DNA of 56,938 nucleotides, taken from an uncultured Eubacteriales bacterium (GTDB lineage Bacteria > Bacillota > Clostridia > Christensenellales > Aristaeellaceae). The stretch lies in the NCBI GenBank assembly GCA_902785105.1, contig CACZXF010000024.1, forward strand, positions 1 through 56,938. Reading direction: 5' to 3'. This document shows, one piece after another, positions 1 to 56,938 of the stretch (position 1 is the stretch's first letter; each line of letters starts with the position of its first letter). The notes beneath the pieces were generated by a model, which did no database searches, was not told the origin of the DNA, and saw nothing but the letters and a program-made list of their open reading frames with translations. The position numbers and the translations under genes are program-made.

Positions 1-202
1 CATACTTGAATCCATGTTATGATGTAGCGCCGTATACCTGACCGGTACGTACGGTGCAACGGGAGGGGCGAGGGCTATGGCCCTCCTTCTACCCTATTGC
101 CCTTTTTCGTCACATTTCCCCCGCCCGCCGCATAGGATTGCCTTGCCCATTTGTTGGAACAGATTCGTAAAAGAATCGACACATATAAAAACTCCCATAT
201 TA

Positions 203-231
203 TTGAAAGTTTTTTGGATATATGATAGAAT
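203..231 (+). promoter_or_regulatory. Promoter of the giant surface-protein gene
   Basis: A sigma-A type promoter is visible: -35 TTGAAA at 203-208, a 17-base spacer, and -10 TAGAAT at 226-231 with an extended TG motif (TGA before the -10). It lies about 70 bases upstream of the ATG at 304. The remainder of 1-303 holds no convincing gene. A short GC hairpin (GAGGGC/GCCCTC at 70-85) may end an upstream transcript, but it has no clear T-run. Confidence 0.6.
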
Positions 232-262
232 AAAAATGGTAAAGTGTATAAAGCCAGAACTG

Positions 263-276
263 TATCCATATGGATA
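263..276. promoter_or_regulatory. Perfect 14-bp palindrome in the 5' leader
   Basis: TATCCATATGGATA is a perfect 14-base palindrome between the predicted transcription start and the start codon of the giant surface gene. It could be an operator or a small RNA hairpin. No family of regulator is implied by the sequence alone. Confidence 0.35.
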
Positions 277-303
277 TTTCCGAATAAAAAGCGGGGAATT
301 GTT

Positions 304-1764
304 ATGAAAAATAATCAAAAATTAAAAAATGAAATCGAAAAGCGGGGCATGCCGGGGGTAACCCTCGGGAGGGCCTATTGGGGCCGCGTCCTGAGCATGG
401 TATTGATACTGACCATGCTGTTCAATTCCCTTGCCATCGACGGAGAGGCCGTGACAAGGCTTCGTTCCGTGCGCGCCGAGGGCTATCTGGAGCCCCACGT
501 CGGGGAGCAGGAGCTCTCGCTGGGCGACGACGCCGAGGAGCCGGAATACAGCTACACCTATCCCTGGGATGGCAATGAGACCCGCCTCAGTGACATCCTC
601 TATGCCCTCCAGCTGCCCATCTATGTCCAGAACATCACCCCGGACATGATCGGCGTCGGCGGCGCGGGTGAAGATGCCTTTGTCGACCCCGCCAACCCCG
701 TCGATCCTGTGGCGGTCGCGGCCACCGATGACGGCGACTATGCCGTCATCCCCCAGCGCGATTTCGAGGCTGCCAGCATCATCATCGATACCTATGATGG
801 CCTCTATAACATCCGCCTCGAAACCCTCCCCGAGATCCTCGCCGCCGGCGGCAGCTATACCCCGGCGTATACCACTATCGACGACCCCGCTCAGTACGAA
901 CAGGAAGCTCCCGTTGAGGAGCAGAACTACGACCTCTCCGATGAGCCCCAGACCACCACCCACACCGACCTACAGGCCCCCGTGGAGGAACAAGAGATCA
1001 CCCTCTCCGACGCCCCCCTCACCCTCAAAAGCGCCCCCGTCACCCGCCTCATGGGCGCGGCGGACGATAACGACGATGGAACCAATGACTCCCCGAACGA
1101 CGACACCGATAACGACAATACCCAGAACGACAACACGGATAACGACAACACTCAGAACTACAACGCCAAGAATGACAATACCCAGAACGACGGCAGTACG
1201 ACTGATGGGGAAACCGACGATTCCCCGGTCAGGGCCAATGTGCTGACCTATAACGGCACGGATCAGGCGCTGATTACGAAAAACGACGCCTACAATGGCG
1301 ATCTGGAATACAGCATAAACGACCAGGACTATGCGGCGGAGATTCCGCAGGGAAGACTGGTCGGGAATTACATGGTCTATTATCGCCCGGTGGGTGTTGC
1401 CGATGCCGTGTCGCAGTATGTCGATGTGACCATCGCGCCGAAGGCGGTGACGGTGACGGCGAAAGACCAGACGAAGACCTATGGCGAAGCAGACCCGGAG
1501 CTGACGGCGACGGTGGAAGGCCTCATTGGTGAGGACACCATTACATACTCCGTGAGCCGCGCGGAAGGGTCGAACGCGGGTGAATATGCCATCACCCCGT
1601 CGGGCGATGCGGCGCAGGGCAACTATGCCGTGAGCTTTGTGCCCGGTAAGCTGACGATCACCCGGGCTGCTGTGACGGTGACGGCGGATGACAAGACCAA
1701 GGTCTACGGCGAGCATCACCCCGATGGGCGATGCGGTGCAGGGCAACTACACCGTGACCTATGA
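304..1764 (+). CDS. Giant surface protein, N-terminal fragment (signal peptide and first MBG repeats)
   Basis: This is the secretion end of a very large cell-surface protein. The ATG at 304 is preceded by a weak GGGGA ribosome site. Residues 1-28 are basic, 29-50 are a hydrophobic signal core (VLSMVLILTMLF), and an acidic region follows. A low-complexity Asp/Asn/Thr spacer lies near residues 255-305. Then come MBG-type immunoglobulin-like repeats, recognised by VTVTAxDxTKxYGExDPELTATV and NYxVxxxPGxLTIT. Near 1713 the second MBG unit is broken: the peptide runs VYGE and then enters a wrong frame, stopping at the TGA at 1762-1764. The missing middle of the unit (about 33 residues, roughly 98 bases) continues in another frame at 1715. 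As read, the cell would secrete only this 486-residue stub. A repeat-collapse error in the assembly is an equally good explanation. Confidence 0.75.
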   Translation: MKNNQKLKNEIEKRGMPGVTLGRAYWGRVLSMVLILTMLFNSLAIDGEAVTRLRSVRAEGYLEPHVGEQELSLGDDAEEPEYSYTYPWDGNETRLSDILYALQLPIYVQNITPDMIGVGGAGEDAFVDPANPVDPVAVAATDDGDYAVIPQRDFEAASIIIDTYDGLYNIRLETLPEILAAGGSYTPAYTTIDDPAQYEQEAPVEEQNYDLSDEPQTTTHTDLQAPVEEQEITLSDAPLTLKSAPVTRLMGAADDNDDGTNDSPNDDTDNDNTQNDNTDNDNTQNYNAKNDNTQNDGSTTDGETDDSPVRANVLTYNGTDQALITKNDAYNGDLEYSINDQDYAAEIPQGRLVGNYMVYYRPVGVADAVSQYVDVTIAPKAVTVTAKDQTKTYGEADPELTATVEGLIGEDTITYSVSRAEGSNAGEYAITPSGDAAQGNYAVSFVPGKLTITRAAVTVTADDKTKVYGEHHPDGRCGAGQLHRDL

Positions 1765-2875
1765 GCCTGGCACGCTGACGATTACGAAGGGCACTGCCGT
1801 GGTCACTGCGCCGAAGGCCCTGGAGCTGACCTATAACGGCCGGGAACAGGAGTTGGTCGAGGCGGGCGAGACCACCCTCGGCACGCTGGTTTACAGCCTG
1901 ACCAAAGAGGGCGAATATTCCGAGAATATTCCGGTCGGTACGAATGTGGATAGTTATACTGTCTGGTATAAGGTGGAGGATGGTGATAACTATGATGGCG
2001 TCGAACCGCGGAGCGTCATAGTGAATATCCAACCCTGCCCCGTGACGGTGACTGCGGACTACAAGACGAAGGTCTATGATAACGATGCCAGCACCGACCC
2101 TGAGCTGACGTGTACCGTGAAAGGCATCGTTGAAGGCGAAGCGCTCACTGGCTGCACGCCGAGACGCGTGGAAGGCCAGAACGTGGGCAATTATGTCATC
2201 ACCGTGGAGATAAACGGTGAGAATCCGAACTACACGGTGACCGTGGAGAATGGCACGTTTGCAATCACGCCGAAGGACATTAAGGTGACTGCGGACGACA
2301 AGACGAAGGTCTATGACAACAACGCGGAAACCGACCCGGAGCTGACGGCGACGGTGACCGGCGCAGTAGAAGGCGAGGGGATCAGCTATACATTGAGCCC
2401 GGGACAGGACGTGGGCGAGTACGCGATCACGGTGACGGCGGGAGAGAACCCGAACTACACGGTGACCGTAGAATCCGGCATCTTCAAGATCACGCCGAAG
2501 GCCGTGACGGTTAAAGCAGAGGACAAGACGAAGGGCTACGACAACGACGATACCACCGATCCGGAGCTGACGGCGACGGTGACCGGCGCAGTAGAAGGCG
2601 AGGAGATCAGCTATACAGTGAGCCGCGAGACGGGACAGAACGTGGGCGAGTACGCGATCACGGTGACGGCGGGAGAGAATCCGAACTACACGGTGACCGT
2701 GGAGAATGGCACGTTTGCAATCACGCCGAAAGACATTAAGGTGACTGCGGACGACCAGACGAAGGTCTATGACAACAACGCGGAAACCGACCCGGAGCTG
2801 ACGGCGACGGTGACCGGCGCAGTAGAAGGCGAGGGGATCAGCTATACATTGAGCCCGAGTACGCGATCACGGTGA
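1715..2875 (+). pseudogene. Giant surface protein, frame-shifted MBG-repeat segment
   Basis: This stretch continues the MBG array in frame 2, while the parts before and after it are in frame 1. It has no start codon or ribosome site of its own (the ATG at 1688 is a shadow within the previous unit), so it is part of the same gene. It contains about four MBG units of 225-231 bases that are nearly identical at DNA level, for example the repeated block at 2341, 2566, 2797 and 3006. At about 2857 a 16-base deletion, relative to the sister unit at 2390-2420, returns the reading frame to frame 1. One unit (2390-2400) also lacks 6 bases in frame. The two frame-changing deletions (about 98 and 16 bases) add up to a multiple of three. 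Confidence 0.7.
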
Positions 2876-5800
2876 CGGCGGGAGAGAATCCGAACTACAC
2901 GGTGACCGTGGAACCCGGCACCTTTAAGATCACGCCGAAGGCCGTGACGGTTAAGGCAGACGACAAGTCGAAGGACTACGATAACGACGAAACCACCGAC
3001 CCGGAGCTGACGGCGACGGTGACCGGCGCAGTAGAAGGCGAGGAGATCAGCTATACATTGAGTCGCGAGGCGGGACAGGACGTGGGCGAGTACGCGATCA
3101 CGGTGACGGCGGGAGAAAACCCGAACTACACGGTGACCGTGGAGAACGGCACGTTTACCATCGCCCCGAAGGCGGTGACGGTGACGGCGATTGATGTGAG
3201 CAAGACTTACGGTGATCCGGACCCGGAGCTGACGGCGACGGTGGAAGGGCTTGTGGGTACGGATGAGATCGAGTACAGCCTGAGCCGTGCCGAGGGTGAC
3301 AAGCTGGGCAGCTATGACATTACCCCTGCTGGCGAAGCGGAACAGGGAAACTATATCATTACTTATATAAATGGCACGCTGACGGTGACCTGGCCCGAGG
3401 GGGACTTGGTGACGAAGGAGCTCACGGGGTTCAACGGGGACCTGGCGAGCTATAAGATCACTGTGAAGGGCGAGCCGCTGAACGAGGGCGAACCGCTGAC
3501 GCTGGTGGACACCTTCAGCGGGAATCAGGCCATCAACTATGCCAGCGTGGAGGTCGCGGGCACGGGGGATTTCAGTTACGATTTCAGCGGCAATACGGGC
3601 ACCTATGTGATTCCCGATGGCGTTGAGGTCATCATCACCTATACCACCCGCGTGAAGGGCAGTGTCGGAGAGACGGTGGACTTTGACAACACCGCCGTGC
3701 TGGGTGTCACGGAGAACGGGAGCTTTACCGCGGGCGATTCGGCGACGGTGGAGGCCTCCAAAACGCTCTCTCCCACCGGCTCCGACATCCACGGGCAGGA
3801 CGGCGTTTACACCATCGATTTGTTCGCCTACGCCCAGGGACACATGGAGCGGGGCCTGGAGGGCGCCAAATTCCGCCTGCTGGATTCCAACATGCGGCCC
3901 ATGAGCTATAAGGCCGGGGAGTCCGCCGGACAGATCATCACCTTTGAGACGGGCGCGGACGGCTATGTCACCATCGCGCTGAACGAGGCCGACCACGGGC
4001 TGGCGATCCGGAAGAACACCGTCTATTACCTCGAGATGGTCACCGCGCCTTATGAGGAGATCGACGGCGGGCAGAATATCTACTACCAGAAGGACAACAC
4101 CTTCTACAGCTTCATGATCACGGATACCCCGAATTATGAATATGGCGGGGTCTACAGCTATGTCAACGGGGACGTGCTGAAGGTGCGCTGCTATCCGGTG
4201 AGCCGGGGCGTCAACATCACCAAGCGCTTCAGCGGCAACTATCAACTGACCGACGAACAGAAGAAGGCCATCGTGTTCATCCTCCAGAAGGAGGCGCTGG
4301 ACACCGCGACCGGCTGGGTGGACGTGGAGAGCCACACCTATGCCGACTTTACCTATGGCTCCATGAACTTCAGCACCGGTCGCGAGGGCGGCACGGAGCT
4401 GGAGGACAACGCCACCTACCGCGTGATCGAGAAAAACGCACTGCCGGAGGCGCTGGAAGGGCAGGTTTCGGTGAATACCACCTATACCGTGGCCTATCAG
4501 AAGGGCGGCGAACCGGTGGAGGACGTCACCAATGAATTCTTCGTGGACCCGGATGACAAGCTGGCATACAGCTATGATCTCACCTTCACCAACCAGTATG
4601 TGGACAACCGGCTGACCCTCATCAAGATCGACGCCGATACCGGCGACGCGCTGCCGGGGGCAGTGTTCGCGGTCTACGCGGCGGCGGACGACGCGGAACC
4701 CATAAAAACCTATACCACCGGCGACGACGGCACGGCTGCCATTCGCCGGGGCGACGAGGGGGCGGAGTATGCCGCCGATACCCTCTATTACGTCGTGGAG
4801 ACCCAGGCCCCGGAGGGCTGGCTCCTGCCCGACGCGCCGGAGAAGGTCTACTTCTACTTCTCCGAAAACGGCAGCGCGGCCCCGGCGGGCCCGGCGGCGG
4901 TGGATCTGTCCACCTCCTTTGACACGGTGACCCTGACCAACCGCAGCGATAAGGTCAGCGTGCCCGTGACGGTGGTCTGGGGCGTCAATGGCGACGAGGC
5001 CTGGCCGGAGGGCGTGGACCACCTGGTCATCGGGCTGTATAAGTCCGTGGACGGCGGGGAGCCCGTGGCGGTGCTGAACGATCAGGACGAGCCGAGAACG
5101 GTCACACTGAATAAGACGAAGTATTACGACACCAGCTTTAAGAACCTCCCCGCCCGGGAGGACGGCAAGCCCGTGGTCTACTCCGTCGTGGAGGAACACA
5201 TCTACGATGGCGGCGGCGCGGACATCACCACGCAATACGCCAGGAGCAGCAGCGTCAGCGGCACCGGCTGGTATGTGGTCAACAACCAGGCGGCGACGAG
5301 CGTCACCGTCCGGAAGGAATGGTATGAAATCGAGGGCGACACGCCCATCGAGGACGCCGACGACAAGGCCGCCGTCACCTTCGACCTCTATCGCACCACG
5401 GCCGCGAGCGAAGCGACGGCCTTCACCCGCGCCGAGCTTCAGACGCTGCTGGGCGGCGCGACGCCTGTGCGCACGGGGCTGACCCTCGCCGCGCCGGACT
5501 GGTCCCTCACGGTGGACTCCCTGGAGATCGGGGATAAGCAGGGCAATCCCTACCATTATTATGTCCTGGAGCACACTCCGGACAATCAGGAGGACACCTA
5601 TGCCGTTGAGGCGGATACGCTGACCATCAAAAACCGGCAGACGCCCGTCACCGTCGTCATCACGGCGGCGGACGCCGAAAAGACCTACGGCGATGACGAC
5701 CCGACTTGGACCTTCACGGCGGAGGTCAAGCAGGAAGGCGCGTCTGTTGAGATCGGCGCTCCCGACACGTCGGACAACTGGCACGCCACGGTGACGGCTC

Positions 5801-8800
5801 CCAGCGGCGCGACCACCGATATCGCCTTCACCGTCGCCCGCGAAACCGGCGAGGACGTGGGCGGCTATGCCATCACCCCCTCCGGCGACGCGATCCAGAG
5901 CGACTACAGGGTGCTGTTTGGGGCGGGCACGCTGACCATCGACCGGGCGAACGTCACGGTCACCGCCGGGGCGGAAAAGACCTACGGCGAGGCAGACCCC
6001 GACCTGGTCACCGTCGAGGGCCTGATCGGCGATGACACCATCGTCTATACCGTCTCCCGCGAGGAGGGCCAGGATGTGGGCGAGTACCCCATCACCCTCA
6101 CGGGCGATGCGGTGCAGGGCAACTATAACGTGACCTACGTCCTCGCAGACGAAAATGACAAACCCTACGTATTCACCATCCGCAGGGCCACGGCCACAGT
6201 GAAGGCGGTGGACGCCGAAAAGCTGTATGGCGAGGACGACCCTGAATTTGAAGTGGAAATCGAGGGCCTCGTCAACGACGACCCGTCCACGGTCATCGGC
6301 TACGAGGTGACCCGCGCGGCGGGTGAGGACGTGGGCGATTATACCATCACCCCCGTCGTCGATGCGGTGCAGGGCAATTACAAGGTGAACGTGGCTGCCG
6401 GCACGCTGACCATAAAGCCCGCCGGGCTGACCGTGACGGTCCAGAACGCCGACAAGATCTATGGCGACGATGACCCCGAATGGGAGATCGAGATCAGCGG
6501 CCTCCAGCGGGGCGAGGAGGGCGGCGAGCTGGTCTCCACGCTGGACGAGGAGACGGGCAGTCGCACTTATACCTACTCCGTCACCGTGGGCGAGGAGACC
6601 CGGCAGCTGCTCGCCTTCTTGGTGGACCGCGCCTCCGGCGAGAATGTGGGCAATTATACCCTCACGCCCTCCGGTGAAGCGACGCAGGGCAACTACAGCG
6701 TGACCTATTCGACCGGGGGGACGCTGACCATCGAACGCGCGGAGCTGACGGTCATTCCCAACCGCGTGGTGAAGGCCGTGGGCATCACTGAGGACCCGCT
6801 GCTCACCGCCGAAATCGAGGGCTGGAAAAACGGCGACGACACCTGCAACGCCGCCTCCGCCGTGGGCGAGGACGGCACAATCACCTGGACCTATACCCGC
6901 GGCGATGACGGCGCGGCGCTGCTCACCTTCACCCTCAAGCGCGATCCCGGCGAGGAAGAGGGCGAATACCCGGTGGCGGCCAATGGCGCGCCGAACCAGT
7001 CGAACTACGTTATTTCCTACGAGTCCGGCACCTTCGCCATACTGTCCATACTGGATGTGGACGTGACCCAGCCCCTGACGGATTACGCGGACGCCAGCGC
7101 AAATCCTTCCTATTCCTATACCGCGACGCTGGATCTGACCGGCACGGGCCTGGCCGAATACAGCAAGAACGGCTTTGAGACCGTGAACGGCGTGCCCACC
7201 CTCAGCTTCACCCTCCCGGACGGGGATGGCGGGAAGCTGATGACCCTGAAGATCCCCGGCGGCGCGAAGCTCACCGTCACCCAGAACACCCAGGACAGTG
7301 AAAATCCCGATTACACCACCGCCATGCTCATCGACGGCGCGCCCTACGCCGATCCCGACGGCGCGCTGACCTACACCATCGACAGCGTGGACACCTACCA
7401 CGAGATCGCCTTCGCCCACGATCGCATCAGCCTGCCCGTATCGGCGCGGGCCGCCGTGGGCCAGACCGAGGAAGGCGCGACCATACTGTCCGGCCGCCAG
7501 GGGGCCATGGGCATCCCCAACGGCGTGGAGACCATTGACGTGGACTTCGCCGATGAGATGCACAGCAAGATCGGCTACGCGCTGCCCACCGATAAATACT
7601 ATCTCTACGACCACGCCTCCCTCTACACCACCGCCGGCGCGGCGATCGAGGGCGCGGCGGGCGTCACCGGCATACAGTACAGCCGGGAGACCGGAAAGTG
7701 GCAGTACCGCGTCGCCGACGGCGAGTTTGCCGAGGTCCCGGAGAACACCCAGCTGGTGCTGTTCTACCTGCCGAAATTCGTCTGCAAGATCGGCACAGTG
7801 AAGTTCTACAGCATCCGCGAGGCCGTGGAGTACGTGGAGGCGCACGACAAGACCGCGAAGATCGAGATGCTCATCGGCGATTACGCCATCCGTTCCGACA
7901 GGGACAAGGTGATCATCCCCGAGGACTGCGACATCACCATCACCACGGCGGAAACCGAATACGAGGGCACCGGCACGGCGGTCATCAGCCGCAGCCTCAA
8001 CCTCACCGGCGGCCACCTGTTTGACAACAAGGGCACGCTGAAATTCGACAACATCATACTGGACGGCAAGAACGTCTCCGCGAAGGACGCCATGGTGCTC
8101 AACGAGGCGGAGCTGACCGTCGATACGGCGGCCACTCTGCGCAACGCCAGCGGCGTCAACGGCGGCGCGATCTACGCGAAGACGGGCAACCTGACCGTGA
8201 ACGGCACGTTGTCCAATAACGCGGCCACCTATGGCGGCGCGGTGTACGTCAACGGCGGCGAGGTCGGGCTGGGCGGCAGTCTGTCCGGCAACACCGCCAC
8301 CACTGGCGGCGCGGTATACGTCAACGACGGCACTGTGAACGTCACTGCCACCGCCACAGGCAACAAGGCCACCAGCGGCGGCGCGATCTACATCCACAAG
8401 GGCGAGGTCGGCCTGGCCGGCACGCTCATCGAAAACGAGGCTGCCAGCGGCGGCGCGGTCTATCAGGCCGGCGGCACGCTGACGGCTGGCGGCAGCATAT
8501 CCCAAAACACCGCCACGGGCAACGGCGGCGCGATCTACCAGGCGGGCGGCACGCTGGACACTGTGGGCACACTCTCCGGCAACAAGGCGGCCAACGGCGG
8601 CGGCATCTACCGCGTGGGCGGCACCCTGACCGTGGGCGGCACCATTGAGAATAACACCGCCGTGACCAACGGCGGCGGCATCCATACCGTCGGCGGCACG
8701 CTGGATGTCAGCGCGACCCTCACCGGCAACGGCGCGGCCAACGGCGGCGCGATCTACATCAGCGGCGCGACGCTGAACCTCAACGGCGGCAGCATCTCCA

Positions 8801-11800
8801 GCAATACGGCCTCCGCCAACGGCGGCGCGGTCTGCGCGCTGAACACCGCCACCGTCATCGGCGGCGCGACACTCGACAACAATACGGCGACGGCCAACGG
8901 CGGCGCGTTCTACATGGAGGGCGGCAGCGTGACCCTCCAGGGCACGGGCAAGCTGAACGACAATAGCGCGGCCAACGGCGGCGGCATCTACGCCACCAGC
9001 GGCGCGATCAGCGTCACCGGCGGCGAGATCAAAAACAACGAGGCCGAAACCAGCGGCGGCGCGGTCTATGCCGCCAGCGCCACGGTGACGGTCGGGGGCG
9101 GCACGATCTCCGGGAACAAAGCCACCCAGGGCAACGGCGGCGCGATCTACGACAACAGCGGCGCGGTGACCATCAGCGCCGGTACGCTGTCCGGCAACAG
9201 CGCGGCCAACGGCAAGGGCGGCGCGGTCTACGCGGAAACCGGCACGGTGGGCTTTACCGGCGGCACCATCACCACCAACAGCGCGGTCAACGGCGCGGCG
9301 ATATTCGCCGGGTCGGGCATTGCCAATGTCTCCGCCTCCATCACCAGCAACACCGCCACTGGCGGCGGCGCGATCGGCGTCGGCAGCGCCTCTGCGCGGC
9401 TGTTCTTCAATGGCAACGCCCATGTCTATGACAACAAGTTTAACGGCGGGCAGAGAAACGTCTACCTCGACGTGGACTCCGAGCTGGTCATCAATGCCGT
9501 CAAGCTGAATTCCGGCAAGAAGATCGGCGTCTATGTCCCCGGCGATGTGGACGGCGACCAGGTGATCGCCCATGGCGATGTCACCGGCTATTTCGGCGCT
9601 TATACCAATACGGATAACCTTGGCTCGTTCAAAAATGACCGTTTCAGTGAACTGAGCGCCGCCTATGAGAACAACCGGCTATACTGGATCAATAATCTGA
9701 AATACGATATCTACTATCTGGCGAGCTACTCCGCCCAGTTCCCGCCGACGACAAACTACGCCGCGGAACCGAGCAAAAAAGTGTGCTCGGCCAAGAGCTA
9801 CGCGCCGAGAACGCGGGAAAGCAACATCTATGACCTCGTGATGGCCATGAAGCTGTACGAGACCCATAATACAGATTTTACCAACAATGTGGGGGCCAAC
9901 TATGCTTCCATGGCGGTCTATGCCTATACCTTCTCGGACAAGGCCATGAGCAACACCTTCGCCAACTATCTGCAAACCGTCCGCTGGGACAGCACGGCGC
10001 GGAAGTGGAAGTATTACAAGCAGGACGGCACCGAGGCCCCCGCCAACACCTCAAAGCTGGTGATCTTCTATTCCGCCCCGGCCTATCTCACCATCGTCAA
10101 CAACAACGCGAGCGGGCTGGCACTGAACATATCCGAGCTGACCGTGCTTAAAAAGGATGTCATGAACAACGGCCTCTACGGCTTCGTGACGGCGAAAAAC
10201 GGCGCGACGGCACAGACCCTCATGCCCATCCAGCCCGCCGATCTCCAGCTCGATGCCGGCGAATCCATCAAGCTGATGTTCCCCGGCGCGCAGGGCCAGA
10301 GCTTCGTATTGAAGGGCGAATTTACAGGCGAGGGCGCGTCTGGAAGCACCGGCATCGAATACACCTTCAACGGCGGCGCGAAGACGCCCCTGTCCGGCAC
10401 GACGGTGGACTTCACCAGCTTCAAGTTCAACACCAGCGATGACGCGGCGGAGCTGATCTTCGGCGACGATCTGCCCATCTGCAAGATCGGCGATGTGCCC
10501 TTCTCCACCCTCACAGCGGCCATGGACTACGCCAAGATCCAGAAGACCGCCACTGGCAACAACAAATATACCATCGAGATGCTGGTGGACTACCTGGTGC
10601 CCAAGGACGACGTGCTGGACATCCCGGCGGGTTATGACATCACCTTCACCACCGCCGACCGCAACGCGGAGACCCTGCCCTTCACCGGCAGCGGCACACG
10701 GGCCATCCTCAGCCGCGATACCGGCAATTCGGGCGCTTCCGTCAAGGCCAAGAGCAGCACGCTGACCGTGGACAACCTGGCCTTTGACGGCCGCTCCCTC
10801 ACCGCGAGCGGCGCGGGCGGCGCGATCAACACCGCTACCTGCGCCACGGTCACCATCAGGAACTGCCTGTTCAGCGGCTATCGGGCGGATCAGGGCGGTG
10901 CGGTCTATGTGGACAACACGGCGGCGGGCAGCAGCCTGACCGTGGAGGACTGCGAATTTTCCAACTGCCAGACCAACGCTTCCGTCGATAAGGCGGGCGG
11001 CGGCGGCATCTGGACCACGGCCAGAGAACTGTATGTCCGAAACTGTACCTTCGATTTCTGCGCCTGCCTCAAGGGCAAGGCTCAGGCTGGTTCCATATTC
11101 CACAACATCAAGAGCGGCTGGTCCAAGGATTCAAAAACGGTGATTTCGGACTGCAAGTTCAGCAACTCCTATTCGGTCGGCGGCTCCGGCGGCACGATCG
11201 AATCAGACGCCCTGGATGTTACGATATCAGATTGCGAGTTCCATGGCAGCTATACCAACAAGGACAAGGGCAACGGCGGAGCGATCAACGCCCTGGCCGG
11301 CGACTCGGGAAAACAGGATACCACGGGCTGGATCGGCACATACAACGGTGAATGTTGGCTCACAGTCAAAAATTGCCTGTTCGATGGATGCAGGGCCGCG
11401 AGCAACGGCAATGGCGGTGCGATCGTAAGCTCCATGTGGTATGTGACCATCGAGGATTGCAAATTCGTAAACAATCAGTCAAAATATGGCGGCGCGATCA
11501 GATTGACCAATAGTAACGCAAAATGGCTGCACATCAATGGCTGCACATTCGAAAACTGCTCCGCCACGGGCGAGGGCGGCGGCGTCAGCGCCGCGGTTCC
11601 GGAAATCAAGGTAGAGGCTTCCGAAGGCGGAACGTTCCTGGATGGCACAGAAAACGACGGCTCTACGCACTTCATCGATTGCATCGCAAATCGCGGCGGC
11701 GGCATCGACAACGCCAAGGACGACGGCACCGTGACCATGGAGAATGTCAACTTTACCCGCTGCGATGCGCGAACCAGCGGCGGCGGCGCGATATACACCC

Positions 11801-14800
11801 AGGCCAAAACATTGTCCATCACCGGCGACGCCAACACCTTCACCGACTGCACCGGCTGGGGCCCCGGCGGCGCGGTCTACCAGAACAGGAGCGTTACGGG
11901 CAGCAGCGTGACGCTGGAAAACTGCCAGTTCAGCGGCTGTAAGGCTGATAACGGCGGCAACGGCGGCGGCATGTACGCCAGCGCCGTCGATCTGACCATC
12001 TCCGGCGACGGGAACGGCTTCAGCGGCTGCACGGCAGCCAAGGCCGGCGGCGGCCTGTATCACGCGACGGCGGGCACCGATTCCATCGAGAACTGCGCCT
12101 TTGAAAACTGCACGGCCAGCGCCGAAACAGGCGGCGGTCTGTATACCGTTGCCCAGAGCCTGACCATCACGGGCGAAAACAGCAGATTCATCGGCTGCAC
12201 GGCCCAGACGGACGGCGGCGGCATCTATCATAACCGGAACGCGGAGGGCTCGTCCTTTACCTTCAGGGACGGCGTCTTTGACAAATGCACGGCCAACGGC
12301 AAAAACGGCGGCGCGATCTATACGCCCGCCAAATCGGTGACCCTCGCGGACTGCGAAATCAAGAACAGCACCGCAAAATCCCAGGGCGGCGGCGTCTACA
12401 TCAGTCCTAACACCGCCAGCTTCGAGGGCTGCACCATCACCGATAACTCTGTCACCAACAGCGACAGCAAGGGCGGCGGCGTCTATGTCGCCGGGGGCAC
12501 CACCACCTATAAGAACAGCACCGTCAGCGGCTGCCAGGCGGGCAACGGCGGCGGCTGGTACCAGAACAACGGCAACCTGTACATCCTCGGCGGCTCCATC
12601 AGCGGCAGCGCTACCAACGGCGGCGGCCTGTACATGAATGAAAGCAACACCAAGGTGTACCACTATGGCGGCATGATCAGCGGCACCGCCGCGGGCAACG
12701 GCGGCGGCGTCTACAAGAACGACGGCACCTATACCCTCGGCAATGGAACCTATGAGGAGGTCGCCTATACCGGGGCCCGCGTCGGCGAATTGACCGAGGG
12801 GGCTTATTCCGCCACGGCCAAAAACGGCGGCGGCATCTATCAGAATGGCGGTACCGTCAACCTGAACGCCGGTGCGGAAGTCGTCGGCGAGGCCAGCGGC
12901 AGCGGCGGCGGCATCTGGAACAAGAGCACCGTCAACCACAACGGCGGCTATGTGAACGGCACGGCGGCCAACGGCGGCGGCGTCTACCAGTCCGACACCT
13001 CGAACGGCAAATACAACTTCAACGGTGGCACGATCACCGGCACGGCCACGGCCAACGGCGGCGCGTTCTATCAGGCCGGCAATACCTTTGACATCAATAG
13101 CGGAGCCGTGCTGGGCGAGCGGACGGCGGGCGAAAACACCATCGCCAGCACAGCCGACGGCAATGGCGGCGCGCTGTACGTCGCGGCGGGTACCGCCACG
13201 CTGAAAACGGGCGGCTCCATCCTCGGCGCAGGCGCGGCCAACGGCGGCGGCGCGTATGTGGCGGGCGGCACCTTTACCTTCCAGGGCGGCAGCATGGTTC
13301 GCAACACTGCCGCGGAAAACGGCGGCGGCGTGTATGTGGCGGATGGCAAGTTCGAAATGAAAGACGGCGGCGCAGTCATCGGCGGCTCCGAGGCAAACGC
13401 CAATACCGCCAACATCGGCGCGGGCATCTTCGTGGCCGACGGCAAGAAGGCGACCTTTGATGATGGAACGGCCAAGACCCTGGAGATCAGCTATAACCAT
13501 GCCCGTACCGAGGGCGGCGGCATCGCCGTGGGCGGGCCCGGCGCTGTGTTGAGCTTCGCCAATGCGGTGACGGTCCGCCACAACACCATGGGCGCGGATA
13601 ATACCGAGTGCAACGTCTATCTGGATCAGGACTGCAACACGGTCATCCAGAATGGCGCGCTGAACGAGGCTGCCTACATCGGCGTCTATGCCTCCGACGC
13701 CCAGGACGAGGGCCACGGCCAGTCCGGCAAGCCCTTCGGCACCTATTCCAATGATTCGCACCTGAACGTCTACCGCAACGACCGCAGGCCCTACTATTAC
13801 GGCGTAAAGGGCAGCAACAATCTGGTCATATGGCCGAATTTCGTCTGCAAGATCACCGACGGCGAGGGCGGCCTCCTGTACAAGGACGCCAACGGCACAC
13901 CGGCAGTCTATGTGGAGCTGGAAAACATAGCCAACAGCAAAGATAACACCGCCGGGGCGTTCTGTGAGCTGAACAAGACTACGCCTTCACTGTATAAAAA
14001 GGGCGAGGACGGCGCGTACACCCTGTACACCGAAAACGAATATCAGGTTCAGATGCTGGCACCGAATTATGAAATGGGCAGTACCCGGCAGATCAAGCTG
14101 AACGAAAACGTCTCGTCGAAGCGGAAGATCACGCTGACCACGGCCTCCGCGACTCCGGATGAATGCGGCTTCTTCTATACCGGCGATCCCAGATTCAATG
14201 CGACCATCAAGCGCACCGTCGATACCTACAGCCTGATCTACGTCGAAAAGCTCTGGGAGCTCACCCTGCGCAGCATCACCCTTGACGGCGACAATCATAA
14301 GGCGACGGAGAACGGCGGCCTGCTGCGCCTGGTGGGCAGCGGCTCCGCCATACTCGATGAGGGCGCGATCCTCCAGAACATCGGCACCTCCGGCAAGGAT
14401 GGCGGCGCGGTGTACATTACTGATGACGCGAGCGCCTTCACCATGAAGAACGGCAGCAGGATCACCGGCTGCGGCACCGGCACCGCCAATGGTGGCGCGG
14501 TGTGCCTCAATAAAGGCACTTTCACCATGAACGGCGGCGCCATCACCGGCTGCTCGGCGGCCAACGGCGGCGGCGTCTACATGAACAACAGCGCGAAGTT
14601 CGACATGAACGGCGGTGAGATCACAGGAAACAATGCTACCAGTACCGGCGGTGGTATCGCCCATAACAAAGACAAAGTCCCGGAGATAACCTTCTCCGGC
14701 CTGTGCACCGTGACGGGTAACACCCTCAACAGCTCGACGCGTTGCAACGTCCAACTTGCCCGAGCCACCTATGACATCATCAAAGCCAATGGCCTGGACA

Positions 14801-17800
14801 GCCGTTCCGAGATTGGCATTTATACCGATGGGCAGGAAACCGCGACGGGTTCTATCTACTACAATCACGGCATGCCCGGGAAACCCTTCGGTACTTGGTT
14901 GATTCAGGACGACAAACTCTTCGTCTTCGTCAACGATCGCAATACCAATCTGCGCGGATTCCAGAGTGCCAACGAAACTGATACAAGGATATTCTGGGAA
15001 TATCATCCGCTGCTCACTGTGACCAAAAACGTCAGCAGCGACTTGACATATGACCAGAAAACGGCAGAATTTACATTCCAGGTACAACTGCCTGCCGATC
15101 GGTTTACAAAAAATAGCACCAAGTATGGTGATATGACCTTTAACAATAACGGTCTGGCTATAGTTAAACTTAAGGCCGGAGGCTCCGCAACCGCAGTCCT
15201 TCCGGATACCTTTCACATGGTTGCCTATGAGGTGACCGAGGTTCTGTCTGATTCTCAGAAAGTGGACTATACGGCGACGGCGAAGCAGAATGGAACGGAT
15301 TGTTCCTTTACGGAGGAAAAGCCGCTGACTGTCTCTGGTACTCTGGGCGAAAACATCGGTACCGACAACTCTACCAGTCTTTCCGAGGTGGTATTTACCA
15401 ACACCCGCGAGACGGGTGATCTCACCATCAAAAAGGTGGTTCTCCCCGTCAAGCAGTCGGATCTGGAGGGCAGCTATGCCTTTACGCTGACATTGCCCGA
15501 CGATCCCATCACCAAGACCTACGCCGTCACCTATGCGGACGCGGCAAACCATGAGACATCCGGCACGCTGAGCTTTGAGTCGGGTGTGGCTGATTTTACC
15601 CTTTCGCACGATCAGTCCATCACCATCCACGGCCTGCCCACCGACCTGGCCTATCAGGTGGAGGAGAACCTCACGGAGCGGCAGCAGTCCAGTATTCGCA
15701 CTCAGGTGCAGGTGGACGACGTGGATGTGGTCTCCGCCGCGGGAACGATGGGCAAGACCTCGAATGTGGTCTTTACGAACCGCTTCCTGGATATCGTCTG
15801 CAAGATCACCAACCGCAGCCGCGAGCTGCTCTACATCCGCGAGGCCAACGGCACCCTCTCGGAGGCCATATTCAGCCATCTCGAGGACGCCTTCGACCAG
15901 ATCAATTCCGGCAACCTCAGAACCGCCGGCAACGGCACCGTCTCCGGCACGCTGCGCATCGAAATGGTGGTGCCGGAATACGCCATGGAGCGGACGGCCA
16001 CGCTGAACAGCGGCAAGACCGTGATACTCTCCACCGCCCTGACGACCGACACCGACGCCTTCCCCTACAACAAGGGCGTGGACGACGGCAATGGCAATGT
16101 CTCCCTTGTCACCCGCGAATTTGACCAGGGCAGCATGCTCACGGTCAATGGCACGCTGACCGTGGATAAGATCACCCTGGACGGCGCGTCCAAAGCGGAG
16201 ACGCCCATCACGGCTGAGGCGGACGGCGGCATCATCAATGTGGCAAGCGGCGTGAGGCTCACCCTCAACAGCGCCGCGAAGCTGCAAAATTCCTCGGTCA
16301 CCGGCAATGGCGGCGCGATCCGCCTGGCCCCCGGCGCGTCCCTGACCATGGGCGGCGCCATCGAGAACTGCTCCGCCGTGTCGGGCGGCGGCGTGTATGC
16401 CGAAGCGGGCTTTAAGAACATCACCACCACCGGCAGCATCGCGGGCTGTGCGGCCACCGACGGCAATGGCGGCGCGATCTTCGCCGCCTCCGGCGCCGGG
16501 GCCAGCGTGAACCTCAACGCGGGTACCCGCCTGACCGGCAACCGCGCCAGCGCCGATGGCGGCGCGGTCTGGTCCGGGGCCAATGTGGTCCTCAGGGGCG
16601 CGGTCGGCGGCGCAGAAACCGGTGAAGGCAACACCGCGGGCGGCAACGGCGGCGGCATCTGCCTGGGTGAAAACGCCACCTTCAACATGTATACCGGCAG
16701 CCTCATCGCCGGCAACACGGCGGTCAATGGCGGCGGCCTGTACGCGCAGCACACCACCCGCGTTGAAAACGGCACACTCAGCGGCAATACAGCCACCGGA
16801 CAGGGCGGCGCGATCTACGCGGCGGAAGGCGCTGTGGTGACCCTCGCAAAGCTCTCCACCCTCGCGGACAACAGTGCCGAACAGGGCGGCGCGGTGTACA
16901 ACGCGGGCAGTCTCACGTTGAACGACGCCAGCATAACCGGCAACACCGCCACCCAGGGCGGCGCGGTGTACGACGCCGGCAGTTTCACCCAGAGCGGCGG
17001 CAGCATGACCGGCAACACCGCCACGGAAAAGGGCGGCGCGGTCTACGTCGCCGAGGGCAAGCGGTTCACCATGACCGGCGGCAGCGTCAACGGCGGCAAC
17101 CAGTCCCCCGAGGGCGCGATCTCCACCGGCAGCGGCGCGGTGCTGGCCTTCTCCGGCAACAGCGTCGTCACCGGCAACACCGGCAGCGACGGCGCGACCC
17201 CCATGAACGTCTACCTCGGCTATGACAGCAACGCCATCATCACTACCGGCGGCCTGGGCAGCGGCGCGAACATCGGCGTCTATGTGGCTGACGGCGAGCC
17301 GGAGGACCCGCAGACTGAGGATGCCGTGGACAATCCCATCTATGTCGACCACGGCATCGCCACCAAGAACTTCGCCACCTATACCGGCACCAGCATCGGC
17401 AGCGCACGCCTGGCCCAATTCGTCAACGACCGGGACAATACGCTCCACGGCATGAGCGGCGGCGGGGATCTCATCGCCTGGTCCGGCAAGGGCATCCAAT
17501 TGAAGGTGCAGAAGGCCGGCACGACCACCACTGTCAGCGGCGTCGCCTTCAGGCTGACCAACAGCGCGGGCACCCAGGTCTGGTCCGGCACCAGCAATGC
17601 CAGCGGCATCGTGGAGATCCCCTGGGGCGGCGACGAAAAGCAGAACGGCAGGGAGGTCCACTTCGTCTGGAAGAGCGGCTATACCCTCTATGAGACCGCC
17701 GCCAGCGGCGACACCGTCCGCCCGGCGGGCCAGTGGACCCTGACCATCGGTCGGGACAATGCGGTGATCTGGACGACCGTTCCCTCCGAGACGCCCAACG

Positions 17801-20800
17801 TCAACCGCACCATCGCCATCGGCACCGGAAATGCCCGGTATCTCGGCGATACCTTCGACCTCTACAACGATGTGAAGCCCAAAGTGACCTACATCTCCCA
17901 GGGCGCGACCCTGCGGACGGACACCGTCGGCTTTACCACTACCGATGTCTACAGGAACTATACCGTTGACATCCCGAACCCCACGGCGAACAGTCGCGTC
18001 TTCCGCTGCTGGGCCACCAAGCCCGAAAGGCCGGAGAATGGAGAAGGCTATTACGAATACAGTCGGAACGATGTGATCCACTTCTATCGCGGCGGCGATT
18101 CCGACACTGACGCCCAGGGCATCTCGAAGGGCGATATGACCCTCTACGCCCAGTGGGAAGAGGTGGTCTGCAAGATCACGGACCGCGACGGCAAGCTGCT
18201 GTACGTGGGCGGCGCGCCCGCCGTCTACGGCACCCTCGAGGCCGGCTTTGAGGCTTACAACACCGTGCCCGTGTTCTACTATCAGAACGGCAGCAGGGCC
18301 ACCGCCCGAAGGATCGAGATGCTGGTGGGCGAATACACGCTGAACAACCCGGTCACGCTGAATCGCGGCAAGACCGCCATGCTCACCACCGCGCCTTCGA
18401 CGGATAAGGACGGCTACCCCTATATCGGTGAAAACGGTCCCATCAGCGTCATCACCCGCGGCGCGGAATGCGCGGACAAAAGCCTGATCACCGACATCGG
18501 CGCTCTGACGCTGATGAACATCACCCTGGACGGCGGCAGCAGGGAAGTCACCTGCGACGGCGGCCTGGTGAACGTCGCCCAAAACGCGGCGACCCTCACC
18601 GTCACCACCGGCGCGACCCTCCGCAATGCCGTCACCACCCGCAGCGGCGGCGCGGTCTACGTGGTGGGCAACGCCTCCATGAGCATGACCGGCGGCAGCA
18701 TCACCGGCAATACCGGCGATAACGGCGCGGTCTGCCTGGCAGAAAATGCGGCCATGACCATGAGCGGCGGCAGCATCACCGGCAATACCGGCGACCACGG
18801 CGCGGTCTACGTGGCAGACAAAGCCCGCATGACCATGAGCGGCGGCAGCATTACCGGCAATACCGGCGACCACGGCGCGATCAGCGTCGGCGGCGACGGG
18901 GCCCGCCTCACCTTCTCCGGAAACGCACAGGTGAAGGACAACACCAGGGCGGACAAGACGACCGCCTGCAACGTCTATCTGGATCAGGACACCAACGCCG
19001 TCATCAATTCCCCCGGCCTGGGCGCGAACGCCTGGATCGGCGTGTATGTGCCCACCCTGAATAAGGACGATCAGACGCCCTATTCCACCCGCGGCGACAA
19101 CCTCTGCGATTTCGGCACCTACACCGGCGTGGTGAACCTGGACCACTTCCACAACGACATCAACGCCCTCACCGGCATAGCGCGCACGGATGACAAGCGC
19201 ATCGTCTGGCTGAAGCTCGTGCCCACCACCGTGACCAAGGAGCTGGTGGACCTCTACGGCGCAACCAACCGCGCCTTCACCATGAGCGCCGCCTTCGCCG
19301 GAAAGGACCAGAGCTATACCTACCAGTGGTCCAACGGCACCCAGAGCATCACCCTCAAAGAGGGCGATTCCCAGTCCAAAACCATTCAGAATGCCAGCGC
19401 CGCAACGGATAGCAATGGCAGGGCCACCCTCGGTAGCGTCGTGTTCAACCTCCCCGTCGGCCTCCCCCTCACCCTCGCGGAGACCGCCGCCGACCTGGAC
19501 TACTACACCACCGCCATCACCGGGGATTCCAGCCTCACCAAGGAGTTGAATATATCCGGCACCACTGCGACGTTTACAATCAAAGAGGACAGCACCAATG
19601 CTTCTGTCACAGTGACCAACACCCGCAAGACGGGCCAACTGAAGATTACGAAAGCTGTGACCAGCGTCCTTGAAAAGGACAAAGCAGCGGAGTTTACCTT
19701 TACGGTGAAATTGACCGGTTTGAGCAGTACGCCTAAAGAAAAGACTATTGATGGTGTCAAATTTGTAAATGGAGAAGCGCGGGTTACATTGAAGCTCGAT
19801 GGAAATCAATACGAATGCTCCAAGGTCATTAAAAACCTGCCCATCGGTGTGACCTATACCGTAACGGAGGATGTTTACAACGACTTTATTACGGATAAAC
19901 CTGACGGTGAGAGCGGCGTAATCAGTGCGTCAACCCCACAGGTAAAGTTCACCAATACGCGAAAGACGGGCGATTTGAAGGTCAGCAAGACCATGAAGAA
20001 TGGAACGCCGGCGGATAATGACGTGAGCTTTGTGTTTGAGGTGCGGCTGGAAGGACTTGATGATGGGAAAATCCCATTAACCTACAGGGCGACGATGTTT
20101 GATGGAAGCGAGGAAAGCGAAACTGAAACGACGTTCTATGCAGAAGGCAAAGCGTCTTTCCAGATGAAAGCCAACCAAAGCATCACTATCCATGGCTTGC
20201 CGAAGGGTGTTAGCTATACTGTTACTGAGGAGGCTGATTCTGACAATAAATATGTGATTGAATCCAATAAGGGATATACGGGTCAAATCAGCGAAAAGCT
20301 GAGTGAGGCAGTTTTCGTCAATAAACGCAACTCCTTCACGGTAAAATATGTTACCGATAAGGATAAGGGCACGATAGCTGGCGCGGATGCTGATGGAAAC
20401 ATAACCCGCAAAGTGGATTATCAGAAGGACACTCCGTTTTATCGGGAGGGAAAGGGCCCCGAAGTCACCGCAAAGTCGGGTTATCATTTCAAAGGCTGGG
20501 ACAAAACAATCGCGCCAAAGGTCACCGCTGATGTAACGTATGTGGCTCAGTATCAGAAAGTGGTGAACATTACCGCGGACAAGGCTACAAAAGTCTACGA
20601 CGGTACGCCGCTTACGCTGACAGAAGCTGATTATAAGAATGACCTGCCGGTGGGCGATAAGATTCAGGAGAGAACTATCATAATAAGTGGTTCTCAGACG
20701 GATGTCGGCACCAGCAATAGCGAGATTGATATCGAGAGAGTAAGGATTCTGAGAAACAATCTCGATGTTACCGATGAGTACTGGATTGTAGCGCCGCCTG

Positions 20801-23676
20801 TCGAACTGGAAGTGACCGCAAAGCCTGTCACCATTACGGCGGACAGCGATACAAAGGTATATGATGGTACAGCATTGGAGAAGAACAGCTATACCAATAC
20901 AAAACTCGTTGATGGGCATAAGTTCGATAGCGTGACGGTGACAGGCAGTCAGACGGTGGTCGGAAAGAAAGATAATGTTCCGAGCGCGGCGAAGATCGTG
21001 GATGCTGGCGGCAAGGACGTGACGAAGAACTATGCGGTCACCTATGCCAATGGCACGCTGGAAGTAACGCCCAAGGCTGTGACGATCAAGGCGCAAGATG
21101 CCAGCAAGACTTATGACGGCAAACCTCTGACCGAGAGTGGATTTACAGCAACTGCGCTGGAGCCGGGGGACAGCCATGCCTTCACGGTCACGATGACCAA
21201 AGACAGCACCATTACCGACGTGGGAACACAGCCGAACGTGATTGCTACGGTGGATGGCATAGAGGTAACTACCGAAAAGCCAACCCGCGTGGGCAACTAT
21301 ACAGTAACGACCGGCGACGGCGCGTTGGAGGTGACGCCGAAGGATGTAACTGTTACGACAGAGTCAGCCAGCAAGGAATATGACGGTGAGCCACTGATAA
21401 ACCCGAATGCCAGGATTGAAGGACTGGTTGAAGGTGAAAGCGCAACCGTGAATGCGACAGGTGAGATCACTGAAATTGGAAGTGTTGATAATACCTATTC
21501 CATTACATGGGGAAGCAACACAAAAGACGGCAACTATAATGTCAATGAAGTACTGGGCAAGCTGACCATTACAGTGAATGGGGACTTGGTTACGTTGACC
21601 GCGCCTTCTGACAGCAAGATTTATGATGGAACTGCGCTGACTTGTAATGGCAACGGACAGAATAAGGTAACATGGTCTGGCTTGCCGGAGGGCTTCACAG
21701 TGAGGGCTACTGCCAGTGGTAGTCAAACTGACGCCGGTCGGAGTGCTAATACGGTCGATGACGGTTATACAATCTATAACAAGAGTGGAAGTGACAAGAC
21801 CGCGAACTTTACCAATGTCACAAAGGCACCGGGTTGGCTCACGGTTTATCCGAGGGTTACTATAGCGAAGGTTTTGAGTGATCCGCTCATTTCCGATGCG
21901 GTCAGTACATTTAGAATGAACGTGAAAATAGGAAATGAAACGAATGGAAAAAACTATGATGTAAAACCCGGAGACAATGGAGTGCAGATTTCCAGCATTG
22001 ACGACCTGATAGCTGTCGGTTCTGCTGTGACTGTTTCGGAAGTAAAACATGAAATCTATGAGACTGTTTCTAAAGTTATCTTCAAGAATGGAAACAGTGA
22101 GGAAACCAAAGCAACGGGTACTGATTCTGTCAGGTTTGAGTTGGAAAACGTCAATGAGGTCAAGATTATCTTTACCAATACACGGAAAACAAAGGGTGTT
22201 ACTGTAGTAAAGAATTTGAGCAACCCCAATATTTCCGATAGTAAAGGGGATGAGTTTGATTTCAATGCAACCCTAAAGAACGGTAACAATGTGGTCAGCG
22301 GAGTGTCCTTGATCGCAGGTAGCACAGAGCAGACTAACAGCGAAGGAACAATTGCGTTCAAAGTCTCGGCCGGAGATGCAAATGGAGTATCGCTTAATGT
22401 GCCTGTTGGTGCGTCGCTGACCATTACAGAGAATGCACCGAATTATCGGACGACGATTAAAGGAGATGGTGAAGAATCGATTGAAAGAACAACATATAAT
22501 ATTGAACCCGACAAACCTCGAACTGTGACCTATACGAACTACAGGGATGCTTACTTGAAACTGGAAAACTTTACAAGCAAGGGAACATTGGATTTCCGGG
22601 TTGAATTAGAGGCAGACAAATTTGTAGGGGAACAGAATACAATCTATAGGATTGGCGAGGACAGGACAGCTACTAAAATTACAAAGACAAGCGGCTATTT
22701 TGCGATTACACTTGAAAGAAATGATTCCGCAAGTCTATGCTTGCCTTATGCGGCTGGGTTTGGCTGTAAGGTCACAATCTACAATGAGGATGGAACCAAG
22801 GCTGACGAAATTATGCTGAATCGGAGCGAAAAACCGCTTAGTACTACCTTGCAAGACAGCACAGTCTCCGGTACTCTGACAGCGGGTGCGCTCTACGAGG
22901 ATGGAAAAGGCTTTGATGAAGAACATCATAATGTTGTTTCCATCATCGATAAACTGGTTTTCAACAAGATTGACGGCAAAGGAGTAGCCTTGGAAGGAGC
23001 GGAATTTACACTCTTTGCGGAGGAGGAATGTACAACAGTAGTGGCAAAGGGAGAATCCAAAAAGGCAGAAGAAAGCTCGACAGTTGCGACTGTGGTATTT
23101 GACTCTCCTTTGGCAGTTGGAACTCCTTACTTCATGAAGGAAACCAAAAAACCGGTAGGGGACTATCAAGATAATAACGCGCTTTATAGGGTTACCTATG
23201 AGGTTGATGAATCGAATCCTGAGAAATCCGGTTTTAAGATTGAAGTAAAGAATGAAGGTGAAGGGGACTTTGTTTCATACAACGGCAATACGATAGTAAA
23301 TATCTTTACTACGAAGCGCAAGGCCATTTTGCGCAAGGTACTTTCAAGTGGTGGTAAATATGAATCGTTGTCGGGAGCAGTGTTTACACTCTACTATGCG
23401 GACGGAAAGACCGAGGTTAAGCTTGATACAGCCGTGAAGGATGCGGAAGGCAATCCGACGAATGTATTTGAGAACTTGAAATCGGAGGCTAATGGTATCA
23501 TCTGGATTGGCATGTTGCCAATAGGAATCTATTATCTGCATGAAACAGGGGTTCCGGAAGGTGCCAGTGGAGATAAACCGTGGTTTGTTGTCAAAGTAAC
23601 TGATAAGGGTGTAGAACAGCCTATAAAGTCTTATGCAACACGGCCTACGATTGAAGAACTTAACGAAACACCCTAA
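2872..23676 (+). CDS. Giant multi-domain surface protein, main part (MBG, Cna-B/SpaA, five beta-helix modules, InlB, YDG)
   Basis: About 6,930 residues continue the gene begun at 304; the apparent GTG start is only the point where frame 1 reopens. Domains in order, by window position: MBG repeats to 3400; Cna-B/SpaA-like folds 3400-5640 (for example DADTGDALPGAVFAVYA and ETQAPEGWLLP); five more MBG units 5640-7040; beta-helix module 1 at 7780-9690; module 2 at 10475-13830; module 3 at 13840-15000; Cna-like repeats 15010-15790; module 4 at 15790-17480; SpaA and InlB-like domains 17490-18180; module 5 at 18160-19210; three more Cna-like repeats 19210-20330; InlB-like 20330-20560; YDG (VYDGTxL) repeats 20560-21850; Cna-like repeats to 22930; two SpaA domains to the end. 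The beta-helix rungs carry GG(A/G)(I/V)Y and GN-A-N motifs like polymorphic outer-membrane repeats. No LPXTG, membrane helix or dockerin is seen at the C-terminus. From about 19600 onward GC content falls visibly. The likely role is adhesion; the ligand is unknown. Confidence 0.85.
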   Translation: MTAGENPNYTVTVEPGTFKITPKAVTVKADDKSKDYDNDETTDPELTATVTGAVEGEEISYTLSREAGQDVGEYAITVTAGENPNYTVTVENGTFTIAPKAVTVTAIDVSKTYGDPDPELTATVEGLVGTDEIEYSLSRAEGDKLGSYDITPAGEAEQGNYIITYINGTLTVTWPEGDLVTKELTGFNGDLASYKITVKGEPLNEGEPLTLVDTFSGNQAINYASVEVAGTGDFSYDFSGNTGTYVIPDGVEVIITYTTRVKGSVGETVDFDNTAVLGVTENGSFTAGDSATVEASKTLSPTGSDIHGQDGVYTIDLFAYAQGHMERGLEGAKFRLLDSNMRPMSYKAGESAGQIITFETGADGYVTIALNEADHGLAIRKNTVYYLEMVTAPYEEIDGGQNIYYQKDNTFYSFMITDTPNYEYGGVYSYVNGDVLKVRCYPVSRGVNITKRFSGNYQLTDEQKKAIVFILQKEALDTATGWVDVESHTYADFTYGSMNFSTGREGGTELEDNATYRVIEKNALPEALEGQVSVNTTYTVAYQKGGEPVEDVTNEFFVDPDDKLAYSYDLTFTNQYVDNRLTLIKIDADTGDALPGAVFAVYAAADDAEPIKTYTTGDDGTAAIRRGDEGAEYAADTLYYVVETQAPEGWLLPDAPEKVYFYFSENGSAAPAGPAAVDLSTSFDTVTLTNRSDKVSVPVTVVWGVNGDEAWPEGVDHLVIGLYKSVDGGEPVAVLNDQDEPRTVTLNKTKYYDTSFKNLPAREDGKPVVYSVVEEHIYDGGGADITTQYARSSSVSGTGWYVVNNQAATSVTVRKEWYEIEGDTPIEDADDKAAVTFDLYRTTAASEATAFTRAELQTLLGGATPVRTGLTLAAPDWSLTVDSLEIGDKQGNPYHYYVLEHTPDNQEDTYAVEADTLTIKNRQTPVTVVITAADAEKTYGDDDPTWTFTAEVKQEGASVEIGAPDTSDNWHATVTAPSGATTDIAFTVARETGEDVGGYAITPSGDAIQSDYRVLFGAGTLTIDRANVTVTAGAEKTYGEADPDLVTVEGLIGDDTIVYTVSREEGQDVGEYPITLTGDAVQGNYNVTYVLADENDKPYVFTIRRATATVKAVDAEKLYGEDDPEFEVEIEGLVNDDPSTVIGYEVTRAAGEDVGDYTITPVVDAVQGNYKVNVAAGTLTIKPAGLTVTVQNADKIYGDDDPEWEIEISGLQRGEEGGELVSTLDEETGSRTYTYSVTVGEETRQLLAFLVDRASGENVGNYTLTPSGEATQGNYSVTYSTGGTLTIERAELTVIPNRVVKAVGITEDPLLTAEIEGWKNGDDTCNAASAVGEDGTITWTYTRGDDGAALLTFTLKRDPGEEEGEYPVAANGAPNQSNYVISYESGTFAILSILDVDVTQPLTDYADASANPSYSYTATLDLTGTGLAEYSKNGFETVNGVPTLSFTLPDGDGGKLMTLKIPGGAKLTVTQNTQDSENPDYTTAMLIDGAPYADPDGALTYTIDSVDTYHEIAFAHDRISLPVSARAAVGQTEEGATILSGRQGAMGIPNGVETIDVDFADEMHSKIGYALPTDKYYLYDHASLYTTAGAAIEGAAGVTGIQYSRETGKWQYRVADGEFAEVPENTQLVLFYLPKFVCKIGTVKFYSIREAVEYVEAHDKTAKIEMLIGDYAIRSDRDKVIIPEDCDITITTAETEYEGTGTAVISRSLNLTGGHLFDNKGTLKFDNIILDGKNVSAKDAMVLNEAELTVDTAATLRNASGVNGGAIYAKTGNLTVNGTLSNNAATYGGAVYVNGGEVGLGGSLSGNTATTGGAVYVNDGTVNVTATATGNKATSGGAIYIHKGEVGLAGTLIENEAASGGAVYQAGGTLTAGGSISQNTATGNGGAIYQAGGTLDTVGTLSGNKAANGGGIYRVGGTLTVGGTIENNTAVTNGGGIHTVGGTLDVSATLTGNGAANGGAIYISGATLNLNGGSISSNTASANGGAVCALNTATVIGGATLDNNTATANGGAFYMEGGSVTLQGTGKLNDNSAANGGGIYATSGAISVTGGEIKNNEAETSGGAVYAASATVTVGGGTISGNKATQGNGGAIYDNSGAVTISAGTLSGNSAANGKGGAVYAETGTVGFTGGTITTNSAVNGAAIFAGSGIANVSASITSNTATGGGAIGVGSASARLFFNGNAHVYDNKFNGGQRNVYLDVDSELVINAVKLNSGKKIGVYVPGDVDGDQVIAHGDVTGYFGAYTNTDNLGSFKNDRFSELSAAYENNRLYWINNLKYDIYYLASYSAQFPPTTNYAAEPSKKVCSAKSYAPRTRESNIYDLVMAMKLYETHNTDFTNNVGANYASMAVYAYTFSDKAMSNTFANYLQTVRWDSTARKWKYYKQDGTEAPANTSKLVIFYSAPAYLTIVNNNASGLALNISELTVLKKDVMNNGLYGFVTAKNGATAQTLMPIQPADLQLDAGESIKLMFPGAQGQSFVLKGEFTGEGASGSTGIEYTFNGGAKTPLSGTTVDFTSFKFNTSDDAAELIFGDDLPICKIGDVPFSTLTAAMDYAKIQKTATGNNKYTIEMLVDYLVPKDDVLDIPAGYDITFTTADRNAETLPFTGSGTRAILSRDTGNSGASVKAKSSTLTVDNLAFDGRSLTASGAGGAINTATCATVTIRNCLFSGYRADQGGAVYVDNTAAGSSLTVEDCEFSNCQTNASVDKAGGGGIWTTARELYVRNCTFDFCACLKGKAQAGSIFHNIKSGWSKDSKTVISDCKFSNSYSVGGSGGTIESDALDVTISDCEFHGSYTNKDKGNGGAINALAGDSGKQDTTGWIGTYNGECWLTVKNCLFDGCRAASNGNGGAIVSSMWYVTIEDCKFVNNQSKYGGAIRLTNSNAKWLHINGCTFENCSATGEGGGVSAAVPEIKVEASEGGTFLDGTENDGSTHFIDCIANRGGGIDNAKDDGTVTMENVNFTRCDARTSGGGAIYTQAKTLSITGDANTFTDCTGWGPGGAVYQNRSVTGSSVTLENCQFSGCKADNGGNGGGMYASAVDLTISGDGNGFSGCTAAKAGGGLYHATAGTDSIENCAFENCTASAETGGGLYTVAQSLTITGENSRFIGCTAQTDGGGIYHNRNAEGSSFTFRDGVFDKCTANGKNGGAIYTPAKSVTLADCEIKNSTAKSQGGGVYISPNTASFEGCTITDNSVTNSDSKGGGVYVAGGTTTYKNSTVSGCQAGNGGGWYQNNGNLYILGGSISGSATNGGGLYMNESNTKVYHYGGMISGTAAGNGGGVYKNDGTYTLGNGTYEEVAYTGARVGELTEGAYSATAKNGGGIYQNGGTVNLNAGAEVVGEASGSGGGIWNKSTVNHNGGYVNGTAANGGGVYQSDTSNGKYNFNGGTITGTATANGGAFYQAGNTFDINSGAVLGERTAGENTIASTADGNGGALYVAAGTATLKTGGSILGAGAANGGGAYVAGGTFTFQGGSMVRNTAAENGGGVYVADGKFEMKDGGAVIGGSEANANTANIGAGIFVADGKKATFDDGTAKTLEISYNHARTEGGGIAVGGPGAVLSFANAVTVRHNTMGADNTECNVYLDQDCNTVIQNGALNEAAYIGVYASDAQDEGHGQSGKPFGTYSNDSHLNVYRNDRRPYYYGVKGSNNLVIWPNFVCKITDGEGGLLYKDANGTPAVYVELENIANSKDNTAGAFCELNKTTPSLYKKGEDGAYTLYTENEYQVQMLAPNYEMGSTRQIKLNENVSSKRKITLTTASATPDECGFFYTGDPRFNATIKRTVDTYSLIYVEKLWELTLRSITLDGDNHKATENGGLLRLVGSGSAILDEGAILQNIGTSGKDGGAVYITDDASAFTMKNGSRITGCGTGTANGGAVCLNKGTFTMNGGAITGCSAANGGGVYMNNSAKFDMNGGEITGNNATSTGGGIAHNKDKVPEITFSGLCTVTGNTLNSSTRCNVQLARATYDIIKANGLDSRSEIGIYTDGQETATGSIYYNHGMPGKPFGTWLIQDDKLFVFVNDRNTNLRGFQSANETDTRIFWEYHPLLTVTKNVSSDLTYDQKTAEFTFQVQLPADRFTKNSTKYGDMTFNNNGLAIVKLKAGGSATAVLPDTFHMVAYEVTEVLSDSQKVDYTATAKQNGTDCSFTEEKPLTVSGTLGENIGTDNSTSLSEVVFTNTRETGDLTIKKVVLPVKQSDLEGSYAFTLTLPDDPITKTYAVTYADAANHETSGTLSFESGVADFTLSHDQSITIHGLPTDLAYQVEENLTERQQSSIRTQVQVDDVDVVSAAGTMGKTSNVVFTNRFLDIVCKITNRSRELLYIREANGTLSEAIFSHLEDAFDQINSGNLRTAGNGTVSGTLRIEMVVPEYAMERTATLNSGKTVILSTALTTDTDAFPYNKGVDDGNGNVSLVTREFDQGSMLTVNGTLTVDKITLDGASKAETPITAEADGGIINVASGVRLTLNSAAKLQNSSVTGNGGAIRLAPGASLTMGGAIENCSAVSGGGVYAEAGFKNITTTGSIAGCAATDGNGGAIFAASGAGASVNLNAGTRLTGNRASADGGAVWSGANVVLRGAVGGAETGEGNTAGGNGGGICLGENATFNMYTGSLIAGNTAVNGGGLYAQHTTRVENGTLSGNTATGQGGAIYAAEGAVVTLAKLSTLADNSAEQGGAVYNAGSLTLNDASITGNTATQGGAVYDAGSFTQSGGSMTGNTATEKGGAVYVAEGKRFTMTGGSVNGGNQSPEGAISTGSGAVLAFSGNSVVTGNTGSDGATPMNVYLGYDSNAIITTGGLGSGANIGVYVADGEPEDPQTEDAVDNPIYVDHGIATKNFATYTGTSIGSARLAQFVNDRDNTLHGMSGGGDLIAWSGKGIQLKVQKAGTTTTVSGVAFRLTNSAGTQVWSGTSNASGIVEIPWGGDEKQNGREVHFVWKSGYTLYETAASGDTVRPAGQWTLTIGRDNAVIWTTVPSETPNVNRTIAIGTGNARYLGDTFDLYNDVKPKVTYISQGATLRTDTVGFTTTDVYRNYTVDIPNPTANSRVFRCWATKPERPENGEGYYEYSRNDVIHFYRGGDSDTDAQGISKGDMTLYAQWEEVVCKITDRDGKLLYVGGAPAVYGTLEAGFEAYNTVPVFYYQNGSRATARRIEMLVGEYTLNNPVTLNRGKTAMLTTAPSTDKDGYPYIGENGPISVITRGAECADKSLITDIGALTLMNITLDGGSREVTCDGGLVNVAQNAATLTVTTGATLRNAVTTRSGGAVYVVGNASMSMTGGSITGNTGDNGAVCLAENAAMTMSGGSITGNTGDHGAVYVADKARMTMSGGSITGNTGDHGAISVGGDGARLTFSGNAQVKDNTRADKTTACNVYLDQDTNAVINSPGLGANAWIGVYVPTLNKDDQTPYSTRGDNLCDFGTYTGVVNLDHFHNDINALTGIARTDDKRIVWLKLVPTTVTKELVDLYGATNRAFTMSAAFAGKDQSYTYQWSNGTQSITLKEGDSQSKTIQNASAATDSNGRATLGSVVFNLPVGLPLTLAETAADLDYYTTAITGDSSLTKELNISGTTATFTIKEDSTNASVTVTNTRKTGQLKITKAVTSVLEKDKAAEFTFTVKLTGLSSTPKEKTIDGVKFVNGEARVTLKLDGNQYECSKVIKNLPIGVTYTVTEDVYNDFITDKPDGESGVISASTPQVKFTNTRKTGDLKVSKTMKNGTPADNDVSFVFEVRLEGLDDGKIPLTYRATMFDGSEESETETTFYAEGKASFQMKANQSITIHGLPKGVSYTVTEEADSDNKYVIESNKGYTGQISEKLSEAVFVNKRNSFTVKYVTDKDKGTIAGADADGNITRKVDYQKDTPFYREGKGPEVTAKSGYHFKGWDKTIAPKVTADVTYVAQYQKVVNITADKATKVYDGTPLTLTEADYKNDLPVGDKIQERTIIISGSQTDVGTSNSEIDIERVRILRNNLDVTDEYWIVAPPVELEVTAKPVTITADSDTKVYDGTALEKNSYTNTKLVDGHKFDSVTVTGSQTVVGKKDNVPSAAKIVDAGGKDVTKNYAVTYANGTLEVTPKAVTIKAQDASKTYDGKPLTESGFTATALEPGDSHAFTVTMTKDSTITDVGTQPNVIATVDGIEVTTEKPTRVGNYTVTTGDGALEVTPKDVTVTTESASKEYDGEPLINPNARIEGLVEGESATVNATGEITEIGSVDNTYSITWGSNTKDGNYNVNEVLGKLTITVNGDLVTLTAPSDSKIYDGTALTCNGNGQNKVTWSGLPEGFTVRATASGSQTDAGRSANTVDDGYTIYNKSGSDKTANFTNVTKAPGWLTVYPRVTIAKVLSDPLISDAVSTFRMNVKIGNETNGKNYDVKPGDNGVQISSIDDLIAVGSAVTVSEVKHEIYETVSKVIFKNGNSEETKATGTDSVRFELENVNEVKIIFTNTRKTKGVTVVKNLSNPNISDSKGDEFDFNATLKNGNNVVSGVSLIAGSTEQTNSEGTIAFKVSAGDANGVSLNVPVGASLTITENAPNYRTTIKGDGEESIERTTYNIEPDKPRTVTYTNYRDAYLKLENFTSKGTLDFRVELEADKFVGEQNTIYRIGEDRTATKITKTSGYFAITLERNDSASLCLPYAAGFGCKVTIYNEDGTKADEIMLNRSEKPLSTTLQDSTVSGTLTAGALYEDGKGFDEEHHNVVSIIDKLVFNKIDGKGVALEGAEFTLFAEEECTTVVAKGESKKAEESSTVATVVFDSPLAVGTPYFMKETKKPVGDYQDNNALYRVTYEVDESNPEKSGFKIEVKNEGEGDFVSYNGNTIVNIFTTKRKAILRKVLSSGGKYESLSGAVFTLYYADGKTEVKLDTAVKDAEGNPTNVFENLKSEANGIIWIGMLPIGIYYLHETGVPEGASGDKPWFVVKVTDKGVEQPIKSYATRPTIEELNETP

Positions 23677-23683
23677 CACAAAA

Positions 23684-23712
23684 CCCCCAGTCCACAGCGG
23701 GCTGGGGGTGAT
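23684..23712 (+). terminator. Terminator of the giant surface gene
   Basis: A CCCCCAG (23684-23690) / CTGGGGG (23702-23708) stem is followed by a T-rich tract. It lies 8 bases after the TAA of the surface-protein gene. Confidence 0.7.
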
Positions 23713-23731
23713 TTATTTGGGGGGATGAAGA

Positions 23732-23759
23732 ACGGCGCGGGCCTTTTGGCCTGCGCCGT
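23732..23759 (-). terminator. Hairpin downstream of the VanW gene
   Basis: An 11-12 base-pair GC stem with a TTTT loop lies 6 bases past the stop codon of the minus-strand VanW gene. The T-run on the minus strand is poor, so termination is inferred from position and stem strength. Confidence 0.45.
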
Positions 23760-23764
23760 GGGGG

Positions 23765-25495
23765 TTAGAATTGGGAGGGGGGCTCGGTGGCGGTTGTGGT
23801 GGTGCCATCGGGGTTATGAATGCCGCGCCAGTAGACGTTGACGCCGGCGGAGTACATATCGTAGCTGACCTGTACGCGGTTGACCTCCTGCTGGGTGTTC
23901 CAGTCGTAGGAGACGAGCCAGCCCTCGGAGTGGCAGCTTCCGTGGCCCTCCTTATAGAGGACGGGGGTATCGGTGGTATAATAGACGTACTTGCCGGAGA
24001 GGTCATCCTGGTAGCCGATGACGTCGGACTTGCTCTCCTGTTTGATGACGCTTTCGAGGACGTATTTGTATTCGGGTCGCGTGCCGTAGACGGTGACGGT
24101 GGCTTTTTCCTTGGTGACGTTGGTGTAGATATAGATGGCGTGGCCGGTATCGTTGCGGAACACGAAATCCTTCTTGCCGTAGTTGACGGCGGCGTCCTGG
24201 CTGGGCTCGACATAGGAGACGGTCATGGTGTGGTTATGGCGCTCGATGATGGTCATGCCAGCCTGCACCATGGCGTCATAGAGTGTGGTGGACGCCTGGC
24301 AGACGCCGCCGCCGATGCCCATTTCCTCCTTGGAGCCGGCGTATTCGGGGGCCTCCTTGAAGCCCATGGCCTCGGTGCGGGGGCCGACCACCTCGTTGAA
24401 GCTGATGGTGTCGCCGGGATAGACGGTGAGCATGTTGAAGTGGTTCAGCGCGGTGCGGACGTTGCTGCGGCTGTCGAAGCCACGGAAGGTGACGTCGGTG
24501 GAGAACTTGGCGATCTCGTCCATTTCCATGTCGTCGGAGGCGATGGCGGGCTGGACCTCGTTGACGGGGAGGTTCGTGTCGCCCTTGCCGGTCTCGATGA
24601 GGTTCACCAGCGTGGCCTTCAGCGCGTCCTCGTCCAGCGCGAAGCCGTTGACGGAGGGCTGGGTGATGACGGGCTTCAGCTCGGTCAGCGTGACCTCGGC
24701 GTCGATGGGGGCGACGTTCACCGCCGCGGCGATCTCGGAGACGAAATCGTCCAGCGCCGTCTCGTCGTAGGTGGGCTCGCTGGTGAACTCGGCGGGCACC
24801 TGCTGGAGACCCTTGACGATCTCCCGGCGGGTGGCGCGGTCGCCGACGTGGCCCAGGTTCCAGGCGCGCTCCAGGTTTTCATCCATATCGAGCTGCGCGT
24901 TGACCAGCTTCGGGCTGAAATCCCAGCTCTTGTCTTGGAAGGTCAGTGTGTAGCTGGTGTTCAGCCACTGGTCGCGGAGGTCGTGCATCAGCTGGACGCC
25001 GTCCTCGTGGGTGTAGCCGGTGAGGCAGACGCCGTTGACGTAGACGTTGTCCACGAAGGTCTCCGTCATGGAGGTCCTTGCGCCGCCGATGAGCTTTACG
25101 CCGCCGAAGATCAGCGCGCCCAGCAGCACCGCTCCGATGCCCAGCTTGACCGCCAGTGGGATGCCCGCCCGGCGTTTGGCCGCGGCGGGGCGGCGGTTTG
25201 GCGTGGGACTGCGGCGGGCGTCGTTGGGGGTCCGCCTGCGGGGCGGCGCGCCGCTGCCTGAGGGACGCTGACCGCCGGGGCGCTGGCCCTGAGAGGGTCG
25301 GCGCGAGGTCTGCGAATAAGTGCCGCTTCGGCGCGGGGCGTATTCCGCGTTCATCCGCCGCGGGGTGCCGTAGCCCGGCGGCGTGCGCGAGGCGTCCATG
25401 TAATTCATCTGAGCGCGGCGCGGCGCGGCATAGCGGTCCGGCGGGGAATAGGTCTGCCGGGGACCGTAATAATCATAATAGCGTTCGCTTGTCAA
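23765..25495 (-). CDS. VanW family membrane-anchored protein
   Basis: This is a 576-residue protein of the VanW family, whose biochemical role is not established; family members often accompany cell-wall or peptidoglycan-binding domains. Residues 1-110 are a basic, Pro/Arg/Tyr-rich cytoplasmic tail. Residues 112-137 form one membrane helix (GIGAVLLGALIFGGVKLIGG). A large external region follows, with the VanW core near residues 340-470 (VYPGDTISFNEVVGPRT, GGGVCQASTTLYDA). The TTG start at 25495 is chosen because AGGAG sits 10 bases upstream; the longer frame back to 25591 would read through a palindromic repeat and is rejected. It is monocistronic, with its own promoter at 25716-25744 and a long leader that contains the repeat at 25552. 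Confidence 0.85.
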   Translation of the reverse strand: MTSERYYDYYGPRQTYSPPDRYAAPRRAQMNYMDASRTPPGYGTPRRMNAEYAPRRSGTYSQTSRRPSQGQRPGGQRPSGSGAPPRRRTPNDARRSPTPNRRPAAAKRRAGIPLAVKLGIGAVLLGALIFGGVKLIGGARTSMTETFVDNVYVNGVCLTGYTHEDGVQLMHDLRDQWLNTSYTLTFQDKSWDFSPKLVNAQLDMDENLERAWNLGHVGDRATRREIVKGLQQVPAEFTSEPTYDETALDDFVSEIAAAVNVAPIDAEVTLTELKPVITQPSVNGFALDEDALKATLVNLIETGKGDTNLPVNEVQPAIASDDMEMDEIAKFSTDVTFRGFDSRSNVRTALNHFNMLTVYPGDTISFNEVVGPRTEAMGFKEAPEYAGSKEEMGIGGGVCQASTTLYDAMVQAGMTIIERHNHTMTVSYVEPSQDAAVNYGKKDFVFRNDTGHAIYIYTNVTKEKATVTVYGTRPEYKYVLESVIKQESKSDVIGYQDDLSGKYVYYTTDTPVLYKEGHGSCHSEGWLVSYDWNTQQEVNRVQVSYDMYSAGVNVYWRGIHNPDGTTTTATEPPSQF

Positions 25496-25551
25496 GAAAC
25501 ATCCGCTCCTGATTTCAGATCGGTGGTAATTTGTCGTGGAAACGAAACAAC

Positions 25552-25633
25552 CCTGTAGGGGCGGCGTTTCGCCGCCTGTCCTGCGCGACACATCACGTTT
25601 GATCGGGCGGGCGGCGCAACGCCGCCCCTACAA
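25552..25633. repeat. Core-1 palindromic repeat (double GC hairpin)
   Basis: The left arm CCTGTAGGGGCGGCGTTTCG and the right arm (GGCGGCGCAACGCCGCCCCTACA) are inverted copies. Each arm is itself a hairpin (GGCGGCG/CGCCGCC). The unit lies in the untranslated leader of the VanW gene. It is one of about eleven full or half copies in the window. Confidence 0.9.
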
Positions 25634-25715
25634 ACTAAGCGGGAGACCTCTGGGAAACATCGTGTTATCCTGGATTTTGACAAAGGTTTGAAGCCTCCAC
25701 CTCATTACAGTCTAT

Positions 25716-25744
25716 ATTATAGCATAGATTCGACGATATTTTAA
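25716..25744 (-). promoter_or_regulatory. Promoter of the VanW gene
   Basis: On the minus strand, -35 TTAAAA (25744-25739), a 17-base spacer and -10 TATAAT (25721-25716) with extended TGC. It would give a leader of about 215 bases. The stretch 25745-26008 is AT-rich and holds no gene. It contains a 7-bp inverted repeat (25937-25943 / 25976-25982) but no riboswitch that I can recognise. Confidence 0.6.
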
Positions 25745-26008
25745 GTGGCAAACTCTATAAAATTTGTAAAATAAATTAAAACTTTTTTCACAAATTCCGT
25801 GGGAAAAGACGTTGAAACATTGATAATACGTTAATTACGGCCGATTATGACACGAACGTGCCATGAATAGACACAATTGCGCAATATATTGTCATTTATT
25901 ATCGGCGATTGCGGCAACAATTTGACCGGGAGGTGAGGATTCCATAGAGGTTTTGTTCAGATGTGTAATTTTGGAGGAATCCGGGCCGTTTCGCTTGCAA
26001 ATATAATA

Positions 26009-26036
26009 TTGGTCTGTTAACATAGAACCATATAAA
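26009..26036 (+). promoter_or_regulatory. Possible promoter of the dap operon
   Basis: TTGGTC at 26009-26014 and TATAAA at 26031-26036, 16 bases apart, lie just upstream of the GGAGG ribosome site of dapA. An alternative is TTGCAA at 25997-26002 with TAACAT. Both are weak matches. Confidence 0.3.
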
Positions 26037-26056
26037 ATACGGACGGAGGGTTCGCT

Positions 26057-26926
26057 ATGTTTAAGGGAAGCTATGTCGCGCTGGTCACGCCGTTTCATCC
26101 GGACGGGACGGTGAACTTTGAGAAGCTGAAGGAGCTGTGCCGGTGGCACGTGGAGAACGGCACGGACGGCCTGGTGATCCTGGGGACCACGGGCGAATCC
26201 AGCACCACCGAGCACGCGGAGGACGCGGCCATCGTGCGCTGCGTGGTGGACTGCGTGGGCGGCCAGATCCCGGTCATCGCGGGCGGCGGCTCCAACAGCA
26301 CCGAGACCTCGCTGATGAAGAGCCGCACCTTCCGCGACTGCGGCGTGGATGGCCTGCTGCTCATCACCCCCTACTATAATAAGGCCAACCAGAAGGGCAT
26401 GTACCGCCACTTCGCCACCGTGGCGGAGCAGGTGAAGCTGCCGATTTTGCTGTACAACGTGCCCTCCCGCACGGGCTGCAGCCTGTCGCTGGACTGCATC
26501 GAGGCGCTTTCGAAGATCGACAACATCAAGGGCATCAAGGAGGCCAGCGGCAATATCTCCTTCGCGGCCAAGGTGGGCAATCTGCTCAACGACGACTTCT
26601 GCATGATGTCCGGCAACGACGACATGATCGTGCCGATACTGTCCCTGGGCGGCAGCGGCGTCATCAGTGTGTGGGCGAACCTGTGTCCCCGCGAGGTGCA
26701 CGACCTGTGCCAGGCCTGGTTCGACGGCGATGTCAATAAGGCCCGCGAGATGCAGCTCAAGTACCTCGACCTCATCAACGCCCTGTTCATCGAGGTCAAC
26801 CCCATCCCCATCAAGGAGGCCATGAACCTCCGCGGCATGGGCGTCGGCGGCTATCGCCTGCCCCTGTGCGAGATGGACGAGGGGAACCGGGCGAAGCTGA
26901 TTCAGGCGATGAAGGTGCTGGGATAA
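26057..26926 (+). CDS. dapA: 4-hydroxy-tetrahydrodipicolinate synthase
   Basis: DapA condenses pyruvate with aspartate semialdehyde, the first committed step to diaminopimelate and lysine. The 289 residues match the family length. Key residues are in place: Thr44-Thr45 in GTTGES, Tyr106-Tyr107 in PYYNK, Tyr133 and Arg138 in LLYNVPSRTG, and the Schiff-base Lys161 in IKGIKEASGN. The ATG at 26057 follows GGAGG at good spacing. It is the first gene of a dapA-dapB-dapH cluster on the plus strand, separated from dapB by 67 bases with a hairpin. Confidence 0.97.
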   Translation: MFKGSYVALVTPFHPDGTVNFEKLKELCRWHVENGTDGLVILGTTGESSTTEHAEDAAIVRCVVDCVGGQIPVIAGGGSNSTETSLMKSRTFRDCGVDGLLLITPYYNKANQKGMYRHFATVAEQVKLPILLYNVPSRTGCSLSLDCIEALSKIDNIKGIKEASGNISFAAKVGNLLNDDFCMMSGNDDMIVPILSLGGSGVISVWANLCPREVHDLCQAWFDGDVNKAREMQLKYLDLINALFIEVNPIPIKEAMNLRGMGVGGYRLPLCEMDEGNRAKLIQAMKVLG

Positions 26927-26931
26927 GGATT

Positions 26932-26969
26932 GGAAATGGGCAATCGAGACCGTTTCAATTGCCCATTCC
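26932..26969 (+). promoter_or_regulatory. Intercistronic hairpin between dapA and dapB
   Basis: GGAAATGGGCAAT (26932-26944) pairs with ATTGCCCATTCC (26958-26969), with one bulged base. There is no T-run, so it is more likely an mRNA-stability or processing hairpin (or a small repeat) than a terminator. Confidence 0.5.
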
Positions 26970-26993
26970 GCATTACAAAATGGGAGTTAATAT

Positions 26994-27707
26994 ATGAATA
27001 TCATTCTTTGTGGCTATGGCCGCATGGGCCTGATGATCGAGCAGATCGTGTTGCAGTCGGAGGACATGCAGATCATCGGCGTGGTGCATCCGGGGCTGTA
27101 TGAGAACGCCCTGGACGTGCCGGGGAAGGCGGACGTCATCATTGATTTCTCCTATCCCGGCAATCTGGACGGCATACTGGCCCGGGCGGAGAAGGACGGC
27201 GCGGCGGTGGTCATCGGCACCACGGGCTACACCGAGGAGCAGCTTGCAAAACTGCGCGAGGCGTCGAAGACCCTGCGGGTGATGCACTCCTCCAACTATT
27301 CCGTGGGCGTGGCCATCCTGCGGAAGGCCGTGGCGATGGTGGCCCCGGCGTTGAAGGACAGCTTCGACATCGAGATCACCGAGACCCACCACAACCAGAA
27401 GGTGGACGCCCCCAGCGGCACGGCCAAGATGTTGCTGAAGGCTGTGGACCCCGACGACAGCTTTGACCACGTCTATGGCCGCGAGGGCATCACCGGGGCC
27501 AGGGGCCGCGAGATCGGCATCCACGCCCTGCGGGGCGGCACTGTGGCCGGGGAGCACACCGTGTTCTTCTTCGGTCAGGATGAGACCCTGGAGTTCCACC
27601 ACTCCGCCGCCAGCCGCAGGATCTTCGCGGCGGGAGCCATCCGCGCCGCGCGGTTCGTGGTGGACAAGCCCGCGGGACTTTATAATATGGACGACGTGCT
27701 GGCGTAA
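26994..27707 (+). CDS. dapB: 4-hydroxy-tetrahydrodipicolinate reductase
   Basis: DapB reduces the DapA product with NAD(P)H to tetrahydrodipicolinate in the cytosol. The 237 residues include an N-terminal GYGRMG nucleotide-binding loop (residues 7-12), the GTTGY segment (75-79) and the catalytic signature ETHHNQKVDAPSGTA, with His132, His133 and Lys136. It is slightly short for the family but complete. The start at 26994 has GGGAG upstream. It is the second gene of the dap cluster. Confidence 0.97.
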   Translation: MNIILCGYGRMGLMIEQIVLQSEDMQIIGVVHPGLYENALDVPGKADVIIDFSYPGNLDGILARAEKDGAAVVIGTTGYTEEQLAKLREASKTLRVMHSSNYSVGVAILRKAVAMVAPALKDSFDIEITETHHNQKVDAPSGTAKMLLKAVDPDDSFDHVYGREGITGARGREIGIHALRGGTVAGEHTVFFFGQDETLEFHHSAASRRIFAAGAIRAARFVVDKPAGLYNMDDVLA

Positions 27708-27792
27708 CCCGGGGGACGCTGTCCCCCGGGACCCCCTGCCAAAGGGACATTGTCCCTTTGGAATCCCCGATGGCGCGCCGTGGGCGGCGCGC
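27708..27792. repeat. Triple-hairpin intergenic repeat between dapB and dapH
   Basis: Three consecutive perfect hairpins follow the dapB stop: CCCGGGGGAC/GTCCCCCGGG (27708-27730), CCAAAGGGACA/TGTCCCTTTGG (27739-27761) and GCGCGCC/GGCGCGC (27773-27792). There is no T-run, so read-through to dapH is expected. The arrangement looks like an inserted palindromic repeat of a family different from the others in this window. Confidence 0.75.
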
Positions 27793-27836
27793 GGGGGTGA
27801 CGGACCATCTTCCTGATACAGGTGAAAGGTGATTGA

Positions 27837-28529
27837 ATGAACGCTGAGGAAATCATTCGTTTTATACATGATGCCGAGAAAAAGACGCCGGTGAAGGTGT
27901 ATGTGAAGGCCAGCGCGCCGGTGGAATTTCCAGGGTGCAAGGTGTTTGGCGACAAGGACTGCGTGGTGTTCGGGGAATGGGCGGACATTGAGCCGGTGCT
28001 GAAGGCGAAGGCGTCCGACATCATCGACTGCGTGGTGGAGGCCGACCGGCGCAACAGCGCGGTGCCGCTGCTGGATGTGAAGCCCATCAACGCCCGCATC
28101 GAGCCGGGCGCGATCATCCGCGACCGGGTGGAGATCGGGGACCGGGCTGTCATCATGATGGGCGCGGTCATCAACATCGGCGCGGTCATCGGCGCGGACA
28201 CCATGATCGACATGGGTGCGATACTGGGCGGCCGGGCCACCGTGGGCAACCGCTGCCACATCGGCGCGGGCACCGTGCTGGCCGGGGTCGTGGAGCCCGC
28301 CAGCGCCACGCCGGTCATCGTCGAGGATGACGTGCTGATCGGGGCGAATGCCGTGGTCATCGAGGGCTGCCACATCGGCAAAAACGCCGTGGTCGCCGCC
28401 GGTTCCGTGGTCATCAACGACGTCCCGGAAAATGCCGTGGTCGCAGGCGTCCCCGCCAAGGTCATCAAGATGAAGGACGAAAAGACCGCCTCCAAGACCG
28501 CGCTGATCGACGCGCTGAGGACATTGTAA
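27837..28529 (+). CDS. dapH: 2,3,4,5-tetrahydropyridine-2,6-dicarboxylate N-acetyltransferase
   Basis: DapH acetylates tetrahydrodipicolinate, which places this organism on the acetylase branch of diaminopimelate synthesis. The 230 residues have a short alpha-helical N-domain (1-85) and a left-handed beta-helix made of hexapeptide repeats (about 88-215, for example [27 protein letters not shown]). Length and layout match Bacillus-type DapH. The start at 27837 follows AAAGGTG. It is the last gene of the cluster. The later enzymes (aminotransferase, deacetylase, epimerase) are not in the window. Confidence 0.93.
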
Positions 28530-28545
28530 AATATTATATAAGCAC

Positions 28546-28576
28546 TTGACCCTGACGCTGCGTCAGGGTCTATTAT
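28546..28576 (+). promoter_or_regulatory. MerR-type operator-promoter with a 19-bp spacer
   Basis: -35 TTGACC (28546-28551) and -10 TATTAT (28571-28576) are separated by 19 bases, the over-long spacing that MerR-family activators correct by twisting DNA. The spacer is filled by a perfect dyad, GACCCTGACG-CTG-CGTCAGGGTC (28548-28570). The site lies immediately upstream of the MerR-type gene and strongly suggests autoregulation. Confidence 0.85.
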
Positions 28577-28598
28577 GTTGGTGAAGGGGGTGGGGGAC

Positions 28599-29360
28599 AT
28601 GATGACGGTGCGGGAGGTCAGCGCACTGACGGGCGTCACCGTTCGGGCGCTTCGGCACTACGACCAGATCGGATTGCTGCGGCCCACGGCGCTGAGCGAA
28701 TCGGGATACCGGCTGTACGACGAATCGGCGCTGGTGCGGCTGCAATGTATCATGCTGTACAAGACGCTGGAATTTCCGCTGAAGGACATCCGCGCGATAC
28801 TGGACAGCCCCGCCTTTGAACGCAACCGGGCGCTGGATCAGCAGATACGGCTGCTGGAGCTGAAGCGGGAGCACATCGACAACGTACTGACCCTGGCCAG
28901 GAGCCTGAGAACCTTTGGAATGGATGTGGAGCATATGAAATTTGAAGCCTTTGACACCACGAAGATCGAACAGTATGCCGCCGAGGCCCGGGCAAGCTGG
29001 GGAGACACCGAGGCGTGGCGGGAATACGAACGGAAGTCCCATGGACGCGCCCCGGCGGAGCAGAAGCGGCTGGGGGAGGGCATGATGGAGCTCATGGCCT
29101 CCTTCGGAAGGCTGACCGGCCAGTCGCCCGACAGCCCGGAGGCGCAGGCATTGGTCCTGGAACTGAAGAACTACATAACCGAACACTATTATACCTGCAC
29201 TAACGAGATATTGCGGGGCCTCGGCAGGATGTACGCCGGCGGCGGCAGCATGACCGAAAACATCGACGCCGCCGGCGGTCCCGGCACGGGGGCGTTCATC
29301 GCGGAGGCCATCGAGCGCTTCACGAAAGGGGAGGACGCTGTAATCACGATAAACGCATGA
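28599..29360 (+). CDS. MerR family regulator with TipAS-like effector domain
   Basis: Residues 1-70 are a MerR winged-helix (TVREVSALTGVTVRALRHYD, then GLL.PT..SESGYRLYDE). A coiled-coil linker covers about 75-115. The C-terminal region (about 120-250) resembles the TipAS antibiotic-recognition domain found in TipA, Mta and SkgA. Such proteins sense drugs or other small hydrophobic ligands and activate their own gene plus efflux genes. The start at 28599 (or the adjacent ATG at 28602) is chosen because the upstream ATG at 28575 lies inside the -10 box; GAAGGGGG precedes it. A MATE exporter lies 4 kb away, but nothing shows that it is the target. Confidence 0.88.
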   Translation: MMTVREVSALTGVTVRALRHYDQIGLLRPTALSESGYRLYDESALVRLQCIMLYKTLEFPLKDIRAILDSPAFERNRALDQQIRLLELKREHIDNVLTLARSLRTFGMDVEHMKFEAFDTTKIEQYAAEARASWGDTEAWREYERKSHGRAPAEQKRLGEGMMELMASFGRLTGQSPDSPEAQALVLELKNYITEHYYTCTNEILRGLGRMYAGGGSMTENIDAAGGPGTGAFIAEAIERFTKGEDAVITINA

Positions 29361-29504
29361 ATAACAAATGTACGACTGAATGAAATCGAATAACCTTGTA
29401 GGGGCGGCGTTTCGCCGCCCGCCGGCAGTACGAAACGCAACGTACAAGGGCGGGCGGCGCAATCCCCGTTTTGTAATACAATTGCAATTCGTGCGTTTGT
29501 CCTG
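29348..29504. repeat. Direct repeat copy 1 (with truncated core-1 palindrome)
   Basis: About 157 bases, starting GATAAACGCATGAATAACAA and ending near CGTGCGTTTGTCCTG, recur almost unchanged at 31973-32123. The unit contains a core-1 palindrome whose right arm is cut short. This copy overlaps the last codons of the MerR-type gene and ends 19 bases before the promoter of the Phd/ParE-type module. Confidence 0.9.
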
Positions 29505-29522
29505 CGCTGCAATGAACGTCCC

Positions 29523-29563
29523 TTGACAGCCCCCTCTGGGAGCTGTTATAATTCTATCAGAAT
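29523..29563 (+). promoter_or_regulatory. Promoter and operator of the Phd/ParE-type module
   Basis: -35 TTGACA (29523-29528), an 18-base spacer and -10 TATAAT (29547-29552). A small dyad ATTCT-ATC-AGAAT (29551-29563) overlaps the start of transcription, a typical place for antitoxin/toxin-complex binding. Confidence 0.65.
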
Positions 29564-29582
29564 AATGACAGGGGGTGCGGCT

Positions 29583-29861
29583 ATGATGACGATCCGCCCA
29601 TCCACGGCGCTGCGCAACGAATACGCGGAGATTTCCCGGGTATGCCACGAGAGCGGCGAGCCGGTGTTCATCACCCAAAACGGCGAGGGCGACCTGGTGG
29701 TGCAGAGCATCGCCGCCTACAACCGGCGTGAGGCCAGCCTGGAGCTTCGGGAAAAGCTGCTGGAGGCCGAGGAACAGCTGGCCGCCGGGGTGAAGCCCGT
29801 GCCGCTGTCGGAGGCCGCCGGGAAATGGAGGGCTGTGGCCGATGCCGTCGATGCCCGTTGA
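29583..29861 (+). CDS. Phd/YefM-type antitoxin
   Basis: 92 residues. The N-terminal half has the Phd/YefM fold pattern (IRPSTALRNEYAEISRVC, EPVFITQNGEGDLVVQSI), which binds operator DNA. The acidic C-terminal half would wrap the toxin. ATG-ATG at 29583 follows AGGGGG. It overlaps the toxin gene by 20 bases, the usual translational coupling of these pairs. It presumably neutralises the ParE/RelE-like protein encoded next and represses the shared promoter. Confidence 0.88.
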   Translation: MMTIRPSTALRNEYAEISRVCHESGEPVFITQNGEGDLVVQSIAAYNRREASLELREKLLEAEEQLAAGVKPVPLSEAAGKWRAVADAVDAR

Positions 29862-30147
29862 GATTTTGCCCATCGCCGAGGACGACGTGTCCCAGGCGCT
29901 GGCTTATATCGCTATAGACGATCCCGGCGCGGCGGGGCGGCTGCTGGATGCCATTCTGGAGGCGCTGGAACAGGTCTCCCGCCACCCTTTTTCCGGGGTG
30001 GAGATCACGGTGGGCGGGCGCAGGAGCCGACGGTATCATCAGCTTTACGTCCACCCCTATCACATCTATTATCGGATTATTGATGAAAAGATCGTCGTCA
30101 TGCGCGTATTGCATGAGCGCATGGATATACGGCGGCATTTGCCATAG
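29842..30147 (+). CDS. RelE/ParE family toxin
   Basis: 101 residues with the compact RelE/ParE pattern: an N-terminal helix region (ILPIAEDDVSQALAYIAIDDPGAA), a central FSGVE turn, and C-terminal strands YHIYYRIIDEKIVVMRVLHERMD. RelE members cleave mRNA on the ribosome and ParE members poison gyrase; the sequence does not settle which applies. The start could be 29842 or the in-frame ATG at 29851. A strong terminator follows directly. Confidence 0.87.
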   Translation: MPSMPVEILPIAEDDVSQALAYIAIDDPGAAGRLLDAILEALEQVSRHPFSGVEITVGGRRSRRYHQLYVHPYHIYYRIIDEKIVVMRVLHERMDIRRHLP

Positions 30148-30149
30148 CA

Positions 30150-30184
30150 ACAGAGGGATGATTCCGGGCGAATCATCCCTCTGT
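30150..30184. terminator. Bidirectional terminator
   Basis: A perfect 15-bp stem (ACAGAGGGATGATTC, 30150-30164, with its inverse at 30170-30184) lies between the convergent toxin and spoIIP genes. Its T-tract is weak on both strands. Confidence 0.65.
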
Positions 30185-30187
30185 CTG

Positions 30188-31267
30188 TCATTGACGGTGT
30201 TCCTCCTCGTCCTCCGGGCGCTGGCCGATGAGGCCACCGGTGACCTCGCTGGCGTGGCGCTTGAGCTTGGTCATGGTCCCGCGACCGCTGCCGGTGGCGA
30301 GGAAGGCGAATATGATGGCCGCAGCGGCCAGGGCCAGCACCACCCAGCCCAGGCCCTTCACGGCGCCGGCGGTCTGTGCCTTGCGGCGGGTCTCGGCCTT
30401 CGCACCTTTGCCGTAGAGCACGTTGTCCAGCACGTCGGCCATGTAGGCCGTGGCGGCGATGGCCTTGTCCTTGTCGATCTCATGGGTGCCAAATTCCAGC
30501 AGTATGGAGTGGTCGTACAGCTCCTGATTGTAGTTGCCGCGACCGATGAAGATGTCCTTCACCAGACCGGGGTACTGCTCGTCCGCCTGGGCCTTGAGCT
30601 GCTGGGCGAAGGCTTTATTGGCCGCGGCGTTGGGATTGCTGCGGCCCACGAACAGGCGGACCTTGCTGATGTCGTTGCCCTCCACCTCCGTCTCATACTG
30701 GCTGGCGGGCACGGCGTCCCGGTGGACGTCGATGAGCGCGTCGGGGTTCTTCTTCAATAGCTCCTCCGCGGTGCGCCGGGAGCGGGTGTAGGCGTCGGCG
30801 TCGTGGGGGAGGAAGGTCTCGTGGGAATAGACCGCCTCGATGCCCTTCTTCTCCAGCGCGGTTTTCAGGCTGTCGCCCACGTCGTAGATGCCCGCGCCGT
30901 TCCACTTGGATTCGGTGCCGTCGTCGGGGACATAGCTCTCGTCGGAGTGGGTGGAGTACATGCAGACCAGCCGCCTGCCGTCGCCGTCGGTCTTTTTGTC
31001 TGTGGCGAAGGCCTCCACCGACGCCTCGCCGATATATTCCGCCGTGGCGGTGAACAGCTCGTCGTTGACGGCGGTGACGCGATAGTATTTGTTGTCCCCG
31101 GCGATGTACTCATCGCCCTCGTAGATGCGCCCGCCGCGCTGGGTCAGGGTGTTGCCCTGGGTGTCCATAAGGGTGTAGACATAGTCGCCGTCGTTCTCGG
31201 CCCGCGCGGGGAGCGCCGAGGCCATCAGGAACAGCGCGGCCAGCAGAAGCAATATCATCTTGCGCAC
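30188..31267 (-). CDS. spoIIP: Stage II sporulation protein P (engulfment peptidoglycan hydrolase)
   Basis: SpoIIP is the amidase/endopeptidase that, with SpoIID and SpoIIM, thins septal peptidoglycan during engulfment. The 359 residues start with a signal-like helix (2-22). The zinc-amidase motifs follow: STHSDESY with His107 and Glu110, DVHRDAVP with His182, and ILLEFGTHE near residue 270. A second hydrophobic segment near the C-terminus (about 308-328) and a short basic tail are present; in the Bacillus protein the membrane anchor is N-terminal, so this tail anchor is a difference. The GTG start at 31267 has AGGAAG upstream. It lies 6 bases after the upstream membrane-protein gene and is probably in one operon with it. 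Confidence 0.9.
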   Translation of the reverse strand: MRKMILLLLAALFLMASALPARAENDGDYVYTLMDTQGNTLTQRGGRIYEGDEYIAGDNKYYRVTAVNDELFTATAEYIGEASVEAFATDKKTDGDGRRLVCMYSTHSDESYVPDDGTESKWNGAGIYDVGDSLKTALEKKGIEAVYSHETFLPHDADAYTRSRRTAEELLKKNPDALIDVHRDAVPASQYETEVEGNDISKVRLFVGRSNPNAAANKAFAQQLKAQADEQYPGLVKDIFIGRGNYNQELYDHSILLEFGTHEIDKDKAIAATAYMADVLDNVLYGKGAKAETRRKAQTAGAVKGLGWVVLALAAAAIIFAFLATGSGRGTMTKLKRHASEVTGGLIGQRPEDEEEHRQ

Positions 31268-31273
31268 GTCCCG

Positions 31274-31900
31274 TCACTTCCTTTCGACGGTGGCGCGGGC
31301 GGGGCGGCTCATGCGCTCCAGCGTCTCGCCGATGAGCTCGGCCAGCAGCACCGCCAGCAGGCCGGAGATGACGATGACGTCATAGCCCCCCGCGCCGCCC
31401 AGCACCAGCCGCTGGGGGACGCCCTGCATCCGCACCGTGGCCCAGGTGGCCACGTTCGCCAGCGTCACGCCCAGTACCCCCGCGATGAAGGCGCACCGCC
31501 GGGAGCGGCCGAAAGCGTAGGCGATGACGCCCGCCACAATGCCGTAGAGGTAGTTGGGGTCAAACATCATCTCCGACGGGTCCGCCGGCAGCGCCCGCCC
31601 CAGCCCGTAGACCGCGACGGCGGTGACGATGGGGGCCAGTATCGCCCGACCCTTCTCCCGCGCCGTGTTCGCCTTGAAGAACAGATAGACGCACAGCGCC
31701 AGCGGGATCAGCGCCCCGCCGATGTTGAAGGCGAAGTACTCCGTCACTCGGATGTCCGGCAGATAGCCGCCCGCGATGATCAGCGCGATGAACAGCAGCG
31801 CCTCCCGGTCCGTCAGCCGAAGCCGGTCCAGCACCCGCTGGCCCGCGCCGAACAGGACCAGCAGCCCCGCCAGCAAAAGCAGTATGGTTCCAATGCGCAT
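31274..31900 (-). CDS. DUF1614-like multi-pass membrane protein
   Basis: 208 residues, almost wholly hydrophobic, with six to seven predicted membrane helices. It resembles proteins annotated as DUF1614. The function is unknown. It directly precedes spoIIP with a 6-base gap, which suggests co-expression in sporulation. The ATG at 31900 has GGAGGGTG upstream, but that ribosome site lies inside the 3' arm of a perfect 10-bp hairpin. The longer reading frame toward 32140 would run through a repeat and is rejected. Confidence 0.7.
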   Translation of the reverse strand: MRIGTILLLLAGLLVLFGAGQRVLDRLRLTDREALLFIALIIAGGYLPDIRVTEYFAFNIGGALIPLALCVYLFFKANTAREKGRAILAPIVTAVAVYGLGRALPADPSEMMFDPNYLYGIVAGVIAYAFGRSRRCAFIAGVLGVTLANVATWATVRMQGVPQRLVLGGAGGYDVIVISGLLAVLLAELIGETLERMSRPARATVERK

Positions 31901-31906
31901 AAAAAC

Positions 31907-31933
31907 ACCCTCCGAATATTGGTTTCGGAGGGT
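31907..31933 (-). promoter_or_regulatory. Hairpin that sequesters the ribosome site of the DUF1614-like gene
   Basis: Read on the minus strand, ACCCTCCGAA and TTCGGAGGGT form a 10-bp stem with a 7-base loop, followed by GTTTTT and then the ATG. The GGAGGG ribosome site is the 3' arm. The shape also resembles a terminator. It may therefore gate either transcription or translation of the membrane-protein/spoIIP pair. Confidence 0.55.
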
Positions 31934-31972
31934 AGTTTTGACGATGACGGGAAAAAATATGCAATCGCGCAT

Positions 31973-32123
31973 GATAAACGCATGAATTACAAATGTACGA
32001 CTGAATGAAATCGAATAACCTTGTAGGGGCGGCGTTTCGCCGCCCGCCGGCAGTACGAAACGCAACGTACAGCATGGGTGTTCCCCGTTTTGTAATACAA
32101 TCGCAATTCGTGCGTTTGTCCTG
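31973..32123. repeat. Direct repeat copy 2
   Basis: Second copy of the unit at 29348-29504. It differs mainly inside the palindrome: the right arm is replaced by a short GCATGGGTGT segment. It lies just upstream of the MNT/HEPN pair, as copy 1 lies upstream of the Phd/ParE-type pair. Confidence 0.9.
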
Positions 32124-32140
32124 GCAATCGCTGCTTTCAC

Positions 32141-32169
32141 TTGCGCGGTTGCGGTTTTTGTGGTATGCT
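32141..32169 (+). promoter_or_regulatory. Possible promoter of the MNT-HEPN pair
   Basis: TTGCGC (32141-32146), 17 bases, TATGCT (32164-32169), ending 23 bases upstream of the ATG. Moderate match. Confidence 0.4.
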
Positions 32170-32192
32170 GTAAATGGAAGGGAGGGTGTTTT

Positions 32193-32483
32193 ATGGTCTA
32201 TACCTTTGATGAGTTAAGGGCCATCACCGCGCCCATCGCCGCCGCCCATGGCGTGGAATCGCTCTCGCTGTTCGGTTCCTACGCGCGGGGTGAGGCGACG
32301 GATGACAGCGACGTTGACCTGCTGGTGGATTGCGGCGCTGTCCGCAGCGCTTTCCAGATGGGCGGGCTGTATGCCGACCTGTCCGAGGGTCTGGGCAAGG
32401 GTCTCGATCTGATCACGACGGATCACCGGGACAAGGCGTTTCTCAGCAGGATCAAGGCGGACCAGAGGCAATTATATCCATAA
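32193..32483 (+). CDS. MNT-domain nucleotidyltransferase antitoxin
   Basis: 96 residues of the minimal nucleotidyltransferase fold: GSYARGEATDDSDVDLLVD, with the GS at 28-29 and metal-binding Asp40 and Asp42. Family members paired with HEPN proteins inactivate the HEPN RNase by adding AMP to it. The ATG at 32193 follows GGAGGG. The partner toxin gene directly downstream is broken, so this looks like an orphaned antitoxin. Confidence 0.85.
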   Translation: MVYTFDELRAITAPIAAAHGVESLSLFGSYARGEATDDSDVDLLVDCGAVRSAFQMGGLYADLSEGLGKGLDLITTDHRDKAFLSRIKADQRQLYP

Positions 32484-32753
32484 AACGGAGGTCGTTTCTG
32501 ATGCTGAAATCGCCTGTTGCGATGAGATCGAGGGCACGCTGGATTATTTTGGACGCGATGAACAGCGCTTCTACGCGGATTACATCATGCGCAACGCCCT
32601 GAGTATGCCGCTGCAACAGATCGGAGAGCTTGCAACGCCCATCAGTATTGGGATATGAGCTTTGACAAGATATGGGTGACGCTCACCGAGGATGTACCCG
32701 AATTGAGAAAACAATGCGGGAATATACTGGAAAAAATTCAGTCCTGTCGATAG
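32470..32753 (+). pseudogene. HEPN (DUF86) toxin remnant with central deletion
   Basis: Two parts of a HEPN/DUF86 protein lie in different frames. The first (about 32470-32634) reads EIACDEIEGTLDYFGRDEQRF and NALSMPLQQIGELA. The second (32637-32753) reads AHQYWDMSFDKIWVTLTEDVPELRKQ and ends at the TAG. In intact relatives about 30 residues (the PWR..I.GMRN segment) lie between them, including the Arg of the catalytic Rx4-6H motif. That segment is deleted here and the frame shifts at about 32635. No good start codon is visible either. The toxin should be dead. Confidence 0.8.
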
Positions 32754-32784
32754 TGGTATCTTTACATCGACAGGACTGTTTTTT
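32739..32784. terminator. Bidirectional terminator after the HEPN remnant and the MATE gene
   Basis: The stem CAGTCCTGTCGAT (32739-32751) / ATCGACAGGACTG (32766-32778) is followed by six T. On the minus strand an A-rich stretch before the stem supplies a second T-run, so it can serve the convergent MATE gene as well. The HEPN stop codon lies inside the stem. Confidence 0.8.
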
Positions 32785-34168
32785 AATTGCTGCTGCCCTC
32801 CGGCACGGGGAGGATGACGTTTTTATAGAGCCGGCGGAAGAGTATCAATGTAGTGGCGAGGGAGGCAAGCTCGGCGATGGGGAAGGAGAACCAGACCAGG
32901 TCCGGGTTGCCGGTGCTGACGCCGAGGCGGGCCAGCAGGTAGGCAGCGGGGATGAGGACCAGGAGCTGGCGGGCCAGGGAGACGATCATGGAATAGACGC
33001 CATAGCCCAGCGCCTGGAAGGTGGAACCCAGGGCGATGCACACGCCGGCGAAGATGAAGGTGGAGCCGATGATGCGCAGGGCGGGGATGCCGTACTGGAG
33101 CATCACGTCGGAGGCGTTGAATATCCTCAGCAGCGCGCCGGGAATGGTGAAGAACACGATGGCGCCGAGAATGGTGTAGGACGCCACAAATATCACCGAA
33201 ATCCTGATGGCCTCCAGCATGCGCTTGCGGTTTTGTGCGCCGTAGTTATAGGCTACGATGGGGATGATGCCGTTGTTGAGGCCGAACACGGGCATGAACA
33301 CGAAGCTGTTCAGCTTGAAGTAGATGCCGAAGATGGTAGCGGCGGTCTCCTTGGCGGTGTGATAGACGATGAGTATCTTGTTCATGGCGAAGGTCATCAC
33401 CGAGCCGATGGCCACCATGATGATGGATGGCACACCGATGGCGTAGATGCGGCCGATGATGCGGGGCTTGGGCCGGAAGGTCCTGATGTTCATCTGAACG
33501 TCCGCGTTTTTGGTGTGGTTCAGATAGACCGCCAGGCAGAAGGCGATGATCTGGCCGATGACCGTGGCGATGGCCGCGCCGCGCACGCCCTGGTGGAACA
33601 CGAAGATGAACACCGGGTCGAGGATGATGTTGATGATGGCGCCCAGGCCCTGGGTGTACATGGTGTAGATGGTGCGGCCCGTGGACTGCATCAATCTTTC
33701 AAACATGATCTGGCCGAACACGCCGAAGGAGAAGCAGCAGATGACGGAGAGGTAGTCCACGCCCAGACCGATGATCTCCTGTACGTCCGTCTGGGAGGCG
33801 AAGAAGGCGCGCACGCCGAACAGGCCGAACAGCAGAAACAGCACATAGCCCACGCCCGCCAGGAACACGCCGTGCTCGGCGATGTCGTTGGCCAGCTTCT
33901 GGTTCTTCTCGCCCAGCGCCCGGGACAGCAGCGCGTTCACGCCCACCGCCGTGCCCGTGGCGACGCCGATCATCAGGTTCTGCGCCGGGAAAGCCAGCGA
34001 CACCGCCGTCAGCGACTGCTCGCTCACCTTCGCCACGAAGAAGCTGTCCACGATGTTGTAAAACGCCTGCACCAGCATGGATACGATCATCGGCAGCGAC
34101 ATGTTCACGATCAGCTTTGGGATCGGCATGACGCCCATCTTGTTCTCGGCTCTTCCCTGATTCTGCAC
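32783..34168 (-). CDS. MATE family multidrug/Na+ antiporter
   Basis: 461 residues with twelve predicted membrane helices in two MATE halves. Typical segments are MSLPMIVSMLVQAFYNIVDSFF in helix 1, a conserved Pro/Gln region in helix 2, and GLNNGIIPIVAYNYGA at the start of the second half. MATE proteins export cationic drugs or metabolites in exchange for Na+ or H+. The GTG start at 34168 is preferred because AAGGGGGG lies 7 bases upstream; the longer frame into the palindromic repeat is rejected. It is monocistronic, with a strong promoter at 34381-34408 and a composite repeat in its leader. Confidence 0.92.
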   Translation of the reverse strand: MQNQGRAENKMGVMPIPKLIVNMSLPMIVSMLVQAFYNIVDSFFVAKVSEQSLTAVSLAFPAQNLMIGVATGTAVGVNALLSRALGEKNQKLANDIAEHGVFLAGVGYVLFLLFGLFGVRAFFASQTDVQEIIGLGVDYLSVICCFSFGVFGQIMFERLMQSTGRTIYTMYTQGLGAIINIILDPVFIFVFHQGVRGAAIATVIGQIIAFCLAVYLNHTKNADVQMNIRTFRPKPRIIGRIYAIGVPSIIMVAIGSVMTFAMNKILIVYHTAKETAATIFGIYFKLNSFVFMPVFGLNNGIIPIVAYNYGAQNRKRMLEAIRISVIFVASYTILGAIVFFTIPGALLRIFNASDVMLQYGIPALRIIGSTFIFAGVCIALGSTFQALGYGVYSMIVSLARQLLVLIPAAYLLARLGVSTGNPDLVWFSFPIAELASLATTLILFRRLYKNVILPVPEGSSN

Positions 34169-34203
34169 GGGAGGTCCCCCCTTGGTATGTATTGATGTGG
34201 ACA

Positions 34204-34360
34204 GATAAACAGGGATTTGTCGGGGAGATGCACACACTCCTGTAGGGGCGGCGTTGCGCCGCCCGCCGGGTAGGACGATGTGCATCGTACGAGGCGGGCG
34301 CCGAGCCGAAACGGCGCCCCTACAGGGTTAGTTTGACTCCTCGCCAACTTCCAATTTATC
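34204..34360. repeat. Composite palindromic element A (border repeats around a core-1 palindrome)
   Basis: Outer inverted borders are GATAAACAGGGATTTGTCGG (from 34204) and the inverse of GATAAATTGGAAGTTGGCGA (ending 34360). Inside is a core-1 double hairpin (34239-34327), with a GGCGGCGTTGCGCC left arm and a GGCGCC..GCCGAAACGGCGCC right arm. The element lies in the leader of the MATE gene. Elements at 35312, 42180, 42822, 47455 and 55092 share the same borders. Confidence 0.85.
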
Positions 34361-34380
34361 TCACACTGACAGTTAAATCC

Positions 34381-34408
34381 ATTCTATCATAGCCCCCATA
34401 TATGTCAA
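34381..34408 (-). promoter_or_regulatory. Promoter of the MATE gene
   Basis: Minus strand: -35 TTGACA (34408-34403), a 16-base spacer and an extended -10 TGATAGAAT (-10 at 34386-34381). A strong match. Confidence 0.7.
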
Positions 34409-34427
34409 GAAAGGTTATGTTATAGTA

Positions 34428-34468
34428 GAAAAGAAAAACGGGAAACCGGTTTTGACCGATTTCCCGTT
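34428..34468 (-). terminator. Terminator of the TIM-barrel gene
   Basis: On the minus strand a 14-bp stem (AACGGGAAATCGGT with AACGGGAAACCGGT inverted) is followed by TTTTTCTTTT. It starts 8 bases past the stop codon. Confidence 0.85.
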
Positions 34469-34475
34469 GGGGTTT

Positions 34476-35141
34476 TTATGCGCTCATGCCGGTCTGTCTG
34501 GCTTCGATCCAGCGGCGGACGGCGTCGGCGTTTTCCACGGTGACGTTGCGCAGCAGTATGGGGAGGCCCCGACTGTCCGCGACGCGGAGCACGTTTGAAA
34601 GGCGGGCACTGCCGCGGATGGTCTCCATGGCGGGGAGGCGCACGGCGCAGATGCGGGCTGAGTCACGGGGCGAAACCTCGCAGGGCGTCTCGCGAAGGTT
34701 CAGTATGACGCCCAGTCCCTCCGGAACGGCGGCGGGCTGGCAGGCGTTCACGGCCAGGGGCATGCCCTCGTCCTTTGACCATTCCATGAGCCGGGGGAGG
34801 GCTGCCAGAATGGCCTCCTGGCTGGCCTCCGGGCAGAGGTATTTTGCCCCGATGCGCTTCGCAAAACGCATGTGGGCGCGATAGGCGGCTTCCGCCTCCG
34901 GCAGCGTGGGATCGACGGCGCAGCCGACGATGGGGCAATTTAATCGGGAGAGCTTCAAGGCGCACCGCACCTGCTCATTCAGATGGTCGTCCAGCCGCCG
35001 CGCCGCGTTTGTCGGCGTCAGACCGGGCAGCACCTTTGTGGGGGTGATATAGACCGTCGAAAAGCCCTGCTCCAGGGCAAAGCACAGCCGGTTCCAAAAG
35101 GAATCCGCCGGCGCGTCGTGTAAATGCAGGCCAATATTCAT
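34476..35141 (-). CDS. Putative TIM-barrel protein, sugar isomerase/epimerase-like
   Basis: 221 residues, soluble, no signal peptide. The N-terminal MNIGLHLHD strand, alternating strand/helix pattern and segments such as GAKYLCPEA and MPLAVNAC resemble the AP-endonuclease-2/xylose-isomerase-like TIM-barrel superfamily. It is short for that family and the metal-ligand pattern is not clear. The substrate cannot be named. The ATG at 35141 follows AAAGGTAG. It is monocistronic, with its own promoter and terminator. An unrelated conserved hypothetical remains possible. Confidence 0.5.
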   Translation of the reverse strand: MNIGLHLHDAPADSFWNRLCFALEQGFSTVYITPTKVLPGLTPTNAARRLDDHLNEQVRCALKLSRLNCPIVGCAVDPTLPEAEAAYRAHMRFAKRIGAKYLCPEASQEAILAALPRLMEWSKDEGMPLAVNACQPAAVPEGLGVILNLRETPCEVSPRDSARICAVRLPAMETIRGSARLSNVLRVADSRGLPILLRNVTVENADAVRRWIEARQTGMSA

Positions 35142-35203
35142 TTGATCACTACCTTTCTATAAAAGCGGGCATTGTCACCCGTAAATGTCAAAAAATTTAC
35201 TAC

Positions 35204-35232
35204 ATTATAACACGAATCAACTGGAATTGCAA
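35204..35232 (-). promoter_or_regulatory. Promoter of the TIM-barrel gene
   Basis: Minus strand: -35 TTGCAA (35232-35227), a 17-base spacer and an extended -10 TGTTATAAT (-10 at 35209-35204). Confidence 0.65.
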
Positions 35233-35311
35233 TCCCGGCACAAAAGAGAATATGTGCGGAAGTGTGGGATTATTGTTAAGATTTTGAGTATTGCCTTGTT
35301 CGCTTTAGCTT

Positions 35312-35470
35312 GATAAATTGGAAGTTGTCGGGGAGACGGGGGTTCACCTCATCCGCCCCTTCGGGGCACCTTCCCCTCAAGGGGAAGGCTTTTGGGGCCA
35401 CCGTTCTTAACTCCTTGCCTTCCCCTTATGAGGTGGACTCGAACGACACCCCAACAAATCCCTGTTTATC
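35312..35470. repeat. Composite element B (same borders, core-2 hairpin chain)
   Basis: Left border GATAAATTGGAAGTTGTCGG (35312) and right border, the inverse of GATAAACAGGGATTTGTTGG (ending 35470). The core is unlike element A: CACCTCATCCGCCCC, a CCTTCCCCTCAAGGGGAAGG hairpin and CCTTCCCCTTATGAGGTGG. It fills the gap between the TIM-barrel gene and the rplJ promoter. Confidence 0.85.
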
Positions 35471-35513
35471 AATACGACAGCAAGTTCGCCAATGTTAAAC
35501 TTTCCCGCCTGAC

Positions 35514-35542
35514 TTGACACCCTGCTCGCAAACGTTTATACT
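35514..35542 (+). promoter_or_regulatory. Promoter of rplJL
   Basis: -35 TTGACA (35514-35519), exactly 17 bases, -10 TATACT (35537-35542). It lies directly upstream of the L10 leader RNA. Confidence 0.8.
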
Positions 35543-35548
35543 AATATA

Positions 35549-35673
35549 TGGCTTTGAAAGCCCTGTGCCATAGACAGCGAGTGCCGTTTGGCTCAATATT
35601 CTCGCCGAGGCGCAACGGATGGAGTTTGATACACACCGCCCTTGCGCCCTGCGCAAGGGTTTTATTATTGCCG
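35549..35673 (+). ncRNA. Ribosomal protein L10 leader
   Basis: The conserved L10-leader signature is visible (TAGACAGCGAGTGCC ... CTCGCCGAGG). It is followed by an intrinsic terminator (CCCTTGCGC/GCGCAAGGG with TTTTATT, 35639-35666). In this family, L10(L12)4 binds the leader and stabilises the terminating form, giving feedback control of rplJ-rplL. Confidence 0.85.
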
Positions 35674-35705
35674 TCAATTCTGGACGGAATGTGAGGTGTA
35701 AGAAT

Positions 35706-36203
35706 ATGTCCAAGAATCTCGAAATCAAGAAGGGCGTTGTGGCCGACATCAAGGAAAAGTTTGAAAAGGCCCAGACCGCCGTTCTGGTTGACTATCGCGG
35801 CCTGAACGTCGCGGAGGTCACCGAGCTTCGCAACCAGCTGCGCAAGGCCGGCGTTGAGTATGCGGTTCTGAAGAACACCATGATCAACCTGGCCGTGAAG
35901 GATATGGGCTTCGACGGGATCGAAAAGCATCTCGAAGGCCCCACCGCCGTGGCTTTTGGTTACGAGGATGCCATCGCTCCCGCCAAGATTCTCACCGACT
36001 TCGCCAAGAAGAACAAGAATCTGACCGTCAAGTGCGGCGTTTGCGACGGCGCTTATCTCGACGAGGCCGGCGTCACCGCCCTGGCCAGCACGCCGAGCAG
36101 GGAGGTTCTCATTGCGCGTATCATGGGCAGCATGATGAGCTCTGTGTCCAAGTTCGTCTACGCGTTGGAGGCCATCCGCAAGAAGCAGGCCGGCGAGGAA
36201 TAA
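35706..36203 (+). CDS. rplJ: 50S ribosomal protein L10
   Basis: 165 residues, the usual length. L10 anchors the L7/L12 stalk to 23S rRNA. Typical segments are KKGVVADIKEKFEKAQTAVLVDYRGLNVAEVTELR and KNTMINLAVKD; the C-terminal helix that binds L12 follows residue 135. The ATG at 35706 follows GAGGTG; the upstream in-frame ATG at 35619 lies inside the leader RNA and is rejected. It is co-transcribed with rplL. In most Bacillota rplJL follows rplA; here it precedes rpmG. Confidence 0.97.
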   Translation: MSKNLEIKKGVVADIKEKFEKAQTAVLVDYRGLNVAEVTELRNQLRKAGVEYAVLKNTMINLAVKDMGFDGIEKHLEGPTAVAFGYEDAIAPAKILTDFAKKNKNLTVKCGVCDGAYLDEAGVTALASTPSREVLIARIMGSMMSSVSKFVYALEAIRKKQAGEE

Positions 36204-36260
36204 TTGCCGCCTGAAACCACTTTTTACCTTTTAATATAATCTTTAATGGAGGATATAATC

Positions 36261-36638
36261 ATGGCTAACAATGCTGAGATCATCGCTGCGATTGAGAAGA
36301 TGACCATCCTTGAGCTGGCCGATCTGGTCAAGGAGATGGAAGAGAAGTTTGGCGTGTCCGCCGCGGCTCCCGTGGTGGTTGGCGCTGTCGCCGGCGGCGA
36401 GGCTGCTCCCGCTGAGGAAGAGAAGACCGAGTTCGACGTCGTGCTGAAGGGCGCTGGCGCTCAGAAGCTGAAGGTCATCAAGGTCGTCCGCGAAGTCAAG
36501 CCCGGCCTGGGCCTGAAGGAAGCCAAGGAGCTGGTGGACGGCGCGCCCTCCACTCTGGCCGAAGGCGTCTCCAAGGAAGCTGCCGAGGAGCTCAAGAAGA
36601 AGCTCGAAGAAGTCGGCGCCGAGATCGAGATCAAGTAA
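36261..36638 (+). CDS. rplL: 50S ribosomal protein L7/L12
   Basis: 125 residues: N-terminal dimerisation helices ([20 protein letters not shown]), an Ala/Val/Gly-rich hinge (about 38-57) and the C-terminal factor-binding domain ([36 protein letters not shown]). The start at 36261 has GGAGG 8 bases upstream. A hairpin terminator follows, which separates this pair from rpmG. Confidence 0.97.
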
Positions 36639-36655
36639 TTTCATACAAAAACGAT

Positions 36656-36686
36656 ATGAGACCATGTGCTCAGCGCATGGTCTCAT
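36656..36686 (+). terminator. Terminator after rplL
   Basis: An 11-bp stem, ATGAGACCATG (36656-36666) / CATGGTCTCAT (36676-36686). The T-run is short. Confidence 0.6.
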
Positions 36687-36745
36687 TTGGAAACAGCACA
36701 GTCGTGCGGCCTGAATATTGCGCCGTGTCCTTCCGATTCCGGGGA

Positions 36746-36776
36746 GGGCGGGCGGCGAAACGCCGCCCCTACAGGG
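36746..36776. repeat. Half copy of the core-1 repeat
   Basis: Only the right-arm hairpin GGCGGCGAAACGCCGCC followed by CCTACAGG is present, between rplL and rpmG. The rest of 36687-36865 shows nothing recognisable. Confidence 0.85.
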
Positions 36777-36865
36777 TGAGCTCGCGTTCGGGCCGGTGTG
36801 CCCCTCTCATTTCCATTTGGGGCTGGTATCTTTGTAAAAAGTCAGTCAAGGTTTTGCGGACGCTA

Positions 36866-36894
36866 TTGCAAATCCCTTCGGACTCCTTTATAAT
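36866..36894 (+). promoter_or_regulatory. Promoter of rpmG-secE-nusG
   Basis: -35 TTGCAA (36866-36871), a 17-base spacer, -10 TATAAT (36889-36894), about 90 bases upstream of rpmG. Confidence 0.7.
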
Positions 36895-36986
36895 ATATCA
36901 GTGTGCCCCCATCGAGGGGTTTAAGTGCTGTTGACCATTTTACCGGCTTGACATGGGCCGGATCAAGAACAGGGGAGGTGTCAAGC

Positions 36987-37148
36987 ATGGCATCGGATAA
37001 GCGTATTAAGGTTACGCTGGCGTGCTCTGAGTGCAAGCAGCGCAATTACAATACCATGAAGAACAAGAAGAACGACCCCGACCGCCTTGAGATGCACAAG
37101 TATTGCCGCTTCTGCAAGAAGCACACGACTCACAAGGAGACGAAGTAA
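36987..37148 (+). CDS. rpmG: 50S ribosomal protein L33
   Basis: 53 residues. It keeps both zinc-binding CxxC pairs (CSEC and CRFC), so it is the zinc form of L33. The ATG at 36987 follows GGGAGGTG. It heads rpmG-secE-nusG-rplK-rplA. Confidence 0.95.
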
Positions 37149-37206
37149 GTCCGCTCAGTCGGATTGACGGTTTTCCTGTCCACCACCGAGACAAGGATGT
37201 GAAAAC

Positions 37207-37467
37207 ATGGCAAAGGCAGCGGAAAACACCACCAATAAGAACGCGAAGCAGCCCGAGCAGGGCAACCGCTTCACCAATTTCTTCCAGGGCATTGGCAAGG
37301 CCTTCAAGAACATGTATCATGAGCTGAAGAAGGTCACCTGGCCCACCAAGAAGGAATTGATCAACTATTCCGTGGTTGTGTTCGTATTCATGATCATCAT
37401 GGGCGCGATCATCGGCGTGATCGACTTCGCCGCCGGCGAGCTGATCAACCTGATCGTCAAGCTCTGA
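37207..37467 (+). CDS. secE: Preprotein translocase subunit SecE
   Basis: 86 residues with one membrane helix near the C-terminus (YSVVVFVFMIIMGAIIGVI) preceded by the conserved amphipathic ELKKVTWPTKKEL. SecE clamps SecY in the translocon. A polar Asn/Gln/Lys-rich N-terminus of about 25 residues precedes it. The start at 37207 follows AAGGATG. It sits between rpmG and nusG, the standard context. Confidence 0.95.
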   Translation: MAKAAENTTNKNAKQPEQGNRFTNFFQGIGKAFKNMYHELKKVTWPTKKELINYSVVVFVFMIIMGAIIGVIDFAAGELINLIVKL

Positions 37468-37483
37468 TTCCGGAGAATCGAAT

Positions 37484-38011
37484 ATGTCTGAAAACGCGGA
37501 TATCAAATGGTATGTCGTTCATACCTACTCCGGCTACGAAAACAAGGTGCGCGACAGCCTGCTGAAGGCCGTTGAGAACAACGGTATGCAGGACAAGATC
37601 GTCGATGTCCGCATCCCTGTGGAAGAAGCCATCGAAATCAAAAACAACAAGCGCCGCACGGTGCAGCGGAAGCTGCTGCCGAGCTACGTCATCGTCAAGA
37701 TGGAAATGACCAACGAGACGTGGTACGTGGTTCGCAACACCCGCGGCGTCACCGGGTTCGTGGGCTCCGGCAACAAGCCCACCCCGCTTTCCGAAACGGA
37801 CTTCGCCTCCATCTTCGAGGCTCCCGCCCAGACGCGGCTGGACATCGAGGTGGGCGACGAGGTGCGCATACTGACCGGCCTGTTCGAGAACTTCACCGGC
37901 AAGGTGGTCTCGATCGACAACGTCACCAAGCAGCTCTCCGTGGTGGTGCCCATGCTCAAGCGCGAGACCACCGTGGAGCTGGCCTACGACGAGGTCGTGC
38001 GCGCGGAATGA
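37484..38011 (+). CDS. nusG: Transcription termination/antitermination protein NusG
   Basis: 175 residues: an N-terminal NGN domain (KWYVVHTYSGYENKVRDSL to about 110) and a C-terminal KOW domain (VGDEVRILTGLFENFTGKVVSID). NusG binds RNA polymerase and links it to pausing, Rho or the ribosome. The usual GPF before the KOW loop is GLF here, a minor change. The 16-base gap to secE indicates co-transcription. Confidence 0.96.
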   Translation: MSENADIKWYVVHTYSGYENKVRDSLLKAVENNGMQDKIVDVRIPVEEAIEIKNNKRRTVQRKLLPSYVIVKMEMTNETWYVVRNTRGVTGFVGSGNKPTPLSETDFASIFEAPAQTRLDIEVGDEVRILTGLFENFTGKVVSIDNVTKQLSVVVPMLKRETTVELAYDEVVRAE

Positions 38012-38085
38012 TGGGTTTCCGGATGGGTGAACCTGACCCGTTCCGGATGATGCGCTGACTGTGACCCTCACCGGGGTTTCAGTGC

Positions 38086-38128
38086 GTGGGAGGGATATGG
38101 GCCCCGGCCCGCGTCCCGCTTACACCAC
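38086..38128 (+). promoter_or_regulatory. Leader element upstream of rplK
   Basis: GTGGGAGGG ... TTACACCAC brackets a GC-rich hairpin just upstream of the AAGGAGG site of rplK. A similar GTGGGAGG ... TGACCAC element precedes rplA. A paired motif at both genes suggests a ribosomal-protein-binding or processing site; L1 is the obvious candidate regulator, but that is inference. Confidence 0.45.
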
Positions 38129-38153
38129 ATACATGTTAAGGAGGATACCCTTT

Positions 38154-38579
38154 ATGGCAAAGAAAGTTACTGCGCTGATCAAGCTGCAGGTGCCTGCCGC
38201 CAAGGCGACGCCCGCGCCGCCTATCGGTCCTGCGCTGGGCCAGCATGGCGTGAACATCCCCGGTTTCTGCAAGGAATTCAACGACCGCACCTCCAAGCAG
38301 GCCGGTCTGATCATCCCTGTGGTCATCACCGTTTACCAGGATCGCTCCTTCACCTTCATCACCAAGACGCCTCCGGCCGCCGTGCTGATCAAGAAGGCCT
38401 GCGGCATCGAGCATGCTTCCGGCCGTCCCAACAAGGACAAGGTCGCCAACATCACCAAGGCGCAGGTGAAGGAAATCGCCGAGCTGAAGATGCCCGATCT
38501 GAACGCGGCTTCCCTCGAGGCGGCCATGAGCATGATCGCCGGCACCGCGCGCTCCATGGGCGTCGTGGTCGTTGACTGA
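38154..38579 (+). CDS. rplK: 50S ribosomal protein L11
   Basis: 141 residues, the standard length. [26 protein letters not shown] and the [13 protein letters not shown] segment are diagnostic. L11 forms the GTPase-associated centre base with 23S rRNA. The start at 38154 follows AAGGAGG; the longer reading frame from 38061 has no ribosome site. Confidence 0.97.
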
Positions 38580-38598
38580 TTCGGTTTTTGACACAACA

Positions 38599-38627
38599 GT
38601 GGGAGGATTTTCTATCCGTTTGACCAC
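38599..38627 (+). promoter_or_regulatory. Leader element upstream of rplA
   Basis: GTGGGAGGATT ... TTTGACCAC, immediately before the AAGGAGG of rplA. It matches the bracket motif upstream of rplK at 38086. Confidence 0.45.
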
Positions 38628-38642
38628 AAGGAGGATGTATTC

Positions 38643-39329
38643 ATGAAAAAGGGCAAGAAATATTCCGACAGCTTGAAGCTGATCGACCGCAGCAAGCAGT
38701 ACGATCCCGAAGAGGCGATCGCGCTGGTGAAGCAGACCGCCAAGGCCAAGTTCGACGAGACCGTCGAGATCTCCGTCCGCCTGGGCGTCGACCCCCGTCA
38801 CGCTGACCAGCAGGTCCGCGGCGCGGTGGTGCTGCCCCATGGCACCGGCAAGACCGTCCGCGTGCTGGTCATCTGCAAGGCCGACAAGGCCGCTGAGGCT
38901 GAGGCCGCCGGCGCCGATTTCGTGGGCGCTGAGGACATGGTCGCCAAGATCCAGGGCGGCTGGTTCGATTTCGACGTGGTCGTCGCCACCCCCGATATGA
39001 TGGGTCAGGTCGGCCGTCTGGGCCGTCTGCTGGGCCCCAAGGGCTTGATGCCCTCCCCCAAGGCCGGCACCGTCACCATGAACGTCAGCCAGGCCATCCA
39101 CGATATCAAAGCCGGTAAGGTTGAGTATCGCGTGGACAAGACCGCCATCATCCACTGCCCCGTGGGCAAGGCTTCCTTCGACGCGCAGAAGCTGACCGAG
39201 AACCTCCGCACCCTGATGGAGGCCATCATCAAGGCCAAGCCCGCCGCTGCCAAGGGCACCTATATCCGCTCCGCGGTCATCTCCAGCACCATGGGCCCCG
39301 GCATCAAGCTGAACAGCCTGAAGTTCTGA
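38643..39329 (+). CDS. rplA: 50S ribosomal protein L1
   Basis: 228 residues with the L1 hallmarks [27 protein letters not shown] and [20 protein letters not shown]1 forms the mobile E-site stalk and in many bacteria represses its own operon. It is the last gene of this cluster: a terminator follows at 39356, where rplJ would normally be found. Confidence 0.97.
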
Positions 39330-39355
39330 TCGGCAAACTGCCATTGATATAGAGG

Positions 39356-39390
39356 GAAACAGCCTGTCGTAAAAGACGGGCTGTTTCTTT
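39356..39390 (+). terminator. Terminator after rplA
   Basis: A 13-bp stem, GAAACAGCCTGTC / GACGGGCTGTTTC (39356-39387) with one wobble pair, then TTTA. Confidence 0.75.
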
Positions 39391-39470
39391 ATGCGTTGAC
39401 AATGCCCCATAGATTCTTTCCTGTTTGAGCACGTGTCGAGAGGAATGTTTCTCAGTGATACAAAATATTG

Positions 39471-39555
39471 CCTTGTAGGGGCGGCGTTGCGCCGCCCGTC
39501 TTGTACGTAGCGAATCGCAAAGGGGGGCGGGCGGCGCAACGCCGCCCCTACAGGC
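39471..39555. repeat. Core-1 palindromic repeat without borders
   Basis: A full double hairpin: CCTTGTAGGGGCGGCGTTGC ... GCAACGCCGCCCCTACAGG. The known outer borders are not obvious. It lies between rplA and the L,D-transpeptidase gene; the rest of 39391-39647 shows nothing recognisable. Confidence 0.9.
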
Positions 39556-39647
39556 CTTGTTCGCAATTATCGTTTACATTCCTTTATTGGGCAATCTGTT
39601 TTCAAGAATAATTCACATTTTTGCCTATATTCATGTTGCGCAATCCG

Positions 39648-39676
39648 TTGAAAAGGTCATGGGATGATGATACAAT
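39648..39676 (+). promoter_or_regulatory. Promoter of the L,D-transpeptidase gene
   Basis: -35 TTGAAA (39648-39653), 17 bases, extended -10 TGATACAAT (-10 at 39671-39676). Confidence 0.65.
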
Positions 39677-39708
39677 AATGACAGTTTATAGTATAGAGGA
39701 TTGTGGCT

Positions 39709-41643
39709 ATGAATATGAAGAAATTTTTTTCGCTGCTTTTGGCGCTCGTTTTTGTAGTTACATCGGTGCCGGCCTTTGCGGCGAAGAAGATGCCCTATCG
39801 CATCTATGTGGATGTGACGAACCAGATCGTCACGATTTATTCCAACGAGACGGACGAGATCGTGCGGCAGATGCTCTGCTCCTCCGGCGCGAAGGACGCC
39901 ACGCCCCTGGGCACGTTCATCATGCCGGAGAAGGAGCGCGATTCCGAGCGGACGGAGTGGTTCCACTTCAACGCCTTCGGCGGCTACGCGCGGTACGCTT
40001 CCCGCATACACTATGACGTGATGTTCCACTCCCTGCTGTACAACCGGCCCAACATGGCCTCGCTGAACAAGCAGTCGGTGCTGGACTATGGCAAGGCGGT
40101 CTCCCACGGCTGCATCCGCATGCGCTGGCAGGACGCGGAGTTCATCGCCAAGAACTGCTTAAAGGGCACGTCGGTGAAGATCTACAAGAGCGGCGAGGTG
40201 GACGAGGAGCTTCGGGCGCTGCTGCTGCAAAACAGCTATACCGACGAGAGCGGCATGAGCTATCGTGAATTCCTGGGCATTCCCGACGAGGAGGGCGTCA
40301 TGGGCCGCTATTCCGAAGGGCCCGACGTGCGCGATTTGCAAATGCGCCTGCGCGACCTGGGACTGTATACCGAGGAGGTCTCCGGGGTGTATCAGGTGCC
40401 CACCGTCACCGCCGTGCGCGAGGCCCAGACGCTGATGGGCATGGAGGCCACCGGCGTGGCAACGCTGGAATTCCAGAAGGTGCTCTACTCCGCCGACGCG
40501 CCTGCCGCCATGAATGTGCCCCTGAAGGAGGGCATGAGCGGCCCCGCCGTGCGCCTGCTGCAAACCAATCTGACGGAGCTCCAACTCTACAACGGCGCGC
40601 TGGACGGCGTGTATGACCTGGACGTGGTCGAGGCCGTGAAGGTGTTCCAGGGGGCCTACGGCTATACCATCAACGGCGAAGCCTCCACCGAGGTGCAGAA
40701 GGCCGCTTACTATGAGGCGGGCCGCATGAAGGCCATGTTCGGCGAGGACGGCGGCTACACCCTCCAGACCGTGGACGAGGAGATCACCATGGCCACCGTC
40801 ACCTGCGAGCTGGGCGTGCGGATGCGCGAGGGCAAGTCCGTGGAGAGCGACAAGCTGGGCCTGCTCAAGCTGGGCGACACCGTGGTGGTCGCGGAGCAGG
40901 GCGACGAGTGGAGCAAGGTCCAGAAGGGCAAGAACGCCGGGTACGTCATGAACAAGTATCTGGACATGTATCCCCAGAGCATCTCTTCCCTGAAGTATGT
41001 CTCCGACAGCACCGGCGATTCCTACACCATCGGCTATACCGCCAAGGACTACTTCTCCGGCGCGGATCTGCCCGCGGACCGGTTCTCGGACTATCTGACC
41101 TCCGGCGGCTCGCTGGACAGCTATGACAACATCGTGGAGTACGCCACCGTCAACACTGCCAGCGATTCCGTGACGCTGAACCTGCGCGAATCGCCCACCA
41201 CCGACAGCGCCATACTGGCCGCGCTGCCCAACGGCACCGAGGCGAAGGTCAGCTCCAAGAGCGGCGACTGGTCGCTGGTGTCCATCGACGGCCAGCAGGG
41301 CTATCTGCTCAACGAGTACCTCGAATTCCGCACCGGCCCCGAGATGAGCGAGGCCGACCGCGCCGCCGCCATGGCGGACGATGAGTTCATCGACGACGTC
41401 CCCGAGGAGGACGCCCCCGGCCAGGTGGAGCACGCCGAAGTCGCCTGCGACACCGCCGAAAAGGCCGCCGTCTACGCGGAGGACTCCGGCGACGCCAAGG
41501 TGCTGGGCAGTCTCAAGAACGGCATCAAGGTGGACGTGCTGCAAACCGTCGGCGGATGGAGCCTCATCAGCTATCAGGACCATCAGGGCTACATGCGCGA
41601 GGAGGACCTGAGGTTCCTCGTCGCGGAGGAAGCCACGGTATAA
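39709..41643 (+). CDS. Secreted L,D-transpeptidase with two peptidoglycan-binding and three SH3b domains
   Basis: 644 residues. A signal peptide (1-25, cleaved near AFA-AKK) is followed by a YkuD catalytic domain (about 28-165) with the signature SHGCIRMRW; Cys135 is the nucleophile. Two PG_binding_1 repeats follow at about 205-250 and 280-330 (VRDLQMRLRDLGLY; VRLLQTNLTELQLY). Three bacterial SH3 repeats cover about 362-420, 480-545 and 580-640. The enzyme should form 3-3 cross-links or attach proteins to peptidoglycan. The ATG at 39709 is preferred over the GTG at 39703 because GAGG lies 9 bases upstream. It is monocistronic with promoter and terminator. Three SH3b domains make it larger than usual for the family. 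Confidence 0.92.
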   Translation: MNMKKFFSLLLALVFVVTSVPAFAAKKMPYRIYVDVTNQIVTIYSNETDEIVRQMLCSSGAKDATPLGTFIMPEKERDSERTEWFHFNAFGGYARYASRIHYDVMFHSLLYNRPNMASLNKQSVLDYGKAVSHGCIRMRWQDAEFIAKNCLKGTSVKIYKSGEVDEELRALLLQNSYTDESGMSYREFLGIPDEEGVMGRYSEGPDVRDLQMRLRDLGLYTEEVSGVYQVPTVTAVREAQTLMGMEATGVATLEFQKVLYSADAPAAMNVPLKEGMSGPAVRLLQTNLTELQLYNGALDGVYDLDVVEAVKVFQGAYGYTINGEASTEVQKAAYYEAGRMKAMFGEDGGYTLQTVDEEITMATVTCELGVRMREGKSVESDKLGLLKLGDTVVVAEQGDEWSKVQKGKNAGYVMNKYLDMYPQSISSLKYVSDSTGDSYTIGYTAKDYFSGADLPADRFSDYLTSGGSLDSYDNIVEYATVNTASDSVTLNLRESPTTDSAILAALPNGTEAKVSSKSGDWSLVSIDGQQGYLLNEYLEFRTGPEMSEADRAAAMADDEFIDDVPEEDAPGQVEHAEVACDTAEKAAVYAEDSGDAKVLGSLKNGIKVDVLQTVGGWSLISYQDHQGYMREEDLRFLVAEEATV

Positions 41644-41660
41644 ATCAGGAATCCCACAGG

Positions 41661-41685
41661 GAGGACGGCAATGCCGTCCTCATTT
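41661..41685 (+). terminator. Terminator of the L,D-transpeptidase gene
   Basis: A perfect GAGGACGGCA / TGCCGTCCTC hairpin (41661-41681) followed by ATTT, 18 bases after the stop. A second inverted repeat, TGCTTATA-GGTC-TATAAGCA (41697-41716), follows and may be an operator or small hairpin. Confidence 0.7.
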
Positions 41686-41795
41686 GCTATCAATAATGCT
41701 TATAGGTCTATAAGCACATATAAAATAAACTGCGTAATGGAACAAAATATGCCAATAAACCGTCGTAATTAATGAAAAATATATATATTTGTGCC

Positions 41796-41871
41796 TTATT
41801 ATAGCATGCTTTCCTGATAACGAAAATTTATAAATTTACTTGACATTCGTTATGGAGGTATGCTATAATAA
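41796..41871 (+). promoter_or_regulatory. Large imperfect palindrome containing the promoter of the HPr-like gene
   Basis: -35 TTGACA (41840-41845), an 18-base spacer and an extended -10 TGCTATAAT (-10 at 41864-41869). The promoter sits inside nested inverted repeats: outer arms TTATTATAGCAT (41796-41807) / ATGCTATAATAA (41860-41871), perfect over 12 bases, and inner arms ATAACGAA (41817-41824) / TTCGTTAT (41846-41853). The outer arm therefore duplicates the -10 element in mirror image. Confidence 0.7.
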
Positions 41872-41927
41872 GTTAACAAACCTATATTTGCAATTTAACG
41901 ACTTTGACGGTGAAGGAGGCGCTTTTT

Positions 41928-42155
41928 ATGTTCAGGCTTGACGTACATTTGAAGGACATTGAGGCCATCAAGAGCTTCGTCAACATCACCAACCGCTACC
42001 CATTCCACATCGCGCTGAGGCAGGATCGCGCCTTGATTGACGCAAAGTCGCTGATGGGCATATTCAGCCTCGACCACTCAAGGCCGGTGATGGTGGAGGC
42101 CTACGGCAAGGAGGCCCACGTTCTGAGGGACGCGCTGGAGGAGTTCGCCGTTTAG
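41928..42155 (+). CDS. HPr-like protein lacking the active-site histidine
   Basis: 75 residues with the HPr fold pattern. The second half keeps IDAKSLMGIFSLDHSRPV, where Ser41 matches the regulatory Ser46 of HPr. The LHARPA loop with phospho-accepting His15 is absent (the region reads NITNRYPFHIAL). It is therefore unlikely to carry phosphate in the sugar phosphotransferase system, but could be an HPr-kinase target or regulator, like other Ser-only HPr paralogues. The ATG at 41928 has AAGGAGG upstream. It has its own strong promoter, and its terminator (42355) is separated from it by an inserted element. Confidence 0.7.
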   Translation: MFRLDVHLKDIEAIKSFVNITNRYPFHIALRQDRALIDAKSLMGIFSLDHSRPVMVEAYGKEAHVLRDALEEFAV

Positions 42156-42160
42156 AAAAA

Positions 42161-42351
42161 GTAACTGTACAGTCTGCTCGATAAATTGGAATTTGTCGAG
42201 CAGTCAAACCAACCCTGTAGGGGCGCCGTTTCGGCGCCCGCCTTGTACGAAGCACATCGTCCTACCCGGCGGGCGGCGCAACGCCGCCCCTACAGGAGGG
42301 CGGGTAACTCCCCGATAAATCCCCGTTTCATATCGAGGACTGTATAGTTAC
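42161..42351. repeat. Composite element C with an additional outer inverted repeat
   Basis: Borders GATAAATTGGAATTTGTCGA (from 42180) and CTCCCCGATAAATCCCCG (to about 42328) surround a core-1 palindrome (42213-42296). Outside these, GTAACTGTACAGTC (42161-42174) and GACTGTATAGTTAC (42338-42351) form a further 14-bp inverted repeat with one mismatch. The left border is itself a hairpin (CTGCTCGA/TCGAGCAG). The element sits between the HPr-like gene and its terminator. Confidence 0.85.
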
Positions 42352-42354
42352 CAG

Positions 42355-42400
42355 AAAAAAGGAATTTCCCGTAATATTGTCACGGGAAATTCCTTTTTTT
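42355..42400. terminator. Strong bidirectional terminator
   Basis: AAAAAAGGAATTTCCCGT / ACGGGAAATTCCTTTTTTT is a perfect long stem (42355-42372 / 42382-42400) with an A-run before and a T-run after. It is about 200 bases downstream of the HPr-like gene, because element C lies in between. Confidence 0.85.
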
Positions 42401-42426
42401 GTGTACTGCTTCTGTGACAAACCCTG

Positions 42427-42435
42427 TGCTATAAT
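42427..42435 (+). promoter_or_regulatory. Extended -10 promoter of the GG-leader SH3 gene
   Basis: TGCTATAAT (-10 TATAAT at 42430-42435) is a full extended -10; the -35 (TGCTTC region) is poor. It lies 35 bases upstream of the ATG. Confidence 0.5.
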
Positions 42436-42469
42436 GATGCCATCAAATGAACGACAGGAGGTCGTCCCA

Positions 42470-42739
42470 ATGAGCGAGAATATCAATGAGAACATCGTCG
42501 AGCTGGAGGATGCCGAGCTGGAAGAGGTCGCCGGCGGCAAGGATATATTGAAGGTGCGCAAGGGCGAGGTCAACATCCGCTCCGGCCCCGGCAAGGAGTA
42601 CGGAGTCGTCGCCATCATGCTGCGCGGCGACGAGCTGCTGAACCTCTATGAGAAGAAGAAGGACAAGCACGGCAAGACCTGGATGAAGGTCCGCGCCGTG
42701 GACCAGAATGGGTGGATTCGCTCTGATCTGGTGAAGTAA
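42470..42739 (+). CDS. Small SH3-domain protein with a double-glycine (bacteriocin-type) leader
   Basis: 89 residues. Residues 1-23 (ending ELEDAELEEVAGG) have the form of a double-glycine leader: acidic, helix-prone, ELxxVxGG, no hydrophobic core. Peptidase-containing ABC transporters cleave such leaders after GG. The rest (about 27-89) is one bacterial SH3 domain (VNIRSGPGKEYGVV ... WMKVRAVDQNGWIRSDLV). Export by a C39-peptidase transporter as a small wall-binding protein is the simplest reading, but no such transporter is in the window. The ATG at 42470 follows AGGAGG. It is monocistronic. Confidence 0.75.
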   Translation: MSENINENIVELEDAELEEVAGGKDILKVRKGEVNIRSGPGKEYGVVAIMLRGDELLNLYEKKKDKHGKTWMKVRAVDQNGWIRSDLVK

Positions 42740-42748
42740 ATACATTAA

Positions 42749-42787
42749 CCCCCTTTCCCCGGTTCGCGTGACCCGGGGGGTTTTTTA
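42749..42787 (+). terminator. Terminator of the GG-leader SH3 gene
   Basis: A C-rich/G-rich stem (CCCCGG with CCGGGG around TTCGCGTGA) is followed by six T. Confidence 0.75.
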
Positions 42788-42821
42788 ATGGGGAATGTTG
42801 GCAATCAATCGGTCTTTCCTC

Positions 42822-42963
42822 GATAAATTGAAGTTTATCGAGGAAACAAATTATCCCTGTAGGGGCGCCGTTTCGGCGCCCGCCTTGTACGAAGCACATC
42901 GTCCTACCCGGCGGGCGGCGCAACGCCGCCCCTACAGGAGAGTTCACATCTCCCCGACCTGTC
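42822..42963. repeat. Composite element D
   Basis: The left border TCCTCGATAAATTGAAG forms a hairpin with TTTATCGAGGA. A core-1 palindrome follows (42855-42938), whose interior (CCTTGTACGAAGCACATCGT...) is identical to that of element C. The right border is worn (CTCCCCGACC). The rest of the gap to 43050 shows only a CTTTT/GAAAAG dyad. Confidence 0.8.
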
Positions 42964-43053
42964 CTAAATCTTCTCAAAACCTGCCCATTACCTTGGTATA
43001 CTTACCCAATAATAACTTTTCTGCGAAAAGTGGCAAAAAATTTTCGGAAAGAC

Positions 43054-43082
43054 TGGACAAATCGGATGTTTTATAGTATAAT
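43054..43082 (+). promoter_or_regulatory. Promoter of the sugar ABC importer
   Basis: -35 TGGACA (43054-43059), 17 bases, -10 TATAAT (43077-43082). Confidence 0.65.
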
Positions 43083-43115
43083 GTGTTCAGTGCCGCGATG
43101 AAGGCTTTTTTTCAG

Positions 43116-43145
43116 GGAATTAACGAAAACGTTAGAGTTAATTCC
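43116..43145 (+). promoter_or_regulatory. Candidate operator/hairpin in the importer leader
   Basis: TAACG-AAAA-CGTTA (43121-43134) is a perfect dyad of a type bound by LacI-family regulators. It is nested in GGAATTAAC (43116-43124) / GTTAATTCC (43137-43145). It lies about 35 bases downstream of the promoter, a good position for a roadblock repressor. The regulator is unknown. Confidence 0.45.
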
Positions 43146-43232
43146 GTGTTGAGAAATTGCCGGAGGTCGCAGCCGAATACATTGGCAAAGCCGCCTGGAC
43201 GGCTTCGCAAAATAGAATAAGGAGGAATCCCC

Positions 43233-44591
43233 ATGAAGAAAGTTCTCGCTCTGGTTCTGGCTGCCGTCATGCTGATCGCGGCTGTGCCCTTTGCCATGGC
43301 TGAGGAAGAGGTCACCCTGAACGTCTGGTCCTTCACCAACGAGTTCCAGGGCATGATCGAGAAGTATTTCGCCCCCTCCCATCCGAACATCAAGTTCAAC
43401 TTCACCCTGTATCCCACCGACGGCGGCGAGTACACCTCCCACGTCGACACCCTGTTCGCCGCTGACGCCACCGCCGAGGACGCTCCCGACGTGTTCACCC
43501 TCGAGGCCGCGTTCGTCAAGAAGTATGTCAACAGCGACTGGACCGCTGATCTGAAGGACCTGGGCTTCACCGACGAGGACTTCGCCACCTGCATCCCCGC
43601 CATGCTGCAGATCGGCGCCAATCCCGACGGCGTTCAGAAGGGCCTGGCCTGGCAGTCCACCCCCGGCGCTCTGATGTATCGCGCTGACCTGGCTGAGAAG
43701 TACCTGGGCGTCACCACCCCCGAGGAGTTCCAGGAGAAGGTTGCCGATTGGGATGCCTTCCTGGAGACCGCTGAGGAGCTGAAGGAAGCCTCCGACGGCG
43801 CCTGCAAGATGTTCTGCGCCACCGGCGACATCTGGAACGCCTATCAGTACAACCGCTCCCAGGGCTGGGTCGTTGACGGCAAGCTGGTCATCGACGACGT
43901 CCTGTATGATTTCCTCGACCTGGTCAAGACCGCTGAGGAAGAGGACCTCTACGCCAAGGGCATGGCCTGGCAGGAGACCTGGTTCGCCGGCATGAACGGC
44001 ACCAACGAGATCATGTGCTACCTGCTGCCCACCTGGGGCCTGCATTACACCCTGAAGCCCAACTGCGTGCCCGGCGCTTCCGGCGACATGAGCGACGAAG
44101 AGCTGAAGAAGCTGAGCGACGAGAACGGCGGCACCTTCGGCCTGTGGCGCATGGTTGCCGGCCCCGTCGGCTATAGCTGGGGCGGCACCTGGGTTGCCGC
44201 CAACGCTGCCAAGGTCGCGGCTGCTGACGATGCCAAGAAGGCTGCTATCAAGGAGCTCATCCGCTTCTTCACCCTGGATCCCGACTTCCTGTACACCTAT
44301 GCCAAGGATTCCGGCGACTTCGTGTCCAACAACGCGGTCGTTGAGAAGATCGTCGCCGAGGGCGGCACGCCCAACCCCTTCCTGGGCGGCCAGGATCACT
44401 ACAGCATCTTCGCGCAGGCTGCCAATCTGGCCAATGCCTCCACGATGACTGACTACGACGAGACCATGAACAAGCTGTGGGACGACAACGTGACCCAGCC
44501 CTACATCAAGGGCGAGGTTGACCTTGATACCGCCATCGCGAACTTCAAGGCCCAGGTTGCCGCTCAGTTCACCGGCCTGACCGTCGAATAA
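43233..44591 (+). CDS. Extracellular solute-binding protein, family 1 (sugar ABC importer)
   Basis: 452 residues with a signal peptide (1-23, VPFAMA-EEE) and the family-1 binding-protein fold (VTLNVWSFTNEFQGMIEKY at the mature start). Many aromatic residues in the cleft region suggest a carbohydrate ligand, which cannot be named. There is no lipobox Cys at the cleavage site, unusual for a Gram-positive binding protein, which is normally a lipoprotein; retention at the cell is therefore unexplained. The start at 43233 follows AAGGAGG. It is the first gene of an importer with two permeases; codon use is strongly biased, suggesting high expression. Confidence 0.9.
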   Translation: MKKVLALVLAAVMLIAAVPFAMAEEEVTLNVWSFTNEFQGMIEKYFAPSHPNIKFNFTLYPTDGGEYTSHVDTLFAADATAEDAPDVFTLEAAFVKKYVNSDWTADLKDLGFTDEDFATCIPAMLQIGANPDGVQKGLAWQSTPGALMYRADLAEKYLGVTTPEEFQEKVADWDAFLETAEELKEASDGACKMFCATGDIWNAYQYNRSQGWVVDGKLVIDDVLYDFLDLVKTAEEEDLYAKGMAWQETWFAGMNGTNEIMCYLLPTWGLHYTLKPNCVPGASGDMSDEELKKLSDENGGTFGLWRMVAGPVGYSWGGTWVAANAAKVAAADDAKKAAIKELIRFFTLDPDFLYTYAKDSGDFVSNNAVVEKIVAEGGTPNPFLGGQDHYSIFAQAANLANASTMTDYDETMNKLWDDNVTQPYIKGEVDLDTAIANFKAQVAAQFTGLTVE

Positions 44592-44609
44592 TTTCCCCGG
44601 ACACTTCAA

Positions 44610-44639
44610 GGGACTGCCCCCCAACCGGGAGGCAGTCCC
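44610..44639 (+). terminator. Attenuator hairpin after the binding-protein gene
   Basis: GGGACTGCC (44610-44618) / GGCAGTCCC (44631-44639) with no T-run. Such hairpins between binding-protein and permease genes usually protect the upstream mRNA and reduce read-through. Confidence 0.55.
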
Positions 44640-44650
44640 ATTCCATAGTC

Positions 44651-44703
44651 GGAATTGGGAAGTGGGGAATGGGGAATGGAAGCAGAACGTTCATTCCCAA
44701 TTC
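44651..44703. repeat. Inverted repeat, 'GGAATTGGGAA' type
   Basis: GGAATTGGGAA (44651-44661) and TTCCCAATTCC (44693-44703) enclose tandem GGGGAAT units. It adjoins a core-2 chain (44730-44919). Confidence 0.7.
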
Positions 44704-44729
44704 CCCGATTCCGGGAGGTTGGCGGAAAG

Positions 44730-44919
44730 CCACCTCATCCGCCCCTCACGGGGCACCTGACAAGGGCCTGCCGACCCCATCTCGCTGAAAACAGTCCACT
44801 GGACTGTTTTCCGGGCACTCGATGCTCCTCAAGGGGAAGGCAGGGGCTGAGAACCCTGGTAACCCAAAAGCCTTCCCCTTGAGGGGAAGGTGGCCCGCGA
44901 AGCGGGTCGGATGAGGTGG
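44730..44919. repeat. Core-2 hairpin chain
   Basis: CCACCTCATCCG (44730-44741) and CGGATGAGGTGG (44908-44919) bracket several inner hairpins, including GAAAACAGTCC/GGACTGTTTTC and CCTTCCCCTTGAGGGGAAGG. The same brackets occur in elements B and E. It lies between the binding-protein gene and the first permease. Confidence 0.85.
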
Positions 44920-44968
44920 GTTACCCGCAAACGCTTGATTTCATCATCTCACAGAAAGGGTGTAAGGT

Positions 44969-45907
44969 ATGCAGGCAGGCGGCAACAAGCCCAAGAAGAT
45001 CACATACGATCATTACGGCTACCTGTTCATCGCGCCGTTCTTCATTGTATTCCTGGTTTTCCAGCTCTATCCCATCTTCTTCACCTTCCGCACGTCCCTG
45101 ACGGACGCGGTGGGTTGGGACAAGATACTGAACAACTCCATCATCGGCCTGGACAACTACAAGACGCTGTTCACGCCCAACGACGTGTCCGGCCTCTACT
45201 GGCTGTCCTTCAAGAACACCATCATCATGTGGCTGTTCAACTTCGTGCCGCAGATCGGCTTCGCGCTGATCCTGGCCAGCTGGTTCACCGACAAGCACCT
45301 GCACCTGAAGGGTCAGGGCGCTTATAAAGTGATGATCTTCATGCCGAACATCATCACCGCCGCCACCATCGGTATGCTGTTCTATTCGCTGTTCTCCTAT
45401 CCCATCGCGCCGGTGAACACCATGCTGCAAAAGCTGGGCATACTGAACACGCCCTTTGAATACTTCCGCAATGTGGCCTCCTCCCGGGGCATCGTATCCT
45501 TCATCCAGTGGTGGATGTGGTACGGCAATACCATGATCATCATGATCGCGGGCATGTCCGGCATCAATCCGTCTCTGTTCGAGGCGGCGATGATCGACGG
45601 CTGCACCAGCCGGCAGATCTTCTGGAAGATCACCCTGCCGCTGATCAAGCCCATACTGCTGTACAACCTGGTCACCTCCCTGGTCGGCGGCCTGACCATG
45701 TTCGATATCCCCCACCTGATGACCCAGGGCAACCCCAACAACATGACCAACACCGTGGCCCGCTTCATCTATCAGCAGGGCTTCACGGGCACCTACAACT
45801 TCAATATGGCCTCCGCCGGTTCCGTGGTGCTGTTCGGCATCATCATCATCTGCTCCATCTTCCTGAACATGCTGATGAAGGACCGGCCCGTGGGCAAGAA
45901 GCACTAA
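44969..45907 (+). CDS. Sugar ABC transporter permease, MalF/UgpA type
   Basis: 312 residues with six predicted helices (first: YLFIAPFFIVFLVFQLYPIFF). The ATPase-contact EAA loop is clear: FEAAMIDGCTSRQIFWKITLPLIKP. With the second permease it forms the membrane channel for the binding protein encoded upstream. The start at 44969 has AAAGGGTG upstream. It is followed after 13 bases by the second permease. No ATPase gene lies nearby, so a shared MsmX-like ATPase encoded elsewhere is probable. Confidence 0.92.
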   Translation: MQAGGNKPKKITYDHYGYLFIAPFFIVFLVFQLYPIFFTFRTSLTDAVGWDKILNNSIIGLDNYKTLFTPNDVSGLYWLSFKNTIIMWLFNFVPQIGFALILASWFTDKHLHLKGQGAYKVMIFMPNIITAATIGMLFYSLFSYPIAPVNTMLQKLGILNTPFEYFRNVASSRGIVSFIQWWMWYGNTMIIMIAGMSGINPSLFEAAMIDGCTSRQIFWKITLPLIKPILLYNLVTSLVGGLTMFDIPHLMTQGNPNNMTNTVARFIYQQGFTGTYNFNMASAGSVVLFGIIIICSIFLNMLMKDRPVGKKH

Positions 45908-45920
45908 GGAGGCGAGCGTT

Positions 45921-47399
45921 ATGAAGCGTACCAAGAAAATGCTCAGCCTCGCGCTGATTGCCATCACCATCATCTGCCTGTTCCTGCCCATCGCCACCTT
46001 CCAGGAGAACGCCTCCGGGGCCCTGGCCGGCGACATCACCAAGCAGCAGGACAAGCTGGACCGCGCCAACGCCAAGCTGGAGCGCGACACCAAGGCCGGC
46101 AAGGACGCCGACACCCTGGCCAAGGACCAGGCCAAGGTGGACAAGGAGCAGGCCGCGCTGGACGAGCTGATCGCCCAGTCCGAGGCCGCGGCGGACAACG
46201 CGGGCGGCGGGCTGCGCTATTCCCTGCTGCCCGGCAAGCTTCCCGCCGAGCTGGAGCTGGATATGCAGGTCATCAACTCCTACAAGCTGTATGACGCCAA
46301 CTTCTCCGGCTTCTATATGTGCATCTGGGCCGTGCTGGCCCTGCTGGTGCTGACGCTGCTGCTGGAGCTGTCCGCGGGCGATAAGATCGTCAGCAAGTGC
46401 TACACCTTCGCCAGCTTCACCAACCTGGCCGCGATCATACTCATCGCCTACACGCTGATGCGGCTGGGCGCCTTCCCCATCAAGCCCCCCTATTCCAACG
46501 CGATGATCAATTCCGTCATCGCCTGCCTGCTGGTGATACTGCCCATCGTGGTGCTGGGCATCAACCTGTCCAACGTGTTCAACAGCAAGCGCTCGATGAT
46601 CTACGTGCTGTGCGTGTTCCTGTGCTTCCTGTCGATCGTGCCCTTCTGGATCATGATCGTCAACTCCACCCGCTCCAGCCAGCAGATCCAGCAGGGCGTC
46701 TCCCTGCTGCCCTCCAAGTACTTCCTGTACAACTGGCAGGTGCTGCAGAGCAAGAACTTCGACCTGATGACCGGCTTCCGGAACAGCGCCATCATCGCCT
46801 TCGGCTCCACGATCCTCAGCGTCTACTTCTCCGCACTGACGGCCTACGGCATTACGGTCTATAACTTCAAGGGCCGCAAGCTCGCCATCGCCATCATACT
46901 GGGCATACTGATGATCCCCACCCAGGTCACCGCTACCGGCTTCTACATCTTCATGTATCAGCTCGGCTGGGTCAACAGCTATCTGCCGCTGATCATCCCG
47001 TCCATCGCGGCGGCGTCCACCGTCTACTTCTTCAAGCAGTATCTGGAGGCCAACTTCCAGATCGCGCTGGTCGAGGCGGCGCGCATCGACGGCGCGGGCG
47101 AGTTCAAGATCTTCAACAGCATCATCATGCCCATCATGGTGCCCGCCATGGCCACCATGGGCATCATGGCCGTCATCGGAAGCTGGAACAACTACCTGAC
47201 CCCCTTGATGTTGCTGACCAACCCCAACATGAAGACCCTCCCCATGATGGTCAAGGAGCTCCGCGGCGATATCTACCGCACCGAGTTCGGCTCCATCTAC
47301 CTGGGCCTCACCATGACCGCCCTGCCGCTGATCATCGTCTACTTCGCCTTCAGCAAGTACATCATCGCCGGCATCGCCGTGGGCGGCGTCAAGGAATAA
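45921..47399 (+). CDS. Sugar ABC transporter permease, MalG type, with a long N-terminal extension
   Basis: 492 residues, about 200 longer than a usual MalG. The C-terminal 290 residues are a normal permease (FWIMIVNSTRSSQQIQQG; EAA loop VEAARIDGAGEFKIFNSIIMPIMVP). The N-terminal extension has one helix (10-27), an external charged coiled-coil (about 40-95, KQQDKLDRANAKLERDTKAG) and three more helices (about 130-225). Such extended MalG proteins occur in some Clostridia; the role of the coiled-coil is unknown. The start at 45921 follows AGGAGG. It is the last gene of the importer operon. Confidence 0.9.
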   Translation: MKRTKKMLSLALIAITIICLFLPIATFQENASGALAGDITKQQDKLDRANAKLERDTKAGKDADTLAKDQAKVDKEQAALDELIAQSEAAADNAGGGLRYSLLPGKLPAELELDMQVINSYKLYDANFSGFYMCIWAVLALLVLTLLLELSAGDKIVSKCYTFASFTNLAAIILIAYTLMRLGAFPIKPPYSNAMINSVIACLLVILPIVVLGINLSNVFNSKRSMIYVLCVFLCFLSIVPFWIMIVNSTRSSQQIQQGVSLLPSKYFLYNWQVLQSKNFDLMTGFRNSAIIAFGSTILSVYFSALTAYGITVYNFKGRKLAIAIILGILMIPTQVTATGFYIFMYQLGWVNSYLPLIIPSIAAASTVYFFKQYLEANFQIALVEAARIDGAGEFKIFNSIIMPIMVPAMATMGIMAVIGSWNNYLTPLMLLTNPNMKTLPMMVKELRGDIYRTEFGSIYLGLTMTALPLIIVYFAFSKYIIAGIAVGGVKE

Positions 47400-47413
47400 G
47401 CAGTACCAATATC

Positions 47414-47449
47414 AAACTCCCATGCCTCATGCGACATGGGAGTTTTTTT
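47414..47449 (+). terminator. Terminator of the ABC importer operon
   Basis: AAACTCCCATG / CATGGGAGTTT stem (47414-47424 / 47435-47445) followed by seven T in total. Confidence 0.9.
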
Positions 47450-47454
47450 GGAGT

Positions 47455-47702
47455 GATAAACGGGGATTTGTCGGGATGTCGTTCGAGGCCACCTCATCCG
47501 GCGCTTCGGTGCCGCGGCTCAAATCTTCGATTTGAGCCGTGGCAGTCTGGCCTTTGGCCAGACCAACTTTGCCAAAGGCAAAGTTGCCTCCGCGCCACCT
47601 TCCCCTCAAGGGGAAGAGCCCTTGCCTTCCCCTTGAGGGGAAGGTGCCCGTGAGGGCGGATGAGGTGGCCTACCCGCTTTCCCCTACAAATTCCAATTTA
47701 CC
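47455..47702. repeat. Composite element E (border repeats around a core-2 hairpin chain)
   Basis: Borders GATAAACGGGGATTTGTCGG (47455) and ACAAATTCCAATTTA (to about 47700). Inside, CCACCTCATCCG / CGGATGAGGTGG bracket at least four perfect hairpins in a row: GGCTCAAATC/GATTTGAGCC, GTCTGGCC/GGCCAGAC, AACTTTGCC/GGCAAAGTT and CCTTCCCC/GGGGAAGG. It ends 24 bases before the shikimate kinase ATG, so it forms the upstream region of that gene. Confidence 0.88.
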
Positions 47703-47725
47703 GAACGAATATAAAAGGAGCAAAC

Positions 47726-48229
47726 ATGTCAAACATCATCTTAATCGGCATGCCCGCCTCCGGGAAGAGCACCGTAGGCGTCATATTGGCGAAGCTGCTG
47801 GGGTATGATTTTATCGACACGGACCTGGTGATCCAGCGCCGGGAGGGGCAAAGGCTGAGTGAAATCATCGAAACAAGGGGTATAGATGGTTTTCTCGCGG
47901 CGGAGGAAGCGGCCTGTCTGGCGCTAAAGGCGGATAATTGTGTCATCGCCACCGGCGGCAGTGCGGTCTACAGCGCGGCGGCGATGGAGCGATTCAGGGG
48001 AATGGGACGCATCGTCTACCTTGAGGTGGACTTTGATTCGTTGAACCACCGCCTGAGCGACATCCAGGGCCGCGGTGTGGTGCTTCGCCCCGGTCAGACA
48101 TTGAAGCAGCTCTATGAGGAGCGGGTGCCCCTCTATCAGAAGTATGCCGATATCACCGTCCGGGAGGGAGCGGGCACGCTGGAAGAGAAGGTGTCCGAGG
48201 TATACCGGCGGCTGTCGGCTCAAAGCTGA
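47726..48229 (+). CDS. aroK: Shikimate kinase
   Basis: 167 residues. The Walker A loop GMPASGKST (8-16), the substrate-binding DTDxxI segment (about 33), ATGGSAV (near 76) and the Arg-containing lid (GRGVVLRPGQ) all fit the shikimate kinase family. It phosphorylates shikimate for aromatic amino-acid synthesis. The ATG at 47726 follows AAAAGGAG. It stands alone among unrelated genes, and its stop overlaps that of the convergent YunG-like gene. Confidence 0.88.
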   Translation: MSNIILIGMPASGKSTVGVILAKLLGYDFIDTDLVIQRREGQRLSEIIETRGIDGFLAAEEAACLALKADNCVIATGGSAVYSAAAMERFRGMGRIVYLEVDFDSLNHRLSDIQGRGVVLRPGQTLKQLYEERVPLYQKYADITVREGAGTLEEKVSEVYRRLSAQS

Positions 48230-48633
48230 GACAGCAGGGCCTTCAGTTTCTCGTACCGTTCCTTCTTCTCCGCCTTGGCAAAGTGGACCTCCCGGAACTG
48301 CTCCGGGCAGTCGCTGTAGTTCAGCGGCTCGCCGCCAAACTGCTCGCTGGTCAGGTCGAAGACGCAGTCGCCCACCGCGTTGAAGCAGTGGAAGCTTCCG
48401 CCCGACCGCGGTATGCCGTAGACCTTCCCGCCGAAGATGTCCTGCACCAGAAAGGCTGTGATGGAGCACTGGCCCAGTGTCGGATTCTCAGGCGTCCAGT
48501 TGTTCCTCATCCTCGGCGCGCAGGTCTCGGCGCGCCAGCAGCGGCGCAGGGCGCTGTAAAGGTCGTCAGGTGTCCTGTAAGGTCCGTCGGAAAGTATGAC
48601 CTTTCCGAATTGTTCTGCTCCATAGTAAGCCAT
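48220..48633 (-). CDS. YunG-like protein of unknown function
   Basis: 137 residues, soluble. The central ENPTLGQCSITAFLVQDIFGG followed by SFHCFN and the DLTSEQFGG segment resemble the YunG family. A conserved Cys, His and Asp in this family suggest a papain-like fold, but no activity is established. The start at 48633 has AGGAG upstream. It converges with shikimate kinase: the two stop codons lie within the same ten bases (48220-48229). Confidence 0.65.
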   Translation of the reverse strand: MAYYGAEQFGKVILSDGPYRTPDDLYSALRRCWRAETCAPRMRNNWTPENPTLGQCSITAFLVQDIFGGKVYGIPRSGGSFHCFNAVGDCVFDLTSEQFGGEPLNYSDCPEQFREVHFAKAEKKERYEKLKALLSQL

Positions 48634-48731
48634 GGCGATGATCTCCTTTTCGTGTCATTGTCACTACTATATTATCACGGAGATTGGCCACTGGCAATAG
48701 CAGGGAAAACCAAATTCCATACAACATTTTA

Positions 48732-49496
48732 CTATGCTGTCTTGCGCATGGCGATCTTGTCGGCGACCAGGGCGATGAATTCCCCGTTGGTGGGCTTCTG
48801 TTCGCGCTTAAAGACCTTGTAGCCGTACATCTGGTTGACGGTATCCAGGCGGCCCCGCTGCCATGCCACCTCGATGGCGTGGCGCATGGCCCGCTCGACC
48901 TTGCTGGACGAAGTGTCAAAGCGGCGGGCGATGCCGGGGTAGAGTTCCTTGGTGATGCGGTTGATGAGGTCGTGGTCCTCCAGCACCATCCGCACCGCCT
49001 CCCGCAGGTATTGATACCCCTTGATGTGGGCGGGGATGCCGAGGGTCAGAAAGAGGTTGGTGATCTGCTCGTCCGCGCTCTCGTCCGGGCCCTCGGGCAG
49101 CAGCGCTACGGGGCTCTCGTGGGCCCCGGCCAGCTCCACGATCCGTGCGTGCATCAGCGCTGGGTCGAAGGGCTTCACCATGTAATAGCTGGCCCCCAGC
49201 TTCACCGCACGGAGGATGAAGTCGTCCCGCGACAGCCCGGAAAGCACCAGTACCTTCGGCTTCACCGGGAAGTCCGCCGCGCCCAGCTTTTCCAGCGTCA
49301 GGAAGCCGTCCTGACGGGGCATGATGATGTCCAGTATCAGCACGTCCGGGGCGCAGGATGCCACCGTGGTCACCACATCCACCCCGTCCGTCACCGCCGC
49401 CACGACCTCCGTGTCCGGCTGTCTGTTCAGATATTCCGACAATGCCTGCAAAACGCTCCGGTTGTCATCCGCCAGCATCACGCGAATCTTGTCCAT
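48732..49496 (-). CDS. spo0A: Sporulation master regulator Spo0A
   Basis: 254 residues. The N-terminal receiver has the acidic pair Asp10-Asp11, the phospho-acceptor Asp56 (LILDIIMPRQDG) and the VKPFD lysine. The C-terminal DNA-binding domain shows GYQYLREAV and YPGIARRFDTSSSKVERAMRHAIEVAWQRG, characteristic of Spo0A. It controls entry into sporulation and binds 0A boxes (TGTCGAA). The ATG at 49496 follows GGAGG; earlier in-frame ATGs lack a ribosome site. With spoIIP in the same window it supports a spore-forming host. Confidence 0.96.
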   Translation of the reverse strand: MDKIRVMLADDNRSVLQALSEYLNRQPDTEVVAAVTDGVDVVTTVASCAPDVLILDIIMPRQDGFLTLEKLGAADFPVKPKVLVLSGLSRDDFILRAVKLGASYYMVKPFDPALMHARIVELAGAHESPVALLPEGPDESADEQITNLFLTLGIPAHIKGYQYLREAVRMVLEDHDLINRITKELYPGIARRFDTSSSKVERAMRHAIEVAWQRGRLDTVNQMYGYKVFKREQKPTNGEFIALVADKIAMRKTA

Positions 49497-49532
49497 ATTT
49501 ACTACCTCCGGCATAATTGATGGCATTATATA

Positions 49533-49557
49533 TGTCATTAGACGCCGCGATATGACA
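49533..49557. promoter_or_regulatory. Dyad upstream of spo0A
   Basis: TGTCAT (49533-49538) and ATGACA (49552-49557) form a dyad about 37 bases upstream of the start codon. On the minus strand TTGTCA could also be a -35, but no well-spaced -10 fits. No confident spo0A promoter is assigned. Confidence 0.3.
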
Positions 49558-49601
49558 AGGAGGCGCGAGGATAAACGGATAATTTGCTGAATTTCACGGT
49601 T

Positions 49602-49610
49602 TTGTCGATA
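49602..49610 (+). promoter_or_regulatory. 0A-box-like site upstream of spo0A
   Basis: TTGTCGATA differs by one base from the 0A-box core TTGTCGAAA. It lies about 105 bases upstream of the spo0A start. Autoregulation is plausible, but one site is weak evidence. Confidence 0.35.
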
Positions 49611-49636
49611 AAAGAAGTTGCGACGCGGCACGTGAA

Positions 49637-49665
49637 GGGCGGGCGCCGAAACGGCGCCCCTACAG
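49637..49665. repeat. Half copy of the core-1 repeat
   Basis: The single-arm hairpin GGGCGCCGAAACGGCGCCC with CCTACAG lies between spo0A and the Cys-rich gene. Confidence 0.8.
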
Positions 49666-49686
49666 TGTTATTTGTATCTCATAGAC

Positions 49687-50037
49687 TTACCGGCAGCAGA
49701 CCCTCCTACAGCCGTCCCAGATGGGCGGGCGGGGGCGCTTGCAGGGGATGCGGCAGGGGGATTCCCACTTTTCCCAGTCGTCGCAGCGGCAGGGCTCGGG
49801 GCGGCGGACGCGGTGGACGCAGATCACCAGATTGCCGCAGTCGTCCACGCCCAGCGTCACCTCGGCCTGTTCGCCGGGACGGCAGGGGTTGTCGATGGTC
49901 ACCCGCTCGCACTCCCGCATGGGCGGGGCCCGGTGACAGCCGCAGCAGGCGTCGTCAAAAACTTTCACCTTCATGCAGGAATTCCCTTCACACGGCGGCC
50001 TCATGCCGGGATACAGGGGCATGTTCTCATAATACAT
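49687..50037 (-). CDS. Cys-rich small protein, possibly a spore coat component
   Basis: 116 residues with 16 cysteines (ACCGC, CRC and a terminal RRVCC), many Pro and Arg, and no signal peptide or recognised domain. Cys-rich, Arg/Pro-rich proteins of this size are frequent in spore coats, where they are cross-linked. The context supports this: spo0A lies beside it and the upstream region has a SigK-like sequence. The ATG at 50037 follows GGAAAGG. A metal-binding role is the main alternative. I do not recognise a named family. Confidence 0.6.
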   Translation of the reverse strand: MYYENMPLYPGMRPPCEGNSCMKVKVFDDACCGCHRAPPMRECERVTIDNPCRPGEQAEVTLGVDDCGNLVICVHRVRRPEPCRCDDWEKWESPCRIPCKRPRPPIWDGCRRVCCR

Positions 50038-50083
50038 ATCGTCATCGCCTTTCCAATCGCATTGCCTGACCCCTGGGGTCATT

Positions 50084-50113
50084 TATACTATGCCGAGCCT
50101 CTTTTCGGCGTGT
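50084..50113 (-). promoter_or_regulatory. SigK/SigE-like promoter of the Cys-rich gene
   Basis: Minus strand: CATAGTATA (50092-50084) fits the SigK -10 CATAnnnTA. CACG lies 16 bases upstream (spacer 50093-50108), a partial match to the -35 mACm. No vegetative promoter is apparent. If real, the gene is expressed in the mother cell late in sporulation. Confidence 0.4.
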
Positions 50114-50118
50114 ATCCC

Positions 50119-50147
50119 TTGCACAATATGAGAAAATATGGTAAAAT
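50119..50147 (+). promoter_or_regulatory. Promoter of the TIR-rhomboid operon
   Basis: -35 TTGCAC (50119-50124), 17 bases, extended -10 TGGTAAAAT (-10 at 50142-50147). It is divergent from the Cys-rich gene promoter and about 50 bases upstream of the TIR start. Confidence 0.6.
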
Positions 50148-50197
50148 ATGTTTGTCTAAATTTGCGACATTATAATGAGAAGGGCACGAAAAGCGAT

Positions 50198-52321
50198 ATG
50201 AGCAATCATCCCAATAACGGCGTCCGGGAATGCGATATTTTCATCAGCTATCGCAGAAATGGCGGCGACATGACCGCGCTGCATGTCTATGAATCGTTGA
50301 AGGCCCGGGGCTACAATGTCTTTTATGACCTTGAAGTGCTGCGTTCCGGAAAGTTCAACAAGGCGCTGCTGCAATCCATACAGTCCTGCAAGGATTTCGT
50401 GCTGATACTCTCTCCCCATGCCCTGGATCGCTGTGAAGATGAGGGAGACTGGGTGCGCATGGAGATCCGCGAGGCCCTGCGCGGCGGGAAGAACATCGTG
50501 CCCATCATCATGAAGGGCTTTGATTTTCCCGAAAATCTGCCGGAGGACATCGAAGAGCTGCGCTATCAGAACGGCCTGACCTCCACCACCGAATACTTCG
50601 AGGCCAGCATCGACCGGCTGTGTGAGCGCTATCTCTACTCCAAGCCCACGGCGGCAAAGCGGGCAAAGAAGCTGGTTTTGCCGATCATCGCCGTTGTGGC
50701 CGTATTGGCCCTGGGCGTTGTCGGCTGGAACCTGTCGAACGGCGCGTTCAGGCGGAACACAGCGCCTGAACTGACCGAAGCCCCGACGCCCGAAATCACG
50801 GTGGTGCCTACCGCCGCGCCAACCGAGGCGCCGACACCCGAGCCGACCACAGCGCCGACACCCGAAATCACGGCCACGCCCACTGCCGCGCCAACCGATA
50901 CACCGACGCCCGATCCGACCGCCACTCCTACGGAAGCGCCGACCTCAACGCCGTCCCCCGCCCCGACGGCCGTCGCCGCGGAGCCAGTGACCGGGGAGAT
51001 CGCGGATAGCTGGGATGAGATTCTCGCGGCCATCGACGACGGCACGGCGCGGGAGCGCTATGCCGTGGGCGCCTGGAAGCCCCTCGACATGGGTCAGTTT
51101 GGCACTGTGAATATGCAGCTTGCGGGCTTTGAACTGGATACCCGCGCCGATGCCAAGAGCATGGCGGAGACGACTTGGATCGCCAGGGAGCTTCTCCCGG
51201 AGGGGCACAGAATGAATCCTGTTTATGATGGTTCAATAGGAACCGGCATAGTCGGCGGGTGGGGAATCTGCGAATTGCGCCATTGGTTAAATGAAACGGT
51301 ACTGCCTGCCATTCCCGATGACATCAGGGATAGTATTGTTGTTGTAAAAAAGCGGCAGAACAGCAAGGATTCATTGCTGGATGATACGCTTCAAACGACA
51401 GAGGACAGCCTGTGGATTCCTGACTATAATGAGGTGTTTGGCAAAAACTCGCTATATTTCAGCTTGTTTTCAAATGAACCGGCCAACCGGATTAAAGAAC
51501 GCAATGGCACTGCCGCGAGATGGTGGCTGCGCTCCATTTATGATATAAAAAATGTTTGCACCGTCAACAGCTATGGCAATACAGGCTATAGCGGCCCATC
51601 CGCCGTTTCCGGCGGAGTCCTGCTGGGCTTTTGCCTGGGCAAAGACGAGAGTGAGAAGCCTGCGGTGCTACAGGAGGGAGAGATCAGCGACAGCTGGGAA
51701 GAGATCATCGCGGCCATCGCCGACGGCACGGCACAACAGCGCTATGCCGTTGGGGCTTACAAGCCGCTCAGCTTTGGCCAGTTCGGCACCATCAACATGC
51801 AGCTTGCCGGCTTTGACCTCGACACCCGCGCCGACGGCAGCGGCAAGGCTGCGACGACGTGGATCGCCATGGAGCTGCTGCCGGGTACGCAAAGCATGAA
51901 TCCGGAGTATGACGGCGCCGTGGGGACCGGCATGATCGGCGGCTGGGAGAAGACCCAGCTCAGACAATACCTGAATACCACGGTGATGCTGACCATTCCC
52001 TGGGAGATTCGCTCGAAGATGGTCGAAGTGGAAAAGACCCAGCCCGGCTATGACGCTTCGGAAGCCCGCGTGGATCAGACCACGGCGGATCGGCTGTGGG
52101 TCCCCAGCTATGACGAGGTATTTGGCGCGGATTCGCGGTATTTCGAGCTGTTCCGGGACGAGCCCGGGCGGCGGGTCAGGGAAAAGGAGGGCAAGCCGGT
52201 CTGGTGGTGGCTGCGTTCCGCTCACGATGGCAGTCAGGCCGACTTCGTCAATCTCTACGGCAATCCCAAATGGGACTATGCCCAGAACCCCGGCAACATC
52301 GTCGTGTGCTTCTGCTTATGA
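50198..52321 (+). CDS. TIR-domain transmembrane protein with two DUF6273-like ectodomains
   Basis: 707 residues. Residues 10-145 are a TIR domain: CDIFISYRRNGGDMTA, VFYDLEVLRSGKFN, FVLILSPHALDRC and WVRMEIREAL, with Trp85 and the putative catalytic Glu89 in WxxxE, the position used by NAD+-cleaving TIRs. One membrane helix covers 159-177 (LVLPIIAVVAVLALGVVGW), preceded by KRAKK, so the TIR is inside and the C-terminus outside. A Thr/Pro stalk (about 187-262) leads to two tandem repeats (about 265-480 and 485-707), each starting (I)xDSW(D/E)EI and containing WWLRS, as in DUF6273/C-type-lectin-like folds. The start at 50198 is the only in-frame ATG after the promoter with AGGG upstream. A rhomboid protease gene follows after 34 bases. 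A signalling or defence receptor is the attractive reading; no ligand or enzymatic product is shown by the sequence. Confidence 0.85.
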   Translation: MSNHPNNGVRECDIFISYRRNGGDMTALHVYESLKARGYNVFYDLEVLRSGKFNKALLQSIQSCKDFVLILSPHALDRCEDEGDWVRMEIREALRGGKNIVPIIMKGFDFPENLPEDIEELRYQNGLTSTTEYFEASIDRLCERYLYSKPTAAKRAKKLVLPIIAVVAVLALGVVGWNLSNGAFRRNTAPELTEAPTPEITVVPTAAPTEAPTPEPTTAPTPEITATPTAAPTDTPTPDPTATPTEAPTSTPSPAPTAVAAEPVTGEIADSWDEILAAIDDGTARERYAVGAWKPLDMGQFGTVNMQLAGFELDTRADAKSMAETTWIARELLPEGHRMNPVYDGSIGTGIVGGWGICELRHWLNETVLPAIPDDIRDSIVVVKKRQNSKDSLLDDTLQTTEDSLWIPDYNEVFGKNSLYFSLFSNEPANRIKERNGTAARWWLRSIYDIKNVCTVNSYGNTGYSGPSAVSGGVLLGFCLGKDESEKPAVLQEGEISDSWEEIIAAIADGTAQQRYAVGAYKPLSFGQFGTINMQLAGFDLDTRADGSGKAATTWIAMELLPGTQSMNPEYDGAVGTGMIGGWEKTQLRQYLNTTVMLTIPWEIRSKMVEVEKTQPGYDASEARVDQTTADRLWVPSYDEVFGADSRYFELFRDEPGRRVREKEGKPVWWWLRSAHDGSQADFVNLYGNPKWDYAQNPGNIVVCFCL

Positions 52322-52355
52322 TCCTGCCTGCGATCTCTGAAGGGGAGGAATGAAT

Positions 52356-52943
52356 ATGAACGGCAAAAAGGTGAAGATCAGCTTCAATTCGCCGGTGGTG
52401 CTGGGCTTCATGCTGATCTGCGTGGCGGCGCAGGTGGCGAATATTTTGACGGGTGGCGCTGCGAACCGGCTGCTGTTCAGCGTGTACCGTTCCCGGCTGA
52501 CGGACCCGCTGACCTATGTGCGCTGCGTCGGCCACATCTTCGGCCACGCGGACTGGAACCACCTGATCGGCAATATGATGTACATATTGATACTGGGGCC
52601 GATGCTGGAGGAGAAGTACGGCTCGGCGGACCTGATGATCGTGATGCTGGTGACGGCCATCGTCACGGGCATCGTGAATATGATATTCTTCCCGAACGTG
52701 ATGCTGCTGGGGGCCAGCGGCGTGGTGTTCGCGTTTATACTGCTGTCCTCCATCACCGCCACCGACGGGGAGAGCATCCCCGTGACCTTCATACTCGTGG
52801 CGCTGATCTACCTGGGCCAGCAGATCTACGAGGGGCTGTTCGTCGCCGACAACATCTCCCAGCTCGGCCACATCCTCGGCGGCGCGGTGGGCTCCGCCCT
52901 GGGCTTCACCATGAATCGGTTGCTGGTGCAAAACAGGCGTTAG
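52356..52943 (+). CDS. Rhomboid family intramembrane serine protease
   Basis: 195 residues with six predicted helices. The catalytic Ser121 is in GASG and the catalytic His172 in LGHILGG; the HxxxxHLIGNM segment (60-74) is the usual helix-2 motif. Rhomboids cut membrane helices of other proteins within the bilayer. The ATG at 52356 is preferred over 52350 because GGGGAGG is 7 bases upstream. It lies 34 bases after the TIR receptor gene with no terminator between, so they should be co-transcribed; the receptor helix is a possible substrate. A strong terminator follows. Confidence 0.9.
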   Translation: MNGKKVKISFNSPVVLGFMLICVAAQVANILTGGAANRLLFSVYRSRLTDPLTYVRCVGHIFGHADWNHLIGNMMYILILGPMLEEKYGSADLMIVMLVTAIVTGIVNMIFFPNVMLLGASGVVFAFILLSSITATDGESIPVTFILVALIYLGQQIYEGLFVADNISQLGHILGGAVGSALGFTMNRLLVQNRR

Positions 52944-52980
52944 AGGGAATTTCTATGAAACATTCCTTTTGATACCACAG

Positions 52981-53011
52981 AAAAAGAGCTGTCGTTGTGA
53001 CAGCTCTTTTT
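52981..53011. terminator. Terminator of the TIR-rhomboid operon
   Basis: A perfect AAAAAGAGCTGTC / GACAGCTCTTTTT stem with a 5-base loop (52981-53011). Confidence 0.85.
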
Positions 53012-53015
53012 CCAT

Positions 53016-53066
53016 GCCCTGGGATTATTCACCATAAACCGGCTGTTGGCGCAAAACAGGCGATAG
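53016..53066 (+). pseudogene. 3' remnant of a second rhomboid gene
   Basis: This segment reads ALGLFTINRLLAQNRR and stop, closely matching the last residues of the intact rhomboid gene (ALGFTMNRLLVQNRR). The differences are codon-level changes typical of a paralogue. A matching terminator (53143-53173) follows. The simplest history is a tandem pair of rhomboid genes of which the second was lost apart from its tail. Confidence 0.65.
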
Positions 53067-53067
53067 A

Positions 53068-53105
53068 GGGGCGGGCGGCGAAACGCCGCCCCTACAGGCG
53101 TTTGA
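53068..53105. mobile_element. Half core-1 repeat inserted in the rhomboid remnant
   Basis: Compared with the intact gene's 3' flank (TAGAGGGAATTTCTATGAAA at 52941-52960), the remnant's flank carries about 38 extra bases (a GGCGGCGAAACGCCGCC hairpin and CCTACAGG) between TAGAGG and GGGTATTTTTTATGAAA. The pair shows an empty and a filled site side by side. Confidence 0.75.
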
Positions 53106-53142
53106 GGGTATTTTTTATGAAACATTCCTGTTGATACCAAAG

Positions 53143-53173
53143 AAAAAGAGCTGTCGCTATGACAGCTCTTTTT
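53143..53173. terminator. Terminator shared with the flavin reductase gene
   Basis: A second AAAAAGAGCTGTC / GACAGCTCTTTTT hairpin, duplicated from 52981. It lies 15 bases past the stop of the minus-strand reductase and has A/T runs on both sides. Confidence 0.8.
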
Positions 53174-53187
53174 CTTTGGTCAGGGGA

Positions 53188-55047
53188 TCACTTGGCGTAT
53201 TCCGCGCTGGCGGTGCCGATGATGCGACCGCCGTTGAAGGCAGCGCCGAGGGTGACGCCCTCGATGAGCGGGTAGCTGTTGTTGTAGAACTCGCCCACAT
53301 CCGCGCCGGCGGCATAGAGGCCGTTGATGACGGTGCCGTCCGCCTTGATGACCTGGAGATTGCTGTTGACCAGCACGCCGCCGATGGCGCCCAGGCTCAT
53401 GGGGCGGGCCTTGACGGCGTAGTAGCCGCCCTCGCCCAGGCTGGTCAGATACTTGGCGTCCTTGCCCAGGATCTGATCCGCGCCGGCCTCGCAGTCTGCG
53501 TTATACTGCTCGATGGTGGCCTTCAGGTTCGCGGCGTCGATGCCCATGTTCGCGGCCAGCTCCTCGGCGGTGTCGCCCTTAAAGACGATGCCCTTCTCGC
53601 AGCCGTCCTCCAGCGCGTCGATGAAGCCCTCCCAGGCGGTGTTGTCCAGGGTGAACAGCGGGATGGTGGGCTCATAGTTGACGGTGGTGTCGATGCCATA
53701 GAAGGAAGCGCCGTTGGCCTGGAGGTTCTCGGCCATCTCCCTGGAGATGATGGCGTAGAAGTATTCGCCCTGGGCGAAGGTGGAGTTGGAGGCCAGGGCC
53801 GTGTCGTAGTTCAGGTCCTCGGGGCAGAAGCGGCTGCCGCGCACGGAGACCCAGATGCAGTTGGGGATGTACATGGCCATGGCGATCTTGTCCTCGCCGG
53901 AGCCGGTGCGGATGCCGGAGAAGCTGGTGATGCCATGGAGCTGCTGGATGGTCTTGCCCTTGCCCGCGCCGATGGCCTGGCTCATGGCCGCGCCGTCGCC
54001 GGTCTGGGTGCCGGTGGAGAACTCCTCCAGGTGGAAGCCCACTTCATTGCGCACGGCCTCCTCGTTGGCCGCGAAGCCGCCGGTGCACAGGCAGACCGCC
54101 TTGCAGGCGATGTCCAGTATGGTGCCGTCGGCCTGCTTCGCCTTGATGCCGGTGATGGCGTCGTTCTCGGCCTCCAGCTCATAGCCGGCGGTCTGGAGAT
54201 ACAGCTCGCCGCCCGCCTCGGTGAACTTCTCCACCAGGGTCTGGTAGTAGCCGTACTTGTTCTCCTGATCGGCGTAGATGTGATAGGTGGGATAGCCCTC
54301 GGCGTGAGCGGCCTGCTCGTTGCCCATGAAGTTGAACTCCATGCCGTTCTCCTCCAGCCAGTCCACGGTGGAGCCGGAGTCCTTGAACAGATTGTAGAAC
54401 AGCGTGCCGTCGCACAGCCAGCAGTTGTAATCCATCCAGTCGCGCCAGACCTGCTGGATGGTGAAGGTGCCGGCCACGCCGGCCTCCTGCTGGTCCTTGC
54501 TGTCGATGCCCATGGGGCCGCCGGCGATGATGGACACGCCGCCCACGGACGCGGCCTTTTCCAGAAGGATGGTCTTTGCGCCGTTCTGCTGGGCGGCCAG
54601 CGCGGCGGTGACGCCCGCGGCGCCCGCGCCGACCACGACCACGTCCGCCTCCATGTTCACGACCTCGGCCTCGGCCTCGGCTTCGGCGCCCTTCTCATAG
54701 TCGGCCAGATTGCCGCCCGCCTGCACGATGGCGTCGGCCACGGCGGCCTTGATGGCGTCCGAGGTCACCGTCGCGCCGGTGATGGAATCCACGTTGTAGG
54801 CGTTGGCTTCGACGATGGCCGGGGGAATCTGCTCCAGAGGCAGACCGGCGATTTCGGGGGTTTCGTTCTGCTCGGTGACCACGACGGACACGATCTTGCC
54901 GCCCTCAAAGGTGGTTTCCACCACCACGGGGCCGTCCTTGCCCTCGGCGCTGGCGGTGTAGGTGCCGTCCGCCGCGCCCTCGGCGAGCGCGCCGAAGCAC
55001 CCTATGGACAGGCAGAGAACGATGAACAGTGATAACAACTTTTTCAT
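53188..55047 (-). CDS. Secreted flavin-dependent reductase (FMN-binding domain plus FAD-binding fumarate-reductase-like domain)
   Basis: 619 residues. A signal peptide (1-22, GALA-EGAADG) is followed by an FMN-binding domain (about 25-110) with DSITGAT, the motif where ApbE links FMN covalently, here to Thr93. An acidic Ala/Glu linker follows. From about 133 a FAD-binding domain begins (VVVVGAGAAGVTAALAAQQNG) and runs to the end. This architecture is used by extracellular reductases acting on fumarate, urocanate, cinnamates and similar acceptors. The usual HHTMGG of fumarate reductases is replaced by PMSLGAIGG, so the substrate is probably different. A Cys17 is present but the lipobox (SIGC) is poor. 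The ATG at 55047 follows GGAGG. It is monocistronic. Confidence 0.88.
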   Translation of the reverse strand: MKKLLSLFIVLCLSIGCFGALAEGAADGTYTASAEGKDGPVVVETTFEGGKIVSVVVTEQNETPEIAGLPLEQIPPAIVEANAYNVDSITGATVTSDAIKAAVADAIVQAGGNLADYEKGAEAEAEAEVVNMEADVVVVGAGAAGVTAALAAQQNGAKTILLEKAASVGGVSIIAGGPMGIDSKDQQEAGVAGTFTIQQVWRDWMDYNCWLCDGTLFYNLFKDSGSTVDWLEENGMEFNFMGNEQAAHAEGYPTYHIYADQENKYGYYQTLVEKFTEAGGELYLQTAGYELEAENDAITGIKAKQADGTILDIACKAVCLCTGGFAANEEAVRNEVGFHLEEFSTGTQTGDGAAMSQAIGAGKGKTIQQLHGITSFSGIRTGSGEDKIAMAMYIPNCIWVSVRGSRFCPEDLNYDTALASNSTFAQGEYFYAIISREMAENLQANGASFYGIDTTVNYEPTIPLFTLDNTAWEGFIDALEDGCEKGIVFKGDTAEELAANMGIDAANLKATIEQYNADCEAGADQILGKDAKYLTSLGEGGYYAVKARPMSLGAIGGVLVNSNLQVIKADGTVINGLYAAGADVGEFYNNSYPLIEGVTLGAAFNGGRIIGTASAEYAK

Positions 55048-55091
55048 GTGACCAACCTCCATCTTTTATTGTGCAGCTATTCTGGCTTGGC

Positions 55092-55255
55092 GATAAGTGG
55101 GGATTTGTTTGATTTAGGGAGTAGGCAGTAGGGAGTAGGGAGTAGGGGAAGTTACCGGCTGCCGCGCAGAAAAGCTATTGTTTTCAGCAGAAACGGAAGA
55201 TGGGCCGTAACCCCTACTCCCTACTGCCTACTCCCTAAAACAAATTCCAATTTGC
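55092..55255. repeat. Composite element F (shared borders, core-3 palindrome)
   Basis: Borders GATAAGTGGGGATTTGTTTG (55092) and ACAAATTCCAATTTGC (to 55255) are the same family as in elements A-E. The core is different again: tandem GGGAGTAGG units (55116-55148) with their inverse (55211-55237). The 274-base gap between the reductase and GAPDH genes holds this element and a terminator. Confidence 0.85.
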
Positions 55256-55277
55256 AAATAGAGAAATGCCAACTGAA

Positions 55278-55306
55278 ATCCCCGGAACAGCGAAGGCTCC
55301 GGGGAT
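55278..55306 (-). terminator. Terminator of the type II GAPDH gene
   Basis: ATCCCCGGA / TCCGGGGAT, a 9-bp stem (55278-55286 / 55298-55306), lies 16 bases past the stop on the minus strand. The T-run is short (ATTTC). Confidence 0.65.
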
Positions 55307-55321
55307 GTGTCGTTTTAGGGA

Positions 55322-56383
55322 TTACTTCTTGAACTTGCCGATGCCCAGGTACTTGTTGGTCTCGGCGGTGCCTTCCTCGCGGGTGAGCTGCATCTTCATG
55401 GAAGCGCGGATGGCGTCCATGGTCTCGGGGATGGTGACGCTCTCCTGGGGGATGTTGATGGCATACATGATGTCGTTGCCGGATTCGACGATGGAATCCT
55501 CCCACAGGCCGATCTCATACATATCGCCGCGGCGGTTGCCCAGGTCGCGGGCGTACTTGAAGAAGCTGGCGTTGCCCTTGAAGCCGTCCTCCATGGAGAC
55601 CACGCGGATGCGGGGATGCTTCTGGAAGACCTCGAGGGCCTGCTCCTTGGTGATCTTCTTGCCGTCCTTGGCGGTGGCCAGCACGGTGATGATGTGGCCG
55701 TGGGTCACGGGGGTGTGGACCAGGATGCCGGTGGCATTCACGTGGGGCATGATGGTCATCAGGTCGACGGCCTGGTGGGTCGGGGCCTTCTCCATCTGGA
55801 GGGCGTTGGTCAGTCCGCGATGATAGTCGCCCGGATCGGCCACGCGGCGGATGATGGTGATGGCGACCTTCTCAATGCCGATGGCGCGGTCCAGCGCGTC
55901 CACGGAGCGGATCAGGCCGGTGGTGTTGCAACTGGTGAGCTTCAGATAGTTCTGGCCCAGGCCCTTCTCATAGTTGGCATAGCCATGGAAGAACACGTCC
56001 GCGACGCTGTTCTTCTCGCCGCCCTGGAAGATGGCCTTCACGCCGTACTTGTCGTAGTAGTTGGCCTTGTTCTTGGCGCCGACGCCGCCGGGCGCGGAGT
56101 CCAGCATGATGTCCACGGACTTGCACAGCTCCTCGAAGGTGCCGGCCACCGGGATGTCCAGCGCGTCAAACTGGCTCTTGTCCGCGCCGTCCACCAGGTA
56201 CAGGTTGTACTTCACGTTGTTCGCGCCGATCATGTCGCGCTCACGCAGCGCACGGATGGAGAGAGTGGGGGCCAGATCGGCGATGCCGACCAGCTCCATG
56301 TCGCCCTGCAGGGCCACGCCGTCCGCCAGACGCTGTCCGATAGTGCCGTAACCGGCGACGCCAACACGAATTTTCTTGCTCAT
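55322..56383 (-). CDS. Type II (archaeal-type) glyceraldehyde-3-phosphate dehydrogenase
   Basis: 353 residues. GYGTIGQRLAD (11-21) is the NAD(P)-binding loop. APGGVGAKNK (98-107), FQGGEK and SCNTTGL with catalytic Cys152 are typical of the archaeal type II enzyme and differ from bacterial GapA (SCTTNC). The enzyme oxidises glyceraldehyde-3-phosphate; archaeal forms use NADP or NAD. It has no gapA-type operon (pgk, tpi) here, but a split transketolase gene lies upstream on the same strand. The ATG at 56383 follows AGGAGG. Such enzymes occur sporadically in Clostridia, which suggests old transfer from archaea. Confidence 0.85.
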   Translation of the reverse strand: MSKKIRVGVAGYGTIGQRLADGVALQGDMELVGIADLAPTLSIRALRERDMIGANNVKYNLYLVDGADKSQFDALDIPVAGTFEELCKSVDIMLDSAPGGVGAKNKANYYDKYGVKAIFQGGEKNSVADVFFHGYANYEKGLGQNYLKLTSCNTTGLIRSVDALDRAIGIEKVAITIIRRVADPGDYHRGLTNALQMEKAPTHQAVDLMTIMPHVNATGILVHTPVTHGHIITVLATAKDGKKITKEQALEVFQKHPRIRVVSMEDGFKGNASFFKYARDLGNRRGDMYEIGLWEDSIVESGNDIMYAINIPQESVTIPETMDAIRASMKMQLTREEGTAETNKYLGIGKFKK

Positions 56384-56438
56384 TGGAATCTCCTCCTTCA
56401 AATTAAAGACGTTGAGTGGGGATTGTATCTTGCTTTAT

Positions 56439-56617
56439 GAATGGAAAATTGAGAATTGAAAATTGAAAATTCAGTGCGGGCCTTGTAGGGGCGGCGTTGC
56501 GCCGCCCGTCTTGTGCGAGGCGATACGTCGTTCCGGGCGGGCGGCGAAACGCCGCCCCTACAGGGACAGGACGTATACTTGCTAAACTTTCTTGTTTCAA
56601 CTCTGAATTTTCTATTC
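56439..56617. repeat. Composite element G (different border, core-1 palindrome)
   Basis: An AT-rich inverted pair, GAATGGAAAATTGAGAATTG (from 56439) and CTCTGAATTTTCTATTC (to 56617), matches at about 20 of 23 positions. It surrounds a full core-1 double hairpin (56481-56564). This border is unrelated to those of elements A-F. Confidence 0.75.
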
Positions 56618-56628
56618 GTTCGAACGTT

Positions 56629-56938
56629 TTACTCGCGGACGACGACATCCTCCGCGGCCTCGACGATGTGCTCCACGGTCAGGCCAAAGCGCTCGGCCAG
56701 GTAGTCCACGGGGCCGACCTCGCCGAAGGTGTCCTCGACGGCCACATGGCCCATGCGAACGGGGCACTTGGCGGAGAGCAGCTCGGCGACGGCGCTGTAC
56801 AGGCCGCCGATGACGTTGTGGTTCTCGCATGTCACCACGGCGCCGGTCTTTTCGGCGTACTCGAGGATCAGGGCCTCGTCCAGGGGCTTGATGGTGAACA
56901 TGTCGATGACGGCGGCGTCGATGCCCTTCTCGGCCAGC
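56629..56938 (-). CDS. Transketolase, C-terminal subunit (partial at window edge)
   Basis: The last about 102 residues of the protein, continuing beyond the right edge. LAEKGIDAAVIDMFTIKPLDEALILEYA, AVVTCENHNVIGGLYSAVAELL and a GEVGPVDYL segment are typical of the C-terminal (pyrimidine-side and regulatory) half of split transketolases, which work with a separate N-terminal subunit in the pentose phosphate pathway. An internal ATG at 56901 is not the real start because coding similarity continues upstream. It may be co-regulated with the GAPDH gene downstream. Confidence 0.8.
   Translation of the reverse strand, partial: LAEKGIDAAVIDMFTIKPLDEALILEYAEKTGAVVTCENHNVIGGLYSAVAELLSAKCPVRMGHVAVEDTFGEVGPVDYLAERFGLTVEHIVEAAEDVVVRE

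Follow-up and report, generated by a model that had tools for sequence, protein, structure and literature searches.

A family of bacterial membrane TIR receptors with exchangeable ectodomains, and a RyR-bearing channel-type protein as its recurrent partner

The sequence analysed here, referred to as the window, is a stretch of 56,938 nucleotides from an uncultured Eubacteriales bacterium of the gut (GTDB family Aristaeellaceae; assembly GCA_902785105.1, contig CACZXF010000024.1). It encodes a protein with a SARM1-like TIR domain, a membrane helix and a large ectodomain, which belongs to a family of TIR receptors. The partner that recurs with these receptors in related bacteria is a channel-type protein bearing a RyR domain, as found in the ryanodine receptors of animals, and not the rhomboid protease that is encoded beside the window gene. 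On balance we consider it probable that the two proteins form a modular system, in which TIR receptors clustered by a ligand would make an ADP-ribose-type signal that acts on the RyR-domain channel. A pairing of the receptor with the rhomboid, put forward in the original prediction from the window, is set right ahead of any bench work.

The features of the receptor gene and its surroundings are collected in Table 1. The longest open reading frame containing the TIR domain runs from 50138 to 52321 on the forward strand, and the numbering used here follows the start at 50198, which yields E89 for the glutamate of the WxxxE motif. The start of 50119 given previously precedes the first start codon of this frame. 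A Pfam scan at E ≤ 1e-3 identified TIR and DUF6273 domains alone, with TIR_2 at residues 14–141 (E 1.2e-14) and DUF6273 in two stretches (E 6.8e-28), within which there is a 286-nt repeat of 75% identity. The DUF6273 fold is C-type-lectin-like, according to PMC10743442. The scan found no ARM and no SAM domain, and no STING or SAVED domain fused to the TIR; the PADLOC SAVED_TIR model matches the protein in its TIR part only. There is one hydrophobic segment. Because its N-terminal flank is rich in Lys and Arg, the protein is predicted to have the TIR inside and the C-terminus outside (N-in/C-out, type II). The original prediction had read a TIR domain with WxxxE, one membrane helix, a PT-rich stalk and two repeated DUF6273 domains from the sequence, and this reading stands in all its parts. 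A DGR-diversified ectodomain was considered and rejected for want of a reverse transcriptase, the genome's own assembly (92% complete) having no RVT_1 match.

Table 1. Features of the receptor gene and its downstream neighbour; positions are those of the window.
Feature	Position	Strand	Basis
TIR-TM-stalk-DUF6273x2 receptor gene, 707 aa	50198..52321	+	ORF and Pfam
SARM1-like TIR domain	50237..50620	+	Pfam TIR_2 match; PDB matches
WxxxE motif, W85 to E89, with putative NADase catalytic Glu	50450..50464	+	motif read
Single membrane helix, residues 155-184, with Lys/Arg-rich N-terminal flank	50660..50749	+	hydrophobic segment
Pro/Thr-rich low-complexity stalk	50756..50992	+	sequence; contains repeat D2
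DUF6273 (C-type-lectin-like) ectodomain unit a	50996..51649	+	Pfam, repeat
DUF6273 ectodomain unit b	51680..52318	+	Pfam, repeat
Gene of the rhomboid protease, with 52350 as a second possible start; probably an incidental neighbour outside the system	52356..52943	+	ORF, Pfam, co-occurrence
Terminator-like palindrome with T-run, 3' of rhomboid	52974..53012	+	read from sequence; lies in one arm of inverted repeat I1

When the window TIR was compared with the PDB, all 19 matches at E ≤ 1e-3 were to SARM1 or TIR-1 (best E 2.8e-31), the next match following at E 0.0046. These closest solved relatives bear the name NAD+ hydrolase. The defence models of PADLOC and NCBIfam gave TIR matches that were weak or below the cut-off: those to the PADLOC ThsB models are weak only, and ThcB4 scored 42.6 bits where its cut-off is 220. 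Membership of a known defence system was rejected for this reason, as was carriage by phages, since a search of a phage collection with the TIR domain gave no match.

A scan of bacterial genomes yielded 343 relatives of the TIR, of which the best 80 were taken, corresponding to 79 loci. From these loci 83 proteins were aligned with the window protein and two paralogues from its own genome, 86 in all; the alignment omits L078 and L082, which are cut short, and two extra TIR-like ORFs, in L125 and L140. Within this set, whose loci come from the best 80 of 343, the motif DWxxxE is present in every protein and a membrane helix directly follows the TIR in 81, five having no clear helix there. The N-terminal side of the helix is the more positively charged in 72 of the 81. 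The ectodomains are varied. Pfam matches, which overlap, are TIR_2 (86 proteins), LRR_8 (16), LRR_5 (14), DUF285 (13), LRR_4 (11), PDZ_6 (5), RCC1_2 (4), MORN (2), Peripla_BP_4 (1) and DUF6273 (1), and many ectodomains have no Pfam match. The single DUF6273-TIR fusion among the 86 is the window protein itself. In this family a TIR-TM unit is joined to interchangeable outside parts (LRR, MORN, RCC1, PDZ, DUF6273 and others).

Different ectodomains occur within one genome as well. The bacterium that carries the window has three TIR receptors, the two paralogues lying in tandem on another contig (C59) and having a TIR-TM-BspA-type organisation with LRR motifs in the ectodomain. Their presence bears out, as regards architecture, the original description of the window protein as a membrane TIR receptor analogous to Toll-like receptors with inverted topology. 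The TIR-coding DNA of the window gene is 75% identical to that of one paralogue, and the similarity ends in the membrane helix, beyond which a 51-nt match in the stalk is all that remains. To judge by this boundary, one ectodomain has apparently been exchanged for another.

The rhomboid gene that follows the receptor gene is intact (PF01694, E 7.1e-21), with Ser121 in a GASG motif and His172, as originally described; counted from the alternative start these are Ser123 and His174. It begins 34 bases past the TIR stop codon, or 28–34 bp depending on the choice of start, and on the strength of this spacing and the shared strand the two genes plausibly form one operon. The original prediction went on to propose that the rhomboid cuts the membrane helix of the receptor, so freeing or activating the TIR. 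The intactness of both genes and their closeness agree with this proposal, but the distribution of the two genes makes it very improbable. Of the 60 genomes searched, 23 have a match to this rhomboid, counting the own genome and one (G081) where the match is weak; within the genus it is present in 19 of 28 members. A TIR profile found no strong match in 16 of the 22 other rhomboid-bearing genomes, two of which (G009 and G022) have a weak match on a contig other than that of the rhomboid. In the remaining six (G004, G007, G008, G017, G025 and G030) the TIR again lies on a different contig. Presence and absence are unrelated across the 28 genomes of the genus, where six have both genes, two the TIR only, 13 the rhomboid only and seven neither (Fisher p=1.0); with a loose TIR threshold the same table reads 8/2/11/7 (p=0.42).

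The converse search gave a similar picture. Among 93 TIR loci (961 kb, 10 of the loci being duplicates) a rhomboid profile found a rhomboid of the window type in one, L088. There the rhomboid, of the same family as that of the window, precedes a TIR receptor by 706 bp, which speaks for cleavage, but it overlaps the end of an HlyD-type gene upstream of it. In the rhomboid loci of relatives the gene directly upstream is TerD-like in 4 of 22 and LarC-like in 9 of 22, these names coming from reading of the sequences and not from a search. When the TIR profile was run over the 1.5 kb on either side of the relatives' rhomboids it gave no match, and it gave none for the positive control either, namely the window's own rhomboid with 1.5-kb flanks (L051), whose TIR domain is 1.7 kb upstream. 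The predicted type II topology of the receptor also argues against cleavage: the known substrates of rhomboids are mostly type I or N-out helices. On co-occurrence and linkage together a TIR-rhomboid system was rejected as very improbable, the neighbourhood being hardly conserved at all beyond its own genome, and the adjoining rhomboid is probably an incidental neighbour.

The remaining surroundings of the receptor gene are unexceptional. Those neighbours in the window that have a Pfam match (Spo0A, shikimate kinase, YunG, a transport permease, an FAD/FMN-binding protein and a GAPDH-like protein) are ordinary housekeeping genes. Beside the receptor gene are Spo0A, YunG, a 131-aa protein without a Pfam match, the rhomboid and the FAD/FMN protein, and there is no ThsA effector among these neighbours.

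It is in the TIR loci of other genomes that a partner becomes apparent. Clustering of neighbouring proteins produced one family that is present in 14 of the 79 TIR loci (best 80 of 343), often directly after the TIR gene. Pfam identifies its members as Ion_trans_2 plus RyR in L075 and L079, and as RyR alone in L106 and L118. With a RyR profile the count rises to 21 of the 79 loci (798 kb), whereas the profile matched none of the 53 loci that served as controls, 23 with a rhomboid and 30 with DUF6273 (174 kb). In 15 of the 21 the RyR gene is no more than 120 bp away from a TIR ORF, which in 14 cases is a TIR of the family; in L140 the gene adjoins a more distant TIR ORF instead. In a tree of the TIR domains the RyR-adjacent rows are spread across several clades, in Bacillota, Bacteroidota and Actinomycetota, and most rows in the clustering count belonged to no group.

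The two genes also tend to occur in the same genomes, and because genomes of one genus are not independent the p values that follow, which ignore kinship, overstate the association. Within the genus, a strong TIR match (profile A2, E<1e-60) and RyR are found in the identical 8 of 28 genomes (p=3.2e-7, kinship ignored), the same eight that the first TIR query found. At E ≤ 1e-3 eight genomes have both, two TIR only, none RyR only and 18 neither (p=1.4e-5, kinship ignored); G009 and G022 have a weak TIR match at the loose threshold and no RyR. For 100 relatives, own genome included, the corresponding figures (both/TIR only/RyR only/neither) are 10/1/10/79 with the strict threshold (p=1.1e-7) and 14/6/6/74 with the loose one (p=2e-8), again with kinship ignored. 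One of these genomes, G063, has a strong TIR and no RyR, and 10 of the 20 RyR genomes have no strong TIR. For 391 genomes of the class the loose TIR threshold (E ≤ 1e-3) gives 10/20/17/344 (p=5e-6) and the strict one (E<1e-20) gives 4/4/23/360 (p=1e-3), kinship being ignored here too. In eight of the ten genomes that have both a strong TIR and RyR, the two genes share a contig, the exceptions being the own genome and G030.

Not every receptor has the partner nearby, since a RyR gene is absent from the stretch examined in 58 of the 79 loci (best 80 of 343). Where both flanks are near 6 kb (39 loci) RyR was found in 14 and not in 25, and it was found in 7 of the 40 loci with shorter flanks. Contig ends are therefore not the explanation of the missing genes. 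These loci would suit a different reading, in which the TIR merely depletes NAD+ when a ligand is sensed, in the manner of SARM1-like suicide, the channel being separate or auxiliary; so would the name NAD+ hydrolase borne by its closest solved relatives. This reading is nevertheless unlikely in view of the tight co-occurrence with the RyR channel among close relatives and the operon-like adjacency of TIR and RyR, which is seen repeatedly.

The channel-type protein of the own genome is encoded on contig C41. It has 497 residues, a TVGYGD pore filter and a C-terminal RyR domain (Ion_trans_2 and RyR in Pfam), and its gene overlaps that of a 613-aa partner. This is the only such channel in the genome, and it is unlinked to any of the three TIR genes. 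A profile of 12 channel-type relatives matches animal ryanodine receptors (E 1.2e-23) and the K+ channels KvAP and KcsA (E about 1e-12). AlphaFold was run for the channel of L077 and its partner of ~600 aa, with mean pLDDT values of 86.5 and 88.1. The best match of the channel model is GsuK (E 2.8e-7), then Slo1, and that of the partner model is also GsuK (E 8.5e-5), then TrkA/MthK; TM-scores of the full models against GsuK are modest (0.3–0.4). The C41 protein is thus a predicted K+ channel with a filter, RCK-like domains and a RyR domain, the RCK-like fold being modelled on the L077 relative only.

Clues to its ligand come from the phage RyR protein RyDEP, which according to a 2026 preprint binds and cleaves 2' and 3'cADPR, with H75, W78, H100 and D117 as the ligand residues (PMC13232231). 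The own channel reproduces the spacing of these residues exactly (H-x2-W, with H at +25 and D at +42), and so do 8 of the 12 channel-type relatives and 5 of the 8 small RyR proteins tested. Of the 12 aligned relatives, L105, L106 and L118 have an insertion, no exact spacing and no K+ filter, and L094 has Asn in place of Asp. Among the small proteins, the second H is replaced by N in L102 and L123, and L134 departs from the pattern. The spacing is absent from the own 613-aa partner. Conservation of these residues makes the C41 channel a putative target for gating by an ADP-ribose-type nucleotide. In a search of plasmids, four records match the RyR or pore pieces of the channel only.

We can now set out how a modular TIR-RyR system might work. 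A SARM1-like TIR would lie in the cytosol, joined by one membrane helix to a stalk that bears an exchangeable ectodomain outside, made up of two C-type-lectin-like DUF6273 units in the window gene and of LRRs in the paralogues. A ligand would bring receptors together, and the assembled TIRs would use NAD+ to make ADP-ribose or an isomer of cyclic ADP-ribose, a conversion that we infer from the SARM1 homology and the invariant Glu. The product would bind the RyR domain of the K+-channel-type partner with its RCK-like domains, and the altered K+ flux would halt the cell, kill it or trigger a response. In the own genome, the channel and RCK-like partner on C41 would serve three receptors. It is quite possible, and we suggest it tentatively, that this amounts to a full bacterial counterpart of an animal pathway, leading from an outside-sensing, inverted Toll-like receptor with a SARM1-type TIR through a cADPR-type messenger to a RyR-domain K+ channel shared by interchangeable sensors.

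Such a mechanism can also be reconciled with a role outside immunity, which would concern its purpose only: the receptors might sense glycans, surface proteins or competitors in the gut, and control K+ homeostasis or some other response. The ectodomains are of surface or solute-binding type (LRR_5/DUF285, one Peripla_BP_4, one DUF6273), the identified window neighbours are housekeeping genes, and the channel has no match among the PADLOC models at E ≤ 0.01, all of which would suit this role. Against it, the patchy presence (8 of 28 genus members) and the swapping of sensors resemble the behaviour of conflict genes, and TIR and RyR proteins elsewhere are linked to phage conflict (PMC13232231). 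We regard a non-immune role as possible though rather unlikely.

The proposed TIR-RyR system has something in common with several known ones. It shares with animal SARM1 and TIR-1 the TIR sequence (E 2.8e-31) and the WxxxE glutamate. SARM1 has ARM and SAM domains and no outside sensor, whereas in the window family the protein continues through a membrane helix into a domain outside the cell. Toll-like receptors likewise combine an extracellular sensor (LRR in some members of our family), one membrane helix and a cytosolic TIR; the window family differs in that its TIR is N-terminal and of catalytic type, so that the domain order is reversed, and in that its LRRs are of bacterial types, the window ectodomain itself being DUF6273 and not LRR. 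As in Thoeris, a separate effector would respond to an ADP-ribose-type signal that the TIR presumably makes, but there is no ThsA-like neighbour, the sensor is anchored in the membrane and the effector is of RyR-RCK channel type. The own channel has the same ligand-contact residues as the RyR R12 domain and phage RyDEP (PMC13232231); here, in contrast, the RyR domain belongs to one protein together with RCK-like domains and the pore of a bacterial K+ channel. Finally, it is to the RCK channels GsuK, Slo1, TrkA and MthK that the models of the L077 channel and its partner come closest in fold; the proteins described here differ from those channels by an added C-terminal RyR or RyR-like domain and by the linkage to TIR receptors.

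Some of these elements have been described. TIR-derived ADP-ribose signals with separate effectors are already known (Thoeris; PMC13232231). A 2020 survey reports that it found no bacterial SARM1 homologues (PMC7075850), and in a 2026 preprint SARM1 falls inside a bacterial lineage (PMC13142454). Neither bacterial membrane TIR-LRR receptors nor a TIR with a RyR-domain channel is named in the titles and abstract openings searched, a body of text that lies mostly outside the subscription literature. Burroughs et al. (NAR 2015) are said to have possibly predicted TIR/RyR links. If our reading is right, TIR receptors with exchangeable sensors, LRRs among them, exist on the surface of bacterial cells together with a RyR-domain ion-channel effector in the same bacteria, and Toll-like sensing, a SARM1-type NADase and signalling from ADPR to RyR would act jointly in them. 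This would offer a simple and testable system for the origin of SARM1-type TIRs, and the same system would address the response of RyR domains to cyclic ADP-ribose.

Other variants of the partner were noticed in the TIR loci, namely a small-RyR/550-aa form and a 690-aa form in Lachnospiraceae. An EHxRW motif near the C-terminus of a membrane protein was seen by eye, and left uncounted, in L103, L104, L117, L119, L122 and L135.

Besides the window, the only neighbourhood found in which a TIR gene and a rhomboid gene stand together is that of locus L088. By eye, the ectodomain of its TIR receptor resembles a sugar-binding protein. Peripla_BP_4 is present in one of the 86 aligned TIR family proteins that were scanned.

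The own genome has a single match to the ryanodine-receptor-type (RyR) domain PF02026, which is the channel of contig C41. The product of the gene overlapping this channel has a relative in locus L077, which is predicted by AlphaFold modelling to be an RCK-type protein. In the related genome G004, a channel gene lies downstream of a shortened TIR frame, and this TIR gene looks broken or mis-assembled. For the four-gene set of L106 and L109, tested in L106, the ~550-aa protein gave no Pfam match, and the RyR membrane protein is without a K+ filter. Near the Arcobacter plasmid trio there is an integrase, together with a type I restriction gene.

The own genome encodes further TIR proteins, of which the tandem pair on contig C59 is the nearest counterpart here of a bacterial Toll-like receptor. 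By eye, the fourth TIR protein, on contig C99, has an apparent membrane helix, and YD-like units recur many times in its sequence.

Features of the window, its own genome and other loci (L, locus handle; TM, membrane helix)
Locus	Positions	Strand	Feature	Remark
Window	2842-9573 and 13987-19809	-	Two very long ORFs	2243 and 1940 aa
L185 (C41)	113-1954 and 1951-3444	-	RyR-domain K+ channel and overlapping 613-aa gene	
L005 (C59)	4893-7157 and 7426-9489	-	Two tandem TIR-TM-stalk proteins	BspA/DUF285-type LRR motifs
L006 (C99)	4216-7140	+	Fourth TIR protein, 974 aa	TIR_2 match weaker than in the other TIR proteins of this genome
L088	4653-5231 and 5938-7560		Rhomboid and TIR receptor	Rhomboid upstream, same family as window rhomboid
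L041 / L078 (G004)	5841-6740 / 5857-6756		TIR reading frame	Stops within stalk
L107 (Oscillospiraceae MAG)	5953-7614		TIR-TM protein, internalin-type LRRs	LRRs assigned from motif count and inspection by eye
L106, L109	2469-7711, 202-4786		Four-gene set	TIR receptor, ~100-aa RyR protein, ~550-aa protein, RyR membrane protein
L140 (Bacteroidales contig)	434-2707		RyR gene adjoining second, more distant TIR ORF	TIR of that ORF C-terminal
L186 (Arcobacter plasmid)	3958-7681		NAD-binding, RyR-domain and DUF4062 proteins	

Within the window, at 52905-53185, the rhomboid gene's 3' end and its terminator-like palindrome recur in part downstream (repeats D3 and D5). A short interspersed repeat ending GCCGCCCCTACAG occurs in 17 copies (9 on the + strand and 8 on the - strand, with at most 2 mismatches), two of which flank the TIR-rhomboid pair.
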